DNA from: Elusimicrobia bacterium GWA2_51_34
GTDB lineage: Bacteria > Elusimicrobiota > Elusimicrobia > Elusimicrobiales > UBA9959
Direction of reading: 5' to 3'
Assembly (NCBI GenBank): GCA_001799565.1
Contig: MGTS01000031.1
Location: 1 to 57,306 of the forward strand
Length of the DNA stretch: 57,306 nucleotides
Shown: positions 1 through 57,306 of the stretch, piece after piece
Position numbering within the stretch: the stretch's first letter is position 1
Layout of the letters: every line of letters starts with the position of its first letter
Notes under the pieces: model-generated
The model's database searches: none
What the model was told of the DNA's origin: nothing
Seen by the model: only the letters and a program-made list of their open reading frames with translations
Position numbers and translations under genes: made by a program

Positions 1-86
1 ATCCAACGCTTTTTCAAGATTGCGCCAATTTCACCATCATGTTGCGTTGGAAATGGGGATATTTTCACCATCATCTTGCATTGGAT
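1..86. mobile_element. Probable insertion-sequence end with internal repeats (runs off the window)
   Basis: Two near-identical copies of a 23-base sequence lie 34 bases apart (29-51 and 63-85, two mismatches, each holding TTTCACCATCAT). An inverted part-copy, ATCCAACGC, sits at 1-9. Several short repeats near one end is a habit of IS21-family elements (family knowledge), but no transposase is inside the window, so the family is a guess. The repeats begin exactly where the neighbouring hydrolase stops looking like its family, which supports an insertion boundary near base 87. Confidence 0.45.
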
Positions 87-1034
87 AATTCTAGGATATT
101 CTACGTCAGGAGTATTTTTTGTATAGTCTTCACCGACCGAAACGATCATCATCGGGCGCGGTGCGGCTAAAGCGGTAATCTCAACATTGTTGGTCTGAAA
201 ATTCTTCGCTTTATGTATCGGCATACCGATTTCACACATGCACCCGCCGAAATGATGAGCGGATACCTGCACGACAGGAACGGAAACTGCAATTCTATCG
301 TCAAGCGCGGTCAGGAGGAATGTATGGGTGCCGCCTCCGGATTCTCCTGTACAGGCGATCCTTTTCGGATCCACACCCATGGAAATGAGAAAGTCGACCG
401 CGCGGAGACCATTCCATATCTGAAGTTTCAAGACCTGGGGATATTCATGTATCCAGCCGAATCCCTCAAGCTGCCCAAAGCCGACCATATCGTAACCTAA
501 AACCGTCGCGCCCATACGGGCCATTCCAGCGAATCTTTTTTGAGAGTTATCACTGTATCTGCCATAATTACCAAGATCCTTCCAGTGTCCATGTATGCCT
601 AAAATTCCTGCGGGAGGCCCTTTGGCCCTTGTTGGCGTATAGAGGCTTCCGGTTACATAAACCCCTGGAAGGCTCTCAAAGGCAACATTTTGAACCTGAT
701 AGCCCTTATACACCCTCTTTTTACCAAAGACAGGATTAAGGGGGCACTTTACAGGAAACTTTTCTAATCCGGCACCTTTGAGGATCTGTGCGCGGATCAT
801 TTCAGCCCTTTTTTTCCATGCGCCGGCTGTTGTATATGATTTTTTTTGTTTATCTAGAAACGCCTTCCCTTCCTCCTCGGTCCAGAACGCGCCTTCACAA
901 AGCATTGATCCGGTATTTTTTACCGCTGATTTGTCTTTGCAGCCGATAATTGCGAGAGAGAAAATTATAACGGCCGCCCCCAGGCGAAGGGAGTGAATAG
1001 TCTTGAGTTCAACATAATCACTAATTGCTTTCGT
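87..1034 (-). pseudogene. Alpha/beta hydrolase (acetylxylan esterase-like), truncated at its 3' end
   Basis: The minus strand reads open from 1034 to the window edge. It has a lipoprotein-type start (hydrophobic stretch ending IIGC), a HGH-like IHGHW segment, the nucleophile elbow RIACTGESGGG and a late segment DYTKNTPDVEYPRI typical of this esterase family. After PRI the frame enters the repeats at 1-86, so the C-terminal part with the catalytic His is missing or lies beyond an insertion. The start is odd: AAGGAG is followed after five bases by ACG (1032-1034), where an ATG would be expected, and the only nearby ATG is in another frame. Truncated tail plus damaged start suggest a dead gene. 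The enzyme would have acted outside the cytoplasm on acyl esters; its substrate is unknown. Confidence 0.7.
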
Positions 1035-1140
1035 AAAAACTCCTTCCTGACTTTTCCCTAAAAACCGGGCTGAATTCCGGGAAAACCGGTATTCCCACCT
1101 ACAGAAAAACCTTTGACTTGCCTGCCAAAGGGCCCTCTGT

Positions 1141-1728
1141 TCAAATTGGCTCCCTTGAATCTACAATGCTCGAACAATTTGAAGCGGAACTAAAAATCGG
1201 CGTCTTCTTACAATAGCCCTCATACATTACTGTATCCTCAAGAGGTTTTCTCTCAACCTCATGGCGGGCGGGACTTAAAAACCCATTGGCAGGATAACCC
1301 AAAACAAGTAATGCGGTTGGCTCAATGTATTCGGGAATGTTAAATTCTTTCCTTATAATTCTGGGGTCAAACGACCCCACCATCACACTTCCAATATTCA
1401 ATTCCCTTGCAGCCAGCATGATGTGGTCGCAAACGATGCCGATATCCAGGTCCCCCGAACATTTCCCATCAAAAGGCCGTATTAAAGGATCACTTTTATC
1501 CTGACATACAATAAGGACACATTGAGAACCAAACGTCTTATATGCCTTTCCCACCTTAAGAATATTATCCGGTTGCTGAACAACAATAATACGCTGTGGT
1601 TGTTTATTGCATGCGGTTGGCGCCACACGTCCAGCAGATAAAATCCGGTCAATGTCATTTTTACTTATCCTTTTATTTACAAATCCCCGTGTAGTGCACC
1701 GTTGTTTTGCTAATTCCAAAAAATCCAT
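1141..1728 (-). CDS. Nitroreductase family protein
   Basis: FMN-dependent oxidoreductase of the nitroreductase fold, cytosolic. The N-terminus MDFLELAKQRCTTRGF has the family's Arg-Ser/Thr-x-Arg-like FMN-phosphate contact, followed by the RVAPTACNKQPQ segment. A later GIVCDHIMLAARELNIGSVMVG stretch corresponds to the usual G-x2-x-N-x2-LAA-x4-G-x-G region. Length, 195 residues, is normal. The start at 1728 is chosen over one 14 codons upstream because GAGGGA precedes it by about six bases and the homologous part begins there. It stands alone between a gene remnant and a terminator, so no pathway can be inferred. The physiological substrate is unknown. Confidence 0.85.
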   Translation of the reverse strand: MDFLELAKQRCTTRGFVNKRISKNDIDRILSAGRVAPTACNKQPQRIIVVQQPDNILKVGKAYKTFGSQCVLIVCQDKSDPLIRPFDGKCSGDLDIGIVCDHIMLAARELNIGSVMVGSFDPRIIRKEFNIPEYIEPTALLVLGYPANGFLSPARHEVERKPLEDTVMYEGYCKKTPIFSSASNCSSIVDSREPI

Positions 1729-1841
1729 TTTAAATCCCTCCGCGGAAAGATCAGAAATACCAATGGCCAACTACTAATTCTACTTCTTCCCATTATTGAA
1801 GTATTTTATAGAACGACACGCAATAGTCTCATTAAATACAA

Positions 1842-1861
1842 TAGCCCCCTGCCGGGGGCTA
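1842..1861 (-). terminator. Hairpin terminator downstream of the DUF2934 gene
   Basis: The arms TAGCCCCC and GGGGGCTA pair with a four-base loop. On the minus strand a weak T-rich stretch follows. It would end leftward transcription from the small gene at 1972-2154. Confidence 0.5.
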
Positions 1862-1971
1862 AAATACAACTGACTAATAGCCTGACGCTGTTCAGCCAGC
1901 CGACAGTGACCGGGCTGCCGTAGACTCTTTTTAATTTTAAGAGGAGGGAAAAGCTGCCCGACTTTTGCCCA

Positions 1972-2154
1972 TTAAACTGCCTGGTTCTTAATAATTCTTT
2001 CCGCTTCTAACCAATCAGATTGGTCAGTGCCATTTTTTCTGCCCTGCTTTTCCCATAACTCGTATGCTTTTGCTTTAATCTGTGTACCCAGCGGCTCTTT
2101 ATTTTTTTGAGGCTTGTTTTTGGTTGTTGATTGGATCGTGGTGCTTGGTTTCAT
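1972..2154 (-). CDS. DUF2934 domain small protein
   Basis: A 60-residue protein whose second half, IKAKAYELWEKQGRK followed by QSDWLEAERII, is the DUF2934 pattern (a short two-helix segment of unknown role, often in stress-linked loci). The first 25 residues are Lys/Thr/Gln-rich and probably unstructured. It has its own promoter (2209-2272), a close copy of the promoter of the PA2779-like gene at 4976, so the two may be switched on together. No function is known to me for this family. Confidence 0.75.
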   Translation of the reverse strand: MKPSTTIQSTTKNKPQKNKEPLGTQIKAKAYELWEKQGRKNGTDQSDWLEAERIIKNQAV

Positions 2155-2208
2155 AGTATTCCTCTTTTACCGGTTATTTGTAATTTGCCAGCGTTGGCGT
2201 GATATACA

Positions 2209-2272
2209 AGTATAGCCCCTCATCAATTCGGCATCTATTAGGAATTCTGCTCGGCCCGTTCGGTACTATTAC
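2209..2272 (-). promoter_or_regulatory. Promoter of the DUF2934 gene, shared 64-bp type
   Basis: On the minus strand -35 TAGATG (2232-2237), a 17-base spacer and -10 TATACT (2209-2214). The region upstream of -35 to 2272 matches the same region at 5050-5084 at most positions, including TCCTAATAGA and GTAATA. Conservation beyond the -35 suggests an activator or alternative sigma factor acts here. Confidence 0.6.
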
Positions 2273-2300
2273 TGACCTCCCCCCCGATAATCGTGTGTCG

Positions 2301-2357
2301 GGAATACGGTGACATAATACCTAATTCAGGCATTCAGGTATTATGTCACCGCATTCC
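2301..2357. repeat. Palindromic repeat, copy 1
   Basis: Perfect 16-bp arms CGGTGACATAATACCT (2307-2322) and its complement (2336-2351), flanked by GGAAT and ATTCC. A related, less perfect copy lies at 6246-6304. Two copies in intergenic sequence suggest a MITE or REP-like family element. It lies between the convergent-free gap of the PAP2 and DUF2934 genes and could also act as a hairpin in RNA. Confidence 0.6.
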
Positions 2358-2439
2358 AACCGCATTCCATAAACGCCAATTTTCAAGCCTCTATTCCGCA
2401 CATTTACCACAGTTTAGACCGCATGGGGTTTCGCCGGCA

Positions 2440-3138
2440 TTACTTCACTAAAAAGGTCTTTATCTTTTCCAGGTCATTCAGGTAAACATAGGATTTAAGC
2501 AGCTCGTCGTGAAATATCTCGCCTAGAACTTTGCCGGCTGCAATGTCGGATGGATAATGCACGCCGATTATCACACGGTCAAACGCTATTTGATCAGCTT
2601 TTGCGAAAAACCCGGCTTTCCGCTCCGGCACTATGTCGGTCAGAACGTAGGCAAACACCCTTGACATGGCGGCATGACCGCTGGGATAGGAATATCCACG
2701 CGAGCTCGGCCCGGGACAGGGATTGTAAACCTTGGGACGGGGACGCTGACAACGGTTTTTCATTACCCTGGCAACGTTCCCAATATCAGAATCCAGACGG
2801 TCGAAGAAGTTTTGCACCTTGGCTGGTAAAGGCTGCGGAAAAGGACTATTCTCTCCCCAGAAGTAAGGGAAGGTCACAATAAATGTATTATTAGCCCTTT
2901 CACAGTCGGCGTCGGTACGCTTTCCCTGCCAGTCGAGCATAACCGCGGTATCGTTTTTCCAAACTTCCGAATCAGCGGCCGGGGCAGGCATGAACGGAAC
3001 TGTATTAAACTGCTCGGCAGGCACATAGTTGGCCTGTGTAGATACTGAACGGACTTTACCGTAAATCAGCCCTACACTTGACGTAAAGAAAGACCCCACA
3101 AACAACGCCACAGAAAGGGATACTATTCGTATTTTCAT
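2440..3138 (-). CDS. PAP2 / class A acid phosphatase, secreted
   Basis: Periplasmic phosphatase of the PAP2 superfamily, removing phosphate from phosphomonoesters or lipid pyrophosphates. The full signature is present: K127-x6-RP(134-135), PSGH(152-155) and R188-x5-H194-x3-D198 (numbered from the chosen start). A signal peptide (MKIRIVSLSVALFVG) begins at 3138, with GAGGAAAG about nine bases upstream; the open frame extends 34 codons further but that part has no signal. The single short hydrophobic N-terminus and the motif spacing resemble class A nonspecific acid phosphatases (PhoC/PhoN) rather than membrane PAP2 enzymes. Substrate not determinable. Confidence 0.88.
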   Translation of the reverse strand: MKIRIVSLSVALFVGSFFTSSVGLIYGKVRSVSTQANYVPAEQFNTVPFMPAPAADSEVWKNDTAVMLDWQGKRTDADCERANNTFIVTFPYFWGENSPFPQPLPAKVQNFFDRLDSDIGNVARVMKNRCQRPRPKVYNPCPGPSSRGYSYPSGHAAMSRVFAYVLTDIVPERKAGFFAKADQIAFDRVIIGVHYPSDIAAGKVLGEIFHDELLKSYVYLNDLEKIKTFLVK

Positions 3139-3249
3139 AAAGTAACTTTCCTCAATATGCGCACCATTGCGCCGCGAAGTTGCTAAAGATCCGATGCATT
3201 TGACTATTTGATTGTTTCCGCTCACAGATGACACAAGCATCCTACTAAT

Positions 3250-3276
3250 AAAAAAGCCCCTTCGGAAGGGGGCTAA
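3250..3276 (-). terminator. Rho-independent terminator of the C39/TPR operon
   Basis: On the minus strand TAGCCCCC-TTCCGAA-GGGGCT followed by TTTTTTA. It lies about 110 bases beyond the stop of the TPR gene at 3384 and closes the three-gene operon 4976-3384. Confidence 0.8.
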
Positions 3277-3383
3277 ATTTTCTCCCCGGGTCTAACTTGG
3301 GGAGATAGTGCGGCATCTAGCGTGGTAAAACACAGTGCCAATGCAATTGATACTATTTTTTATTTTTCCTCACTAAACCGGCT

Positions 3384-4034
3384 TTATTTTATATTTGTTG
3401 TCGCGCTATTTTTCCCGGAGTCGGTTTGCGCTGCGTCGCCGATGCTTTTGCGCGTTTTTTGCAACTGCTCTCGCACTTTAAGATTATCAACCGGCGTCGC
3501 CTCTTCAGCTTGGTTGATAGCGGTGAAGGCTTCTGCATAGCGCTCTTGCCGGAGATAGATGTTCGCCAGTGTATCCAGAACATACGGCCGCAGCGGGCCG
3601 GAATTCCTGAGCGCGTCCTGCGCCAGCGCTTCGGCTTCAGGAAGACTGCCATTTCGCGCAAGAACAACCATCGCCAGGTTGTTGGAGGCGCCGGGATTAT
3701 GCGGGGCAGCTTCCAGTGCTTTGCGAAAGGAGATTTCGGCGTCGTTCAACCGTCCCTCAGTGAAAGCTGTATTGCCCAGGGCTAGCCAGCACTCGGCACA
3801 GGAGGGGGCGAGGCGGACTGCGGCTTCATACTGGCCAACGGCTTCCGAAAGCATTCCCTGTGCCTCATAAGAAGCTCCCAGACGCAGATGCTCCTCCGGG
3901 GCCAGGGTGTCGGAGGATGAGCCCATCTGGGGCGTATGGGCGCAGGCAGTAAACATGCCCACAACCGCAAACACAAGGGCGCCCTGCGCGCAGCGCCTTA
4001 TTTCGGATCCAAAGGCTGAACTAATAATGCCCAT
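3384..4034 (-). CDS. TPR-repeat lipoprotein
   Basis: 216 residues. The start has a hydrophobic segment ending FTACAH, a lipobox with Cys at about residue 31. Four to five TPR units follow (for example LRLGASYEAQGMLSEAV, CWLALGNTAFTEGRLNDA, LDTLANIYLRQERYAEA), so it is a protein-protein scaffold in the periplasm. Its start overlaps the stop of the C39 peptidase gene by 37 bases, showing a tightly linked operon. In many Gram-negatives the PA2778-type peptidase carries a TPR domain on the same chain; here that domain appears as a separate gene, which makes a peptidase-TPR complex likely (inference). Confidence 0.8.
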   Translation of the reverse strand: MGIISSAFGSEIRRCAQGALVFAVVGMFTACAHTPQMGSSSDTLAPEEHLRLGASYEAQGMLSEAVGQYEAAVRLAPSCAECWLALGNTAFTEGRLNDAEISFRKALEAAPHNPGASNNLAMVVLARNGSLPEAEALAQDALRNSGPLRPYVLDTLANIYLRQERYAEAFTAINQAEEATPVDNLKVREQLQKTRKSIGDAAQTDSGKNSATTNIK

Positions 4035-4579
4035 TGGTCAGTTTTCTCCCATTGTCTGCTAAATTTACTGTAAGAAATCCGTTGATTGCGTTTCATACCG
4101 GAGTGCGCATATAAGCACTGCCGCCGGTCGTCGTAGCCGGTAATAACCAGGTAATGGCCTACGGGATAAAAGCTGTAACCCGCATTTACAAAGGCGATCA
4201 AGGGGTGCCCGGCGTCCAGTTCCGCCCTTACCCGGGCTATGCTGGCGTTAAGTATCTCGGCTGACAGGCCGCGGCTCTCAGCCGCAAGCAGCAGATCTAT
4301 GGTTAACGAGCCTTTCAGCTTCGCCGTATAAATATCCTGCCGCAAACTCTCCGGCGTCTCTGGCTTGCCCCAGTAATCCAGCACGCTCGCCAGGGCTGAA
4401 GGCCCGCATTGGTCGGTATGGTCGGGGAAAAAGGGGATCGCGAGTTGAACCTGCCGGCCCTGCTCGATGTTCACCGGCACCATAGCAACACGCTGCGTGG
4501 CGCAGGCGGAAAGCAGGCAGGCAGCAAGGGCGAGTATGCCTCGCCCGGCCACCCGTGCCAATCCTGCAGTCGCTGTCAT
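3998..4579 (-). CDS. C39-like cysteine peptidase lipoprotein (PA2778 type)
   Basis: Lipoprotein (LLSACAT, Cys26) with a papain-like C39 domain: catalytic Cys58 in DQCGPSALASVLDYWG and the His of VGHYLVITGYDD near residue 142. The same arrangement, next to a PA2779-like small protein, is the PA2778 family of uncharacterised periplasmic peptidases. Length, 193 residues, covers the peptidase domain only; the TPR part usually fused to it is encoded by the next gene. It lies 13 bases after the PA2779-like gene. The substrate is unknown; a role in maturing or binding a peptide at the membrane is an inference. Confidence 0.82.
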   Translation of the reverse strand: MTATAGLARVAGRGILALAACLLSACATQRVAMVPVNIEQGRQVQLAIPFFPDHTDQCGPSALASVLDYWGKPETPESLRQDIYTAKLKGSLTIDLLLAAESRGLSAEILNASIARVRAELDAGHPLIAFVNAGYSFYPVGHYLVITGYDDRRQCLYAHSGMKRNQRISYSKFSRQWEKTDQWALLVQPLDPK

Positions 4580-4592
4580 TTACTCTCTCTTG

Positions 4593-4976
4593 TCACACAA
4601 GGATCAGTATCAATAGGACCAGGACTACTACTTCCAGAACGTAGACCAATCCGCCGCCCGGATTAAGCGCTTTTACATCTTTGGCAAATTTGTGCAGCTG
4701 CCGATCGGAAAGCCGTCTTAGGCGGGACTCTATCTGTTTATCGTTCAGCCCAAAAGCCGCCAAGCGGTCACGCACGATTTTAAACTCTAGAGCGGTCTGT
4801 ACCGATTTTATGTCAGTTGCCCTGTCAAAACCCGTACCGTCCGCGGCTAGCGCGTTTTGGGCGGGCGCGAGCATGCTCCAACCGCCGTTAGGGAGCAGGT
4901 AGACCATGGCGGCGCTTAGAAGCATTGCGCGCAGCAATATGTTTGCTTTAGTTTTTGCTTTTAGAATTGATTTCAT
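4593..4976 (-). CDS. PA2779-family small membrane protein
   Basis: 127 residues: an N-terminal signal/TM segment (LLRAMLLSAAMVYLL), a conserved helix pair around VRDRLAAFGLNDKQIESRLRRLSD, and a C-terminal TM segment (LVYVLEVVVLVLLILILV) preceded by GGG. This is the PA2779 pattern, always found with PA2778-type peptidases in what I remember of the family. The start at 4976 is chosen because AAGGGGAT lies about nine bases upstream and the homologous region begins there; the longer open frame to 5318 has no family features. First gene of the operon, under the shared promoter at 5021-5084. Confidence 0.8.
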   Translation of the reverse strand: MKSILKAKTKANILLRAMLLSAAMVYLLPNGGWSMLAPAQNALAADGTGFDRATDIKSVQTALEFKIVRDRLAAFGLNDKQIESRLRRLSDRQLHKFAKDVKALNPGGGLVYVLEVVVLVLLILILV

Positions 4977-5020
4977 TAGTTTTATATCCCCTTTTGCTAA
5001 TTCCGAATACGTACAAACTA

Positions 5021-5084
5021 AGTATAGCCTCCATGTAATAATGTGTCTATTAGGAGTTTTGCCCGACCTGCTCAGTAGTATTAC
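5021..5084 (-). promoter_or_regulatory. Promoter of the PA2779/PA2778/TPR operon, shared 64-bp type
   Basis: On the minus strand -35 TAGACA (5044-5049), 17-base spacer, -10 TATACT (5021-5026). The whole stretch from -10 up to GTAATA (5079-5084) lines up without gaps with 2209-2272. Confidence 0.65.
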
Positions 5085-5100
5085 GGGGAGGGTAAAAAAG

Positions 5101-5145
5101 AAAAACAGCGTCCGCCTTAGGCGGACGCCGTCAGTTCGACCCTGT
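5101..5145. repeat. Hairpin repeat with GTCAGTTCGA tail
   Basis: Perfect 9-bp arms GCGTCCGCC and GGCGGACGC (5108-5116, 5120-5128), followed by CCGTCAGTTCGACC. At 13148-13182 a different hairpin is followed by the same CCGTCAGTTCGA. A hairpin followed by a T-arm-like GTTCGA suggests a repeat family rather than a terminator. Confidence 0.5.
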
Positions 5146-5193
5146 CTAAAAAGGAAGTAGGGGCCACCCATTTCCCGATTATTACCCTCTAAT

Positions 5194-6105
5194 TTAATCC
5201 GAAATTGTTCCCAAAAGTTTTCGATAAGGAACGGATATCTTCTCTCCATCAAAACTCCGGACAACATACTCACCTGAAAGGCCGTCACCCTCTCCCAAAA
5301 CCATTTCATATACTCCATCGTGGTCCAAATCGGTTATGCTGAGTATGCCGCCGTGCAGAGTGACATCCTTCTTTTCGCATTTCATCGTGCAAGTCGAGAC
5401 ACTTTGTTTATCATCCCCAAGACCTTCGGGGGGATAATAACTCCCGCCTTCATAAAAACACTTTATACCCGTATATGGCAATTCCCAAGTTTCTTTTTTT
5501 CCTTCCACTAACTTATACGCTTTAATTGGTTCTGTAGAGAAAAAAGTGGAAAACTCCACTTTCTTTCCGACACTTTCCCACTTCGGGCTTATAGTACTGT
5601 GCAGAACGACGAAAAACGACGCATGCGAATCAATCGCCGAAAGTTGAGTCTTACCTCTAGCCTCCAAAATTCCGACTTTTGTTAGCGGCTTACTGGTATT
5701 CACATACTTCCCCCAATTCGTATTGGCAGGATCAAAAGTATTAGTTAGGATTGCCTCCACTGGTGCAGCAGAATCAAATAAAACATAAAAAGTATCCCCA
5801 ACAGATACATCGTCATCCTCATCAATGTATATAACGGCGTTTTCCTTAACTGCGATAGTCCCTTCATCCATTAGCCATCGCCCACTTTCAGCTAAAAATA
5901 AATATTTTCCAATCTCAAAGTTGGGTGTTGTGACCGATTCTGAGCTGGCTGTAATAGTCTCCAGTTTTAAATCCACAACTCGCTCATACTTCGCGTCCTT
6001 ATTTTGTTGCGCCCCCGGCTGAGCCTTACACGCACACACACCGAACAGGATGATTATACAAGGCAGATGTACAATATTCCCAACTTTTAAATTAGCTATG
6101 AGCAT
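5194..6105 (-). CDS. Lipoprotein of unknown function with FG-GAP/EF-like C-terminus
   Basis: 303 residues. A signal peptide ends in LFGVCACK, giving two possible lipobox cysteines. The middle is beta-rich with no motif I recognise (GTFYVLF-like strands, a Cys cluster CxxxCTMKC near residue 245). Near the C-terminus ITDLDHDGVYEMVLGEGDG is a calcium-binding FG-GAP/VCBS-like repeat. An extracellular or periplasmic surface protein is likely. It stands alone, upstream of the PA2779 promoter, with no obvious partner. Confidence 0.6.
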   Translation of the reverse strand: MLIANLKVGNIVHLPCIIILFGVCACKAQPGAQQNKDAKYERVVDLKLETITASSESVTTPNFEIGKYLFLAESGRWLMDEGTIAVKENAVIYIDEDDDVSVGDTFYVLFDSAAPVEAILTNTFDPANTNWGKYVNTSKPLTKVGILEARGKTQLSAIDSHASFFVVLHSTISPKWESVGKKVEFSTFFSTEPIKAYKLVEGKKETWELPYTGIKCFYEGGSYYPPEGLGDDKQSVSTCTMKCEKKDVTLHGGILSITDLDHDGVYEMVLGEGDGLSGEYVVRSFDGEKISVPYRKLLGTISD

Positions 6106-6245
6106 TTTGTTCTACCCCCGAAAACCTAACCCGATTTAACTATACCAAACAAAAAGACCCAGGCAAAGTGTATTCCCGGATGGGGGACGTTGCTTAGTTT
6201 CTTAGTTATTTTAATTCCCCCCTCATAAATGCATTATCGGCAAAA

Positions 6246-6304
6246 GGAATACGGTGACACAATACCTAATCCCACATTAATTTATATTGTGTCCCTGAAT
6301 TAGG
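6246..6304. repeat. Palindromic repeat, copy 2
   Basis: GGAATACGGTGACACAATACCTAAT begins here as at 2301 and is answered by TATTGTGTCCC about 20 bases later. The arms are shorter than in copy 1 (about 12 bp with a mismatch). Same family, separate position. Confidence 0.5.
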
Positions 6305-6314
6305 CCCTTGTGGG

Positions 6315-6518
6315 CCTGGGACTAGGATTCGAATCCTAACGCGAGACATAATTATGTGTCGCTGTCCCGGAATGATGAAAACACCCTTTTCAGGGGGTTT
6401 TTAAAAATTTTCTTCGGGACTAGGATTCGAATCCTATCGCGAGCCAAGCAGTTGGCTCGCTGTCCCGGAGCCAAGAAAAAACCCCCTTGAAAGGGGGTTT
6501 TGAAATGTGGCTCCGGGA
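6315..6518 (-). repeat. Tandem array of tRNA-Gln-like mini elements and hairpins
   Basis: Two units of about 57 bases (6315-6371 and 6413-6469) read on the minus strand as TCCGGGA, a single hairpin in place of the D and anticodon arms, then TTCGAATCCTAGTCCC. These flanks equal the 5' and 3' acceptor and T-arm of the tRNA-Gln at 48862-48935. Each unit alternates with a C5/G5 hairpin (6379-6403 and 6475-6501). A third part, TGGCTCCGGGA at 6508-6518, equals the CCA end of the same tRNA. The rest of the gap 6106-6644 holds nothing coding. Confidence 0.6.
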
Positions 6519-6644
6519 AACAGAGGCAGTTCGAAATTATTTCTTGACCACGACGCCGACGCGCCTTTGCCCCACTGCCCACAGCTTTTGATTTCTAAGC
6601 TCGGGTTTTGTCAGGAAAAGTGTGTCTTTTTCTGACAAATTTCT

Positions 6645-7334
6645 TTATTTCCCGCTGGTTATTTCCTCTAACATCGTTTTTACCATAACGATACGGCCCG
6701 AAGATTTTGATGGAGAAACAAGATTCCCTTCAAGACTTTCCAGAAACCTTTCATTGGCGAGAAAAGAAGCGAATTTATCCTGCAAATATGACTTTACAGG
6801 TTCTGGCGCTTTGAGGACCTTCTCGGCAACATTCTCTGCGCCATCCAGCACGGCGATAATATCCTCCATGTCGGAGCTGCATAGAAAATCCCCGTGTCCC
6901 CTGTCCTGGAATGCCTCTATTTTGGAAGCCAGGAAATACGGCAGGCTGAAAATCCTGATTATTTGGCCGCCAGGCAGTTTAACCTCTTGCGAATTAGTGT
7001 ATCCGTCCGGATACCATTTGTTTTTGAAATCCAGCACCGAGCCCTCAGTCGGCATAATATCCGCTGTCAGACCATGATAACGCCAGCGGCAAATTGGCGC
7101 ATTAGCGTCTGCGGTATGCTGAAACCCAAGTTTCCGCAACTGATCTTCAAGCTTATAATACTCGGCCCTGGTGACCAGTTCTATAACGCAATCCACATCC
7201 TCGGTCGGACGTATCCCCGGCGCCGCAGGGTCCGTCAGATATAACGCCACCGTACTGCCGCCCACGAAAACGACTCTTTCGCGAAGCGGGCCAAGTCCTT
7301 TAGCGATCTCCATCAACATTTCTATGCTTTTCAC
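6645..7334 (-). CDS. AbiEii-like nucleotidyltransferase (toxin-type)
   Basis: 229 residues with the minimal nucleotidyltransferase core: VFVGGSTVALYLT followed by the acidic pair in TEDVDCVI, then the helical region with a Lys-rich FLASKIEAFQDRGHGDF segment. This is the AbiEii/AbiGii (type IV toxin) and related nucleotidyltransferase fold, acting in the cytosol by adding nucleotides to an RNA or protein target. Its first codon overlaps the stop of the upstream winged-helix gene (7331-7334), the usual antitoxin-toxin order. No ribosome site of its own is needed if translation is coupled. Phage-defence or plasmid-maintenance role is inferred from family. Confidence 0.75.
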   Translation of the reverse strand: MKSIEMLMEIAKGLGPLRERVVFVGGSTVALYLTDPAAPGIRPTEDVDCVIELVTRAEYYKLEDQLRKLGFQHTADANAPICRWRYHGLTADIMPTEGSVLDFKNKWYPDGYTNSQEVKLPGGQIIRIFSLPYFLASKIEAFQDRGHGDFLCSSDMEDIIAVLDGAENVAEKVLKAPEPVKSYLQDKFASFLANERFLESLEGNLVSPSKSSGRIVMVKTMLEEITSGK

Positions 7335-7867
7335 TTATCTTCCATCCCCCTGCCGAGCTTGGCTTCCAGTTCCTGGATGGCAACAGCCTGTTCACGGGCC
7401 CGACCGACTCTTATCGCGTCAACCAATGCCAACAATTCATACAGTTTACGGTCTTTCTGCGCAGCCGCCGGCACATTGGAATAGAGGGGTTCTATAGCCT
7501 GCCCGCGCACCTTTCCCTCATCCCAGGGCCATACATACATATCTTCATCCGAAGCCGCAATATTTTTTGATAATGGCGGCGCGGAATGAGCTGTGGGAAC
7601 GCCACGGCAAACCGGACCTGGTTTGACCGGAAACGTATATTTAAGGCCATGAACCAGGAACTCCAGCAAGGCCCCTCTCATTACCTTCTTTTTGGAGGAA
7701 TCCAGAAATCCCGCCGCCAGGCAGCGAGTCAGGACGAAGCTTATTTCACCCTGCGATAAGCCCAAGACGTCAACCAAATCCATATGACGCCACTTATCCG
7801 TGTCCAGCGTGGTCAACTTAAGCAGCACCACAATATCCTGCGGCTTGATCCCGTTAAAGTTTCTCAT
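7331..7867 (-). CDS. Winged-helix antitoxin/regulator partner of the nucleotidyltransferase
   Basis: 178 residues. The N-terminal 60 residues (DIVVLLKLTTL... DLVDVLGLSQGEISFVLTRCLAAGFLD) form a winged-helix DNA-binding domain. The C-terminal part is helical and ends in AREQAVAIQELEAKL. It sits just before and overlaps the nucleotidyltransferase gene. A perfect palindrome lies 20 bases upstream of its start, so it probably represses its own operon, as AbiEi-type antitoxins do (inference). Not a recognised AbiEi by sequence. Confidence 0.6.
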   Translation of the reverse strand: MRNFNGIKPQDIVVLLKLTTLDTDKWRHMDLVDVLGLSQGEISFVLTRCLAAGFLDSSKKKVMRGALLEFLVHGLKYTFPVKPGPVCRGVPTAHSAPPLSKNIAASDEDMYVWPWDEGKVRGQAIEPLYSNVPAAAQKDRKLYELLALVDAIRVGRAREQAVAIQELEAKLGRGMEDK

Positions 7868-7887
7868 GGATATAGTCTAACAGATAA

Positions 7888-7911
7888 TATTACATATTGC
7901 AATATGTAATA
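7888..7911. promoter_or_regulatory. Perfect 24-bp palindrome, likely operator
   Basis: The half-site TATTACATATTG is followed by its exact complement. A further half-site AATATGTAA lies at 7911-7919. It is 20 bases upstream of the start at 7867 and overlaps the only AT-rich promoter-like stretch. The gap 7920-8118 holds nothing else that I can recognise. Confidence 0.6.
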
Positions 7912-8118
7912 ATATGTAAAAATGCACATTGCTTTTACGGCAAATCCGCATGTTAAGTTAAGGATTATTGAAGTTCAATAATTGTCCCACAATAATCCCT
8001 TTAACCGGTCATGAGCCGCCTATTTGAACTCTTCGGAATTTCCAAATAGTTACCACGGTACCTGCCGGCCCGGCTTACAAGTCCGCAGCCATTGCTTGTG
8101 CGGTATTTGTACGATCGT

Positions 8119-8469
8119 TTATTTGTGATCTCCGGGTAGAGGGCAGTCGCATGGCTTGTTCTTCAGTATTATCTTTTGCTTTTTTATCGTATCCAGGAAA
8201 ACCCTCTGGGTTCCGGACCCCATAGCGAAACGTCTGTTTAAGGGGGAACGGTGCTTGTATCCTCGCCGGCGAAACTCTTCTACCAGCGCCTCGTGTCTTT
8301 TATAAAGCGCATTTTGACGGCCCACCCAACGCAAGGTTTCCGGATGCCGGGAATATCCGCCCCTGCATTTGTGCTTTGTGAGGATATTCCAAAGGCCGTG
8401 CAGTTCCCGGTGCTCGGCCAATAGGTGCTGCCGGCATAAATATTTAGGATTGACGTCCCATATTCGCAT
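8119..8469 (-). CDS. Pyrimidine-dimer DNA glycosylase (T4 endonuclease V-like)
   Basis: 116 residues beginning MRIWDVNPKYLCRQHLLAEH, the pattern of the pyrimidine dimer DNA glycosylase / MSMEG_6728-like family (base-excision repair of UV dimers). In T4 endonuclease V the N-terminal residue is the catalytic amine and Arg/Glu near the start contact DNA. Here the conserved His, Glu and Arg of LLAEHRELHGLWNIL are visible. The start at 8469 is chosen from the family N-terminus; the longer open frame to 8565 runs inside tspO. The ATG is five bases after the tspO stop, so translation is probably coupled. Confidence 0.75.
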   Translation of the reverse strand: MRIWDVNPKYLCRQHLLAEHRELHGLWNILTKHKCRGGYSRHPETLRWVGRQNALYKRHEALVEEFRRRGYKHRSPLNRRFAMGSGTQRVFLDTIKKQKIILKNKPCDCPLPGDHK

Positions 8470-8474
8470 AAGCG

Positions 8475-8876
8475 TCAGCGTGCGTTCAGATACGTTATCG
8501 TCCATTGCAGTATGGACGCGAAGATTATCCAGAGCAGATATGGAATATTGGCAAAAGCGATCCATTTCATGTGCCGGTAAATGACGGCCAATGCCCAGAT
8601 AAGCGTGGCCAGAACAAGCAAGATGTCCAGCGCGGCGAGATAATTGTTTCTCAGGCCGAACTGAAGCGTCGTGAAGGCAAAATTAAAAACCAGGTTGAGC
8701 GCAAACGGCAGCGCGCAGCGCCAGGGCAGACGCTTTGCAAACGCTTTATAAAAAACCGCGCCGAAAGTGACGGCAATAACCGCGTAAAGGACGGTCCAGA
8801 CCGGCCCGAAAATCCAGCCGGGAGGCGCCCACGAGGGCTTTATCAACTGTGAGTACCAACTATAAGCCTCGTTCAT
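8475..8876 (-). CDS. tspO: TspO/MBR family membrane protein
   Basis: 133 residues with five transmembrane segments. The family's start SWAPPGWIFGPVWTVLY is intact, as are the Asn-containing helix NLVFNFAFTTLQFGL and the last helix ending in WTITYLNAR. TspO proteins bind tetrapyrroles and are linked to stress and photo-oxidative responses. Pairing with a UV-dimer glycosylase in one operon suggests a light or oxidative stress unit (inference from context). Confidence 0.9.
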   Translation of the reverse strand: MNEAYSWYSQLIKPSWAPPGWIFGPVWTVLYAVIAVTFGAVFYKAFAKRLPWRCALPFALNLVFNFAFTTLQFGLRNNYLAALDILLVLATLIWALAVIYRHMKWIAFANIPYLLWIIFASILQWTITYLNAR

Positions 8877-8996
8877 TTTTTAATGCGCCCTTCAGCCCCA
8901 AAAGATATGAGTGGGGTCGCAGTTGACCTCGTTACCCGGACAATGCTTTTAAAGCCATAAAAAGGCCATTAGTTTTAACCTAAACTTCCGAAAAAG

Positions 8997-9428
8997 TCAT
9001 AGAACACATGCTTCCTGACCGCATAAAAGGCGATTACGACTCTCCCTAACCAGGGGCTGTTGCCTTTTTATCCCCCTCTTTTCGCGTTTAATGTAGTCAA
9101 TGGCAAGCCCATCAATCCGCTTCCACATATAAGAGGAGAATCTTACTGGTTTTAGGACTCCTTTTCGGTCACGGTAGTTCAAATTATAGGTCTCAACCTT
9201 CCGATATAGTTCCAAGATCGCTGCTGACAAGATATCATCTCCATGCCGCTTAAGGTATTCCGGAAATATTTTCTTCCGTAAGCGCCACATGATAAAACCT
9301 ATATGATGCAATACAATTTTGTTTCTGATGCTTTTTGACCCGGCCTGCGCCCGCGCAATCATGCATCGCTCTTCATGGAATAATAACCTAGGATAACGCC
9401 TAACCACCGCACTATAAGTTTCCCACAT
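8997..9428 (-). CDS. Sigma-70 region-2-like protein without region 4
   Basis: 143 residues. Residues about 33-115 follow the sigma region 2 pattern: RNKIVLHHIGFIMWRLR (2.1), DDILSAAILELYRKVETYN (2.2), VRFSSYMWKRIDGLAIDYI (2.3-2.4). No region 3 or 4 helix-turn-helix follows; the protein ends in a basic tail. It begins eight bases after the stop of the WD40-caspase gene, so the two form an operon. It could be a cut-down sigma factor, an anti-sigma mimic or a broken gene. There is no good ribosome site, fitting coupling. Confidence 0.5.
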   Translation of the reverse strand: MWETYSAVVRRYPRLLFHEERCMIARAQAGSKSIRNKIVLHHIGFIMWRLRKKIFPEYLKRHGDDILSAAILELYRKVETYNLNYRDRKGVLKPVRFSSYMWKRIDGLAIDYIKREKRGIKRQQPLVRESRNRLLCGQEACVL

Positions 9429-9436
9429 CAGGACAA

Positions 9437-12400
9437 TTAGTATGCCAGCGAAGGCAATTCTATTTTCTGATAGATATTGTCTCTGTCCACTGTCGGATGC
9501 TGTAGTTCCCCGGTTTCCCTAGCGACTGCCGCTGCAACAAATTCCTTTAGCTCATCCGAAGAAATACTTTTGTCGCCATTTGTGTCAGCGGTTTTATCTG
9601 TAAGCGCGTTAAGAATCTCTTCCGTGAAATATCCATTCTCTATCGAGGGACTCTCATAGGACACCTCCCCACCACGAGAGGATGAGAACACAATGGCGCC
9701 GGAGCGCCTGGCCAAATTATTATATATGAACCTGTCTTTCTCGTAAAGGTAACTTCGCCCCGGAAATCCCGCTTCCCCGCGCGTTTTCAGCGGCTTACGG
9801 GATGTTCGGGGCTTGAATCCCCGTGCATCCGCTATAGCATAATACTGACCATATGTTTCTTCGTCCAACTCTCCTGATTCGCAGGTGTCAAGCAGAAACA
9901 GCTTTTTTCTCGGTTTTATATCGTTAAGCAGATCCTCTATTGTTTCAAAATCCACAGAAGTGGCCGGAAAATTTTCCGGGTCCGCGTCGTAGAGAAGATA
10001 GTAATATTTCGGATCTTTGCCTTTATCATAACCTCCGTGTCCTGCCGCAAAAAGTATAACCGTGTCATCAACCTTCGCATTTTTCAGAAATTCTTTTGCT
10101 TTTTTGATATTTTCAACCGTCACATCGGCATTTATAAAGGTTTTTGTATGCACAGCGTTATAATTCTGACCCATTTTTAATATTGAGTTTTCCAAATCCT
10201 TGGCGTCTTTATCGGCATATGCAAGGTGAAGCTCGGGGTTTTTATATTTGGAAATTCCTAACCCAAGGTAGTACAAGTCCCCTTTTTCCTTTCCGTCGTA
10301 GTCGGCGTATGTTGAGGCCCGGTATGATTCTGCTCCGGCGGAATTAAGCGCGGAAACCTCTATTTTGTTCTTTCCGGGCGCCAGTTCTATTTTTTCACTT
10401 CCGTTGAATACATTACCGGATATTATATTCCCATAAGCCGGTATTACCGGGACATTGTTGACAAAGATGTTGTAACTTTTTAACGGGAATTTCGAATCCG
10501 CAACAGTAAAACTTAACGCTAGAAATTTGCCATCGCGCACCATGGAATTTATTTTAGCTTCCGGCACATGCAGCTCGCCGCTGAGGTCCGCTTCCGTAAG
10601 CCCAAGTTTTTTCAGGCGTTTCTGGTATTGTGAGTAATAATGGGATATCTGTTCCGATGAACCTATCCCCATCCGCTCAAGTATCAGGTCGGGCCTGTTA
10701 TTTCGCGCGGCAAACTGTTCTATACCGTAGGCTTCAAGCCCTTTAACCATGGCTGCCAGCTCTCCGCCGTGCGGTGATGCGTCAAAATATCCGTCCGGAG
10801 TGTAGACTAACCAATCAGCGCCGCTTGATATCATCGCAATGCTTTGGTCATTGGCCAGGTTCCATAGGCGGATCGCACCATCATCGCCTGTTGATGCCAG
10901 GAATCTGCCATCACGGCTGAAACTTAAACTATTGACATGTCCGGCATGCCCGCTTAATGTTTTTTTTATTTTAGATGTTATCGGATCCCACATTTGTATT
11001 TTGCCGGAATCCAGCGTGACCGCCAACAGGTTCCCCGCATCGCTTAATTTTACTATTGGCTGGTCCGGCAGTCCTTTTATTTTAAATTGCGACTGCAATT
11101 TTCCGTTGAACGAAATAATCTTCACTGTATCGTCCGTTATCGTAGCCAGCATATTTCGCCCGGGAGAATAGGTTAAATACTTGCTGTTTTGATATTGCAC
11201 AAACCAGCGCTTACGGTATATATCCCATATACCGCTTGAAGAAATCAAGAACCTACCCGTAGCGTCGAACAGAATTGTTAGAGCGTGCCTTTGCTTAACC
11301 GGCATTTCTCCCACAACATTCCCGTTGTCAATATCTTGTATTTTTACAACTAACTTTTGATTCTGAACCGGCGGATTTCCACTTACACTCACAGTAACAA
11401 AAGCGATAAGTTTATTGTCCCAACTTAACGCCACCGGACCAGCGGCACCCTCGAATATTTTGAGTGTTTTTCCGGTGGAATCTCTTATGGTTACCGGCGT
11501 GTCGGAAATAATCCGAGACCCGTCACGGCTGAAACCCACGCAACCTTTCTTACCAACGTCATAGCCCAACTCTCTGATTATTTCCCCGCTGATGCCCCAC
11601 AACTTAAGGCTGGGATAGACGTGCTCGGAAATTATTTGTTTTCCGTCAGGACTGAGATCGGCCATTACAGGCTGATCATTGGCTTGTTGTATGATTCTCT
11701 CTATATTTCCTGGTAAAACGTCCAGAACAACTATTCCGTACGCTCCCATACTGCTTGAACTCGTATGACCTGGAGAAACCTCAGTGTTTTTTTCAAATGT
11801 TTTTATAACTAATGTTACAGCCAGATGCTTTGAATCAGGGCTGAAAGACACCCCTGCCGTTTTCCCGGACAGTAACGGCAACGGCAAGTCCGCGATCCTT
11901 ATATTGCTAAGATCTTTCGCATTAAAAAAGAAAGCCTGCATGGTCTTGTCGGGATGAAAAGAATCCATCGGAGTTATTAGCGCAAGCGTTTTGCCGTCAG
12001 GACTAAATTTTAATATCGGAGGATCGGACATTCTTTCCCGGTTGAACTTAATGTTCGCACTACGTATCACATTAAAATTCGAGTCCAACAATTGAATGTC
12101 GTTGGAGAAACGAGGTACGGCCGCTGCAAAGCGGCCGTCGGGGCTTAAAGCAAGTGTTAGATACTCTGATGAATAATGTGCCAGCTCTTTGGCATCAGAG
12201 TCCCACCGTTTTATTACTGACTCTCCAAAACTAGAAATAGCCATAGTGATAAATTCCCCGTTTTTTTTAAACCCGACAAATGATACGAAGCCGTTATGTG
12301 CGGCATTTCTAACGATAAGGCGCGAGGTCTTGTAATCCCATAATTCGATATCGCCATTTAGCCTGCCCACAAGGACTTTTTTACCGTCCGGCGATATTTG

Positions 12401-12796
12401 CATTGCCGTTATAGGGAAGGTTGCTGGCGAAGAAAATGTGCGTAGAACAGAGCCGGATTTGAGATCAATTTTTTTTATGCCGCTGTTCAGAAATGTTAAA
12501 ACAAGTTTGCCTGCGTTATCGAATGTGATACCGGTTATAGTATCAGTGGAGATGGAAAATTCCCTTATAAAATGTCCATTGGGACTCCACAATGTTACAT
12601 AATTATTATTGTCGGAAACGGCGATTAGCCGGCCACCCGGACTGAAAGCCAAAGGAAATGAATTTCCGTGCCCTTCGGAAAGCGTTATTTTTTGCGGCCG
12701 TATTTCGAACGGCGCCGTTTCTTTGGCGTAACCCGGTAAACTGGAAAAGAATATACCAAAGGACAACGCTTGAGCCACTAAGTGTCTTTGTTTCAT
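9437..12796 (-). CDS. Secreted WD40-repeat protein with C-terminal caspase (peptidase C14) domain
   Basis: 1119 residues. A signal peptide (about 1-24, FFSSLPGYAKE) is followed by about 600 residues of WD40-type blades with repeated SPDGK/SxDGR turns and one canonical blade (LSGHAGHVNSLSFSRDGRFLA ... GAIRLW). A linker follows, then a caspase-fold domain with the dyad His920 (FAAGHGGYD) and Cys972 (LLDTCESGEL). Near the end DTNGDKSISSDEL is an EF-hand-like calcium loop (about 1070-1082). Caspase-WD40 fusions are known in bacteria as probable regulated proteases, usually cytosolic; the signal peptide here is unusual. GGGGG lies about seven bases before the ATG. Substrate unknown. Confidence 0.85.
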   Translation of the reverse strand: MKQRHLVAQALSFGIFFSSLPGYAKETAPFEIRPQKITLSEGHGNSFPLAFSPGGRLIAVSDNNNYVTLWSPNGHFIREFSISTDTITGITFDNAGKLVLTFLNSGIKKIDLKSGSVLRTFSSPATFPITAMQISPDGKKVLVGRLNGDIELWDYKTSRLIVRNAAHNGFVSFVGFKKNGEFITMAISSFGESVIKRWDSDAKELAHYSSEYLTLALSPDGRFAAAVPRFSNDIQLLDSNFNVIRSANIKFNRERMSDPPILKFSPDGKTLALITPMDSFHPDKTMQAFFFNAKDLSNIRIADLPLPLLSGKTAGVSFSPDSKHLAVTLVIKTFEKNTEVSPGHTSSSSMGAYGIVVLDVLPGNIERIIQQANDQPVMADLSPDGKQIISEHVYPSLKLWGISGEIIRELGYDVGKKGCVGFSRDGSRIISDTPVTIRDSTGKTLKIFEGAAGPVALSWDNKLIAFVTVSVSGNPPVQNQKLVVKIQDIDNGNVVGEMPVKQRHALTILFDATGRFLISSSGIWDIYRKRWFVQYQNSKYLTYSPGRNMLATITDDTVKIISFNGKLQSQFKIKGLPDQPIVKLSDAGNLLAVTLDSGKIQMWDPITSKIKKTLSGHAGHVNSLSFSRDGRFLASTGDDGAIRLWNLANDQSIAMISSGADWLVYTPDGYFDASPHGGELAAMVKGLEAYGIEQFAARNNRPDLILERMGIGSSEQISHYYSQYQKRLKKLGLTEADLSGELHVPEAKINSMVRDGKFLALSFTVADSKFPLKSYNIFVNNVPVIPAYGNIISGNVFNGSEKIELAPGKNKIEVSALNSAGAESYRASTYADYDGKEKGDLYYLGLGISKYKNPELHLAYADKDAKDLENSILKMGQNYNAVHTKTFINADVTVENIKKAKEFLKNAKVDDTVILFAAGHGGYDKGKDPKYYYLLYDADPENFPATSVDFETIEDLLNDIKPRKKLFLLDTCESGELDEETYGQYYAIADARGFKPRTSRKPLKTRGEAGFPGRSYLYEKDRFIYNNLARRSGAIVFSSSRGGEVSYESPSIENGYFTEEILNALTDKTADTNGDKSISSDELKEFVAAAVARETGELQHPTVDRDNIYQKIELPSLAY

Positions 12797-13395
12797 TCTT
12801 ATGCCCCCGGCTGAAGATACAGATTCCTAAAGTTATAGTAGCAAAAAGGCTATAAAAAACTGAATGGGATTTAGAAGGATTGACGTTCCTCAAAAAAATG
12901 GCCCGGTTTTCATGGGGAAGGTTAACCCCACCTAAGTCGCGCCTCCCAATAAACTGGCCAACCATATACCTTCAATAACACGGGAATAGGGAGGCAAACC
13001 GGTTAACCTGTGAAAACGGGAAATACTCTGATTTAGATGCTTTGATGGTTACTGGCAAGGCCTTGGGCGGCAATTTGGTGGAATGGATGATGGATTTATC
13101 GCATCTGAACGGGGACGGGCCAGATTTCCCGACGGGAAAAAGAAAAGCGGCGGTTAACCTTAACCGCCGTCAGTTCGAACCATCTAAATCTGGCTCCCCG
13201 AGCCGGAAAAGAATCCGAACTTCGGAAAACAGGGAGATTGGCACCAGGAGCCGGTGTAGAATCCGAACTCACTTCACTTTCCCTCTGATAATCGGCTTAA
13301 ATCAGGCAAGAAAACAACGGAGCGGCATTGTTCTGCCACTAGAGAAGGGGTGGCTCCCTCTGGAAGAACTCCCGAGGCCCCGCGTTAAACCCTCT
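12797..13395. other. Gene-free stretch with nested inverted repeats and tRNA 3'-end remnants
   Basis: 12902-12926 and 13001-13020 form long arms (CCCGGTTTTCA...GGTTAACC and complement), with GCCTCCC (12941) and GGGAGGC (12989) nested inside. From 13148 to 13280 come a hairpin, GTCAGTTCGAAC, TGGCTCC and two copies of the pattern GAGCCGG...GAATCCGAAC. These look like several decayed tRNA T-arm/CCA ends. An open frame runs through here on the plus strand but its peptide is just a translation of these repeats. Confidence 0.5.
13221..13242 (+). other. Candidate attachment site (left direct repeat)
   Basis: This 22-base sequence, beginning TTCGGAAAACAGG, is repeated exactly in the same orientation at 48844-48865, where it includes the discriminator and CCA of tRNA-Gln. 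It is the left boundary of the proposed 35.6-kb element. Confidence 0.55.
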
Positions 13396-13605
13396 TTGGA
13401 CGCAATTCTAGCCAGTCTGGGCCCTATAAAGACCATTGGACAGAGAATTAGATACCACCGCGTTAAAAACCGCTTAAAACAGGAAGACTTGGGTAAAAGA
13501 CTTGGGGTTGGAAAAACAGCAGTGTGTCAGTGGGAACAGGGGCAGACCAGCCCCAGAAAAGAGTTTATCAAACCCCTTTCGGCGGCTCTGGGGGTTTCTT
13601 TTTAA
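13396..13605 (+). CDS. XRE-family helix-turn-helix protein
   Basis: The last 57 residues, from TIGQRIRYHRVKNRLKQEDL to KPLSAALGVSF, are a complete XRE-type helix-turn-helix (recognition helix near GVGKTAVCQWEQG). The open frame extends far upstream but through tRNA-like repeats, so the real start is unclear. I use an in-frame TTG at 13396, without a good ribosome site; a start near 13315 behind CGGAG is also possible. First gene inside the left boundary and convergent with the Hsp70 operon, overlapping its last gene by 38 bases. It may be the element's repressor or the tail of a broken protein. Confidence 0.55.
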   Translation: MDAILASLGPIKTIGQRIRYHRVKNRLKQEDLGKRLGVGKTAVCQWEQGQTSPRKEFIKPLSAALGVSF

Positions 13606-13762
13606 ACTTTTCAGCTGAGGCTTCTTTAGTGTTAACGTTCTCTAACGAAACCCTATTATTGTTTTCATCTACCCAACCCTGACTCCGGGCATAGAGATAA
13701 GCTCCGCGGAGTAAAAGCCGCGCGAGACGTTCCTTGCGTTCCGATGGAGTCAAGTGTTCCAT
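13568..13762 (-). CDS. Small basic protein, last gene of the Hsp70/HerA operon
   Basis: 64 residues: MEHLTPSERKERLARLLLRGAY then LYARSQGW and a Lys/Pro-rich tail. The N-terminal helix pair looks like a short DNA- or protein-binding segment; I do not recognise a family. The ATG lies four bases after the stop of the lipoprotein gene with no ribosome site of its own, so it is translated by coupling. Confidence 0.5.
   Translation of the reverse strand: MEHLTPSERKERLARLLLRGAYLYARSQGWVDENNNRVSLENVNTKEASAEKFKKKPPEPPKGV
13570..13602 (+). terminator. Terminator inside the end of the XRE gene
   Basis: AAACCCC and GGGGTTT pair around a GC-rich loop, followed by CTTTTT. The stem codes for the last residues of the XRE protein. 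Confidence 0.6.
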
Positions 13763-13765
13763 AAT

Positions 13766-14359
13766 TTATTTTTTTCCGCATCTCCGGTAGAAGCTTATTA
13801 ACGCCGGCGTGAACGTGTTCGGATTCGGGACAAAGCCCGGGTTCAGGCTTATGACCTGTGAAAAATATCTGCCAGCCTCGCTACGCCAACCCAAATAGAA
13901 AGAACATGCGCCGGCATAGAAAATCGCCTGCGCTTTAGATTCAGGTGAATTCGCTTCTGCTGCCGCGATCAGCATTTTAGCCTTACAATTCTGATACCTG
14001 AACCTTTTAAAATCTTCCTTCCCCTCCTGAAAGGCTGGCAAAATGGGGTTTTTGGCCTGAGGTCCAGCAACACCAGAGCCCGGATTATCAGAACGCATTG
14101 CGCTCGAATCAGAAAGGTTGGAGGCCGGGGAATTAAAGCCTGTGCTTTCGGGTATGACCACTGTTCGGGGAACATCATCGCTCCCACGCCTAGGCTGCGG
14201 GTCCCCGTCCCTTGCGGCCCTTTGGCGCTTTCTTGATTCATGTGCTTGCGCAAAAAGCGAATAGACTCCGATCCCCAGATAGATATGCCCCGTAGTGGTT
14301 CCGGCGCAGCCTGTCTGCAAGACCAGGCACATTATAAGACAACAGGTTCTGAGCTTCAT
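13766..14359 (-). CDS. Lipoprotein with TPR-like C-terminus
   Basis: 197 residues. The signal peptide MKLRTCCLIMCLVLQTGCAG has a clear lipobox (LQTGC). A charged, Pro/Ser-rich middle (about 50-110) is followed by a helical part, KAQAIFYAGACSFYLGWRSEA then YFSQVISLNPGFVPNP, that reads like one and a half TPR units. It would face the periplasm from a membrane. It overlaps the upstream J-like/PEGA gene by four bases. Its role would be to anchor or sense for the operon's machine on the outer face (inference). Confidence 0.6.
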   Translation of the reverse strand: MKLRTCCLIMCLVLQTGCAGTTTGHIYLGIGVYSLFAQAHESRKRQRAARDGDPQPRRGSDDVPRTVVIPESTGFNSPASNLSDSSAMRSDNPGSGVAGPQAKNPILPAFQEGKEDFKRFRYQNCKAKMLIAAAEANSPESKAQAIFYAGACSFYLGWRSEAGRYFSQVISLNPGFVPNPNTFTPALISFYRRCGKK

Positions 14360-15102
14360 CTCTTCTCCCAGTCAGCCACCTCAGCGCTTTCACACGTCCC
14401 TTCATCCAGGTGGACTTTCAAAACATATTTGCGCTCCCGTTCAATTGGAATGCGCTGTTCTAAGGCCGGATACTCAGGATTAATAAAGCGAAACTCCACT
14501 GTGCCGCCGACATCAATCCTAAGGGGATTTATAAAAGGCGCACTGGCACAATATTTGCCGTTTATATACACCTGAGCCACCGGATCAGATAAGACCAACA
14601 CGTACGCTGAACTCCCCCCGGTGCCGCTTTTCCGGCCGCCGAAAAGGCCTATCATGCCCATCATAAAGCTCATCCCAAGGATTATAGCCGCAACCTGTGG
14701 GGTGGTGTTTAGAAATTGGGAAATAATGCCTAGGAACCTGCACAATTCCCCAAAAATAAAATCAAAGGGACCGACGTTCGTATTTATCCCACCGCCGGCG
14801 TAGCCTGGGTTCGGCCCATGTGTATATATTGGCGGCGACTGCCTCCGTTTGGTATGTCTATTCGAAGTTGAAGGGTTCGGCGAGGGAGGTGCCGCAGACA
14901 CATTTAAAAGAATATCCTTGGCCTCCCCCGCCTTCACCTTTTCCCTGTCCAAGCGGTCCTGCTCAGGACCAGCTGCTAGAACATAAGCATTATTCAATCC
15001 CCTCATCTTCGAAGTATAAGCGTCCTCCACCTGTTTCTTGCTATACGGTGGGCGTATCTTTAGGAGCGCCTCTGCCTCTGACAAGGTCATTGAACCAGTC
15101 AT
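14356..15102 (-). CDS. Membrane protein with J-like N-terminus and PEGA domain
   Basis: 248 residues. Residues 5-65 (LSEAEALLKIRPPYSKKQVEDAY ... EKVKAGEAKDIL) follow the helix pattern of a J domain, but the HPD tripeptide that triggers Hsp70 is absent (RPPY at that place). A Pro/Ser/Gly-rich linker and a transmembrane helix (about 133-155, IILGMSFMMGMIGLF) follow. Residues about 168-238 are a PEGA beta-domain (LVLSDPVAQVYINGKY ... NPLRIDVGGTVEFRF). Placed beside Hsp70 and GrpE it is a plausible membrane co-chaperone. Gap of five bases to the vWA gene. Confidence 0.6.
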   Translation of the reverse strand: MTGSMTLSEAEALLKIRPPYSKKQVEDAYTSKMRGLNNAYVLAAGPEQDRLDREKVKAGEAKDILLNVSAAPPSPNPSTSNRHTKRRQSPPIYTHGPNPGYAGGGINTNVGPFDFIFGELCRFLGIISQFLNTTPQVAAIILGMSFMMGMIGLFGGRKSGTGGSSAYVLVLSDPVAQVYINGKYCASAPFINPLRIDVGGTVEFRFINPEYPALEQRIPIERERKYVLKVHLDEGTCESAEVADWEKR

Positions 15103-15107
15103 AAGGA

Positions 15108-15746
15108 TTAGCCCCCTTCCTTTATAACCAACTTATTGCTCATCTCGATGAAATGGCGCTCCAGGTTCTCCCTGTCGCCTATCCAGCGGTAGAGCACCCC
15201 CCTCTTGTTATGGATACTGGCTATCTTGCGAAGCGTGTCTTCATCCAGCAACTCCCGGTCACCGATACCAACACACTCCACAATTATCCCCTCAGCCTTA
15301 AGGGAGGCCGCCACCTTAACGGGGTTCCCAATTCCCGAATGCCCACCATCGCTGAGAAGAATAATCCTCCGGCTTACAGAAACTTTTCTAAACCAGCCAG
15401 GGGCTATCGCCCGACCTGCCTCCTTCAGGCCTGCTACCATTTCGGTGGTGCCTTTGATCTCAATAGCTTTTACTGCATTGAGCAGCTTGTGATATCCGGT
15501 CCGCACCGGCACAAGCGAGCAGCAGATTTCCGCTGATGAGCCAAAGGTAATTATTCCAACTTGGTCGTCAGGGCTATCCGTATGTTTACGTTCGATGAAT
15601 TTAACCGCCGCCTCCTTCATAGCTTCCAAGCGGCTAGGCGGGTAATCATCATCGGCCATGCTTCCAGAGATATCCAGAAGCAGGATCACAGCTTCCGGCT
15701 CGCCCGGAATTGCTTCCAGGCGGCCTGTAGGTATTCGCCACAGCAT
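15108..15746 (-). CDS. von Willebrand factor A (vWA) domain protein
   Basis: 212 residues, almost entirely a vWA domain. The metal-binding MIDAS site is complete: DISGS (about 25-29), the Thr of KGTTEM (about 100) and the Asp of LLSDGG (about 133). No signal peptide, so it works in the cytosol. Stand-alone vWA proteins commonly bind partner ATPases or chaperones. It sits four bases after the Hsp70 gene, in the same operon as a HerA-like ATPase. A role as metal-dependent adaptor is an inference. Confidence 0.8.
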   Translation of the reverse strand: MLWRIPTGRLEAIPGEPEAVILLLDISGSMADDDYPPSRLEAMKEAAVKFIERKHTDSPDDQVGIITFGSSAEICCSLVPVRTGYHKLLNAVKAIEIKGTTEMVAGLKEAGRAIAPGWFRKVSVSRRIILLSDGGHSGIGNPVKVAASLKAEGIIVECVGIGDRELLDEDTLRKIASIHNKRGVLYRWIGDRENLERHFIEMSNKLVIKEGG

Positions 15747-15750
15747 AGGC

Positions 15751-17310
15751 TTACCCCTCCTTCAGCTTGTCCAGGTCTCTTTTCTTAGCCTGAACCTCGT
15801 CCTTGCTCAGCCCCGTCTTGTGCTCAATCTCCTTGAAGACGGTGCTCTTGCCGGCGGTATCCCTCACATAGCAGCGCAGGATTCCAGACGGCGTGAGTTC
15901 CAGCTTTACTTCTATCCGCTCTGTGGGGTTCGCCTCAGGTGGAAGGTCAGTGAGCTGAATCCTGAAGATTTCCTTGCAGTCATCCGCCAGGGTTCCAGGC
16001 TCACCCTCAAGCAGGCGAACAAGCGCTACCGTCGATGTCGGTTCCTGGAGCATGTACTTCTTTGTAATGCTTGTGCCCAGGGAGAAGCCCTTCTCAAGGA
16101 TGACAGATATCTTTTCCTTGGACTCCCCCATCAGGATAGCTCCGACACCTATGCCGTGAGTCAGGATATCACGGATGTCGGGCAGGCGCGCACCACCCAC
16201 CACCAGAGACTTCCCTTCCTTCTTAGCGAGCTCTGAGGCTCCATATATTCCGGCCCCCATCGCTACTGCGAGGTCTATGTCTACTATCCCCTCTTTCAGC
16301 GGCTCAACCCCAGCGATGCTAGCCATGAGAGGGCGGAAGGCGGCCAGCCGTGAACTGCCGCCGACCAGCAGCACTTTGTCCGGCTTAACCTTGTTCTTCT
16401 CCAAGAGGCCCCTGGTTATCTCAACGATCTTGTCTAGTTGGGGCTTCGCCAGCGCGCTGAGCTCATCCTGGGCGTAAGGGAAAGAGACATCCTGCCCTTT
16501 GGCCTCCATAGAGAACACATGCTTGTCCTTCGATGCGAGGATGCGCTTTGTCTGTTCCGCGCGCTCCCGGATCATCTGTAAGAAGCGCATATCTTCGGAA
16601 GAAGTCCGGTCGAACTTAACTCCGACCTTGTTAAACTTCCCCTCAACATGCGCTGCCAAGTTCCCCGTAATGTCCTCTCCACCCAAGCTGGTATCGCCGG
16701 CCGCATCTAGTATGACCAGTTCATCACCCTCTTTGCGGAGCAGGGTGCTGTCGTAGGTCCCGCCGCCGAAATCGCAGACAAGCAGGATTTCATCAGACTT
16801 CAGCCCTGTGTTGTATGCGATAGCCGCGCAGACAGGCTCATTGACGATGCGCAGCACCTTAAACCCCGCTATCTCAGCGGCCTGCTCGGTGGCCTTGCGC
16901 TGCCCTTCACCGAAGTAATGGGGAGTGGATATCACCGCCCACGTGATATCCCTTCCCAGAGCAGTCTCAGCATCCGCTTTCAGCTTCTTAAGCAGGATGG
17001 CTGAGAGGTCTATCGCAGAGTAGCTTTTCCCATTCTCATCTCGGTAGGTTTCCAGCGGCTTCCCGTCCGAGTCAAGCTTCCCCACGGAACGCTTAAACTT
17101 GCTCATGGTTTCAAACTGCATGGACTGGTTAGCCGCAGCCCTCCCAACAAGCGGCGAACTACCTGGCGGAAAAGCGATAACAGATGGGGTCATCTGCTCA
17201 CCTTCCGCGTTCCGCAAGGTCTCCACCTTGCCCTCACTGTTGACCCACGTGACCGCGCTGTTGCTGGTACCCAGGTCGATACCTACCACCAGTTCACTTA
17301 TCTTGTTCAT
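15751..17310 (-). CDS. Hsp70 (DnaK-like) chaperone lacking the lid
   Basis: 519 residues from the chosen ATG (17310), which has GGGAGG six bases upstream. The nucleotide-binding domain is intact: VGIDLGTSNSAV (phosphate 1), LLVCDFGGGTYD (phosphate 2) and VLLVGGSSRL (adenosine). The substrate domain keeps only the beta part (RIEVKLELTPSGILRCYV, ending GLSKDEVQAKK); the alpha-helical lid of ordinary DnaK (about 100 residues) is missing. Such short Hsp70s are usually dedicated to a single partner. It overlaps the GrpE gene by 17 bases, and no canonical DnaJ is present. Confidence 0.85.
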   Translation of the reverse strand: MNKISELVVGIDLGTSNSAVTWVNSEGKVETLRNAEGEQMTPSVIAFPPGSSPLVGRAAANQSMQFETMSKFKRSVGKLDSDGKPLETYRDENGKSYSAIDLSAILLKKLKADAETALGRDITWAVISTPHYFGEGQRKATEQAAEIAGFKVLRIVNEPVCAAIAYNTGLKSDEILLVCDFGGGTYDSTLLRKEGDELVILDAAGDTSLGGEDITGNLAAHVEGKFNKVGVKFDRTSSEDMRFLQMIRERAEQTKRILASKDKHVFSMEAKGQDVSFPYAQDELSALAKPQLDKIVEITRGLLEKNKVKPDKVLLVGGSSRLAAFRPLMASIAGVEPLKEGIVDIDLAVAMGAGIYGASELAKKEGKSLVVGGARLPDIRDILTHGIGVGAILMGESKEKISVILEKGFSLGTSITKKYMLQEPTSTVALVRLLEGEPGTLADDCKEIFRIQLTDLPPEANPTERIEVKLELTPSGILRCYVRDTAGKSTVFKEIEHKTGLSKDEVQAKKRDLDKLKEG

Positions 17311-17815
17311 TGTGTCCTCCCTTGTTTTTGCACCGCATCTGAACCACAACTCCGGCCGGCCTGACCACCTTATCTTTCACCTTGTAGCCAAACCTCAACT
17401 GCTTTACAATGCACGGAGATTCCGAGGGCCCTTCCACAACATGCTCAGCCCGGTGTAGCAGCGAGTTAAAGGCTCCATCTATTGAAATGGGCTCAAGGCC
17501 CGCCCGCTCAAGTATTCCCTCCAATTCCAGCCGCAGAGAGGCTAATTTGGGCCCGCGCCTTTCCAGGCTTTCAAGACGATCCAAGAAAATCAGAAGGTCC
17601 CGGACGAGGCCTTCAAAAGCCCCCATCGGGATAACAACCCCGCTGCTCTCAAGGCGCTGGATGATACCCCGCGCCACACCAGCCGAGAAAGCAGGACCAT
17701 TAATTTCCTCAATTATTTTCCCGACTTCCTGATTGTTTTTTCCAAGGCTGGAAAAAATGTTTTCTAGCCGGGAATTAATCCGCGACAACAGCAGTTTGAC
17801 CATGTGCCTTTTCAT
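17294..17815 (-). CDS. GrpE-like nucleotide exchange factor
   Basis: 173 residues. The C-terminal half follows the GrpE beta-domain: LELEGILERAGLEPI, then HRAEHVVEG and GYKVKDKVVRPAGVVV. The N-terminal half is helical with LLIFLDRLESLE, shorter than the long coiled coil of ordinary GrpE. It would reset the neighbouring Hsp70. The start at 17815 has AAGGAG four bases away; a second ATG at 17803 is possible. A 121-base gap separates it from the ATPase gene, room for an internal promoter. Confidence 0.75.
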   Translation of the reverse strand: MKRHMVKLLLSRINSRLENIFSSLGKNNQEVGKIIEEINGPAFSAGVARGIIQRLESSGVVIPMGAFEGLVRDLLIFLDRLESLERRGPKLASLRLELEGILERAGLEPISIDGAFNSLLHRAEHVVEGPSESPCIVKQLRFGYKVKDKVVRPAGVVVQMRCKNKGGHNEQDK

Positions 17816-17936
17816 ATGGCTCCTTTAAGTATTAATTCCTTATATTACTGCCGAAATACTTTTTTCCTCAAACCTTCCGTTACAGATGACACCCCCTTTT
17901 TTTCCTGTAATTAATCAGGAATAAAGTTGAATGCCT

Positions 17937-20150
17937 TTATACTAGGGCAATCACACCCAAAGCCGGCCGGCCATGCCCAGTATGCGGCAACGGCACCGTT
18001 TTAACCAAGCTCTTGGCTTTCATGGTGCACAGAACCCTCTGCCAGGCGCCTCCATTAAGGCCTGTGTGCTGGCGGAGTTCAGGAATGCTGATTGCCCGCC
18101 CGTGCAGCTTCAGGTATTCTCTGGCTGCGGTCAGAACGCCTTCCTCAGCCGGGCTGCGGTCTGTTTTATAGATTATGTTGGCAGTAGACTGAGGGTTTGC
18201 CCGCAAGGCCATCCCAAAGCCCTGATTCACCGCCCGTATCTCTTCATCACTCAATTCGCGTACCGAACTGAGGGGCGGCCGTATATAGGTCTTGATACCC
18301 GGTATCCCGGGAGCAATTATGAGCGCCTCACCAACATTGAGGGTCTTCACAGTCTCGGCAGCCGCCTTTGTAGAAAAACCAGCCACGTACTCAAGTTCGG
18401 CCTTATCAGTGGACTTGAGGAGAAACCGTGCCCCCACCATATCTCGTACCGACCGTCCGCCTGCGCCTTTATAGTCACAAAGCGATTGGGAAATAAGTGT
18501 CATTGATAAGCCGTACTTGCATTTTTCGCGGGCTATGCGGGTTATAAGCGTGAGAACCTCTCCTGCCATAGCCTTAGCTTCCGGCGACCTTACACCGCCG
18601 GGAAGACAAGAATGAGCTTCCTCAATAACCAGCGAGAGGGCCACATCCGTTGTTTCTACGGACAGCTCGTTATTGATCATTTGGAGTATGTCGCGTACGT
18701 AGGTGCACCTGGCAAGGTCAGGATCTTCAGAGCGCGTAGCCAAGTCTTTAAAGGTTACCGCAGAATAACCGACCATCAAGTCGCGCAGGTCATCAGGAAG
18801 GGGCATACCAACCGGGCTACCAGGAGTATAAATCCTGAACTCAAAGCCCCTGGCATAACTGCGCGGAATCTTGAGCGTGTCATACCTTTCCATTACCTTG
18901 GAATCAGAGGCCGGCTTTGTCAGCCCAGTTGACTGCCTGGTTGGATCTAGTATCAGAATTGTCTTTACCCCAGCTGCAATCTCATTCTCGGTCTGGACTG
19001 CACGGACATAACTTTTCCCGCCCCTTGTTGCACCACTGTCATAAGTTATCCCCGGTTTTATCGGGTAATACAGAGGGATTTCGCTAATATTAGCTCCCTC
19101 CATAACGAAACCGAGCAGTCCACCATATTTCGGCAGCGAATAGGTGGGCACTAAGGCGGCCGGTGCCGTATCAAGCTTGACCAGGACGTTCTGAAACATT
19201 TTGGCCGGCATGGCCTTGCTTGTCTCAACAACAACCCCTTCCTTGGTAATGATGTCTTGATTGCAGGAAAGCATCAGGCAAGCTTCTATTTCACGCTTAA
19301 GTGCTTCAAAGCCGGCGGAGCCGAGGCAGGCCAGTTGGCGGGGGCTATCAACGGCCTCCCACTCTGCCATGAAGAACATGCTGGGGACCTTCATCTCAGA
19401 AACCGTTACTTTGAACGCCCCCATCAATTTCTGCTTAATCTCGAATTGATCCACTTCAGTGACGTCCTTGAGTATTCCAGCGAGAGCAGCACAGAACTCA
19501 TCGCCATTGCTGGCAACTACAAGCGGTGTTGAGTATGTAAACCTAAAGAGGCTCAGTCGGCCATGGGTCTGGTATTTCCCCTGCAGGTCCGCTATATTCT
19601 CTGTGACCTCGCGCCTTTCCTTAGTGGCCGCTGCAAGTTCCTGAGTTCTAGCCTTTATGGCACGCTCTTTATCGAAGAGGTAGCCTTTGGCTACCCCGTC
19701 AGTGGCCTCTCCGCGCTGTAGCAGCTCACGCATGCTTTTGGTATAGGAAAGTTCTTGCGCGTTCTTTTCTGCAGCCTTATTTATAAAGTCTAGCGCGGCG
19801 TTCGGATCCGAGTCGACCGGCACCTTCAGTACTTCCTTTGCCCTGAGGAGCGACAAGGTATCTGTAGCATCCCCGAGAAAAGAAATACTGAGATGCGCCG
19901 TCCCAAGACGTTCAAGTGCATCCTGAATATTGGGCAGTTCCCTGACGAAAGTCTCCCCGTCCTTAGTGATATTTTTGAGAACATAGGATTTTGCTGCCTT
20001 AAGGGCAATCATGTTTCCAACCAAGCGAGCAACTACGAGCACCCCGTCCTTCAACCAATATGAGGCTGGATACTGCACCTTGCTCTGGGCTATCCTAATA
20101 AAGCCGGCGGCACGCATAGCCCGGCGCATGTATGAAGGGTTATGGTTCAT
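17937..20150 (-). CDS. HerA/TraG-like P-loop ATPase
   Basis: 737 residues. Walker A GATRGGKS (373-380), Walker B LSLVIEEAH (506-513), and later LISQS and ARFLLKS segments typical of HerA-FtsK motors. Residues 1-340 are a family-specific part with a coiled coil (about 160-190). The C-terminus (about 660-735) is a winged helix (EYLKLHGRAISIPELRQHTG). Hexameric motors of this group move DNA or protein in conjugation, repair and phage defence. It is the motor of this operon. It overlaps the zinc-finger gene upstream by 11 bases. No relaxase or VirB-type channel gene is seen nearby, so conjugation by itself is not supported. Confidence 0.8.
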   Translation of the reverse strand: MNHNPSYMRRAMRAAGFIRIAQSKVQYPASYWLKDGVLVVARLVGNMIALKAAKSYVLKNITKDGETFVRELPNIQDALERLGTAHLSISFLGDATDTLSLLRAKEVLKVPVDSDPNAALDFINKAAEKNAQELSYTKSMRELLQRGEATDGVAKGYLFDKERAIKARTQELAAATKERREVTENIADLQGKYQTHGRLSLFRFTYSTPLVVASNGDEFCAALAGILKDVTEVDQFEIKQKLMGAFKVTVSEMKVPSMFFMAEWEAVDSPRQLACLGSAGFEALKREIEACLMLSCNQDIITKEGVVVETSKAMPAKMFQNVLVKLDTAPAALVPTYSLPKYGGLLGFVMEGANISEIPLYYPIKPGITYDSGATRGGKSYVRAVQTENEIAAGVKTILILDPTRQSTGLTKPASDSKVMERYDTLKIPRSYARGFEFRIYTPGSPVGMPLPDDLRDLMVGYSAVTFKDLATRSEDPDLARCTYVRDILQMINNELSVETTDVALSLVIEEAHSCLPGGVRSPEAKAMAGEVLTLITRIAREKCKYGLSMTLISQSLCDYKGAGGRSVRDMVGARFLLKSTDKAELEYVAGFSTKAAAETVKTLNVGEALIIAPGIPGIKTYIRPPLSSVRELSDEEIRAVNQGFGMALRANPQSTANIIYKTDRSPAEEGVLTAAREYLKLHGRAISIPELRQHTGLNGGAWQRVLCTMKAKSLVKTVPLPHTGHGRPALGVIALV

Positions 20151-20685
20151 GGGTTATCTCCTTGGCGATATCAGCCCCCAGTTCCGCGAGTTTCTTTTTA
20201 AGGCGGTTCGCTTGCATAATCACCATAAGGTCGTCACCTTCCTCCGAAGAACCGCTATGGCCGGATTGAAAGATAGATAACTCTTCTTTGAGAAGTTCTA
20301 TTTTTTTATCAAGTATGTACTTGCGGTTTTCGAGTGCTTCATTACTCTCGATACCCTGCTTCTGCTCAGCAGCGCACTTGGGGCAACATTTCTGCGCTTT
20401 GGCAAGTTCGCCAACGGAGGAACGGTGGCTCTTGCAGAGAGGGTTGCCGCAAATACACTTGGCCTCACATAAAACGCAAGTCGCAATGCCGCAGACGCTG
20501 CAATTCCCTCTCTGGTCCCGGGCTCCCCCTGCAAGCGCAGCACCACAGTTCGGGCAATTGGAGAAAACATTTATATGAGTCTCCGTTATCTGTTCCCTCT
20601 CGTCGTCAGTCATGTCGGACTTATGCTTGGCATAGGTGCGCCCGAACTGATCCACCTCAAGTTCATTTTTTATTACCCTTTTCAT
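20140..20685 (-). CDS. Zinc-finger protein with C-terminal coiled coil
   Basis: 181 residues. Residues about 44-105 carry many paired cysteines: CPNCG, CSVCG, CVLCEAKCICG, CKSH and CCPKC, enough for two or three zinc sites. Residues about 120-170 are a coiled coil (YILDKKIELLKEELSIF ... RLKKKLAELGADIA). Good ribosome site GGAGGCGG. Its Cys/His layout resembles that of the next gene upstream, so the two may be paralogous adaptors. Role unknown; its position just before the ATPase gene suggests a partner of that protein. Confidence 0.65.
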   Translation of the reverse strand: MKRVIKNELEVDQFGRTYAKHKSDMTDDEREQITETHINVFSNCPNCGAALAGGARDQRGNCSVCGIATCVLCEAKCICGNPLCKSHRSSVGELAKAQKCCPKCAAEQKQGIESNEALENRKYILDKKIELLKEELSIFQSGHSGSSEEGDDLMVIMQANRLKKKLAELGADIAKEITHEP

Positions 20686-20699
20686 TGCCGCCTCCTTCT

Positions 20700-21215
20700 T
20701 TACTGCGCATCCATCTTCTTTGCCTCTTCCTCCGCCTTCTGTCTAAGCCGCCAAGTGTTGGCCTTTTTCCAAACTTCCGGAAAGCATGTAAGACAGTATT
20801 TTTTGTCACCGCTTCCGTCATCCAGTTCCTCGAGATGAGACGGGCAGAAGTAGCGTTTGCATTTAGCGCAGTAGCCCATCCGGGATTTAAGCCCATACCC
20901 ATTACATCCCGGATACTGACACTGCCCCCCTATACCGGAGAGATCTGTATGTTCGCCAAATGAGCTCAGGTGAAAAAAGCGCTTTACGTAATACCGCGGA
21001 CCGCTCGCAGTCTCCTGGGCAACTTCCATCTTTGTGGGAAACCCTTTGGAGTTGATTACGGCAGGTTGCTCATGACAGACCCTGGTGCCAAACTCTTCTG
21101 ATGGGGATATTGGGATATCATTGGTCGGTGGCACCGCCGGCCCCGTTGGCGGCGTAGTGGGGACCACCGGTGCCTGTATAAGGAATTTTAATATCTTCGC
21201 GAAGATACTATTCAT
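20700..21215 (-). CDS. Zinc-finger protein with Pro-rich N-terminus
   Basis: 171 residues. An amphipathic start MNSIFAKILKFLIQ, then a Pro/Thr-rich stretch (about 16-38), a beta-like region with RYYVKRFFHLSSF, and a C-terminal zinc module CQYPGC ... CAKCKRYFCPSH ... YCLTCF. Start at 21215 because GGAGG lies nine bases upstream and the ATG overlaps the stop of the membrane-protein gene (TAATG). Family not recognised. The C-terminal helix is Lys/Glu-rich. Confidence 0.6.
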   Translation of the reverse strand: MNSIFAKILKFLIQAPVVPTTPPTGPAVPPTNDIPISPSEEFGTRVCHEQPAVINSKGFPTKMEVAQETASGPRYYVKRFFHLSSFGEHTDLSGIGGQCQYPGCNGYGLKSRMGYCAKCKRYFCPSHLEELDDGSGDKKYCLTCFPEVWKKANTWRLRQKAEEEAKKMDAQ

Positions 21216-21628
21216 TAGCCTTGCCTCCAAGATATAATGAACTGGATAATTACAAGAAACACGAAAAGGGCACGGAAGATAGTGGTTATCGTTCTCTGGT
21301 TGCCTGCATACTGCGATAAATAGAAGGCTATGTGCTCCGGGAGCCTGATGCAAGCCAGCGTGGCGGTTATAAGCAAGAAGAGGTATAGTTGGGGGCACAA
21401 CTTTCTGAGTAAGTAGAAATTGATGCTGAAAACTGTAGTTGTAGCCACGTAGAACACAATGACATTCAGGAAAGAGTTTTTAATCCCCCTGTTCCACGCC
21501 AGAGTAAAAAGCAGAAGGGCGAGCAGGAACCAGAGCCCGAAGCGGAACAGCAAGCTATGCATCGGAGAGAATCTTGCCGCATACGCGGTGTTAACTATTT
21601 TTTCCCAGGTCAGCCCAATGACATCCAT
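21215..21628 (-). CDS. Four-helix integral membrane protein
   Basis: 137 residues with four hydrophobic segments (about 25-43, 50-72, 78-96 and 112-134), for example FGLWFLLALLLFTLAW and LFVFLVIIQFIISW. No recognised family. It is part of the operon and the likely membrane anchor for the soluble components. AGGAG precedes its ATG (RC of the bases at 21629-21640). Confidence 0.6.
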   Translation of the reverse strand: MDVIGLTWEKIVNTAYAARFSPMHSLLFRFGLWFLLALLLFTLAWNRGIKNSFLNVIVFYVATTTVFSINFYLLRKLCPQLYLFLLITATLACIRLPEHIAFYLSQYAGNQRTITTIFRALFVFLVIIQFIISWRQG

Positions 21629-21644
21629 AAGGTTATCTCCTCAG

Positions 21645-21827
21645 CTATCTTTTAGGCTCCGTGAGTAACAGCCCACCATTCACGGCCACTTTGCCCTCAA
21701 GGCCCCAGTCCGAAAACCATTTCAGGACAACCAGGTCCTTTTTAAGGTCTACTGAGAGCACCTTAACACGGCAGCCGCGCGGCGATAAATAAAGCTTGCC
21801 TACAACAGCTTCACGTGCAAAAACCAT
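21645..21827 (-). CDS. Small beta-rich protein
   Basis: 60 residues from the ATG at 21827, which has GGAAGG six bases upstream; the open frame extends to 21890 but through a hairpin. The pattern MVFAREAVVGKLYLSPRG ... VLSVDLKKDLVVLKW suggests a small SH3-like or KOW-like barrel. No family recognised. Second gene of the operon. Confidence 0.5.
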   Translation of the reverse strand: MVFAREAVVGKLYLSPRGCRVKVLSVDLKKDLVVLKWFSDWGLEGKVAVNGGLLLTEPKR

Positions 21828-21838
21828 AACAACCTTCC

Positions 21839-21873
21839 CGCCCCACACCCCAAAGTTCACAGGGTGTGGGGCA
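21839..21873 (-). promoter_or_regulatory. Hairpin just before a ribosome site
   Basis: On the minus strand CCCCACACCC pairs with GGGTGTGGGG around a nine-base loop, ending a few bases before the GGAAGG of the gene at 21827. It could set the expression ratio between the first gene and the rest of the operon. No T-run follows, so it is not a terminator. Confidence 0.45.
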
Positions 21874-21893
21874 CACATTACATACGACACGGA

Positions 21894-22052
21894 TTACACG
21901 GAGTGCGTGCTTACCTGTTGGACACACATTGCCGCGAGTTCAGATAACTCTTCTTTAGACAACGCAATCAACTCTTTTTCGAGCACAGCATTGTCTGTTA
22001 TCCCGAAGAAGGTTTTAATGGCCTCTAACGATATTTCCCCCGTTGTGTTCAT
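21894..22052 (-). CDS. 52-residue helical protein, first gene of the Hsp70/HerA operon
   Basis: The minus strand reads MNTTGEISLEAIKTFFG, then LEKELIALSKEELSEL and AAMCVQQVSTHSV before a TAA. AGGAGGAATT directly before the ATG is the strongest ribosome site of the region. It is acidic and helical and I do not recognise a family. A product this short can be missed by gene callers. First gene after the promoter region, so possibly a regulator. Confidence 0.6.
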   Translation of the reverse strand: MNTTGEISLEAIKTFFGITDNAVLEKELIALSKEELSELAAMCVQQVSTHSV

Positions 22053-22108
22053 AATTCCTCCTACAAACTGACCTTTCCGCTTTACATATAATTAAACCTA
22101 ATGCAGTT

Positions 22109-22133
22109 ACACTAATTAAGGTGGTTTTAGTGT
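22109..22133. promoter_or_regulatory. Possible operator of the Hsp70/HerA operon
   Basis: ACACTAA (22109-22115) and TTAGTGT (22127-22133) form a 7-bp inverted repeat with 11 bases between, about 60 bases upstream of the first gene, next to AT-rich TATATG-like sequence. Confidence 0.35.
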
Positions 22134-22388
22134 GACTTTATTTCACCCCAACAAAGGAGAGCGTCCGAATCACTCAATAAACTCGGATACGCACGCTCAT
22201 CGGTTAAACGCTGTGGAAGGATTAGGCCCGAGGCCGTAAGGATAGAACGAGACAATACGCAAACCACTCACGCAGGACAGTCAATACATGCAGGGAGTCA
22301 TACTTCGAAGGAAGAATAGATTAACTGCTTGGCTCTTAACATCAGCTACCGGAAAGCCAGAAAGATTATGGCGAGGACAATAGAGTTA
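22134..22388. other. Gene-free stretch, possible structured RNA
   Basis: No open frame with coding character. It holds a hairpin GAGCGT...CCG / CGG...ACGCTC (about 22158-22200), GGCCCGAGGCC (22225-22236) and otherwise purine-rich sequence. It could be an RNA gene or the leader of the leftward operon, but no known class is recognisable. The gap 23205-23465 is similar and shows nothing. Confidence 0.3.
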
Positions 22389-23204
22389 TTAGGTGTAAGG
22401 CTTATTTAAATAATACTGTGAAGGACTCATAAGAAAAGAGTCATACAGCTTTCCCAATATGGATGCGACTTTTATCTGTAATTCAGTACGATCGTGCACA
22501 TCAAATATTTTAAATAAAGCATCCCTATGACTTTTAAATCCATTATCATCCATCGCTTTTTGTTGTTTTCCCTTCACAATCTTTTCGAACCCCTCTATAA
22601 TAGACGCATATTGCTTGTCTTTACATATCTCACGCAAGACGTCAATTCGCGCCGGGGTTAACTTGTCTTTTTTATTTCGCGCATAGGATTGGAGCATAAT
22701 CACTGGGTCAGAACATAATCCCATAAAAGCTTTCAGGCCATGAGGCGTAACCTCAACAAGCTGCTTTCTTTTCAACTCTTTCGTCAGATACTCAAAGAAT
22801 TCGGACTTAGATATTAAGTAACCGGATAAATCTTTTGCTCGAATCTTCTCATACGAAATGCGCTTAGGTCTGCTCAGGCTCTCCCGATAATTCTTATCTA
22901 TGGTCCGCATTCTTTCTTCAACAAGAAATGTGATTAATGCCTTTAACATGTGTCGAACAATACGATTAGAATACGCCCCGCGCATAAACTGAGAAACCAA
23001 GAAATCAATTTCGTTATTAATCTCCACATAAAGATCTGCTTTACCCTTTCCCCTCCATTTATATGCCATTACTTTTACGGCATCCTGAAAGATGGCAAAC
23101 GATAGATTTTGAAATGCATCATTCAAATTTTTCTCCCTCAACACTTGCCATCCCGAACGCAACTTAAAAGTCTTTTTAATGCGTAATTGATAGATAGGTT
23201 CCAT
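22389..23204 (-). CDS. Protein of unknown function, helical and basic
   Basis: 271 residues from the ATG at 23204 (GGAGGGG six bases upstream). No signal peptide, no membrane segment. Sections such as NRIVRHMLKALITFLVEERMR, FFEYLTKELKRKQLVEVTPHG (winged-helix-like) and ELQIKVASILGKLYDSFL suggest a helical regulator. No family recognised. It is separated by long gaps on both sides and probably transcribed alone. Codon use is AT-richer than the operon at 13.6-22 kb. Confidence 0.55.
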   Translation of the reverse strand: MEPIYQLRIKKTFKLRSGWQVLREKNLNDAFQNLSFAIFQDAVKVMAYKWRGKGKADLYVEINNEIDFLVSQFMRGAYSNRIVRHMLKALITFLVEERMRTIDKNYRESLSRPKRISYEKIRAKDLSGYLISKSEFFEYLTKELKRKQLVEVTPHGLKAFMGLCSDPVIMLQSYARNKKDKLTPARIDVLREICKDKQYASIIEGFEKIVKGKQQKAMDDNGFKSHRDALFKIFDVHDRTELQIKVASILGKLYDSFLMSPSQYYLNKPYT

Positions 23205-23465
23205 ATTTACCCCTCCGGGCAATGCGTCGAATCAGCGCTCGGCCAGTTTCTCTAACTTAACGGCGGACTACTTCCAGCCATCTTTTCAAGATTCCTGATT
23301 CTTAAACATGAATATTTGAAGTAGTACCTCAGATTTCCCTAAATTTATTTAGTTATTGTGCAGCGTCCCGTATCTTCTTACCAAACATATCCCTGATATT
23401 GATGTGTGGAAATTGGATCGAAAGGTAATCTCGCAGCAAGCGGTCAAGGAAGTATCAAGTTGCAA

Positions 23466-23687
23466 CTATTCTTCCTCATAGCCTTCATATACATACCCTA
23501 CTAGAACAGGTTTTTCATCAACATAGGTATTAACGCGCAAGCAAGATTCACAGAAAAGTCCCATACTAGTCCTATAAACATTTGTTTTTCTATAAGCGTA
23601 AAAAGGCGAACCGCTACAGTGAGGACACTTATTATATACTGGCAGACCGTCAACTTCAGTCATTCTTTTGAGTTTCTTATCCACCAT
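23466..23687 (-). CDS. Small zinc-ribbon protein
   Basis: 73 residues with CPHC (about 22-25) and CESC (about 48-51), a classic zinc ribbon, and an acidic C-terminal tail. AAGGGGAT precedes the ATG. Function unknown. It may be the last gene of the defence cargo but a 157-base gap separates it. Confidence 0.6.
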   Translation of the reverse strand: MVDKKLKRMTEVDGLPVYNKCPHCSGSPFYAYRKTNVYRTSMGLFCESCLRVNTYVDEKPVLVGYVYEGYEEE

Positions 23688-23844
23688 AAAATCCCCTTAT
23701 AGGCCCCCGGTAAGTTACAAATAGTTTGACGTAGGTAAAAGGCACCTTTTGCCTAGCAATTACGGATTCGATACAGATGTTTACTTACTTATTATACAGC
23801 CGTCCACACTTTTTTCGTCCAGCCTAAAATACTTAAGGCTATAT

Positions 23845-24471
23845 TTAGTTAATGACACCAACTATGAGTTTATAGGACCGTGGCTCCCCATTAATCATAT
23901 AAGATACCGGTAGACTACAACAAATGAGTGGGGCGATTACTATAGTATTCCCTGTTTTTTTGTAATTATCAATAAACGCTTGGTCTTTTATCGGTAATGC
24001 ATAATGAACCCGGCAATAGTCAAAGTACCCATAGAATTTCGGTTTACCATCATAATCCGTTTCAATGATTGTTAGCTTATCAACCTTGATTAAATATAAC
24101 GAGTTTTTAACTCCTAAACATTTTATCTCATCTAGCGTTAAGTATTTAGTCTGTGCAGGTGTGCCAGATGGCAGCCAGATATTTTTGGGATTATCTAAAT
24201 ATTCGACAAGCTCATTTTTGCTTTTATGCCCTTCTTTTCGCCATGTCTTTTCTGTGTATAGATGGTTTTCTGTTTGATGGAAGTCAGGTCTTGGTGCAAC
24301 TAGTTCGACAGTAACCACATCGCCTAGTTTAAATTTAGAAACTTCTTCATTAGGTGCGGCCCCCAATGTAGATACCGGACGTATCCAATCATGTGTTTTT
24401 ATGTCTTTCCCAGCAACACATTTGGCTTTATTTTTTTCTGATAAGGCAAGCAATACGATTTGTCTTTTCAT
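23845..24471 (-). CDS. Dual OB domain-containing protein
   Basis: 208 residues starting MKRQIVLLALSEKNKAKCVAG then DWIRPVST, the N-terminal pattern I remember for the dual-OB family; a second beta-barrel region is around YLIKVDKLTIIETDY. OB folds bind nucleic acid, so a DNA- or RNA-binding role is likely. It follows two DUF488 genes, with 21 bases between. A run of ten G on the coding strand lies directly before the ATG and serves as its only ribosome-site-like sequence. Confidence 0.65.
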   Translation of the reverse strand: MKRQIVLLALSEKNKAKCVAGKDIKTHDWIRPVSTLGAAPNEEVSKFKLGDVVTVELVAPRPDFHQTENHLYTEKTWRKEGHKSKNELVEYLDNPKNIWLPSGTPAQTKYLTLDEIKCLGVKNSLYLIKVDKLTIIETDYDGKPKFYGYFDYCRVHYALPIKDQAFIDNYKKTGNTIVIAPLICCSLPVSYMINGEPRSYKLIVGVIN

Positions 24472-24472
24472 T

Positions 24473-24482
24473 CCCCCCCCCC
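24473..24482 (-). promoter_or_regulatory. Ten-base poly-G tract at the ribosome site
   Basis: Ten G residues on the minus strand end one base before the ATG at 24471. Slippage would alter the spacing between the G-rich ribosome site and the start codon, a known way to obtain phase variation. Confidence 0.45.
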
Positions 24483-24492
24483 GATAACTAGA

Positions 24493-24924
24493 CTACAGGT
24501 GTACTATTTTCGCATCGCCAAACAACTCGGCTAAATGCTCAGCTGCAAGACGCCTATGGCATTTTTCCGCCGTGGGCTCGCTACAAAGCAAACAGGCATC
24601 CTCAAAATCAGATTTTTTTAAGTTAAGTTTTCGGTCCTTTAAGAGTTGCTTAAACTTAACTTCGTATTCGTCCCAGGTCATCTTTTTGCCCTGATACGCA
24701 TCTAGGATTTCGTCGGTTGGAGCTAAATCTTGCAGATATACATACCCAATCCCGCAAATCACTTTCAGGAAGTATTCTAAGTCGTGGCCTTTGGCAAAAC
24801 CTGCTAGCTGGGATTTGTTGTTTAGCCGGATATCAAAGAGTTTTTTAACTTTATTGGTTTGCAGTTTAGTGAAGAACTGCTCGGCGGTCTTTTTGGTGAA
24901 TCCTATAGTATAAATCGTCATCAT
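24493..24924 (-). CDS. DUF488 family protein (second copy)
   Basis: 143 residues. Begins IYTIGFTKKTAEQFFTKL and ends with LLCSEPTAEKCHRRLAAEHL, the two conserved blocks of DUF488 (the C-terminal Cys-x-His-Arg block is probably catalytic or ligand-binding). Shorter than its neighbour. It overlaps the neighbour's stop by four bases. The family's biochemical role is not known to me; it often occurs in defence islands. Confidence 0.8.
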   Translation of the reverse strand: MMTIYTIGFTKKTAEQFFTKLQTNKVKKLFDIRLNNKSQLAGFAKGHDLEYFLKVICGIGYVYLQDLAPTDEILDAYQGKKMTWDEYEVKFKQLLKDRKLNLKKSDFEDACLLCSEPTAEKCHRRLAAEHLAELFGDAKIVHL

Positions 24925-25550
24925 TCCTCCGGTTCTTCTACGCGGTATGCGATATCAATATTGCGTTCTCTATAGGCCTCTTCAAGGAGATCTTCTTTTA
25001 ACCGTACTACTTTTTCTGGCCCATCAAATAGCGATGGTTGAGCGGTGTTTTTCTTTTTCTTTTGAAGGAGGCGGTCTTCAATGGCCTCGTTGGTTACTGT
25101 GCCTCCATCATCTAAGATGTGAATCACGTTGATCCCGGCCATCTTGAGGGCATAGGAGACTAGCACAAACCTGTGGCAGTCGAGCGGATCTTTTTCTGTA
25201 CACATTAAGGCAATTTTAAAATTTTGATTAATGCCATCAATAATTCTGTTTATGCCGGCTTTAAAGTTAGGCGTATTTCTGACTTTTTCGAAATCTACGC
25301 CGCCGTCGTCGAAGAAAAGTTGTGAGTCGGTATATCTGGCTCCAAGTTCTTTTCCCAGGAAGAGGTATTGTATCCCCGCCTTTTTAAGCTCTTTATCTAA
25401 AACTTCTTTGTTGAACTGCGGGACATGCTGGCTATAAGGTGAAGACCGAACATCTGCAAGATAGGCTATTTTGTGCTGACGCAGGAGCCCCACAAACTTT
25501 TCAGTTGTGTGGTTGGAATGTCCTATTGTATAACAGATAAGTTCCGGCAT
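24921..25550 (-). CDS. DUF488 family protein (first copy)
   Basis: 209 residues. CYTIGHSNHTTEKFVGLL, LADVRSSPYSQHVPQFN and LMCTEKDPLDCHRFVLV are the three conserved DUF488 blocks, all intact. The C-terminal 50 residues are charged and ordered less clearly. It lies six bases after the KwaB-like gene and overlaps the second DUF488 gene, so it belongs to the same transcript as the restriction genes. Two diverged copies side by side suggest a heterodimer (inference). Confidence 0.85.
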   Translation of the reverse strand: MPELICYTIGHSNHTTEKFVGLLRQHKIAYLADVRSSPYSQHVPQFNKEVLDKELKKAGIQYLFLGKELGARYTDSQLFFDDGGVDFEKVRNTPNFKAGINRIIDGINQNFKIALMCTEKDPLDCHRFVLVSYALKMAGINVIHILDDGGTVTNEAIEDRLLQKKKKNTAQPSLFDGPEKVVRLKEDLLEEAYRERNIDIAYRVEEPEE

Positions 25551-25556
25551 TTAGTG

Positions 25557-26447
25557 TTAAGCCTGCTGATTGCTGGGAGGCATTGGTGTGGGCTCATGTT
25601 TATGTGTAGAATTAGCTTCGCGTTTTTCACCGGAAATCTCAGCAGTATAATAGAATTCGCTAAGGGCTTTAATAACCACATCGGCATTAGCGTTTTCCAA
25701 GACTAGTTTGCCACGGGCAATCTGAACAGGGAGATTGTAGTCCTTAATGTATTTCTTTAATTTCGGGAATTTTTCGCGGGTCAGAAGATCGGCTTTATTT
25801 TTAAGGATGTTCGCAATTCTGTTGCGATTGCGAGTCTTTAGATTTAAATCGGCGGCAGGAGCAAATATTTCCGAGCGGGTAAATGTTGCAACCTCCTCAT
25901 CAGTAGCTGCCCGGAAAAATTTGTCTAAGTCAGGGAACATGCTGTGGGCCTTCTCGAACTTGTGGAAATACAATCTCTTTGTATCTTCATCCCAAATCGA
26001 ATCCACATAGGCATGTAACGCGACAATGTCGGTTTCTATCTTGATGTGCGGCTCTCCGGCCAAGGATAAATAGCCCGCCTTGTGCATCTTTGCGCTAGGC
26101 AAGACTTGCTGAAAATATAGTTTATCAATGACGGTCTGGCCGTTATGTTGCTTCTTTGTAACGTTATAGAAAAGATGTATGGATTTAATGTCAGCTGTGC
26201 CGAGTGGATTTAGATTGGTGGTGTTAAGTGCCGCATTTTTAAAAGGATCGATGATTCCTCGGTCGTTGCTTAAATCGATATATAGCCATTCACCAACATC
26301 TGCCCTATAGTTTGACTCGAATTCCATTGCTTGCGACGTGGAAATGTGCCCGGTGTCCAAAAAGTTCTTAAATTTGTCCACCTCCGTGGTTGAGCTTAAA
26401 ACCTTTACAAAATCCCCGCGTTTCCCTTTTAATTTTCCAAGAATCAT
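25557..26447 (-). CDS. kwaB: KwaB-like protein (DUF4868), Kiwa defence
   Basis: 296 residues. The central block (LYFHKFEKAHSMFPDLDKFF then AATDEEVATF) and the end (ALSEFYYTAEISGEKREANS) follow the DUF4868 pattern as I remember it, with the usual ...YY..x..G..x..AN.. finish. DUF4868 is the KwaB effector of Kiwa, a two-gene anti-phage system in which membrane KwaA senses infection and KwaB binds DNA. It overlaps the membrane-protein gene by four bases, the correct gene order. Last 20 residues are Pro/His-rich. Alternative: another DUF4868 system. Confidence 0.6.
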   Translation of the reverse strand: MILGKLKGKRGDFVKVLSSTTEVDKFKNFLDTGHISTSQAMEFESNYRADVGEWLYIDLSNDRGIIDPFKNAALNTTNLNPLGTADIKSIHLFYNVTKKQHNGQTVIDKLYFQQVLPSAKMHKAGYLSLAGEPHIKIETDIVALHAYVDSIWDEDTKRLYFHKFEKAHSMFPDLDKFFRAATDEEVATFTRSEIFAPAADLNLKTRNRNRIANILKNKADLLTREKFPKLKKYIKDYNLPVQIARGKLVLENANADVVIKALSEFYYTAEISGEKREANSTHKHEPTPMPPSNQQA

Positions 26448-26953
26448 AATGCTTTCTCCTCAATGAAAGTGTAGTTGTTTATCCGGCGTACAAGAAGCCC
26501 GCCTGTTTCTGCTTTCCAGTCTTGCCGCTTGGTTATAAGAAGATATTGGGAGCCATCATTACTTATCTCATAGTAGCGGTAGCCCATTAGAATCCACATG
26601 ATGTTGAAGTATAGATGTTGCGAGAACCAGACAAAGACCAGCAAGATGGCGGAGATGCAGAGGAAAATGTCTAATTGGGAAATGCTCAATGCAATAAAGA
26701 AATACCCGAGATAGACAGGGACATACATGACTTCGGCTGGTTTCTGCCCAGAAATCTTATTTATGTGGTCCTTGCCCAAAAACCTTATGAAGAATAGCGG
26801 GAGTCGGGCGATAATAACTGCCAAGACAAAATAAACAATAGCGGATTGCCATACTGATAGGCCAAGAAACGTGCCCCGTATGTTAACAAGATATACGGCG
26901 CCCATTAATGACATTGAGCTTATCGCTAGTAGAAGTTTAAATATGAACCGCAT
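26444..26953 (-). CDS. kwaA: KwaA-like membrane protein, Kiwa defence
   Basis: 169 residues with four transmembrane segments (about 5-25, 33-57, 78-97 and 100-120) and a cytosolic C-terminal domain (YRYYEISNDGSQYLLITKR ... RINNYTFIEEKAL). Size, topology and the RIN-YTFIE ending fit KwaA, and the KwaB-like gene follows with a four-base overlap. It starts 19 bases after hsdS. Kiwa has been found beside restriction systems before; here it is in the same operon. The call rests mainly on the pair. Confidence 0.58.
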   Translation of the reverse strand: MRFIFKLLLAISSMSLMGAVYLVNIRGTFLGLSVWQSAIVYFVLAVIIARLPLFFIRFLGKDHINKISGQKPAEVMYVPVYLGYFFIALSISQLDIFLCISAILLVFVWFSQHLYFNIMWILMGYRYYEISNDGSQYLLITKRQDWKAETGGLLVRRINNYTFIEEKAL

Positions 26954-26972
26954 TTGTTTTCCCAGGAACCCT

Positions 26973-28232
26973 TTACTTAACTTTCACTTGCCCATTCATG
27001 AGCATTGGGAGTATCCAATCGCGGAGCTTTGCCAGCTCCTGTGCTTCTAGGGCATTTTGCTGTATTGTCTCAAACAACGGGGAAACTGTTTTGTAGAACT
27101 TTTCCACCAGATTGTCTGGCGGATTAATAATCTTATGGGAGTTGATAAAGATATCAAAGAGGAAGTTCTTCAGGCCTGTGGTCTTACCCTCATAATTAAA
27201 GAATACACCAGCGTTATATAACCGCTGCCACTCAAGATAAAAGTTGTATGTAAGTTGCGGCTTTTTTAGTGAAATTGCCTTGCAGAAATTAGATGTGATA
27301 ATAGCTGTGCTAAATCTTTTTAGTGTCCCGTGATTGATATAGCAAATTCGACCGGTAGACTGTGACGGGCTTCCGCCGGATATTTCAATAATTAAATCGC
27401 CCACGGCTAAAGTTTCTGCTTTATTCTTTTCCAAAATATATCGAATGGGCGCGTCGGGAGAAACACACTCTGATAAAGCAGGAAAATCTGCCCCGCGGAT
27501 ACAAGTCACTTTATATGTGTTGTTTCCGGACGGGGCTTCCTCTCCCCAGTCCCCTCCCTTATCCTCATCAATCCATTCTTTAAGTGTTTCTGCCCCCCAA
27601 TTAGTGGGTGTTTCGCGCGTTAAGTCATGGTTGTAGACTAGTTCCCCGCCAGAGGTTTTGTATGGCTGTCCATTTGTATCTGGGAAATTAAACTGTACGA
27701 ACCAATAATCGTAAAGTAGTTTCGCTAACTGTTCGGCTTCTATATTCGCCCTATTATTTGCGGCAATCTTTGTGTCAATGGTGTATAAAAAATCTCCTAC
27801 TTTTTGCTGATACGCTAATTCAAAGTCTGAAATGGGAAATAGCTTTATGTGGTTTTCATCACCACGGGGCATTTTAGACCCTGTTGATCCACGCATTGTG
27901 TATTCGAAAAATATATCTTGAGAAAGACAGGATTTGATGTATTTGTTGTCGTAGCCTGGTTTGGTTCTTAATACTAAAACATCAGCGGAGCATCCACCAT
28001 TAAACTCGGCTAGCCAGATTTTCTTAAAATATGGCCGTATATTGGATAAAAGTATGTCTCCTCGTTTAAAAGCACAGACAGCACTCATTGGTGGGAGATT
28101 TCCCGCTCTAGATATGCCCGCTTTATTGGGCAACATGCTGTCCGTGGTAATATAGGTGTCTTCGGTCAGTTCTGCAGTCGTGACCCTTTCTGATACATAA
28201 TCAGCACAATCTAAAAGCTGGCATTGTTTCAT
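26973..28232 (-). CDS. hsdS: Type I restriction specificity subunit HsdS
   Basis: 419 residues, full length. Two target-recognition domains are separated by helical spacers (EAEQLAKLLYDYWFVQFNFPD about 160-180, and QQNALEAQELAKLRDWILPMLMNGQVKV at the C-terminus, the family's standard finish). It decides which DNA sequence the complex methylates and cuts. The first domain starts with the conserved LLDCADYVS-like edge. Overlaps hsdM by four bases. The recognition sequence cannot be read from the protein. Confidence 0.9.
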   Translation of the reverse strand: MKQCQLLDCADYVSERVTTAELTEDTYITTDSMLPNKAGISRAGNLPPMSAVCAFKRGDILLSNIRPYFKKIWLAEFNGGCSADVLVLRTKPGYDNKYIKSCLSQDIFFEYTMRGSTGSKMPRGDENHIKLFPISDFELAYQQKVGDFLYTIDTKIAANNRANIEAEQLAKLLYDYWFVQFNFPDTNGQPYKTSGGELVYNHDLTRETPTNWGAETLKEWIDEDKGGDWGEEAPSGNNTYKVTCIRGADFPALSECVSPDAPIRYILEKNKAETLAVGDLIIEISGGSPSQSTGRICYINHGTLKRFSTAIITSNFCKAISLKKPQLTYNFYLEWQRLYNAGVFFNYEGKTTGLKNFLFDIFINSHKIINPPDNLVEKFYKTVSPLFETIQQNALEAQELAKLRDWILPMLMNGQVKVK

Positions 28233-29839
28233 ATGGCTAATTTCTTAAGTTGTGAGATAATCTCTTCTCCACTGAGTCTGGATTGTTCAGTGTATTGTTG
28301 TAGTTTCTTTGTGTGTTCCGCAAGTTGATTCTTGAACTGTGCTGGCGTAATATCTATGTGCTCAATTTTAATTGGAAAATACTGTCCTGCGGCAAAAGAG
28401 TAGTTCTTTTCTTTGATTTGGTCGTAAGTCGCTGCAATTGAAAAGTTATCAGTGGTTAGCTTTTTATGGAATGTGCTAATTATTTTATTTTCCTCGTCAG
28501 TAGATAAAACTGTTTTCCGGTTTTTCCCATTCTTCACCTCAGTTCCGAGGTGTGAGGCGTTAACTAAAATGACACCATCTGAGTTGGTCCGATCTATAAA
28601 TAAGACTGAAACATTTGTAGTAGTGCTAGCAAAAATATTGCTCGGCATTGAGACAACACCTTTCAGCATTTTATCGTCTACTAGTCTTTTACGTATAGCG
28701 AACTCAATTCCATTTTGGGCTGTCAGGAAACCAGTCGGAACGACAACGGCAGCTTTCCCCTTCGTGCTTAAAGTGTGCATTATGTGCTGAATAAACAAAA
28801 GATAAATTGCCATCGTCTCTTTTTTATTCGGAATTTTTGGTATTCCGGCAAAGAAGCGATCTGAATTGCTTTTAGTATCAAGATTGTTTCTAAAATCACT
28901 AAAGTCCAGCTTAAATGGAGGATTAGAAACTATATAATCAAACTTTTGAAGATTCCCGTCTTTGTCTTTGTGGTATGGGTGTCCCAAGGTGTTGCCTTGA
29001 ACGATGTTTTGAATGGAGTGGTCCAGGTTATTTAAGATAAGGTTCAGGCGTAACATGCCAGAAGACTTTTGTGAAATATCTTGTGAATAGATGGAGCATC
29101 TATCTTCACCTATGGCGTGGGCAAGGCTCATTAATAAGGTGCCTGACCCGGCTGCGGGATCGTAGCACTTAACATTTTTTACTGGCCCATCCACAAGGAT
29201 GCTTGCCATAATACGGGAAACGGCATGTGGCGTATAATACTCTGCATATTTCCCCCCGCCGTCTTTGTTGTAATCTTGGATTAAATACTCAAAGATGGTG
29301 GCAAAGAAATCATACTTCTGGTCAAAGACTGCTTCAAAGCTGCTGGATACTAACTTATTAATGAGCGCGCGACAGAAGTCGTCGCGTTTTGACTGGTCCG
29401 AAATAAATTGGCTCAAATCATCAAACAACTGAACTTTGGCACCGCCTTCAGTTTTGACTGAAAATATATCCGAATTGTATGTAGCTATCTCACGAAGCGT
29501 GTTGTCAAACAGTTTTGCAAAGTCAGCTTCGTTCTGGCGGTTGAAGAGGTTGTGCAATAGATGTTCTTTTTTAAGGCGGGCGGAAGAGACCTTCATCAAA
29601 AGCATCTCGTAGTCGTTCTTGTTGTATTTAGAGAGTGCCACTTCCCACTTCTCGGCGTTGGCTAATATTTTGTCAGCTTTCTTAACCTCATAGCCGAACT
29701 TATCGTTTAAGAATTTATAGAGGAATGCCTGGGTAATTATTTTAAACTCGTTGCCGTCGTTGCCCAGCCCGTAGTTGGCGCAAGTGCTTTTAAGCCCGTC
29801 AATTAGCTCTTTGGTCTTTGAAATAAAATCAGCGTTCAT
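28229..29839 (-). CDS. hsdM: Type I restriction methyltransferase HsdM
   Basis: 536 residues. N6-adenine methyltransferase with S-adenosylmethionine motif DPAAGSGT (227-234) and catalytic NPPF (306-309). The helical N-terminal HsdM_N domain (1-140) contacts HsdS. Protects host DNA and, with HsdS and HsdR, forms the restriction complex. Overlaps both neighbours by four bases, so all three subunits are translated together. Nothing is missing. Confidence 0.93.
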   Translation of the reverse strand: MNADFISKTKELIDGLKSTCANYGLGNDGNEFKIITQAFLYKFLNDKFGYEVKKADKILANAEKWEVALSKYNKNDYEMLLMKVSSARLKKEHLLHNLFNRQNEADFAKLFDNTLREIATYNSDIFSVKTEGGAKVQLFDDLSQFISDQSKRDDFCRALINKLVSSSFEAVFDQKYDFFATIFEYLIQDYNKDGGGKYAEYYTPHAVSRIMASILVDGPVKNVKCYDPAAGSGTLLMSLAHAIGEDRCSIYSQDISQKSSGMLRLNLILNNLDHSIQNIVQGNTLGHPYHKDKDGNLQKFDYIVSNPPFKLDFSDFRNNLDTKSNSDRFFAGIPKIPNKKETMAIYLLFIQHIMHTLSTKGKAAVVVPTGFLTAQNGIEFAIRKRLVDDKMLKGVVSMPSNIFASTTTNVSVLFIDRTNSDGVILVNASHLGTEVKNGKNRKTVLSTDEENKIISTFHKKLTTDNFSIAATYDQIKEKNYSFAAGQYFPIKIEHIDITPAQFKNQLAEHTKKLQQYTEQSRLSGEEIISQLKKLAI

Positions 29840-32800
29840 TGGTGCGTGTCCCCTGCTCGGTATTCATTCTGATATTCCCGTGAAATGCAGCCGTTGATGT
29901 AATTGGCTGTGGTATAGTCCAAGTCCATGTTCTGGTTTTGAAATTCCGTAACCACCAGGCGGCCGATTTCCCTGTTGAAAAAACCATCATTATCAAGGAT
30001 TGTTCTATTGAGCAGGACTTTATCGTCCACCAGCTTCTTAATCCTGGCCAAAGCCTGATAAATGGCTTCCTGATTTTTCTTTATGGTCTCTTTCTCCTGA
30101 ATCCTCTTATGGACGCGGGCATACTTGGCATCATTTTCATACTTAGCCTGTAAAAGCGCGTTCTTGCGGTTTAGTTCCGTTATACGGTTGTATATACCGT
30201 TAAGCAGTGCAATATTGGCTTGCATTTCTTCTTGCGAGATCTCATCCAATTTTCTTTTGCTGAATACCCGCTCGAGTTCTTCAAGCAGGGAAACCCAATG
30301 CGGGTCTTTATGGTCAAAATTACCAAAGAGTCCTTCCCTTGCACGTTTAAGAGCATTCTTCAAATCGTCTGCAATTTTAAGCTCTGCTTCGGAGGTCTTT
30401 GTGAATGTGAATAACACATCTTCCAATGCTTCATTTAGAAGGGCGGAAATATTCTCTTTATTGGCAAGAGCAGAGTTGAGGTTTACAAGGTCGATGTGCC
30501 GCTGCACCTCAGACAATAGTGTTTTTAATTTCTTAAAGTCTAATCTTTCCAATAACTCCGGATAATTGGAGTAGCGTATTAGATTGTAAAGCTCCTGGGC
30601 CAGCTCTAAAGATTTCTTTATCTCGGTAAGTTCTTTTTTGTCTTTAATAGCGGTAATCTGTCTGGAGAAATTCTCTTGGTTGTTTGTGTCGTAGGCCCAA
30701 AGTTTCTCTTTTATATTTGCTATGTCCGCTGCTATTTCTTCCTTGGTCTTAAAGAGATTGGAATAACTCTGCATTTCGTCGCCTAAAGTGTCCTGCAACT
30801 CTTTCCAATAGGCAAGGTTGGCTTTATCGAATTCTTTGCGGATGTCTGCAAAATCAACTACAAAGCCATAACGGCATTGGTTGTACGGACGATTTACACG
30901 GGTTAGTGTCTGTAATAGATTGTGGTCCTTCGGCGCCCTATTGAGGTAAAGCTTCTTAAGGCGCGGTGCATCGAACCCAGTAAGAAGCATGTTGTAAACG
31001 ATTAACAAATCCATCTTCCCGGCTTTAAAAGCCTCAATGTTTGCCTTGCGGATTGACTTGTCGTCCACATCGTGAAGAATTAAGCTTGCGGAATTTACGT
31101 CGTAAGAGTTCTTACCCTTGCCGGCATACTTGGTTTGGAATAGCTCAAATAAAGCCTTGGCCTGCTCCGAGGAGTGGCAGACTATCATGCCTCCTAAGGA
31201 GGTGTCGCCTAACTGGAGACGGGCTTTAGCGAGGTCGGAGGTAATATATTCGAGCATAGGCTCGATGAACTTGTGGTTTGAGTACACCACCTTCTCGCTG
31301 GCGTCGCCATGTTTAACCTGAATCTGCGCCAGTACTTCCGCCATCTGGGATTTGTATTTTGTCTCTATCTCTTCACGGATCAGTTTTAGGGTGTAGCCGT
31401 CTGCAATGGAGGCATTGTAGAAATACTTGTGGATATACTCCCCGAAGATTGCCTTGGACGCGATCCTCTCATTGTCTTTTCCAATGAGCGGCGTGCCGGT
31501 AAGCGAAATCATTATGGCATTGGTGTTTGAATTAACCAGGTTGGCTAAGAAAGTGCCGGTCGGGGCGTAACTGCGGTGGGCTTCGTCTATGAAATATATC
31601 GGCTGGGTATTTATGGCGTAATCGCTCTGCTTGGGCGCGGCGGCATTCTCGTCGAACTTTTGGATATTAACTACAGTTACTTCACGCTGGCCTGAGGCGT
31701 TGGCTATCGCTGCGGGCCTTGTTATGTCCTTAGCCAATTCCTCACGGCTTTCTGCCGTATTTACTTTTAGCCCTCTGCTGGTAAATTCCTTGGTGGCCTG
31801 AATCTTTAAGTCTATCCGGTCAACGATGAAATAAAAGCGCGGAATTATATTCTGCTTTTGAAAGTAATCGGTTAGCCATTTGACGCTATAATAGGCCAGC
31901 GCGGTCTTGCCGCTGCCCTGCGTGTGCCAGATGATCCCTTTCTTCATCCCATTGCCCAACTTCTCCTGTATGGCCAATGAGGCGAAGAACTGCGGATATC
32001 GCATTATGTGCTTTTCAATTCCCCCCTGCTCATTTCTGAGGTATGCGATACCGTAGCGCAGTAGGAGGTGTAGGCGTTCTTTAGAGAAGAGGGAAAGGAT
32101 TAATTTGTTTGTCGGAGTATCCAGCTCTTTATTGGTGGCAAATTCCGGGGTGTGCTTAATGGACTGCAAGTTGTTGTCCTGAAGAACCAGGTTTTCATCT
32201 TTCTCGTTTCCCGGACTAAGAGACTTAAGTAGGGAATTTTCTTTTTCTTCCCTGAAGCAATTAAAGAAAGCCTTCGAGGTAGAGGTTGAGGCGTAAAATG
32301 CGCCTTGGATGGGAACAATGGATTCCTCATCGTAAGCCATATTATTCGAGAACATCAAAACCTGAGAGACATTGATAAACCTGCGGAATTTCTTATTGCC
32401 AAAGCGTTTATCAATTCTGTCCCGCTCTGCAATGATGCCTTCCCGGTTGTTGGGTTTTTTAACTTCAACAAAACAAAGGGGCATCCCATTTACTAACAGC
32501 GTGATGTCCGGGCGAAATTCTTCCTCGTCTTTAAGGCAGGGGAGCTCGGTTACAACATGGAAGGAGTTGTTGGAGAAATCGTTAAAATCGATTAGCTTTG
32601 TTCCGGAAGTGGCGGTAAGCCGCTGATAAAAGGCCTGCCCGAGATCCTCATTGTCTAGTTCGGCGGAAATGTCCTGCAAAAGACGCTTGATGTTTATGTC
32701 AGCGCCAGGGTTTATTTTCTTAATGCTGCTGGTAAAGATTTCAGGGAAGATGTTTGTGTTTTTGTCCCACTGTGCGTCTTTTAGGGAGAGATAGGTGTAC

Positions 32801-32862
32801 CCGAGGCGTGTTAAGGTTAAAATAGCTGGAATCTTTACCCTGGTGTTTTCGTTAAAGGCCAT
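29836..32862 (-). CDS. hsdR: Type I restriction endonuclease HsdR
   Basis: 1008 residues, full length. N-terminal nuclease of the PD-(D/E)XK type: Asp119 and the E133-V-K135 pair in FVEVKKP. Then a superfamily 2 helicase motor with Walker A HTQGSGKTALAYY (about 310-322), FIDEAHRS (DEAH box) and motif VI around QTLTRVNRPY. The C-terminal 250 residues are helical and bind the methylase. It cuts unmodified foreign DNA after translocation. It follows the DUF5131 gene by seven bases. Confidence 0.93.
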   Translation of the reverse strand: MAFNENTRVKIPAILTLTRLGYTYLSLKDAQWDKNTNIFPEIFTSSIKKINPGADINIKRLLQDISAELDNEDLGQAFYQRLTATSGTKLIDFNDFSNNSFHVVTELPCLKDEEEFRPDITLLVNGMPLCFVEVKKPNNREGIIAERDRIDKRFGNKKFRRFINVSQVLMFSNNMAYDEESIVPIQGAFYASTSTSKAFFNCFREEKENSLLKSLSPGNEKDENLVLQDNNLQSIKHTPEFATNKELDTPTNKLILSLFSKERLHLLLRYGIAYLRNEQGGIEKHIMRYPQFFASLAIQEKLGNGMKKGIIWHTQGSGKTALAYYSVKWLTDYFQKQNIIPRFYFIVDRIDLKIQATKEFTSRGLKVNTAESREELAKDITRPAAIANASGQREVTVVNIQKFDENAAAPKQSDYAINTQPIYFIDEAHRSYAPTGTFLANLVNSNTNAIMISLTGTPLIGKDNERIASKAIFGEYIHKYFYNASIADGYTLKLIREEIETKYKSQMAEVLAQIQVKHGDASEKVVYSNHKFIEPMLEYITSDLAKARLQLGDTSLGGMIVCHSSEQAKALFELFQTKYAGKGKNSYDVNSASLILHDVDDKSIRKANIEAFKAGKMDLLIVYNMLLTGFDAPRLKKLYLNRAPKDHNLLQTLTRVNRPYNQCRYGFVVDFADIRKEFDKANLAYWKELQDTLGDEMQSYSNLFKTKEEIAADIANIKEKLWAYDTNNQENFSRQITAIKDKKELTEIKKSLELAQELYNLIRYSNYPELLERLDFKKLKTLLSEVQRHIDLVNLNSALANKENISALLNEALEDVLFTFTKTSEAELKIADDLKNALKRAREGLFGNFDHKDPHWVSLLEELERVFSKRKLDEISQEEMQANIALLNGIYNRITELNRKNALLQAKYENDAKYARVHKRIQEKETIKKNQEAIYQALARIKKLVDDKVLLNRTILDNDGFFNREIGRLVVTEFQNQNMDLDYTTANYINGCISREYQNEYRAGDTHQ

Positions 32863-32869
32863 GGTTAGT

Positions 32870-33589
32870 TTATACAGCCAAAACCTCCGGCTTTTGGCTG
32901 TATGTTTTGCCGTCCAACATGCGGCCAGCTTTCTTTTTGTTTACACCGCCCCACTGCTTGAAGAAAAACGGCACAGAGAATTTAAGGCACTTGTTTCGTA
33001 TGGCTGTAACCCATTCTGGCTTCATGGGGCGTGCACCCGGGCCGGATTCCCCCCCGACGATAACCCAATTAATGCCGTTAAGGTTCAGGTTGGGTAACGG
33101 GCCAAGCAATGGCTCCAGCGAAAGGAACTTCGTCATTGCGCCGATTTCTTTAAGATGGGCAAGGCGGTTTAGATGGCTTTCGCTTTCTACGGTAACGCCC
33201 ATCAGGATATTTTCCGCCCAATGTAGCTCTTTGCTCATGCAGAGAAGGCGCTCAGAGCGTTTTGTGAGAATCTGGAACTTGTGCCAATAGGCTTTCTTCA
33301 TCACCGCGAACATCTCATGGATAAAAGCGCTCGGTACGTCTTTGTGAAAAAGGTCGCTCATGGAGTTTACAAAGATGATTTGCGGCTTTCTCCATTTAAG
33401 CGGCAGTTCCAGGGAATCCCGGTGGACGGTCAATTTAAAGCCGTTTTTATAATGGGCTGAGCCCATGGCTTTTAAGCGCTTGGTCATGCGCTCTGCGTAG
33501 CAATGCTGGCAGCCGTCGCTGATCTTGGTGCAGCCGGTTACGGGGTTCCAAGTAGACTCAGTCCACTCTATGGCGGAGTTTTGTGACAT
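32870..33589 (-). CDS. DUF5131 (phage Gp37/Gp68) family protein
   Basis: 239 residues beginning [16 protein letters not shown], with Cys20, Cys27 and Cys30 ([17 protein letters not shown]), the family's radical-SAM-like cysteine cluster, and later [11 protein letters not shown]. In phages and islands this family travels with the three-Cys-motif partner, and that gene is directly upstream here (seven-base gap). The chemistry is not established; a base or nucleotide modification is often suggested. No clear ribosome site, so translation may be coupled. Confidence 0.85.
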
Positions 33590-33596
33590 AATATAG

Positions 33597-34691
33597 TTAT
33601 CTATTATATTTTATGATACTTTTGGCCTTATCCCAATTATTCTCGGCAATGTAATAGCCCTTTTTGCCATCGTTCACATGAGTAACTGAAATCTTGCCCG
33701 ATTCCTTTAGTTCATCAAGAATCTTTTTTGTGTGCTCGCTGAGGAATCCGTGCGTGGCAGTAAGCTCAATTATCTGCTGGTTGTTCATGCTACCCAAAGA
33801 CTTTAGCGTGTCCTCAAAAAGCGCCGCATATTGGCGGAAGTCTTCGCTGCATGTGCCGGTATTGAACAGGTGTTGTTCTCCAACACCATCCCGAATTCCT
33901 AGCCCGTCCGGGGATTTATCCCAAAAGATTTTGTTCGCCAGCATCATACCGCGAATGTGTCGAGTGAGCAGGAACAACGTGTGCTTACGTTGGCCCCCGT
34001 CTAATAAAATCGGACGGACAAACTTTAACCCAAACGACTCTCGGAATTTTTGGCAGATAGACTCGTTGAACTCTTCTATCCCGTCGTAGTTGTATATGCC
34101 CTTCGTTGTGAAGTTGGCTAGAAAATTCCTGGTGCCGGGCGGGATGTTTTCGGTGGCCGCAAACCTGTAAACATCCTGAGCCGGCAAGAATAGCAGGACT
34201 TCTGTGTAGTCAGAGCCGATTATTTGCCTAATGTCGTCCAGTTGAATGGTGCTATATGTGAAAGGATCCAGAAAGAAAAACTTTGGTATCTTCAGTTTGA
34301 GGACTGGCTGCAATTCCTGAAGGATATCTGCAAAAGGTTTGTTTTCAATTCCAACGATGGAAACATGAGGTATTGGACCGAATGAGGCAAGCTCGGCCTT
34401 TAAATCCACAGTGTATTTCTGGACTATGTCATTGAAAAGAATTTTCACTTCGGGATTGTGGTGTTCCCGTAGAAGAACGTCCGAGGCAAGCATTCTTTTT
34501 GCCTCTTCGAGTAGAACCAGCGGACTACCAAGCTTTCCGCCGTTCTTGCCGGGGCCACAGAATAAATCTGCTACAAAGCATTTTCCAAAGGTCATCAAGA
34601 CTTTGATTAAGTACCCGCCGATGTAGTCCTTGTAGAATTTAACTTTCGCTGCTGTTATGTCAGTCTGGGTTGTGTAGAACTCTTCGGGCAT
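33597..34691 (-). CDS. tcmP: Three-Cys-motif partner protein TcmP
   Basis: 364 residues from the ATG at 34691, chosen because GGAGGGA is seven bases upstream and the family begins [36 protein letters not shown] is the diagnostic segment, followed by a Rossmann-like core ([11 protein letters not shown]). A winged helix closes the protein ([21 protein letters not shown]). The partner DUF5131 is the next gene. First gene of the long leftward defence operon; transcription starts in the 34.69-34.80 kb gap, divergent from the archaeal-type block. Confidence 0.85.
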
Positions 34692-34805
34692 AAAATCCCT
34701 CCTAACCATAAAGATATTATGGCTTTTTTTACATATAAAGCGTAGCAGATAAACCCGACAAAGATGTGTCTGCATAAATTGCTTATTTTACGCCAAAAAC
34801 CGCAA

Positions 34806-34815
34806 GATTTATAAA
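34806..34815 (+). promoter_or_regulatory. TATA box of archaeal type (upstream of 34863)
   Basis: GATTTATAAA preceded by purine-rich CGCAA (BRE-like). Transcription would start near 34837, leaving a short leader with AGGAAAA before the ATG at 34863. Confidence 0.4.
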
Positions 34816-34862
34816 CTCCGAAGGCTTTGATTTGGTGTCGCTCAATAGTGGCAACAGGAAAA

Positions 34863-35351
34863 ATGGCTATAAACATTGATAATTATAATCTAGTGAAAGC
34901 TCCAACGACTCATGACCTGGTAGCCAGGCTTTTCGGAGACAGGCTGGAACGGCAAAGACTTTCCGTGGCCGAGATATCTGCGCTAATTTCAGAAAGACAA
35001 AACATGCTCCAGAAAAACATAAAGACTCTGGATGATCAACTCTGCACTGTCGGTGGCATTAAAAGCACTTTCAACTGGATACATTATGCCCCAGATCTTG
35101 CCACACTTCTTAAAGATAAGCTTAGCCTGGAGAAAACTGTAAATGAGCTGGACATGAAAAAGGCGGATGAATACAAGCAGTGCTGGAAAGACATAAGCAC
35201 GCTCAGGATGGAACTTTTGGAAGGCCTGGCGGAATACATGTCCATCCACAACAAAGCGGAGATGTTGGCCCCGACATATTCCAATCCGCCGGCCCAGTCC
35301 CCGGCACAGCCATTAGCCTATGCGCTGCGCAAGCTTAACCCATACTCATGA
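34863..35351 (+). CDS. Helical partner gene of the HerA-nuclease
   Basis: 162 residues from ATG 34863 (AGGA six bases before; a GTG at 34848 is also in frame). Mostly helical: FGDRLERQRLSVAEISALIS, DDQLCTVGGIKSTFNW and LKDKLSLEKTVNELDMKKAD form a coiled coil of about 100 residues; the C-terminal 30 residues are Pro-rich. No family recognised. Its stop overlaps the ATPase start by four bases, so the two proteins are made together and probably bind each other. Confidence 0.6.
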   Translation: MAINIDNYNLVKAPTTHDLVARLFGDRLERQRLSVAEISALISERQNMLQKNIKTLDDQLCTVGGIKSTFNWIHYAPDLATLLKDKLSLEKTVNELDMKKADEYKQCWKDISTLRMELLEGLAEYMSIHNKAEMLAPTYSNPPAQSPAQPLAYALRKLNPYS

Positions 35352-37423
35352 CATTCAAAACCTCGGATGAAAAAGTGAAGGAGATGCTTATTAGCCTGCG
35401 CCCCGCCATGGGCGCGCAGGAAACCGAGAACATCTGGCAGGCCTATTGCCTTAGTGACGAAAAGATGAAGTCCGAGCTTGAGGAGTTGATAGGTCTTATG
35501 GTTTACAGAGAGCTTGGCAACGGACTTGGCGCAGAATTGGCGTTCTTTGTTCCCCCTCCCAAGGAAATGGCCGACGGCAAATACCCGCTGGGCAATGTTC
35601 TCTACGGCGGGAAACTTCTTTACCCGTTCGGCCTTAATGAAAAGGAAGTGGCGGAACACGTTTCCATAACGGGACGTAGCGGCGCCGCCAAAAGCACGCT
35701 GTTGTTCCATATACTACAAGGAATGCTTCAGAAATCCCCGGATGTCAAAATTCTGGCCTTCGACTGGAAGAGGGAACTTCGGGCCCTTACCCTGCACCCC
35801 GTATTCGGCGATAAAGTGCAGGTCTACACGGTGGGCAGGGAAGATGTGTCGCCCCTACGGTTTAATCCGCTTATCCCGCCGCCAGGGACCACTATCACCA
35901 ATCACATGGAGCAACTGCTGGATATTATCTGCCATTGCTTCTATGCCGGGGAAGGGGTGTTTGACATACTTACAAGGGCCATAGACGCCTGTTACAGGGA
36001 TTTTAAGGTGTATGATGGCAAAGCGACCCAATACCCCACCTTCAGGGACGTACACGTCAAAATAGACAGCTTTGACCTGAAGGGCAGGCAAAACGAGTGG
36101 AAATCCTCGGCTTTAAGGATAACCAGGACGCTCGGGTTCGGCGAATTCGGGAAGGTTGTAAACACGCCGCAGAATGACCTAAGCGGCCTTATAGAAAATA
36201 ACACTATACTGGAACTGGACGCCCTGCCGATGGCAAAAAGGGTGTTTTTCATAAGCGCACTGCTGGCTTGGCTTTATAATTACTCGCTGGCCAGAAAGAC
36301 CAACGAGGCAGACTATGGCAGAAAGCTGAACAGGATTATTGTTATTGAAGAAGCCCACAATGTGGCAATGAAGCACGCAGCCGGCGCGAGGGAGTCAATA
36401 CTTGAGCTGATGATAAGGCAGGCGAGGTTCCTAGGCATGGGCATGATACTGGTGGACCAGACCCCCAGCCAGCTCTCCTCCACTGTGATGGCCAATATAC
36501 ACACAAGCATAAGCCTGAACCAGAAGAACAGCGGAGACATAAGCGCGGCCGCCGCCAACCTGCTTTTGGATGAGAAGCAGCGGGATCAACTGAGCATGCT
36601 GAAGGTCGGAGAGGCCATAGTGAGACTTTCAGACCGCTTTTTAACACCGTTCATGATAAAGACCGACATCGTGCCAATAAAAGAGCAAACCGTGACCGAC
36701 GCGGCCATACGGGGGCATACAGCGGCCCCGAGCGGTGGTTATTCCGCCTATTCCCCTCCGGAAGCACCGCAGATAAGGCCGGCGCCAACTGATTCCGCCA
36801 ATGACAAACTAATAGATGATGAAATTAAAATTCTAAGGGACATTATGGAATACCCATTTATAGGCGTGGCAAAACGCTATAAAAGGCTATTTTTAAGCGC
36901 CAGAAAGGGCAATGACCTGAAGGAAGCATTGGCCGGCAGGGGAATTATAGTAACAGAGGAAATAAACACCGGCAACGCTAACCTTGTGCTGCTAAAGCCC
37001 ACGGAAGCCGGGCTTAAACTGGCCAAGGAACTTGGCCTTGAGCTGAAGAAAGTAGATTACCGTGCGTCACTGGAGCACGAGTATTGGCGCCACAAGGCGG
37101 CTAATTTTTGCAAGGCCCTTGGCTATCAGGTGGAGTTTGAGGTGCCGGTTAACGGCAATGCCGATATTGTGGCCAGAAAATCCGATTTAGCAATAGCTAT
37201 AGAAGTTGAGACCGGCAAGAACAATATTCCATATGCAGTAGGCAATATTAAAAAGAACCTTACGAAGGGGTTTGAGCGGGTGATAGCGCTGGTAAGCGAC
37301 GGGGCTTTTTTGGAGAGACTGCGCCTGCAATTAAAAGAAGAGAACCTGGATTCTGACGAAAGAGTCAAAATTCTGCCGGCCCACCAGTTCTGCGCGGGAA
37401 AGACGGATAATAAACCAAACTGA
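35348..37423 (+). CDS. HerA-family ATPase with C-terminal PD-(D/E)XK-like nuclease
   Basis: 691 residues. Walker A GRSGAAKST (109-117), Walker B IIVIEEAH (330-337) and LVDQTPSQL (sensor) define a HerA/DUF87 motor of archaeal style. After a linker (about 460-490) and a winged-helix region, residues about 574-680 look like a restriction-type nuclease: Asp606 (NADIVA), then E619-V-E621 and Lys624 (AIEVETGK). HerA usually works with a separate nuclease; a fused one is less common. Frequent AGG/AGA and ATA codons and the lack of a ribosome site differ from the neighbours. Possible role in DNA transfer, plasmid maintenance or defence. Confidence 0.75.
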   Translation: MTFKTSDEKVKEMLISLRPAMGAQETENIWQAYCLSDEKMKSELEELIGLMVYRELGNGLGAELAFFVPPPKEMADGKYPLGNVLYGGKLLYPFGLNEKEVAEHVSITGRSGAAKSTLLFHILQGMLQKSPDVKILAFDWKRELRALTLHPVFGDKVQVYTVGREDVSPLRFNPLIPPPGTTITNHMEQLLDIICHCFYAGEGVFDILTRAIDACYRDFKVYDGKATQYPTFRDVHVKIDSFDLKGRQNEWKSSALRITRTLGFGEFGKVVNTPQNDLSGLIENNTILELDALPMAKRVFFISALLAWLYNYSLARKTNEADYGRKLNRIIVIEEAHNVAMKHAAGARESILELMIRQARFLGMGMILVDQTPSQLSSTVMANIHTSISLNQKNSGDISAAAANLLLDEKQRDQLSMLKVGEAIVRLSDRFLTPFMIKTDIVPIKEQTVTDAAIRGHTAAPSGGYSAYSPPEAPQIRPAPTDSANDKLIDDEIKILRDIMEYPFIGVAKRYKRLFLSARKGNDLKEALAGRGIIVTEEINTGNANLVLLKPTEAGLKLAKELGLELKKVDYRASLEHEYWRHKAANFCKALGYQVEFEVPVNGNADIVARKSDLAIAIEVETGKNNIPYAVGNIKKNLTKGFERVIALVSDGAFLERLRLQLKEENLDSDERVKILPAHQFCAGKTDNKPN

Positions 37424-37445
37424 GATAAGCCGTATACCGAATAAC

Positions 37446-37799
37446 TCAGAAGAAGATGTCTGAACGGGGTATTGGGGCATTTTGAAAATTAAGCGCACTT
37501 CTCAGCCGCGTTTCCAGATCACGCATTCTAAGCTGCCGGCGTTTTCCCACCTTGAGAAAATCTATCGTTCCTTTAACTTCCTGCCACTCCATATCCAGCA
37601 GTTGTAAATATGCCTGGCTGTCTATAACCTCAAGCTCGGTACTGCCATGAAAGAAAGAGTCCAGATAGTTGCCCGGCCTACGCTCTTCGACATTCATCCG
37701 ATGGAACCCGGCCAGCGACTCCGCCCTATTAAGCGCAGTCGCTATTTGATTAAGCCAGGCATCCAAGACCTCCTCTGTTCTGTTCTTTTCATCGGCCAT
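37446..37799 (-). CDS. Protein of unknown function in the archaeal-type block
   Basis: 117 residues from ATG 37799: MADEKNRTEEVLDAWLNQI, EVIDSQAYLQLLDMEWQEVKG, and a C-terminal FLKVGKRRQLRMRDLETRL. Helical, with a basic patch. The start is chosen because a TATA box (37820-37828) lies 25 bases upstream and no ribosome site exists; the frame is open to a TTG at 37850. Convergent with the HerA gene. No family recognised. Confidence 0.5.
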   Translation of the reverse strand: MADEKNRTEEVLDAWLNQIATALNRAESLAGFHRMNVEERRPGNYLDSFFHGSTELEVIDSQAYLQLLDMEWQEVKGTIDFLKVGKRRQLRMRDLETRLRSALNFQNAPIPRSDIFF

Positions 37800-37819
37800 G
37801 CTATCCCAAAGAATGCCGA

Positions 37820-37828
37820 CTTTATAAA
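37820..37828 (-). promoter_or_regulatory. TATA box of archaeal type (leaderless, before 37799)
   Basis: On the minus strand TTTATAAAG, centred about 25 bases before the ATG at 37799, preceded by AT-rich CCTAAATA. There is no Shine-Dalgarno sequence. Confidence 0.45.
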
Positions 37829-37846
37829 TATTTAGGCGATTAGGCT

Positions 37847-38059
37847 TCAATAATCGCTGTAATCTTCTTCAGGGAAACCGAGACGTTTTTGGGCTTTTCC
37901 ACCAATTGTGTAGGTGTCCGCCAGGTGATCTAAACTGAAGGAGGTGCCTCTTAACTCCTTAACTATATGATCCATTTTCTGGCTGATGTCGGAAACCACG
38001 TGAGAAATGTAGTTAACATCCCGCTTCCATTTGCCTTTTGTTTTTTGCGCTTTTGCCAT
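37847..38059 (-). CDS. Small basic protein in the archaeal-type block
   Basis: 70 residues from ATG 38059: MAKAQKTKGKWKRDVNYISH, then SDISQKMDHIVKEL and an acidic end PEEDYSDY. The first 13 residues are strongly basic and could bind nucleic acid. TATA box at 38084-38092, 28 bases upstream, and no ribosome site. An ATG further upstream (38143) would overlap the divergent gene's promoter. Family not recognised. Confidence 0.45.
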   Translation of the reverse strand: MAKAQKTKGKWKRDVNYISHVVSDISQKMDHIVKELRGTSFSLDHLADTYTIGGKAQKRLGFPEEDYSDY

Positions 38060-38083
38060 TATGAAATGACAACAGCGATCAAG

Positions 38084-38092
38084 TATATAAAT
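38084..38092 (-). promoter_or_regulatory. TATA box of archaeal type (leaderless, before 38059)
   Basis: On the minus strand GAAAG-ATTTATATAC: a purine-rich BRE-like part followed by a near-consensus TATA box, centred 28 bases before the ATG. Confidence 0.5.
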
Positions 38093-38110
38093 CTTTCTAT
38101 TTTTACGGCG

Positions 38111-38126
38111 GGAAAGGCTTAAATAC
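38111..38126 (+). promoter_or_regulatory. BRE and TATA box of archaeal type (leaderless, before 38147)
   Basis: GGAAAGG followed by CTTAAATAC (38118-38126), centred 25 bases before the ATG at 38147. This is textbook archaeal spacing for a leaderless transcript. It lies back to back with the promoter at 38084. Confidence 0.5.
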
Positions 38127-38146
38127 CCAGCGCGCCTTACCATTTC

Positions 38147-38773
38147 ATGCTTAAATGGTTAAAGAGACTCACGAAGAAACCGCGGACGGACGGACGAAGA
38201 TATAAGAGAGCGAAAAAAGGCTTCATTCTTGAAGAGATAAAGGCGGAGTTGGCCAGCATTAAGAGCGCGCAGGCGCAAGCGGCCGGCGTTTCTGAGCGGG
38301 TAAAATATCATTCCCTATGTGTTAAAGATAATTCCGCAGCTATTGAGAATCTTCAGAAGCAAGTCACAGCTATAAGTCAAAGCATCTTAAAACTATCGAC
38401 TACACTTGAAAACGCACCAAAGACGTCGCCGCCTACGTTGCCTACGCTCTCGCCTACGCCGGACGCGAAAGATTTCACCCATCTACAGGAATGCGCGCTA
38501 GTAATACTCTGGAAGCTGACTGTAAAAGGAGACAATCAATGGATATCAATGAAGGCTTTAGTAAACGGCATTTATCCGGGACAGAACTATAATACGGTGC
38601 GCACGACGATCTTTGAGTATGTCCGGATATTTGAAGAGCTCGGTTTGGTCAGCCGACTTAAGCGCGGAACCCGCACTTTTATCGCGCTCACCCAAAAAGG
38701 CACCGAAACAGTCAAAAAGAGGCTAGCCGGCAAAAAAGAAAAGTTGTTGCATTTGCCAGAAATAGAAGCGTAG
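38147..38773 (+). CDS. Coiled-coil plus winged-helix protein
   Basis: 208 residues: a basic start (LKRLTKKPRTDGRRYKRAKKG), a coiled coil (about 28-92), a Pro/Thr linker, and a C-terminal winged helix (about 115-195, VLWKLTVKGDNQWISMKALV then TIFEYVRIFEELGLVSRLKRG). A DNA-binding regulator or partition protein is likely. No ribosome site; start set by the TATA box. Similar Arg/Lys-rich, winged-helix genes are common on archaeal mobile elements (family knowledge, not searched). Confidence 0.6.
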   Translation: MLKWLKRLTKKPRTDGRRYKRAKKGFILEEIKAELASIKSAQAQAAGVSERVKYHSLCVKDNSAAIENLQKQVTAISQSILKLSTTLENAPKTSPPTLPTLSPTPDAKDFTHLQECALVILWKLTVKGDNQWISMKALVNGIYPGQNYNTVRTTIFEYVRIFEELGLVSRLKRGTRTFIALTQKGTETVKKRLAGKKEKLLHLPEIEA

Positions 38774-38854
38774 GCGACGTATTGAATACGCTGGCTACGT
38801 TTCCCCCTTTGCAAGCAGAGCGGTGGCCACGCTTAAAACAAACGGAAACAAAAG

Positions 38855-39172
38855 ATGATAGAACAGAAACAAATACTTCAGAACGTTGAATTTTGGGAGC
38901 AGTTAATTCATACGCTGCATTTTTTAGATATAAGAATATTAGAGCACGTTTATCTCCGGGACTCCGGGGCCAGTTATTTTGCCGCGCTGGAAAAGACTAT
39001 GGGAAAAATGAATGTCAGGCGGACTGCCATAAGGAGCCATGTAACCAAACTTGAAACCTTGGGACTAATCAAAACAATACGCAGCGGAATTTTGGTGGTT
39101 AACTCAGTGCCGGAAATATCCGAAAATGTCGGCAAACTGATAACCCTTTGTAAACTGAGGTGGCAAGGATGA
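38855..39172 (+). CDS. Winged-helix protein of archaeal style
   Basis: 105 residues, nearly all a winged helix: DIRILEHVYLRDSGASYFAAL, RTAIRSHVTKLETLGLIKTI, and a final helix ISENVGKLITLCKLRW. No ribosome site; CTTAAAAC at 38832 is a possible TATA box but is only about 20 bases upstream. Its stop overlaps the next ATG (ATGA). Likely a transcription or replication regulator. Confidence 0.6.
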   Translation: MIEQKQILQNVEFWEQLIHTLHFLDIRILEHVYLRDSGASYFAALEKTMGKMNVRRTAIRSHVTKLETLGLIKTIRSGILVVNSVPEISENVGKLITLCKLRWQG

Positions 39173-39435
39173 GACTTGATGAAAGGGGTAGGCCCGGGCT
39201 GGAACAATTAGAAGCAATTAAGCAAAGGATACTCGGGCTTATAGAGGAAATGAAAGTGGCGCATCCTGAGAGGCTGAGGAAGGCCTATAACGAACATTAC
39301 CGGCAGGGGCAAAAGATAGCTTGGATTACCATGCGTAAATATCTGAATCAACTTAAGAATGAAAGCAAAATACGGGAAGAAATAATAAGCAAGGGTAAAA
39401 AAAGGACCATTTCTCTGATACGGGCTAATTTCTAA
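39169..39435 (+). CDS. Small basic helical protein next to iterons
   Basis: 88 residues from ATG 39169, which overlaps the previous stop and has GAGGTG seven bases upstream. The pattern LEQLEAIKQRILGLIEEMK ... ITMRKYLNQLKNESKIREEII looks like a DNA-binding helix-turn-helix of about 60 residues with a beta wing (KKRTISLIR). The last codons run into a CTAAGCA repeat unit (39432), the same motif as the iterons downstream, so it may bind these. Not a recognised Rep protein. Confidence 0.5.
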   Translation: MRLDERGRPGLEQLEAIKQRILGLIEEMKVAHPERLRKAYNEHYRQGQKIAWITMRKYLNQLKNESKIREEIISKGKKRTISLIRANF

Positions 39436-39485
39436 GCATAGCAGCCAAAACCTGATTTCGATCTAAGAGGTTTTTCGAAAAATAC

Positions 39486-39537
39486 GTCTATCTATATCTA
39501 TCTATTTATCTATTTCTATCTATCTCTATCTCTCTAC
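39486..39537. repeat. Tetranucleotide microsatellite (CTAT type)
   Basis: About 50 bases of CTAT units with a few changes to CTAT-TT and CTCT. It lies directly before the iteron array and, being unusually low in complexity, could be a DNA-unwinding or slippage region. Confidence 0.75.
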
Positions 39538-39541
39538 TGAA

Positions 39542-39625
39542 TTACTAAGCATAATGACACTATTTCTAAGCAAAGTCTCACATTTTCTAAGTATGATACC
39601 GCTATTTCTAAGTAAAGCGCCCCCT
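39542..39625. repeat. Iteron-like array, four 21-bp direct repeats
   Basis: The core TTTCTAAG (first copy TTACTAAG) occurs with CTAAG at 39545, 39566, 39587 and 39608, exactly 21 bases apart. Extra copies are at 39432 and, inverted, at 39699. Regular 21-22 bp iterons are typical of plasmid replication origins and partition sites. The gene-free stretch 39436-39834 otherwise holds a 16-codon open frame MAEELQIREVLLRNPH (39666) that may be a gene start cut off. Confidence 0.6.
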
Positions 39626-39834
39626 AAATTTACGTGCGGTAGAAATTAATTTTAACATCAAGAACATGGCCGAAGAATTGCAGATCCGCGAGGTCTTGCT
39701 TAGAAATCCCCATTGAACGTTCCTCACAATGCTAAAAGGTTTAATCGCAAAAAGGCATCCATCGGATATTGGGCGAACCATATACTCAATGATTTATGTA
39801 AATTAATCTGGCAGTTAATTCTAAAGGAGGTTAT

Positions 39835-40248
39835 ATGGGATACAGAGAGCGGTGTTTCTATGGTGAAAGCAAGGAAATCAAGCTGAGATTGCCTGGTGCA
39901 ATGTTGACAGAACTTAACCGATTGTGTATAGCTGATGAACGTCATTCCATAAGCAATGAACTGACGTATCTGCTCGGTTGCAAGTTAGAGTCAATAACAT
40001 ATGCGTGCCAAAGACAAAACGATAGGAAAACACGCCTTAAGGAATTAGAGAGCCTTGAACAACGGCGCGCTACCCTATGGAAGGCAATTATAATGGCCCA
40101 ACGAGAGAAAGATCTTGACCAATTGGTGACTGAGCTGCGACCATTGCTCAGTGAGCTACTTGCAGCCAAAGAGGCCTTAGACGACGTAATTGTGCAACCG
40201 GAAGAAGGAATGCCTGTAAATTGGCAGGAGGACCGATATGCGGAATGA
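39835..40248 (+). CDS. Ribbon-helix-helix-like protein with coiled coil
   Basis: 137 residues. Residues about 13-50 (KEIKLRLPGAMLTELNRLCI ... SISNELTYLLG) fit a ribbon-helix-helix DNA-binding unit; a coiled coil follows to about residue 120. A full ribosome site AAAGGAGG is five bases before the ATG, unlike the genes to its left, so the bacterial part of the element resumes here. It overlaps the excisionase-like gene by 11 bases. Confidence 0.55.
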   Translation: MGYRERCFYGESKEIKLRLPGAMLTELNRLCIADERHSISNELTYLLGCKLESITYACQRQNDRKTRLKELESLEQRRATLWKAIIMAQREKDLDQLVTELRPLLSELLAAKEALDDVIVQPEEGMPVNWQEDRYAE

Positions 40249-40630
40249 AATGTATGACAAGTTGCGTGTGAATTCATCTGGTTCCGGGCCAATGCTTGCT
40301 GAAGCATTAGAAACCGCAATCAAAATGTTTGTGAACTTGGTTCTACAAGAATGTGCCTCTCACCAAAAGCCCCGACCTGACGCAATGGGCATCCCCAAAG
40401 CGCCTGCCTCAGATAAAGCGATGGCTTTTGGAGATGCGCATAGTCACCGCCGACTTATAAATATAGGTGATCTATCAAAGTATCTGGGCACCCCTAAAAG
40501 TTCTATCTATACCATGGTCTGCTTAAAAAAGATACCAGAGAAGGCCATAGTAAGACTTGGCCGCTCCCTTAGGTTTGACTTGGCAGAGATAGATTCTTGG
40601 ATCGAACAAAACAGGGCGACAATATCATAA
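40238..40630 (+). CDS. Excisionase-type helix-turn-helix protein
   Basis: 130 residues. The C-terminal 60 (LINIGDLSKYLGTPKSSIYT ... RLGRSLRFDLAEIDSWIEQN) form a complete MerR/excisionase-like HTH_17 domain. The N-terminal half is helical and not recognised. GGAGG before the start. Such proteins help recombinases choose excision, which would fit the serine recombinase at 47.2 kb, or act as transcription regulators. Followed by a clear terminator. Confidence 0.75.
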   Translation: MRNEMYDKLRVNSSGSGPMLAEALETAIKMFVNLVLQECASHQKPRPDAMGIPKAPASDKAMAFGDAHSHRRLINIGDLSKYLGTPKSSIYTMVCLKKIPEKAIVRLGRSLRFDLAEIDSWIEQNRATIS

Positions 40631-40635
40631 AAAGA

Positions 40636-40680
40636 AGACGGCTATCCAAGAAAGCAAACAAGGGTGGCCGTCTTTTATTT
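40636..40680 (+). terminator. Rho-independent terminator after the excisionase-like gene
   Basis: AAGACGGC and GCCGTCTT pair around a 22-base loop and TTATTTTAA follows. Confidence 0.75.
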
Positions 40681-40720
40681 TAAATATGATAAATGTAGTT
40701 CACTTCTGAGAACGCCAGAT

Positions 40721-41149
40721 CTAACCCGAACACAATTCTTCGCATTCAAAGAAATCTGTTTCATTGTTCCAACAATAATGACTAAAATTACCAGCCGCCC
40801 AGCCGATATAATTCCCATTCGAAACATGAAGAATGCTTTCCACGCTCGTTGTCATATAGTGTAAATCTTTAAAGCAGGAAGGGAATTGCAACATAGCATA
40901 GTTTTTAACCAGAAAATCAGTACCGGCCTGCTGGCTTTCCAGATCATTGTATCTTTCATCTATGCAGTCATAGTAAGCGCTTTTTAAATCCTTAAGGTCC
41001 TGCTGGCAAGCCGCATTGGTATCTAAGATATTCATATACGACGCCGATGTTTGCGCAGCATAATTTATAAAGTGATCAACAAGAAAAATGCCTAAAATTA
41101 CCCCCCCCGCTATTATGGCGATTAACCGCCACTTATTTTTTTCTGCCAT
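40721..41149 (-). CDS. Single-span membrane protein, Cys-rich exterior
   Basis: 142 residues. One transmembrane helix (about 8-27, LIAIIAGGVILGIFLVDHF) then an outside domain with seven cysteines (for example ACQQDL, YDCID, FPSCF, HYCW, FFECEELC), probably disulphide-bonded. No family recognised. A run of eight G on the coding strand (41101-41108) lies in the membrane-helix codons and could cause frame slippage. It stands between two terminators. Confidence 0.5.
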   Translation of the reverse strand: MAEKNKWRLIAIIAGGVILGIFLVDHFINYAAQTSASYMNILDTNAACQQDLKDLKSAYYDCIDERYNDLESQQAGTDFLVKNYAMLQFPSCFKDLHYMTTSVESILHVSNGNYIGWAAGNFSHYCWNNETDFFECEELCSG

Positions 41150-41218
41150 CTTAGAATATTGGAGGATTCAAGGATTAATAAAGCTTTTGTTTTGAAAGAA
41201 TAAGACTGGTATATTAAA

Positions 41219-41250
41219 AACGCGGCCGGGGATGGAACCCGGCCGCGCTA
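41219..41250 (-). terminator. Strong terminator of the plasmid-type operon
   Basis: On the minus strand GCGCGGCCGGG-TTCCATC-CCCGGCCGCG followed by TTTTTAATA. Confidence 0.85.
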
Positions 41251-41270
41251 TTCTACTACCCATCCGGCAT

Positions 41271-42497
41271 TTAGTCTATGTCACCAGTAACCTGCCAGGA
41301 TGCCACTGCGGTGTTGGGGACAGCCTCCCACCATCCCGCCAGATTAATGTCCTTGTGCTCCCGGCCGGTATGCCGTACAAGTCCGGACACAAGAACAACG
41401 TCGCTTAGCACAAGGAACTTCTCCACGCGGTTGGGCCGATTGTTTCCCTGCCTAAGCTCGCCCTCCCTGGGACTGAAGCCACTAACCTTTTCCACAGCTT
41501 CCTGCCACTCTTTAACTTTCTGGTCATAGAGCATCTCCTGAGCCTTATCTATGAAGGTATAGCAGTAAGTTCTCCCAGGCTCATAGTATGCATTAGCTGT
41601 ACCGCCCATTTGGCGAGCGTCAGGCGGGTTGTCAGCCAGGTCCTTAAGCTCCTTGGGCGGTTCAGGCAAAGGCGGAAGATTATCCATCCGATGGATAAAG
41701 AACCACTCCCCCTGCCGCTGAACAGACACTCCGCCTATTTCCGCCATGGTGACTTTAGCCGGTTTAAGAGACGCATACGCTTCCGCTATCGTTTTCGGAT
41801 TGCCGGGCAGCTTTACGATAAACGGGTTAAACATCTTGTGGACGAGTTCATTTCGGTCTATGTCGAAGAGGAAATACTCTACGCCAACCTTTAACAAACA
41901 GGCCCCGACATAATGCCGCGTCTCATCCTCATCAACCCAGCCGTTGTTTTTCCATTTCTTAATTACAACGGTGATGGTTTCTGAAGGCGCCTTTTCAATG
42001 ACTTCAGCCTCGGCCAGGTTAAGTTTGGCCTCCGCAAAGACACGGAAAGGCACCGGTATGGCGCCAGCCTTTTGAAGCATAGCCTGCGCAGGGACCTGCC
42101 CGGGCGCGTACGACCGAGGACCCCCGAAGACCAGATGCGTGCCGCAATACTCCAGACGGTTCGCATTCGACAACACCAACCCACATGCCAGACGCACAGC
42201 CAACTCATCGGTGCCATCTACGATCATCTCCGTGACTTGCTTTGCGTGATTGAAGGAGCTGCTGTACGCCGTATAGATGAGCTTTACAATGTCTCCTTCC
42301 TGCTTCAGACTATAGTTGTTGTACTTCGTCCGATCGCCGAGCGTGTTGTTTACAAACCCCGCAAGGAATCCTTCGACCGTTTTAACCGCAACTTTGGACT
42401 TTGGTTCCGCCGGCTTCTGTGCCGTTTCCTGCGGAGCCATCTTTTCCTGTTTGACCTCATCGTTAAGCCCTGCCTCTGCATTTTTCATCGTTTCCAT
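41271..42497 (-). CDS. Large mobile-element protein of unknown function
   Basis: 408 residues, soluble, with an acidic, Lys/Glu/Pro-rich first 35 residues. Recognisable sections, LGDRTKYNNYSLKQEGDIVKL and ECYFLFDIDRNELVHKMFNP-like, look like domains found near RadC on plasmids and phages, but I cannot name a family. AGGAGG is eight bases before the ATG. It follows the JAB/RadC gene by 16 bases, in the order DUF (43864), DUF2958, RadC, this protein. Possibly a DNA-modification or anti-restriction factor, uncertain. Confidence 0.5.
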   Translation of the reverse strand: METMKNAEAGLNDEVKQEKMAPQETAQKPAEPKSKVAVKTVEGFLAGFVNNTLGDRTKYNNYSLKQEGDIVKLIYTAYSSSFNHAKQVTEMIVDGTDELAVRLACGLVLSNANRLEYCGTHLVFGGPRSYAPGQVPAQAMLQKAGAIPVPFRVFAEAKLNLAEAEVIEKAPSETITVVIKKWKNNGWVDEDETRHYVGACLLKVGVEYFLFDIDRNELVHKMFNPFIVKLPGNPKTIAEAYASLKPAKVTMAEIGGVSVQRQGEWFFIHRMDNLPPLPEPPKELKDLADNPPDARQMGGTANAYYEPGRTYCYTFIDKAQEMLYDQKVKEWQEAVEKVSGFSPREGELRQGNNRPNRVEKFLVLSDVVLVSGLVRHTGREHKDINLAGWWEAVPNTAVASWQVTGDID

Positions 42498-42513
42498 TTT
42501 AGTCTCCTCCTGT

Positions 42514-42966
42514 TTATACCGACATTCGGTTCTTTTCTTTGAACGAGAAGTACCCTTCCCCGCTGATTATCACGTGGTCGAGCACTTCGATTCCCAACAG
42601 CTTTCCAGCCTGAACCATCCGTTTTGTGAGGGAAAGATCCTCGTCCGAAGGTTCAAGCGCACCAGAGGGATGGTTGTGCACCAGTATCATGGAGGCGGCG
42701 TTAAGCAACACGGCGGCCTTAAAGCATTCACGCGGGTGAACGATTGAATAATTAAGGCTGCCTATAGACACCGTCTCCACCCCAAGCACATTGTTTCGTG
42801 TGTCCAGATGCACGCAGACAAAGTGCTCGCGGTCCTGCTTTCCCAAGTGAGCAAGCATTTTCGCCACCTCACCGGGATTAATGATGCTTACGCTGTATTT
42901 AACCTTCCCTTGGCGAACCAACTGCACGCCGACACGAAGCCCAGAGGGCAGCTTCTCTATGCTCAT
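42514..42966 (-). CDS. RadC-like JAB/MPN domain protein
   Basis: 150 residues from ATG 42966 (GGAGG eight bases upstream). The JAMM metal site is complete: HNHPSG followed by SDED, with the upstream VHLDTRNNVL and the end DHVIISGEGYFSFKE. The N-terminal helix-hairpin-helix of chromosomal RadC is absent, as in plasmid and phage versions. The family is common on mobile elements; its exact role is debated. Preceded by a hairpin with a T-run. Confidence 0.88.
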   Translation of the reverse strand: MSIEKLPSGLRVGVQLVRQGKVKYSVSIINPGEVAKMLAHLGKQDREHFVCVHLDTRNNVLGVETVSIGSLNYSIVHPRECFKAAVLLNAASMILVHNHPSGALEPSDEDLSLTKRMVQAGKLLGIEVLDHVIISGEGYFSFKEKNRMSV

Positions 42967-42979
42967 TTTATTGCCTCCA

Positions 42980-43021
42980 TAAAAAGCGACAGGCGCCTCC
43001 TTTTTTTCAGAGACGCCCGTC
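42980..43021 (-). terminator. Intra-operon terminator or attenuator
   Basis: On the minus strand GACGGGCGTCTC pairs with GAGGCGCCTGTC, then GCTTTTT. It lies between DUF2958 and RadC, so it would reduce rather than stop readthrough. Confidence 0.6.
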
Positions 43022-43068
43022 ATTTTTGTTTAGAACTTACTTCTTCCCTTAAATCGCCCTTTTTTATT

Positions 43069-43389
43069 TCACCTCCCGTTTTCTTCTATACCACGCCGCA
43101 CTTCAGCCAAGCTTTTAGGTTTCCAGTAAAGATCCCGCTCCACACCGCCCAACGGTTTTACGTTGCAGGAATTTTGTTCAATCTCATCCAAACTGAAGGA
43201 GCCGAGTTCGACTTCAAAACCTTTAACCAAACCAAAGAAAATACGGTCCTTTGGATCATACTCCGTAGCCCACCAATCCCAAGAACCGGCAAAGTAATGC
43301 GCCAAGACCTGGGTTTTTTCTTCACCCTTCCCGTCCGTATACCCCTGCTTAGCGAACTCTGACTCCAACTCTTTAGTCAGCATCTTCAT
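43069..43389 (-). CDS. DUF2958 family protein
   Basis: 106 residues from ATG 43389 (GGAG eight bases upstream). SWDWWATEYDPKDRIFFGLV then GFEVELGSFSLDEI is the DUF2958 signature. It is a small cytosolic protein common on conjugative plasmids next to RadC and antirestriction genes. Function not established. It overlaps no neighbour; the previous gene ends 16 bases before. Confidence 0.8.
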   Translation of the reverse strand: MKMLTKELESEFAKQGYTDGKGEEKTQVLAHYFAGSWDWWATEYDPKDRIFFGLVKGFEVELGSFSLDEIEQNSCNVKPLGGVERDLYWKPKSLAEVRRGIEENGR

Positions 43390-43405
43390 ATGTTTTCTCC
43401 TTTGA

Positions 43406-43864
43406 TTATTTTGCGTTGAGACCATACCCATGCTTTTCCAGAAGGACTTTCGCCAAGGTAAGGTCCGACTCTTTCAGCGCTTCTTTAGACCTGGCCTGAA
43501 GGTCAGGGATAAACAGCGCACCTACACGGACCATCATTCCATTGATGTCATAATACTCCCGGCTCACATCATTACCGTTCCGCAGCCAATCCTCACCGCC
43601 ATATTCAACGCTCCAACAAGGACCGGCCTGATCAAACTGGCTGAGGAACTTAAGAGTCATCGCCGACTCTGTGAAGTAATGCTGATAGAACCCCGCCCGA
43701 CTGTAATGCGCGATAAACGAGCAATGCAACGTGAGGTGTTTATACAGCCTTTCACTAAAGTCTTCCTGCCGAAGACCATTTCTAATAAACCGCTTCCATG
43801 CCGACAGCACTAACCATTTTTCTCCAGCAGTCATAAACCGCACACTCGTGAACGTATTTGCCAT
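43406..43864 (-). CDS. Plasmid-type protein of unknown function
   Basis: 152 residues with a perfect ribosome site (AAGGAGGT). FDQAGPCWSVEYGGEDWLRNG and HYSRAGFYQHYFTESAMT are its most distinct parts. No motif recognised. First gene of the four-gene leftward plasmid-type operon. The 400-base gap upstream (43865-44266) contains only the hairpin at 43971-44015 and divergent promoter sequence. Confidence 0.55.
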   Translation of the reverse strand: MANTFTSVRFMTAGEKWLVLSAWKRFIRNGLRQEDFSERLYKHLTLHCSFIAHYSRAGFYQHYFTESAMTLKFLSQFDQAGPCWSVEYGGEDWLRNGNDVSREYYDINGMMVRVGALFIPDLQARSKEALKESDLTLAKVLLEKHGYGLNAK

Positions 43865-43970
43865 AAAACCTCCTTAACACCAAAAGAATAAGCACCGCTA
43901 CCAGAACTACTTGGTTTCTTCTATTTCAAGGGTAAGCCGTGGAATGACCGGAATTACCAGCACCAAAGCA

Positions 43971-44015
43971 AAAACCCCGACGGTGTTTTGTTTTTGGCAA
44001 AACTGTCGGGGCTTT
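43971..44015. terminator. Two-sided hairpin terminator or leader attenuator
   Basis: CCCCGACGGTGTTTTG pairs with CAAAACTGTCGGGG around TTTTTGG. T-runs flank it on both strands (better on the minus strand). As it lies about 110 bases upstream of the start at 43864 it could be an attenuator for the plasmid-type operon. Confidence 0.6.
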
Positions 44016-44230
44016 TACGCAACTTTGTAATAAGGCTGAAAAGGGGATTAACCTTTAACAGCCTGTGTTGTTGGTAATTATTACAGGTGTCTGGAGTTTA
44101 TATATTTTACGGTGTGCCTACCCGGCCTGGCCCAGTCTTAATCTCCACCCAGTCATGATATAACACAATTACCCACTAGAGAGAAGAAAAACCGCTTGAT
44201 TGCTGTGCACTGCTTAAGGCTAGGTTAATA

Positions 44231-44236
44231 TATAAT
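44231..44236 (+). promoter_or_regulatory. Promoter -10 of the ImmA/beta operon
   Basis: A perfect TATAAT in an AT-rich run, 30 bases before the ATG at 44267. No good -35 is visible at 17 bases (CACTGC), so an activator may be needed. Confidence 0.4.
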
Positions 44237-44266
44237 ATAGTCAGAATGGCGAAAGGGGTGGTTTGC

Positions 44267-44803
44267 ATGAAAAGAATTTGTGAATATTGGAGTTTTGGGA
44301 TCATAGCAGTGTTTTTTGTGTTAATCGGCTGTTTTGTTTATGCTCAGCCCTCGATTGATACTCCTCGAAAGAACCGGGGTAGCGATTCTCAAAAGATTAC
44401 AACCACTAAGGCGCAGAATATTTCAGCAGAAATGATTGATAACGCGAAACAGGCCACTGATAGCAGTGAGAAGCGGCTGATGTTTTATATTTCCGAAACC
44501 ATAGGTTTCTATAAGTGGATGATTTCATTGCTGCTGAGCGTAATCGCCGCAGTGTTAGCTGTAGGATATTATTTTTCCACTAAGAAAGCAGAAGAGATGG
44601 CTCACAAAGCTTTAAGAGAGGAGTCTTTTCAGTTGATTTTGGAGAAGCGAATTCAGGAACGCCTTACAGAATTGTTCAATAATAGTAATCTGGCCAATTT
44701 GGAAACTTCTGTCAGTGAACTCAACAACAAGATAGTGGGGTTGGAAAAACAGATTTCTGAAAAGAGCTATAAAATCCTCGATACAGAAGGGGGTGAGGCG
44801 TAA
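44267..44803 (+). CDS. Membrane protein with coiled coil, first gene of the ImmA/beta operon
   Basis: 178 residues from ATG 44267 (AAGGGGTGG before it; another ATG at 44246 lacks a ribosome site). A first hydrophobic segment (about 10-27) may be a signal or anchor; a second (about 85-105, WMISLLLSVIAAVLAVGYYF) is followed by a long cytosolic coiled coil (LILEKRIQERLTELF ... LEKQISEKS). No family recognised. Its stop overlaps the metallopeptidase ATG. It could be the sensor or membrane target of the operon. Confidence 0.55.
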   Translation: MKRICEYWSFGIIAVFFVLIGCFVYAQPSIDTPRKNRGSDSQKITTTKAQNISAEMIDNAKQATDSSEKRLMFYISETIGFYKWMISLLLSVIAAVLAVGYYFSTKKAEEMAHKALREESFQLILEKRIQERLTELFNNSNLANLETSVSELNNKIVGLEKQISEKSYKILDTEGGEA

Positions 44804-45354
44804 TGGGCATAATCCGTCGCCGAAGTTTTTCGCAACTCCAAATCCCTTCATCCAATCGTGTGGAATTGATAGACACACCGGAAAAATTAATTTCATTTGC
44901 TAAAACCAGCAGCATCGAGACTGTTCCGTTTGAAGCGGAGAAAGTGGCGTCCGCACTCGGCATAGTGGTCAAATACGAGGGGCTAAAGAACGATATTTCC
45001 GGGATACTGCAGAGGAAAGAAGATTTGAGCGGATGGGAAATATTGGTAAATAGTGCCCATCACTTGCATCGCCAGAGATATACCATCGCTCATGAATTGG
45101 GGCATTACTGTCTGCATAGGTTTTATAGTAATAATTTTGAGGATGATATTTTCTTCAGGAGCGCAGAGACATCCCAGACAGAATGGGAGGCAAATGATTT
45201 TGCCGGAGCTATACTGATTCCTGAAGATGTGTTCCGGGTAAAATTGCGTGAAGGCATTAATGATGTTGAGGCGTTGGCGAAAACGTTTAAGGTCTCTTCT
45301 TTGGCGGTTAGGATGAGGGCCAAGAAATTGGGGATGTCGGGGCACGGGTTATGA
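44803..45354 (+). CDS. ImmA/IrrE family metallopeptidase
   Basis: 183 residues. Zinc site HELGH within QRYTIAHELGHYCLHR, the second ligand region WEANDFAGAILIPEDVF, and the family's final segment FKVSSLAVRMRAKKLGM. These proteases cut a repressor (as ImmA does to ImmR) to switch on a mobile element or a stress response. No XRE repressor is encoded beside it, unlike the usual pair, so its target may be one of the neighbours or the XRE protein at 13.4 kb. Overlaps the next gene by four bases. Confidence 0.85.
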   Translation: MGIIRRRSFSQLQIPSSNRVELIDTPEKLISFAKTSSIETVPFEAEKVASALGIVVKYEGLKNDISGILQRKEDLSGWEILVNSAHHLHRQRYTIAHELGHYCLHRFYSNNFEDDIFFRSAETSQTEWEANDFAGAILIPEDVFRVKLREGINDVEALAKTFKVSSLAVRMRAKKLGMSGHGL

Positions 45355-46427
45355 GAGTAATATCTTACGTTCCAGTAATTAAGACGGCGGATGCGGAAGT
45401 GCGGGCTCTGGAAAAGCTATCAGAAACGGTGAAGAATAAGATTACGCCTGTCCTAGAATTCACGCGTTCCAGGAAAAGCTCAAAGATTACAGATGGAGAT
45501 ATCCATCGCAGAGTTAGGCGGCTCTCTGAAACCTTCAAGGATCGGACATGTTTTTTCGACTTAACTACCGACCCCAATTTAACCAATGACCAAATTAAAG
45601 AATTGCAGAGCAATGTCGCTGGCTATAAGAATTGGACGGACTTCCTGCTCACATACAAGAAAGACTTCTTAAAATTTATCCCCACACTTCAGATATCCGA
45701 CGAGAATCTGGACAGCGAAGATGAGCATTATAAAAGATTAAAACAACAGGTCAAAGTCTTGGCCGCAAATTTCGGCAAAATCCTTTACCGGCTTCCCCTT
45801 GGATATGAGTTCGCTGAAAAAGATATGCAGGAAATATGCACCGAGATTCCTGCGGACAGGGTGGTCTGTTTGGTTGATGCGGAGTATATCCCAAAAGATA
45901 AAGCTTCCGTCTACTCCACAAATGCCGTTTCTATCGTTAAGCAGTTGTCTAAGTTTTCTCCGGATAAGATTGTCGTCGCCGGGACATCATTCCCCAAAAA
46001 ACCTACACAGCACGGGAGCGAGACGGAAGGACGAATGGCTTTGGAAGAGAAATTATTCTATCAGAATGTCACAAAAACAGAAAAAGACGTAATCTATGGA
46101 GATTATGCGACAATTCACCCTTTTCGCAACGATCAGTCTGGCGGCAACGGATGGGTTCCTCGGATAGACATGCCGACTGAAGATGAACTGTTTTATTTCC
46201 GAGATAAAAAGGATAAGTCAGAGTCGTCGTATGCGGGAGCCTACGAGCGGGTAGCAAAGAAAGTTGCCGAGACAGTGGACTACAGAGCTGTCGGTAAAAA
46301 GCTTAAAGATTGCTGGGGGTTGGAACAAATCAACTCAGCTGCGAAAGGATTGCCGCCTGGGCTTTCGCCGTCCTTCTGGATATCGGTCAGGATGAATATC
46401 CATATTTCGCTTGTCACATCGCACTAA
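45351..46427 (+). CDS. Beta family protein (sce7725-like)
   Basis: 358 residues starting ISYVPVIKTADAEVRALEKL, then ITPVLEF, the pattern of the beta protein / sce7725 family, with later FIPTLQISDENL and DYATIHPFRN. I recall this family beside sce7726 genes in defence islands; the biochemical role is not known. It overlaps the opposite-strand sce7726 gene by four bases at their 3' ends. The C-terminal 30 residues look ordinary, so the gene is probably intact. Confidence 0.7.
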   Translation: MRVISYVPVIKTADAEVRALEKLSETVKNKITPVLEFTRSRKSSKITDGDIHRRVRRLSETFKDRTCFFDLTTDPNLTNDQIKELQSNVAGYKNWTDFLLTYKKDFLKFIPTLQISDENLDSEDEHYKRLKQQVKVLAANFGKILYRLPLGYEFAEKDMQEICTEIPADRVVCLVDAEYIPKDKASVYSTNAVSIVKQLSKFSPDKIVVAGTSFPKKPTQHGSETEGRMALEEKLFYQNVTKTEKDVIYGDYATIHPFRNDQSGGNGWVPRIDMPTEDELFYFRDKKDKSESSYAGAYERVAKKVAETVDYRAVGKKLKDCWGLEQINSAAKGLPPGLSPSFWISVRMNIHISLVTSH

Positions 46428-47116
46428 GGTGAAATCTTCTCTATTTTCCCCGTCAGTCCTCTAAGATCATCTCTTAAAATTATACCCTCGGTGTCGCGCA
46501 TAAAAAGTTTGAATAAATTGCGGTATCTTTCTCGTAATAGCTTTAATGCTACGAGATAAATCTTGCTTGTCGGTTCTCTATCCTCAATTCTATTCCGTAA
46601 TGCCTGGGTGGAGAGCGTTCGGCCACTTTTTGTTTTAAATTCACGTATTAAATCAGCTTTCGATAAAAACATCAAAAGATTGTCTTTACGCGGTTTCGTT
46701 TTCGTTGTTGCTTTCCTTTTTACATAAAAATTGCCCGATTCAAAGAGAATTAGTCCAGTGCTATTAGGCGCGAGTCTTTTGACCTGTTTTAAATACTTTG
46801 GGGTAGTAATTACGGAGAATCTGGGAAAAGTCTGAAGGTAGTCCGGTAACTGTGCGTAGAATTTTTTAATGGTATCCCTATCACTTTTAATTTCAAACGC
46901 ATGAATGGATTTAGAAATTAACAGTAAATCTGCCTTTCTTTTATTCCGCGAAAATAAAACCTCAGTTCCAATCGCATCGGCTGCGGCGGAGAACGATAGC
47001 CCGCCGCGAAGTAGCCAGCCTATAAATTTAACCTTAATGTTTTCCGCAGTGTCGTGCATATTATAGTAAGGAATATTATAGTATTTGCGTGCTCCTGCCT
47101 TATTACCCCTGTCCAA
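46424..47116 (-). CDS. sce7726 family protein, nuclease-like
   Basis: 230 residues from a TTG at 47116 with GGAAG seven bases upstream; an ATG at 47059 is the alternative. RKADLLLISKSIHAFEIKSDRD is the conserved core: Asp and Glu-x-Lys arranged like a PD-(D/E)XK nuclease, followed by YAQLPDYLQTFPRFSVITT. The sce7726 family normally pairs with the beta/sce7725 protein on the same strand; here it is convergent. Likely part of an anti-phage unit (inference). Confidence 0.75.
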   Translation of the reverse strand: MDRGNKAGARKYYNIPYYNMHDTAENIKVKFIGWLLRGGLSFSAAADAIGTEVLFSRNKRKADLLLISKSIHAFEIKSDRDTIKKFYAQLPDYLQTFPRFSVITTPKYLKQVKRLAPNSTGLILFESGNFYVKRKATTKTKPRKDNLLMFLSKADLIREFKTKSGRTLSTQALRNRIEDREPTSKIYLVALKLLRERYRNLFKLFMRDTEGIILRDDLRGLTGKIEKISP

Positions 47117-47239
47117 TGTTTACTTCCGCTGACACATTAACCATGACGATATCCCTAAAATACCAGACAAATTGCTAATCGACAAGTAAACTTGCTAACA
47201 TAGTTCGGAGAAATAAATATTGCCCCTAAAGGTGGAGTT

Positions 47240-48889
47240 ATGGTCAAAGCAGCTATATACACACGCATTTCCAATGAAGAAAAGGCCAGGAGCGAATCAA
47301 ACTCCCTGGGCACACAGAAGGAAATCTGCGAGCATTACATCCAAGTGCAAAGAGAGAAGGGCTGGCAGTTCTCTGCCCTTTATGAAGACCCTGGCTTTTC
47401 CGGTAAAGACATGCACAGGCCCGGCATGCAAAAACTGATGGGAGATATCCGGGCGGGAAAAGTGGATATCGTGGTGGTCTATAAAATTGATCGCATTTCA
47501 AGGTCACTAAGGGACTTCTACCAATTCTGGGAAATATTAAAAAACCACAATGTGGCGTTTGTCTCGGCCACTCAAAGCTTTGACACCTCAAATTCAACGG
47601 GCATGCTGATGTTAAATATGCTTTTGAGTTTCGCTCAGTTTGAACGGGAATTGGCAGTGGAAAGGACATCGGCCAGAATGGCCAGCAGGGCGGAAAAAGG
47701 CAGATGGAACGGCGGCTGGTTTCCGATGGGATATGACTATGACAAGGAGAAAAAGATTCTAATGATAAACCCTGCGGATGCCCAAACAATCAAAAAGATT
47801 TTCGAAATGATTGTTGAAGGCTACAAACTTTCTGAAGTGAAAAACAAACTAAACGAATTGGGCTATAGAACCAAGTCACGGGCTGTTGTGCGCAGGGGAG
47901 GAGAAGCTAAATCCGTTGGCGCTCAACGATTTGATGAAGACCATGTGGCAAACATTATTCATAATCCTGTGTACAAGGGTTTTGTAAGATACAAGGACAA
48001 AATTTTTCCTGGTGTCCATAAAGCGATAGTTGGTGAAAAATTATGGGTAAAAGCCAATAAAGCACTGGATTCAAGGTCTGTTAAAATTGTTGTCCATAAA
48101 GACGATCATGTTCATCTTTTAAAAGGCCTAATTAAGTGCGGGGATTGTGGATTAAGCATGACGCCGTTTCCGGCTGGCAAGAAAGACAAAAAAGGGGAAC
48201 CATACCTTTATTACTCTTGCACTGCCAACCATCCGGACGGAAAGGACTCAAAGTGCACTATTAGGGCCATTCCAGCCAGGCCTTTAGAGCAAACTCTAAA
48301 AAAGGTGTTAAGGAATCTAGGCCAGAACAAAAACCTTCTTGAAAGCGTTATGGATGAAGCCAACAAGGAAAGCAAAAGCTCAATTAAGCCTTTAGAAAGA
48401 GATAAAGTGAAAATTGAAGACACAATCGCTAAGATAACTCATCAAATCAAGCGAATTGTGGAGATATTCAAACAACAAGATCTTGTCTCACAAGAAATCA
48501 AGGATGACTACAAGAACCTTTTGAGTGAGCGCGAGCGTAAGCAAATAGCCCTTGAGAAGCTTCAAATAGACATAAACAGGTTAAGAGGCAAATCCGTTGA
48601 TTTTGAAATTATCCAAAGATCTCTGCAACATTTTGACAAGGTAATAGAGCTTATGTCGCCTATTGACCAGAAGGAACTTTTCCAGCTTCTGGTTAAAGAA
48701 ATAAAGATCTATCCTTTCCACCCGGATAAGGAAAGCAAGCTTGAGAAGGGCTGGTTCTCAACGAGAATCAACACCAAGTGGTATAAGGCGAATCTGTCTT
48801 TATACGAAATCCCCCCGCAGGAACTGAACCTGCCGGGGGAGAGTTCGGAAAACAGGGAGATTGGCTCCGGGACTAGGATTCGAACCTAG
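47240..48889 (+). CDS. Large serine recombinase (integrase)
   Basis: 549 residues. Resolvase domain with catalytic Ser11 (AIYTRISNEE), KIDRISRSLRDF and the Arg-rich helix; a recombinase domain (about 165-260); a zinc ribbon CGDC ... YYSC ... C (about 295-340); then a coiled coil (about 370-460). This is the integrase type of conjugative and mobilisable islands. AGGTGGAG precedes the ATG. The last about 20 residues (ESSENREIGSG...) are read from a repeat and from the opposite-strand tRNA-Gln; the stop is inside that tRNA. The attachment repeat is within this 3' end. Confidence 0.9.
   Translation: MVKAAIYTRISNEEKARSESNSLGTQKEICEHYIQVQREKGWQFSALYEDPGFSGKDMHRPGMQKLMGDIRAGKVDIVVVYKIDRISRSLRDFYQFWEILKNHNVAFVSATQSFDTSNSTGMLMLNMLLSFAQFERELAVERTSARMASRAEKGRWNGGWFPMGYDYDKEKKILMINPADAQTIKKIFEMIVEGYKLSEVKNKLNELGYRTKSRAVVRRGGEAKSVGAQRFDEDHVANIIHNPVYKGFVRYKDKIFPGVHKAIVGEKLWVKANKALDSRSVKIVVHKDDHVHLLKGLIKCGDCGLSMTPFPAGKKDKKGEPYLYYSCTANHPDGKDSKCTIRAIPARPLEQTLKKVLRNLGQNKNLLESVMDEANKESKSSIKPLERDKVKIEDTIAKITHQIKRIVEIFKQQDLVSQEIKDDYKNLLSERERKQIALEKLQIDINRLRGKSVDFEIIQRSLQHFDKVIELMSPIDQKELFQLLVKEIKIYPFHPDKESKLEKGWFSTRINTKWYKANLSLYEIPPQELNLPGESSENREIGSGTRIRT
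48844..48865 (+). other. Candidate attachment site (right direct repeat)
   Basis: Exact copy of 13221-13242. Read on the minus strand it begins with the discriminator G and CCA of tRNA-Gln and goes 18 bases beyond. Just left of it, 48812-48840, GCAGG-TTCAGTT-CCTGC reads like one more T-arm on the minus strand. Confidence 0.55.
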
Positions 48890-48935
48890 AAAAGAGGATT
48901 CAGAGTCCTCTGTGATACCGTTTCACCATCCCGGA
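48862..48935 (-). tRNA. tRNA-Gln (anticodon CTG)
   Basis: Complete cloverleaf on the minus strand: acceptor TCCGGGA / TCCCGGA, D-arm GGTGAAACGGTATCAC, anticodon stem GAGGA / TCCTC with loop CTCTGAA (anticodon CTG), T-arm CTAGG-TTCGAAT-CCTAG, discriminator G and CCA encoded (48862-48864). It reads codon CAG. Its 3' end is the probable integration target of the element to the left. Confidence 0.92.
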
Positions 48936-49030
48936 ATATGTTTATATTATATATTTTCCTGCGGTTTTAGACAAAAAAATAGCGCGCCCGCACGAAGAGA
49001 GAGACAATTTTTAGTAGAATAGTACAAGGA

Positions 49031-49297
49031 ATGAATTACGTCTACTATCTGACTAACGTGGACTCAAGTTTTCATTATGTCGGAGTGACTGAAGATTTGG
49101 GACGGAGGATTGCGCAGCATAATAACGGAGAAGTTCAATCAACCTGTCCATACATCCCGCTAAAGATCGTGTACTATGAAGCATACCTAAGTAAGAACGA
49201 CGCATGTAGCAGGGAATATAAATTGAAGCATCATGGCAGCGTAATCGGTCATTTGAAGAAAAGATTAAAAGACAGTTTAAAGCTGGCTACAATATAA
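49031..49297 (+). CDS. GIY-YIG nuclease family protein
   Basis: 88 residues: YVYYLTNVDSSFHYVGVTED replaces the GIY and YIG halves (YVY and YVG), then DLGRRIAQHNNGEV and EAYLSKNDACSREYKLK with the catalytic Arg and Glu. This is the small single-domain GIY-YIG group (UvrC N-terminus-like) common in environmental bacteria. Size is normal. Weak ribosome site. Position between two tRNA genes is typical of sites visited by mobile DNA. Role unknown. Confidence 0.85.
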   Translation: MNYVYYLTNVDSSFHYVGVTEDLGRRIAQHNNGEVQSTCPYIPLKIVYYEAYLSKNDACSREYKLKHHGSVIGHLKKRLKDSLKLATI

Positions 49298-49356
49298 TAT
49301 CCGGTAAATACAACGCTCAGGCAAGTGGGTTAAAAAGGAGTTTCGCGAAGGGGCAT

Positions 49357-49409
49357 GGCCCCGCCCTTTTGCCCTGAGCTTTTCAAATCTGTTGGCAAAA
49401 GGGCGGGGC
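49357..49409. repeat. Inverted repeat overlapping the tRNA-Pro 5' end
   Basis: GCCCCGCCCTTTTGCC (49358-49373) is the exact complement of 49394-49409, with a 20-base loop. The right arm contains the first six bases of tRNA-Pro, so the hairpin in the precursor RNA would compete with the acceptor stem. Confidence 0.6.
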
Positions 49410-49474
49410 ATGGTGAAACGGTATCACGCGTGCTTTGGGAGCATGAATCCCGGGTTCGATCCCCGGTGCCCCGA
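49404..49474 (+). tRNA. tRNA-Pro (anticodon TGG)
   Basis: Acceptor CGGGGCA / TGCCCCG, D-arm like that of tRNA-Gln (GGTGAAACGGTATCAC), anticodon stem CGTGC / GCATG with loop TTTGGGA (anticodon TGG), T-arm CCGGG-TTCGATC-CCCGG, discriminator A. CCA is not encoded. Confidence 0.92.
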
Positions 49475-49502
49475 TCTTTTAAAAACCGGACTTCCCTGAA
49501 AA

Positions 49503-50636
49503 TTATCGTTTAACCGGAATAGCCAGCGTAAATATCATGCCGCCCGCCGGGTTTATCTGCGCCAGGATATCGCCGTCGTGCAGCAGCGCGATTTTTTTTA
49601 CCATGGCAAGACCCAGCCCAACCCCGCCCACTTCCCTGTTAAGATAATACGCCGCCTGGTAGAACGGCGTAAACAGCCCCGACATGGCGCCGGGGCTCAT
49701 GCCGATTCCGGTGTCTGAAAAAACAAAGCTTATGCCCTGCGGGGAGTACCTGACCAGCACAAAAACTTTTCCGCCTTTTTTATTAAACCTTACGGCGTTC
49801 AGCATAAGCTGCCTTAAGGCCTCGCCGATCAGCGTACCGTCCACAGCCAGGTTAAACTCAGTACCTTCTTTAACAAGCTCAACCTTAACGCATGTTTCGG
49901 CGCAAAGGTCTTTAAGCCCTTCCCGCGCGGCCGAAAGAAGCGACCAAAGGTCCGTTTCCCTTGTTTGAAGTTTCCGCCCTTCCTCGCGCAGATCGCTGTA
50001 GAGTAAAAGCTCCTCAATAATCGAGTGCAGATCCCTGAGCGAGCCGTCCAGTTTTTTCCATATTTCCAGATTCCCCGTCTTCTTCAGCTCAGCGCATATA
50101 ACTTCCGAGGAAGTTATGGCCACGGAAAGCGGCGTGCGCAATTCATGGTTGACGCGCGCTAGAAAAGCGTCCTTGGCCTTTTCCGAATCTTTCAGCTGGG
50201 AGTAAGCAGCTTCAAGTTCCGCCTTCATTTCCCTCTCGCGGGCCAGTTGCGTGGAAAGACCGGTTTTTTCAAGACAATTGCGGATCACACTCTGAAGATA
50301 ATCGTCGGAAAAAGGCTTTATGATATACTCGCAAATTCCCGACTTAAACCCCGCCACGGCTGTTTCAAGCGACGGATCGCCGGTCATTATAACAACGGGG
50401 ATTTCAGGGAACCTGTTCTTGAATTCGCGCGCGAGGGAAATGCCGTCGCCGGTGGAGTCTATGTTGATATCCGCAAGCATCAGGTCGCAGCGGGCGGAGT
50501 TAAAAGTCTGCCTGGCCATGGCTGAAGAGCCGGCTGGGAAGATTTTGGAAACCAGCCCTTCAAGGGCCAAAACGCAAAACTCCAGCATCTCCTCATCGTC
50601 GTCCACTACCAGCACCGAGGCTTTAATTTTCTCCAT
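49503..50636 (-). CDS. Response regulator-histidine kinase hybrid
   Basis: 377 residues: an N-terminal receiver (phospho-acceptor Asp56 in LMLADINID, VDDDEE acid pocket, Lys of IIKPF), a coiled linker, HisKA with His164 (ARVNHELRTPL) and a HATPase domain (N box NAVRFNKKGG, DTGIGM, GVGLGLAMV). Soluble. Reading order receiver-then-kinase is usual for sensors that accept signals from another kinase. It is divergent from the second kinase at 50779; the two may form one pathway. Confidence 0.9.
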   Translation of the reverse strand: MEKIKASVLVVDDDEEMLEFCVLALEGLVSKIFPAGSSAMARQTFNSARCDLMLADINIDSTGDGISLAREFKNRFPEIPVVIMTGDPSLETAVAGFKSGICEYIIKPFSDDYLQSVIRNCLEKTGLSTQLAREREMKAELEAAYSQLKDSEKAKDAFLARVNHELRTPLSVAITSSEVICAELKKTGNLEIWKKLDGSLRDLHSIIEELLLYSDLREEGRKLQTRETDLWSLLSAAREGLKDLCAETCVKVELVKEGTEFNLAVDGTLIGEALRQLMLNAVRFNKKGGKVFVLVRYSPQGISFVFSDTGIGMSPGAMSGLFTPFYQAAYYLNREVGGVGLGLAMVKKIALLHDGDILAQINPAGGMIFTLAIPVKR

Positions 50637-50740
50637 TTTATGCTCCGTTTTTACGCAAGGTGTTTAGAGAATTAAAGAACCTGCCCAAAGAACAATAGGA
50701 ATTTTACGCTGGAAATTCAAGGCCAAGGCCGTTTTAAAAT

Positions 50741-50770
50741 TTGCAAAAAGTCTTCCCCTACCGCTATAAT
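50741..50770 (+). promoter_or_regulatory. Promoter of the second kinase gene, possibly leaderless
   Basis: -35 TTGCAA (50741-50746), 18-base spacer, -10 TATAAT (50765-50770). The ATG at 50779 is only eight bases beyond the -10, so the message would start at or within two bases of the start codon. No ribosome site exists. Confidence 0.6.
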
Positions 50771-50778
50771 AGTAATCA

Positions 50779-52743
50779 ATGACCGATTCCAAAGGCCGCA
50801 TCCTGGCGGTCACTACCGGAAAGGAACTCCTTGACGAGATGGCGCCGTCCATATCGGGCAGGGGCCTTGAGCTCGTCTGCGTACCGTCCTTGAAATACGC
50901 TGCTGCACGGCTTGGCACCGGGGACTGCTCCGCTATGGTGGTGGACTTCAGCCAGGTCGCCCCAACCGAACGCGAGAACTTCCTCGCCTTGCACAAGCAA
51001 TACCCCAAAGTCCACCTATTCACGCTGGAGTCAGTCGCCAGCACCGCGCCAGTCCTCTCCGCGCCTTTGCGCCGTCTAAGCTGGCCGCTGCCGAAGGGGT
51101 TCGCGGACCAGGTCAGGGTCATCACACATCCGGTCATAATTCTGGCCGACCAGATACTTTTCATGACCGGGGCCGTACAGACCGCCTTCCAGCAGGCCGG
51201 CGTACAGACGGTGTCCTTGGAATCAACTAAGGACTTGCCCGAATTCATCAGCCGGCAGACCAAGGCCCACGTTTCCACCTCCCAGCCCAAAAAGTCACAT
51301 ACCTTATGGGAACTGGTGGTCGGCTATGAGGAAGAGGAAGACGAGCCTGAGACCACGCTGCAGCCTGGCAATGTGGTGGTAGCGCAGTTCACCGGGACCA
51401 CGGAAGAGGCCGATTCACTGGACTCCGCAATCCGCAGCAAGATCCCGGAGGCCGTCTGCTACTCTATTTCGGGCATGGACATGACGCATTACGCGATCCA
51501 GGCGCTCAAGGACCGGCATCCCGTGGCCCTTCCACGGGAACAGGCAGGGCGTATAGCCGGGATACTGATAGAAAGCAGCGAAGGCAGGGACGTCCGCCTT
51601 AAGGAGAGGGAGAAGGCGCGCATTCTCCTGCTGGATAATTTTAAACCAGCCCTTACCGCCCTGGACCAGGCTCTGCTGGGCGCCGGCTACGAAGTCACCG
51701 CCTCTATGGACGGCGAGGAGGCCCTGGAACTATGTAAAAAAGGCACCTTCCATCTTGCGGTTATCGGCACCGCTATCACTTTCGCGCAGCATTCAGGGGC
51801 GGAACTCGCCCAAAAACTGCGCGAGCGGGATCCTGACCTGCGCATCATCTTCATGGTGGACCGATATCCTCTTCAGGCCGCGCTGCAGGGAGTCAGCCAG
51901 GTAGTGGAACTGGGCCTGGACGACGCGATCTTGAAGCCCGTAGAAGCCTCGCGCCTTATCTTCTCGGTGGAGAAGGCCCTGGAGCGGCGCTTCCTGCTTC
52001 TGGAGAACGCGCGCCTGTTGAAAGAGGTGCAGGAATTCAACCGGCAGCTGGCCCAGGTAAACAGCTTCCAGAAAAATTTCTTCGCCACGGTCGCTCACGA
52101 CGTCAAAAGCCCGCTTACCGCCATTCTCGGCTACGCCGAGGTTTTAAACTCAAAGCTAAAGAACCAGCCCACCGAGCTTAAATACGCCTCAAATATCCAT
52201 TCCTCGGCGAAAACTCTCAATCTTCTGATATCCGACCTGGTGGACCTGGCCGCGATAGAATCCGGCAAACTGCGCGTAGAGATGGGGACGCTGAACCTGC
52301 TTACGGTGGTCAACGACGTGCGCACGCGGGTGGAGATAACGGCCCGACAGCGCAAGATCAATTTTGACGTGCAGCTTCCGCCCGTCCTTCCGCCGCTTAC
52401 CGGCGACGACGCCCGCATCGGCCAGGTGATACAGAACCTCTGCACCAACGCCATCCAATACACAAAACAGGGGGGGCAGGTGACCATCAAGGTAGAACCC
52501 GCCCCCGACAAGGTTACCGTAAGCGTGGTAGACACGGGCATCGGCATCTCCAGGGAAGACCTGCCCCGCGTCTGGGAACGCTTCTTCCAGACCGAGGAGG
52601 CCAAAAGCATGCGCAAGGCGGGCTTCGGCCTGGGCCTTAAGATAGCGCGCGAGATCGTGCAGAGACACGGCGGCGAGATGGGCATAGAGTCCGAGCTCGG
52701 AGTCGGTTCGCGGTTCTTCTTCCACATCCCGATAAAGAAATAA
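50779..52743 (+). CDS. Sensor histidine kinase with degenerate receiver domains
   Basis: 654 residues. Residues 1-275 hold receiver-like folds without the usual acid residues. Residues about 279-400 are a clear receiver shape (ARILLLDNFKPALTALD) but the phospho-acceptor Asp is replaced (HLAVIGTA, Gly near 330). HisKA has His440 (FFATVAHDVKSPLTAILGY) and the HATPase has NLCTNAIQYTKQGG, DTGIGIS and GFGLGLKIA. The kinase core is active-looking. GC-rich with Glu/Ala bias, as its neighbours to the right. Signal unknown. Confidence 0.88.
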   Translation: MTDSKGRILAVTTGKELLDEMAPSISGRGLELVCVPSLKYAAARLGTGDCSAMVVDFSQVAPTERENFLALHKQYPKVHLFTLESVASTAPVLSAPLRRLSWPLPKGFADQVRVITHPVIILADQILFMTGAVQTAFQQAGVQTVSLESTKDLPEFISRQTKAHVSTSQPKKSHTLWELVVGYEEEEDEPETTLQPGNVVVAQFTGTTEEADSLDSAIRSKIPEAVCYSISGMDMTHYAIQALKDRHPVALPREQAGRIAGILIESSEGRDVRLKEREKARILLLDNFKPALTALDQALLGAGYEVTASMDGEEALELCKKGTFHLAVIGTAITFAQHSGAELAQKLRERDPDLRIIFMVDRYPLQAALQGVSQVVELGLDDAILKPVEASRLIFSVEKALERRFLLLENARLLKEVQEFNRQLAQVNSFQKNFFATVAHDVKSPLTAILGYAEVLNSKLKNQPTELKYASNIHSSAKTLNLLISDLVDLAAIESGKLRVEMGTLNLLTVVNDVRTRVEITARQRKINFDVQLPPVLPPLTGDDARIGQVIQNLCTNAIQYTKQGGQVTIKVEPAPDKVTVSVVDTGIGISREDLPRVWERFFQTEEAKSMRKAGFGLGLKIAREIVQRHGGEMGIESELGVGSRFFFHIPIKK

Positions 52744-52774
52744 AACCAGTCGGCGTTAAGGCGTCCCGGAAAGT

Positions 52775-54727
52775 TTGTGCGCTGAAAAAATATTGCCGGT
52801 TTTGATCCCTATCTCCATGACAGCGAAAATAATAGCCCGGAATTATCCAGTTTCAACTTTTCGTTCTTTCACCCTGGCCCATTTCCTGCCCTCGGATTTT
52901 TACGGGGCGGAGTTTAACGGACTGGCGGAACCGGAGTTTGAAAACGGCGTCTTCAGGCTGGTTAAAAAAAACTCCCGAACACCGGAAGCCTCTCTGGTTT
53001 CCCGCGAGATAAAGGCCGCTTTCCCTTTTAACGAACTGCTGATGAGCGCCAACTCCGACCTGGGACAGGGCGGAACCGCGCGTATTGAAGCCAGGGTAAA
53101 AACCGCGGACGGCTGGAGTCCGTGGTTTAATTTCGGGCTGTTTCAGCCGGGCGCCGCGGCAAGCGTGAAAGGGCAGGAAAATAAATTCGGCAAAATGGAT
53201 GTAGATATTTTAAAACTTAAAACGAAAGCTTTCGCCCTGAGCTACCGTTTCACGCTCGGCTCAAGGGCGGAAAAAGCCGCTTTAAGGCTGATTTCAGCCG
53301 CTTACAGCGACACCACGCTTCCTTTTAACGAACCTGCAGCCGTAAAGAAGGGCAGGGACACAAAACCGCTAAAACTTGCGGTCCCCTCTTATTCACAAAT
53401 GCGCCAGCATGTCAGCTATTCGGGCGACATCTGCAGCCCGGTATCTCTTGCCATGGTCATGAACTACTACGGACAAAAAGAGCTTCCGCTTGAAACCGCC
53501 GCCGCGGTGCTTGACGGCCCGGAAAATATTTACGGCAACTGGACCTTTAACACGGCCTACGCCGGCTCAAAAGGGCTTTACGCCTTTCTCACAAGGATTA
53601 ATTCCATAGCCGAGGCCGAAGCCTATCTTTCGCGCGGAATTACGCTTATAGCAAGCGTAACTTTCGGCCCGGACGAACTTAAAAATTCTCCGCTTAAAAA
53701 AACAAAAGGCCACCTGCTGGTTATAAAAGGCTTTGACGCCAAAGGCAATGTGCTGGCGAACGACCCCGCCGCCCCGGAAGAAAAAACAGTGGAGCGGGTT
53801 TATAACCGCGGCGAATTCGCGCGCGCCTGGCTGAAGAACAAATACGGCACCGCGTACGCCGTGTCAAAAAACCTTAACGCTTTTTTAGCCGTTACAAAGC
53901 CCTTCACTGAAATGTTCTCCACGCCGCCCGCCAACGCGGGTGAGCGCAAAAAACTGATAGAGACCCAGCTTTTGCTTAACGAACCCGCGGCCATTCTTGA
54001 CGCGCGGGGCCAATGGGCTAAAATAGAGGCCGGCGGGCAGAAAACCGCGGGAGCAAAGGATTTTAAGCCGTACTCCGGCTGGGTAAAACTTGAAGACCTT
54101 GCCTTTTTCCCCCCGCTTGAACCGGACGCCGTTGTTAAAGTAAAAAAATCCGCCGCGGCGGCCGGCGGCGAAAGCAAAACCCTCTCGTTGGGCACTGAAA
54201 TTAAAATTACAGGCGAAAGACCGGGGAAACTGGAAATCATAACGGCCGGCGGCATAACGGCTGAAATAAGCGAAAAAGACATAAACCGCCTGCCTTTAAA
54301 AATTCCGGCGCCGGAACTGCGCAGAAATATACTGGCCACGGCCGGGCTTTTTCTTAATGACAGCTATTACTGGGGCGGACGCTCGGCCTGGGGCGTGGAC
54401 TGTTCCGGCCTTGTAAATCTGTCCTACCGCGCCTGGGGCGCGGCGCTTCCAAGGAACGCCGCCGATCAGTTCAATTACGGGAAATCGGTCTCGCGCGAAA
54501 ACCTCAAACCGGCCGACCTGATTTTTTCCTCCAAAAAGAACGCGCCGGGAAACATAAACCATGTAATGCTCTACGCCGGAGCCGGCCGCCTGATAGAGTC
54601 CACGCAGGACACAGGCTCGGTGAGGGAAGTCTCTTTTAAGGAAAAATTCGGCGTTGATCTTGCCAGAACAAAGAACGGGGCGCTGATCAACGGCAAAAAG
54701 ATATTTTTTAAAACGGTGTTAAAATAG
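52775..54727 (+). CDS. C39-like plus NlpC/P60 two-peptidase protein
   Basis: 650 residues from TTG 52775 (GGAAAG before it), or 636 from ATG 52817. An N-terminal beta region is followed by a C39-like domain with Cys220 (SGDICSPVSLAMVMNYYG) and the His of KGHLLVIKGFD, then SH3-like regions, then NlpC/P60 with Cys543 (GVDCSGLVNLSYRAWG) and His596 (INHVMLYAG). NlpC/P60 enzymes cut cell-wall peptides. No signal peptide is obvious from either start, a puzzle for a wall enzyme. Confidence 0.8.
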   Translation: MCAEKILPVLIPISMTAKIIARNYPVSTFRSFTLAHFLPSDFYGAEFNGLAEPEFENGVFRLVKKNSRTPEASLVSREIKAAFPFNELLMSANSDLGQGGTARIEARVKTADGWSPWFNFGLFQPGAAASVKGQENKFGKMDVDILKLKTKAFALSYRFTLGSRAEKAALRLISAAYSDTTLPFNEPAAVKKGRDTKPLKLAVPSYSQMRQHVSYSGDICSPVSLAMVMNYYGQKELPLETAAAVLDGPENIYGNWTFNTAYAGSKGLYAFLTRINSIAEAEAYLSRGITLIASVTFGPDELKNSPLKKTKGHLLVIKGFDAKGNVLANDPAAPEEKTVERVYNRGEFARAWLKNKYGTAYAVSKNLNAFLAVTKPFTEMFSTPPANAGERKKLIETQLLLNEPAAILDARGQWAKIEAGGQKTAGAKDFKPYSGWVKLEDLAFFPPLEPDAVVKVKKSAAAAGGESKTLSLGTEIKITGERPGKLEIITAGGITAEISEKDINRLPLKIPAPELRRNILATAGLFLNDSYYWGGRSAWGVDCSGLVNLSYRAWGAALPRNAADQFNYGKSVSRENLKPADLIFSSKKNAPGNINHVMLYAGAGRLIESTQDTGSVREVSFKEKFGVDLARTKNGALINGKKIFFKTVLK

Positions 54728-54786
54728 GGCATAGGGTAGAAGTTAGAGGAACAAGAACTGCAAATTGAAGGTTACAGGCGACAATT

Positions 54787-56409
54787 ATGAAAATAGCTGA
54801 AAAGGTCAGAAACATTTTTCCGGCTGAAAGGGATATCCCCAAAGAAGCTCGGATAGCCCCGCTTGAACAGAGGGATTATCTGGTTGACGGAAAGATCAGG
54901 GTCTGGCGGGGACAGGTCCGCGAAGTATTATCTCCCGTAAGCCTGCGCGGCAAAAAAGGCCTTAAACGCGCACACCTTGGTTCATACCCGCTGATGACGG
55001 AAAAAGAGGCCCTAGAAGCGCTTGATTCCGCCGTTAAGGCTTACGATGAAGGCAAAGGCCTGTGGCCTACCCTTGGCGTGGAAGCGCGAGCGGCGCACAT
55101 GGAAGAGTTCGTCTACCGCATGAAGGAAAAGCGCGCCGAAGTTGTTAACCTGCTTATGTGGGAAATAGGCAAATCACTTGAGGACTCCCAAAAAGAATTT
55201 GACCGCACAGTGGAATACATTGTGGATACCATAGGCGCGCTGAAAGATCTGGACCGCGCCTCTTCGCGCCTGTGCATGACGCAGGGCGTGATCGCGCAGG
55301 TAAAGCGCGCGCCGCTTGGCGTGGCGCTCTGTATGGGCCCGTATAATTACCCGCTTAATGAAACCTTAACCACGCTTATACCCGCGATACTTATGGGCAA
55401 CACCGTGGTTTTCAAGCCGCCCAAATACGGCGTGCTGCTGCACCGCCCGCTGCTTGAGGCTTTCCGCGACTCTTTTCCAAAAGGCGTGGTGAACACACTT
55501 TACGGAGAGGGCAAAAAAATAATCGGTCCTTTAATGAAAACGGGGAAAGTGGACGTGCTGGCTTTCATAGGCTCAAGCAAAGTAGCCGACATCCTTAAGA
55601 AGCAGCACCCCAGGCCCCATCGTCTGCGCTGCGTGCTTGGGCTGGACGCCAAGAACGCGGGGATAATACTGCCCGACGCAGACATTGACCTGGCGGTAAG
55701 TGAAAGTCTGACCGGCGCGCTTTCCTACAACGGCCAGCGCTGCACCGCGCTTAAAATACTGTTCGTACACCGCAGCGTGCAAAATGAGTTCATTGAAAAA
55801 CTGGTAACTGCGATAGAAGAAATGAAACTGGGCATGCCATGGGAACCGGAAGTTAAGATCACGCCGCTCCCTGAAGACGACAAGATACCCTACCTGGCCG
55901 CAGTAACAGCCGACGCCCTGAAACACGGAGCTAAAGTGATAAACGAAAGCGGCGGACTTGTAAACGGCAACTTTGTCTACCCGGCCGTGGTCTACCCGGT
56001 CAATAAAAAAATGCGCCTTTGGCGGGAAGAACAATTCGGACCGGTAATTCCCGTAACGCCTTTTGACGATATAAAAGAGCCTCTGAATTACGTGGTGGAC
56101 TCTAATTTCGGCCAGCAGGTAAGCGTTTTCGGGCGAGATATGGACAAAATAGCAGCAATGATAGACACTTTGGTCAACCAGGTTTGCCGCGTGAATATAA
56201 ACAGCCAGTGCCAGCGCGGGCCGGACATTTTCCCCTTCACAGGCAGAAAGGACTCGGCGGAAGGCACGCTTTCAGTATCCGACGCTCTGCGCGTATTTTC
56301 CATAAGGACACTGCTGGCGGCGAAGGATTCTGACGCCAACAAGAAGCTTATCCGCGAAATATTAAGGAACCGTAAATCCAAGTTTTTGTCAACGGATTTT
56401 ATACTGTAG
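54787..56409 (+). CDS. gapN: NADP-dependent glyceraldehyde-3-phosphate dehydrogenase (non-phosphorylating)
   Basis: 540 residues of the aldehyde dehydrogenase superfamily. [21 protein letters not shown] (GapN hallmark), [12 protein letters not shown] (cofactor loop) and the catalytic Cys in [11 protein letters not shown] (near residue 319). It oxidises glyceraldehyde 3-phosphate directly to 3-phosphoglycerate, giving NADPH. In the usual LELGGK motif the general-base Glu is replaced: here LGLDAKN. The 70-residue N-terminal extension ([22 protein letters not shown]) is part of this subgroup. Confidence 0.85.
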
Positions 56410-56419
56410 AAGAAGCGAG

Positions 56420-56525
56420 TAGGCTTGTAAGCATGTAGGCTAGTAGGCATATAAGGAACACCTTATAAAAGATATCCACCTGCTAGCAGTAGTCTCCACG
56501 GCATACAAGCATACTAGCCTACCAG
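56420..56525. repeat. Imperfect inverted repeat between gapN and nth
   Basis: GTAGGCTTGTAAGCATG... at the left is answered by GCATACAAGCATACTAGCC on the right, both with TAGTAGGC/GCCTACT units. Could end gapN transcription or be a short repeat family. Confidence 0.4.
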
Positions 56526-56535
56526 CCATAAATTC

Positions 56536-57186
56536 ATGAATGGGAATAAAAACACAGCCGAGATAATTAAACTTTTAAAGAAGGCTTATCCGAAGGCCGG
56601 CTGCTCGCTTGGCCACAAAAATCCTTTTGAACTGCTGATAGCCACCATACTTTCAGCCCAGTGCACCGACGAACGCGTTAACCTGGTAACACTGGAACTG
56701 TTTAAAAAATATCCGGGACCGGCTGAAATGGCGGCGGCTCCGTTGAACGCGCTGGAAATCCTGATACGCTCCACCGGCTTCTACCATTCCAAGGCGCGCT
56801 CAATTAAAGAAGCCGCGCGCGGAGTAGCCGAGGATTTCGGCGGCAAAGTGCCGGCGGAAATAAAAAAACTTCTGACGCTTCGCGGCGTGGCGCGAAAAAC
56901 CGCAAATGTGGTATTAGGCTCGGCCTATGGCTTGGCGGAAGGCGTGGTTGTAGACACGCATGTAAAGCGGCTGGCTTTCCGCATGGGTTTTACAAAAGAA
57001 ACCGACCCGGTAAAAATAGAGCGGGTCCTGATGAATGAAATTCCAAGATCAGACTGGATATGGTTCGCCCACGCGCTGATATTGCACGGCCGCGCTGTTT
57101 GCAACGCCAGAAGACCGCTCTGCGCACAGTGCCCTCTGACCACGTTGTGCATGAAGAATGGACTGGGGGCTAAAAGAAGGGGTTAG
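56536..57186 (+). CDS. nth: Endonuclease III
   Basis: 216 residues. Base-excision glycosylase/lyase for oxidised pyrimidines. Helix-hairpin-helix LTLRGVARKTANVVLG with catalytic Lys121, Asp140 (VVVDTHVKRL), and the 4Fe-4S ligands Cys189, Cys196, Cys199 and Cys205 (C-x6-C-x2-C-x5-C). Length is normal. No ribosome site is seen before the ATG. Confidence 0.95.
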   Translation: MNGNKNTAEIIKLLKKAYPKAGCSLGHKNPFELLIATILSAQCTDERVNLVTLELFKKYPGPAEMAAAPLNALEILIRSTGFYHSKARSIKEAARGVAEDFGGKVPAEIKKLLTLRGVARKTANVVLGSAYGLAEGVVVDTHVKRLAFRMGFTKETDPVKIERVLMNEIPRSDWIWFAHALILHGRAVCNARRPLCAQCPLTTLCMKNGLGAKRRG

Positions 57187-57210
57187 GGACTGGGGGCTAG
57201 GGGTTTAGGG
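57179..57210 (+). other. G-quadruplex-forming run after nth
   Basis: Five runs of three to five G separated by three or four bases (GGGG-TTA-GGG-ACT-GGGGG-CTA-GGGG-TTTA-GGG). The rest of the window end holds no gene. Confidence 0.5.
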
Positions 57211-57306
57211 CAGAAAAAAATATTTATGTTGCAAGAGAATAGAAATGTCCTGGTTTGCGTATAGTAGAAGTGTCATGGTCGTAGTTTTTCTTTTTTGCTT
57301 CTTTTT

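Follow-up and report, generated by a model that had tools for sequence, protein, structure and literature searches.

A conserved Elusimicrobiota operon that joins a HerA-like motor to its own Hsp70, GrpE and J-like proteins

In the 57,306-nucleotide stretch of DNA from Elusimicrobia bacterium GWA2_51_34 analysed here (the window), twelve tightly packed genes on the minus strand (13568-22052) encode a HerA-like ATPase together with chaperone, von Willebrand factor A (vWA), membrane and Cys/His-rich proteins. Because a second genus has kept ten of these genes in the same order and four are present in a third genome, the operon is one conserved unit and not a chance list of genes. Its predicted function is probably that of a defence or element-transfer machine. 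Our preferred reading, to which we assign a probability of roughly 0.45, is a chaperone-gated, envelope-tethered HerA machine whose likeliest role is in conflict, guarding the element and its host against competing DNA. The operon joins a DNA motor of the HerA/FtsK class to a private Hsp70-GrpE-J set, machineries that are not known to cooperate, and gating of the motor by the chaperone would represent a new control of DNA translocation in conflict or transfer.

Operon layout, conservation and genomic setting

All twelve ORFs begin with ATG and are free of internal stops, their ribosome sites are mostly good, and the spacings between them are, 5' to 3', 66, 16, -1, 14, -11, 121, -17, 4, 5, -4, and 3 nt (Table 1). 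A preliminary description, made from the sequence alone, had proposed a single leftward twelve-gene unit; every ORF was recovered in place, and the proposed overlaps of 4-17 bases, gaps of 4-16 bases and two larger gaps were accurate to within a base or two.

Ten of the twelve genes recur in the same order in Elusimicrobia bacterium GWD2_63_28 (G142), a member of another genus, with 37-77% protein identity, the 60- and 64-aa ORFs being the two that are not conserved there. In a third genome, from the window's own genus (G001), four genes are visible in a copy that is truncated by a contig end. The operon is under purifying selection (dN/dS ~0.1, with dS near saturation) and was found in 3 of 341 Elusimicrobiota genomes. 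The homologue search that the preliminary description had suggested as a check found the genes together in other genomes and not scattered. A contig scan with two peptide patterns, which distant relatives in other phyla may escape, matched the G142 contig alone. The motor had no match in plasmid, phage and viral-contig collections; Cys/His-rich protein 2, the J-like protein, and GrpE gave nothing useful among plasmids, and the vWA protein, Cys/His-rich protein 2, and Hsp70 had no match in viral contigs. Annotated plasmid matches to Hsp70 (Streptomyces, Sphingomonas, Bacteroides, Nostoc) were mostly housekeeping-type dnaK loci with ~31-33% identity and were set aside. Also rejected were two weak matches, that of the motor in G241 (E 1.7e-4), where a generic HerA stretch lacks the neighbours seen in the operon, and, likewise, that of the J-like protein in G338 (E 6e-4).

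Each of the three copies of the operon occupies one end of what appears to be an integrative element, with the operon 3' end facing an att site or integrase. The G142 element has a 45-bp exact repeat with the 3' end of tRNA-Met and encodes tyrosine integrases, while the window element has a 29-nt repeat and a large serine recombinase. With att direct repeats and a site-specific recombinase at each locus, both have the features of integrative elements. The two islands are collinear, running from the operon through variable defence cargo to a second common block, and the operon thus looks like element backbone. The cargo beside the operon comprises type I restriction-modification, KwaB-like, and DUF488 genes in the window, and LeoA/LeoB, helicase/PLD, and kinase genes in G142. 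The preliminary description had overlooked this setting, both the integrative element and the pair of collinear backbone blocks that bracket the defence cargo. A WD40-caspase gene flanking the operon (9437-12796) is absent from the matching blocks of the window and G142, and the 408-aa backbone protein had no match in the plasmid collection. The second ATPase also occurs on elements of G331 and G325, which lack the operon. The operon appears to define an Elusimicrobiota integrative-element family in which two fixed blocks enclose defence cargo, in a phylum whose mobile DNA is little studied.

Table 1. Positions of the operon genes and of associated element features in the window
Feature	Position	Strand	Remarks
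Strong terminator-like hairpin, 3' of operon	13148..13169	-	9-bp stem, then T-rich tail
29-nt direct repeat, left copy	13221..13249		putative attachment site
64-aa basic ORF	13568..13762	-	not conserved in G142 or G001
Lipoprotein, one TPR-like stretch	13766..14359	-	43% (G142), 49% (G001) identity
J-like domain, one clear TM segment, PEGA-like beta domain	14356..15102	-	NNA for HPD in three copies
vWA protein, MIDAS intact	15108..15746	-	69% (G142), 78% (G001) identity
Lidless Hsp70, 519 aa	15751..17310	-	76% identity to G142; ~28-33% to DnaKs
GrpE homologue	17294..17815	-	66-67% identity to G142
HerA-like ATPase (motor)	17937..20150	-	67% identity to G142
Cys/His-rich protein 2, 181 aa	20140..20685	-	63% identity to G142
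Cys/His-rich protein 1, 171 aa	20700..21215	-	54% identity to G142
Membrane protein, four hydrophobic segments	21215..21628	-	54% identity to G142
60-aa beta-rich ORF	21645..21827	-	not conserved in G142
52-aa protein, operon gene 1	21894..22052	-	G142 homologue, 37% over 49 aa
Second backbone block	34863..43431		common to G142 island
HTH proteins	within 34863..43431		second block
Second HerA/DUF87 ATPase	35348-37423	+	second block
408-aa protein	41271-42497	-	second block
RadC	42514-43023	-	second block
DUF2958	43069-43431	-	second block
Large serine recombinase of element	47240..48889	+	
29-nt direct repeat, right copy	48844..48872		3' end of tRNA-Gln and of recombinase gene

Motor, chaperone and accessory proteins

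The motor is the only P-loop NTPase of the operon and retains conserved HerA-type motifs, namely Walker A GATRGGKS, Walker B EEAH, and RIAREKxKYG. HerA was its sole named match and PDB HerA chains were its only structural sequence matches, although these matches were weak (PADLOC 8e-8, NCBIfam 5e-5, PDB HerA 3e-4), those to the PADLOC and NCBIfam profiles lying well below curated cut-offs. No TraG/VirD4 model was listed among the motor profile matches. Judged by its sequence, the motor is HerA-like and not TraG-like, so that only the first half of the earlier label, HerA/TraG-like, was borne out. It has no TM segment. Its C-terminal domain, one of the best-conserved regions of the protein, resembles a winged helix (phrog_3502, E 2e-4; a weak MarR match; PDB profile only E 1.3) and is a probable winged-helix domain. 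The AlphaFold model of the motor is of very low confidence (pLDDT 38), and both the hexamer and the winged helix are predicted features.

The Hsp70 homologue (PF00012, E 7e-79) retains its ATPase and catalytic residues and ends at helix A, such that the lid (SBD alpha) is absent; its linker reads IRDILTH in the window and G142 copies, not VLLLDVTP, and the equivalent of R167 is R in the window and L in G142. GrpE is matched by PF01025 (E 2.6e-9). The J-like protein has a J-domain-like fold (VIA Z ~7-8) without a Pfam J match, NNA replaces HPD in all three copies, and its PEGA match is weak (E 0.018, below cut-off). The same genome also carries a normal hrcA-grpE-dnaK-dnaJ operon. The private Hsp70/GrpE set, the lidless Hsp70, the HPD-less J-like protein, and a vWA protein with intact MIDAS, all features of the preliminary description, were thus upheld, the vWA domain being matched at E 1.7e-20 with its MIDAS residues kept. 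The two proteins described there as related zinc-finger proteins are indeed Cys/His-rich, but their relatedness is marginal at 19-23% identity; neither had a family match above its cut-off (protein 1, AN1-like, only E 0.03; protein 2, IBR-like, E 0.007). The TPR match of the lipoprotein is weak (E 0.014). No nuclease, NADase or known killing effector was recognised among the operon proteins with Pfam, NCBIfam, and PADLOC.

Candidate functions

The motor, or its substrate, may be handled by a dedicated chaperone, as the preliminary description suggested. In the machine that we favour, a HerA-like hexameric DNA motor would form the core and be gated by its own Hsp70 switch, with the whole assembly anchored in the envelope through the four-TM and TM/PEGA proteins and the lipoprotein. 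The HPD-less J-like domain would bring the lidless Hsp70 to the membrane but not fire it canonically, and Hsp70, GrpE, and the vWA protein could hold or release the complex of motor and zinc proteins, acting as a threshold switch. On release, the hexamer may load, its winged helix engaging DNA, and then translocate or block invading DNA. Consistent with this reading are the ten-gene collinearity and third copy, the low dN/dS, the HerA-type motifs, NNA in place of HPD, Hsp70 ATPase motifs without lid or canonical linker, a separate housekeeping chaperone operon, defence neighbours in both islands, and the similar component list of the predicted GAP1-N2/HSP70 conflict systems (PMC7159879). Against it, the operon has no effector or nuclease gene, PADLOC contains no model for it, and the motor model is of very low confidence; as regards a defence role, the neighbours may be unrelated cargo, and the collinearity of the second block suits an element function such as transfer or maintenance at least as well.

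By analogy with TraB, the operon could instead be the transfer machine of the element, an unlikelier reading in which a HerA-type motor with winged-helix DNA recognition would pump dsDNA through an envelope complex that the Hsp70 set assembles or resets. Several features argue for transfer: the operon is always found on integrative elements, at their att/integrase end and in one orientation; it forms a collinear backbone with RadC, DUF2958, and the second HerA/DUF87 ATPase; it encodes membrane and lipoprotein subunits; and the winged-helix-like domain of the motor is strongly conserved. However, no relaxase or VirB homologue was present among the scanned proteins of the window and G142 islands (part of the island ORFs), as the preliminary description had held, and no outer-membrane channel was found; the motor is HerA-like and soluble, unlike TraB, the G331 and G325 elements possess the second ATPase without the operon, and known dsDNA transfer gives Hsp70 and vWA proteins no role. 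We lend similarly limited credence to an undescribed DNA machine, a HerA-type pump that is built into a diderm envelope, is driven through an Hsp70/GrpE/J-like switch and provides a new integrative-element family with its apparatus for transfer or exclusion.

The chaperone half might also be a guard or decoy, in which case its degenerate J/Hsp70/GrpE proteins would detect phage hijacking of the host chaperones and then set off the motor or the membrane proteins. The loss of HPD and lid and the R-to-L difference at the R167 equivalent are in keeping with this, as are the sensing of phage by bNACHT25 through DnaJ (PMC12169576) and the decoys proposed by Kaur et al. for GAP1-N2-type systems (PMC7159879). 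Retention of the Hsp70 catalytic residues and the lack of a known killing effector make it improbable. Less probable still is a machine for envelope stress, secretion or assembly that rides as cargo and has nothing to do with mobile-DNA conflict, which would account for the PEGA, TPR lipoprotein, and membrane proteins but leaves unexplained the HerA-type DNA motor, the restriction to integrative elements, and the rarity of the operon.

Relation to described systems

The combination of a HerA-like motor with its own Hsp70 set and envelope proteins has not been described. The preliminary description knew of no system of such composition, which holds in that no named secretion or conjugation system matches, but the predicted GAP1-N2/HSP70 conflict systems, comprising Hsp70, GrpE, J domain, zinc ribbons, TM segments, PEGA, and TPR, share most components and are the closest kind (Kaur et al. 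2020, PMC7159879). Like their HSP70/GrpE theme, the operon encodes Hsp70 and GrpE, zinc and multi-TM proteins, PEGA-like and TPR-like parts and a J-like fold in a membrane-proximal arrangement, and sister themes include vWA proteins (PMC7159879). Unlike them, it lacks GAP1 and the DO-GTPase, with a HerA-like ATPase in the NTPase place and a J-like domain without HPD, and it resides in Elusimicrobiota integrative elements, whereas GAP1-N2 systems occur in actinobacteria and firmicutes. At E<=1, Pfam gave no match to GAP1 (GAP1-N2/M/C domains) for ten proteins of the operon, and no GTPase was matched in the operon; PF20013 was absent from G000, G001, G002, and G142, with a C. glutamicum control positive.

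HerA-Sir2 and HerA-DUF4297 defence systems share with the operon a HerA-like motor, the EEAH Walker B, and the RIARExxKYG motif, but the operon has no recognised nuclease or NADase partner and has many membrane and chaperone partners, and its motor falls far short of the HerA cut-offs. Type III CoCoNuTs similarly unite Hsp70-like, vWA, and HerA/FtsK-type ATPase proteins in one superoperon; the operon Hsp70, however, keeps its ATPase motifs where CnuD is degenerate, and GrpE and J-like proteins are present (PMC11090510). No McrB/McrC homologue was matched in the operon with Pfam, NCBIfam, and PADLOC. MoxR-vWA ternary systems share the vWA protein, but the operon lacks their MoxR AAA+ partner, a Pfam scan having found no AAA+ protein in it.

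In actinomycetes, TraB/FtsK-type pumping ATPases such as Streptomyces TraB drive dsDNA transfer. The operon resembles them in its pumping-type ATPase, probable winged-helix C-terminus, and location on an integrative element, and differs in its soluble, HerA-like motor and its chaperone set. As in the DnaK-DnaJ-GrpE machine, Hsp70, GrpE, and a J-like fold are encoded together, whereas lid and HPD are missing, the linker is altered, and the set comes with membrane proteins and a DNA motor. The HPD-less J-like protein and lidless Hsp70, which can be compared with the normal chaperone operon of the same genome, offer a test of an Hsp70 switch without the canonical J trigger.

The operon and its conservation

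The preliminary description of the operon as one leftward twelve-gene unit holds, as its minus-strand reading frames are open, the intergenic spacings are tight (66, 16, -1, 14, -11, 121, -17, 4, 5, -4 and 3 nt, 5' to 3'), and gene order is kept in Elusimicrobia bacterium GWD2_63_28 (G142). Ribosome-binding sites are clear at most starts. Terminator-like sites in the region outnumber the shuffled mean; promoter-like sites do not exceed it. An XRE-type HTH open reading frame (ORF; 13300-13605, plus strand) is convergent with the operon and overlaps the 3' end of the 64-aa gene.

Whether the gene set stays together in other genomes, as raised previously, is answered by G142, whose contig MGUI01000004.1 carries ten homologues in the same order as the window, and by a contig-cut copy in the same-genus genome G001, which starts inside the Hsp70 gene and then runs through the genes for vWA (78%), the J-like protein (62%) and the lipoprotein (49%). 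Neither the 60-aa nor the 64-aa ORF has a counterpart in the G142 operon. dN/dS is approximately 0.10-0.13 for the five genes with estimable dS, which, as dS is near saturation, says only that protein sequence is preserved. Of 341 Elusimicrobiota genomes, only the window genome and G142 have matches to the profiles of the motor and Hsp70, and G001 comes in with the J-like profile, indicating that the operon-bearing species are few and related. No relatives were found in the plasmid, phage and viral collections searched; phyla other than Elusimicrobiota were covered by a single pattern-limited scan. The operon is real and conserved.

Features of the operon, its surroundings and the second ATPase, with amino acid identities to G142
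Feature	Position	Strand	Identity to G142	Remark
Twelve-gene operon	13568-22052	minus		all twelve genes open, ATG starts
52-aa protein			37%	
Four-TM protein			54%	
Zinc protein 1			about 53%	
Zinc protein 2			63%	
Motor			about 66%	
GrpE			about 66%	
Hsp70			76%	
vWA			about 70%	
J-like/PEGA protein			50%	
Lipoprotein			43%	
Terminator-like hairpin	13169-13148			9 bp, T-rich tail; downstream of operon
Second HerA/DUF87 ATPase and preceding small protein	34863-37423	plus		

Protein motifs and a proposed machine

Pfam matches are secure for Hsp70 (E 7e-79), GrpE (E 2.6e-9) and vWA (E 1.7e-20) and below cut-off for PEGA (E 0.018) and TPR (E 0.014), while the Cys/His-rich zinc proteins matched no family above cut-off. 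For the motor, matches to HerA come from NCBIfam, PADLOC and the PDB. Its Walker A motif (GATRGGKS), EEAH-containing Walker B motif and RIARExxKYG motif, all retained in G142, are as in HerA and presumably serve the roles established there. Its C-terminal 82 residues (76% identical between window and G142) match phrog_3502 (E 2e-4) and, weakly, MarR, and probably form a winged helix, modelled at low confidence as helix-helix-helix-strand-strand.

The Hsp70 retains the GIDLGT, catalytic lysine, NEP and GGGT motifs, has IRDILTH in place of the canonical linker VLLLDVTP, and is lidless, the polypeptide stopping where the lid would start. At the position of R167 of E. coli DnaK, an arginine in contact with J domains, the window protein has R and the G142 protein L. 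Helices of the J-like protein resemble numerous J domains, 5nro and the Tim14-Tim16 entry 2guz among them, at VIA Z of about 7-8, and since values near 8 can occur by chance, the assignment is based on the combination of fold, position and sequence. The HPD position reads NNA in all three copies, and one clear TM segment and a PEGA-like sandwich follow the domain. The host genome has a full hrcA-grpE-dnaK-dnaJ operon at another locus, which makes this chaperone set an extra one.

We propose that the operon most likely encodes an envelope-held, Hsp70-switched HerA-like machine acting on foreign DNA. The envelope proteins would hold the complex, the J-like domain would dock Hsp70, GrpE would reset it, and Hsp70 would serve as the nucleotide-dependent switch controlling the motor together with the zinc proteins and vWA protein that partner it. 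Composition, conservation, location and retained motifs are shown directly; how the proteins contact one another, their binding of DNA and what the machine does are inferred.

The HSP70 theme of the predicted GAP1-N2 systems comprises Hsp70, GrpE, a J domain, TPR, zinc ribbons, TM segments and PEGA (PMC7159879). The operon has Hsp70, GrpE and TM segments in common with it and resembles it in its J-like, TPR-like, Cys/His-rich and PEGA-like parts, but the defining GAP1 and DO-GTPase are absent from the operon. CoCoNuTs likewise have Hsp70, vWA and HerA-type ATPases but need McrB/McrC, and HerA-nuclease systems resemble the operon solely in motor class. With defining parts absent or likeness partial, we assign the operon to none of the three. 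Its gene set is apparently undescribed: the literature searched, in which subscription journals were thinly covered, gave no published account of this composition, in agreement with the initial claim that no system so composed was known.

Integrative elements carrying the operon

The operon belongs to a defined family of apparent integrative elements. In G142, the 3' end of tRNA-Met is repeated exactly over 45 bp, at 11275-11319 and at the intact tRNA-Met about 60 kb away; a tyrosine integrase adjoins each end of this region, and the operon is the cargo nearest the left-hand integrase. Given the two integrases, this 60-kb region could be two elements in tandem; a third repeat copy was not found in G142. 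In G001, the operon has on its 3' side an excisionase-like ORF of HTH_17 type together with a tyrosine integrase, and tRNA-Phe lies a short way further on. This excisionase-like protein (L034:2216-2386, on G001 contig C7), near the integrase there, has an HTH_17 excisionase-like relative inside the second block of the window (40238-40630; 51% identity over 57 aa).

In the window, a 29-nt repeat (93%; 13221-13249 and 48844-48872) brackets 35.6 kb, its right copy overlapping the 3' ends of tRNA-Gln and a large serine recombinase gene. The tRNA-Gln/tRNA-Pro locus of the sister genome G002 has no adjoining recombinase or operon.

Besides the operon, a second block (window 34.86-43.43 kb) matches G142 at 50.65-58.86 kb, with a HerA/DUF87 ATPase (75% identical), a 408-aa protein (68%), and RadC, DUF2958 and small HTH proteins in both islands. 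Cargo between the two blocks is non-homologous, comprising type I restriction-modification, KwaB-like and DUF488 genes in the window and LeoA/LeoB, SNF2/PLD and kinase genes in G142. Because the operon thus behaves as backbone rather than cargo, the reading that competes most strongly with the action on foreign DNA that we favour is a machine by which the element transfers itself. The second ATPase occurs in 4 of 341 Elusimicrobiota, twice without the operon (in two other families of the phylum, at 32-40% identity), so the operon and second block can separate. Inspection by eye suggests a PD-(D/E)xK-type fold for the C-terminus of this ATPase (ADIVARKSDLAIAIEVETGKN).

Sequences around the window element

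The 11-bp tRNA-Gln end TGGCTCCGGGA occurs again at window position 6508, suggesting that another element is stacked on the left side. A 1119-aa WD40-repeat and caspase-domain protein (9437-12796), adjoining a sigma-70 region 2-like gene, is probably encoded in a neighbouring stacked element. The 200-bp non-coding stretch around the left repeat (13194-13393) is 81% identical to G001:C37:3467-3665, which contains an identical 29-nt repeat and adjoins a Fic-like gene and an IS21-like element.

Tandem tRNA-like mini-elements stand beside tRNA-Gln-derived repeats, two in the window (6315-6374 and 6413-6472, minus strand) and also at G002 locus L023 (6786-6956). They have an acceptor-like stem, one long hairpin and a T-arm, lack a D-arm, and matched nothing in Rfam; both window copies fold much more stably than shuffled sequences (z -4.0 and -5.2), and the hairpin sequence differs between copies on both sides. 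Between tRNA-Gln and tRNA-Pro lies a long palindromic repeat (49352-49412) of a REP-like family; the host genome has about 30 or more partial copies of it, and sister genomes have few.
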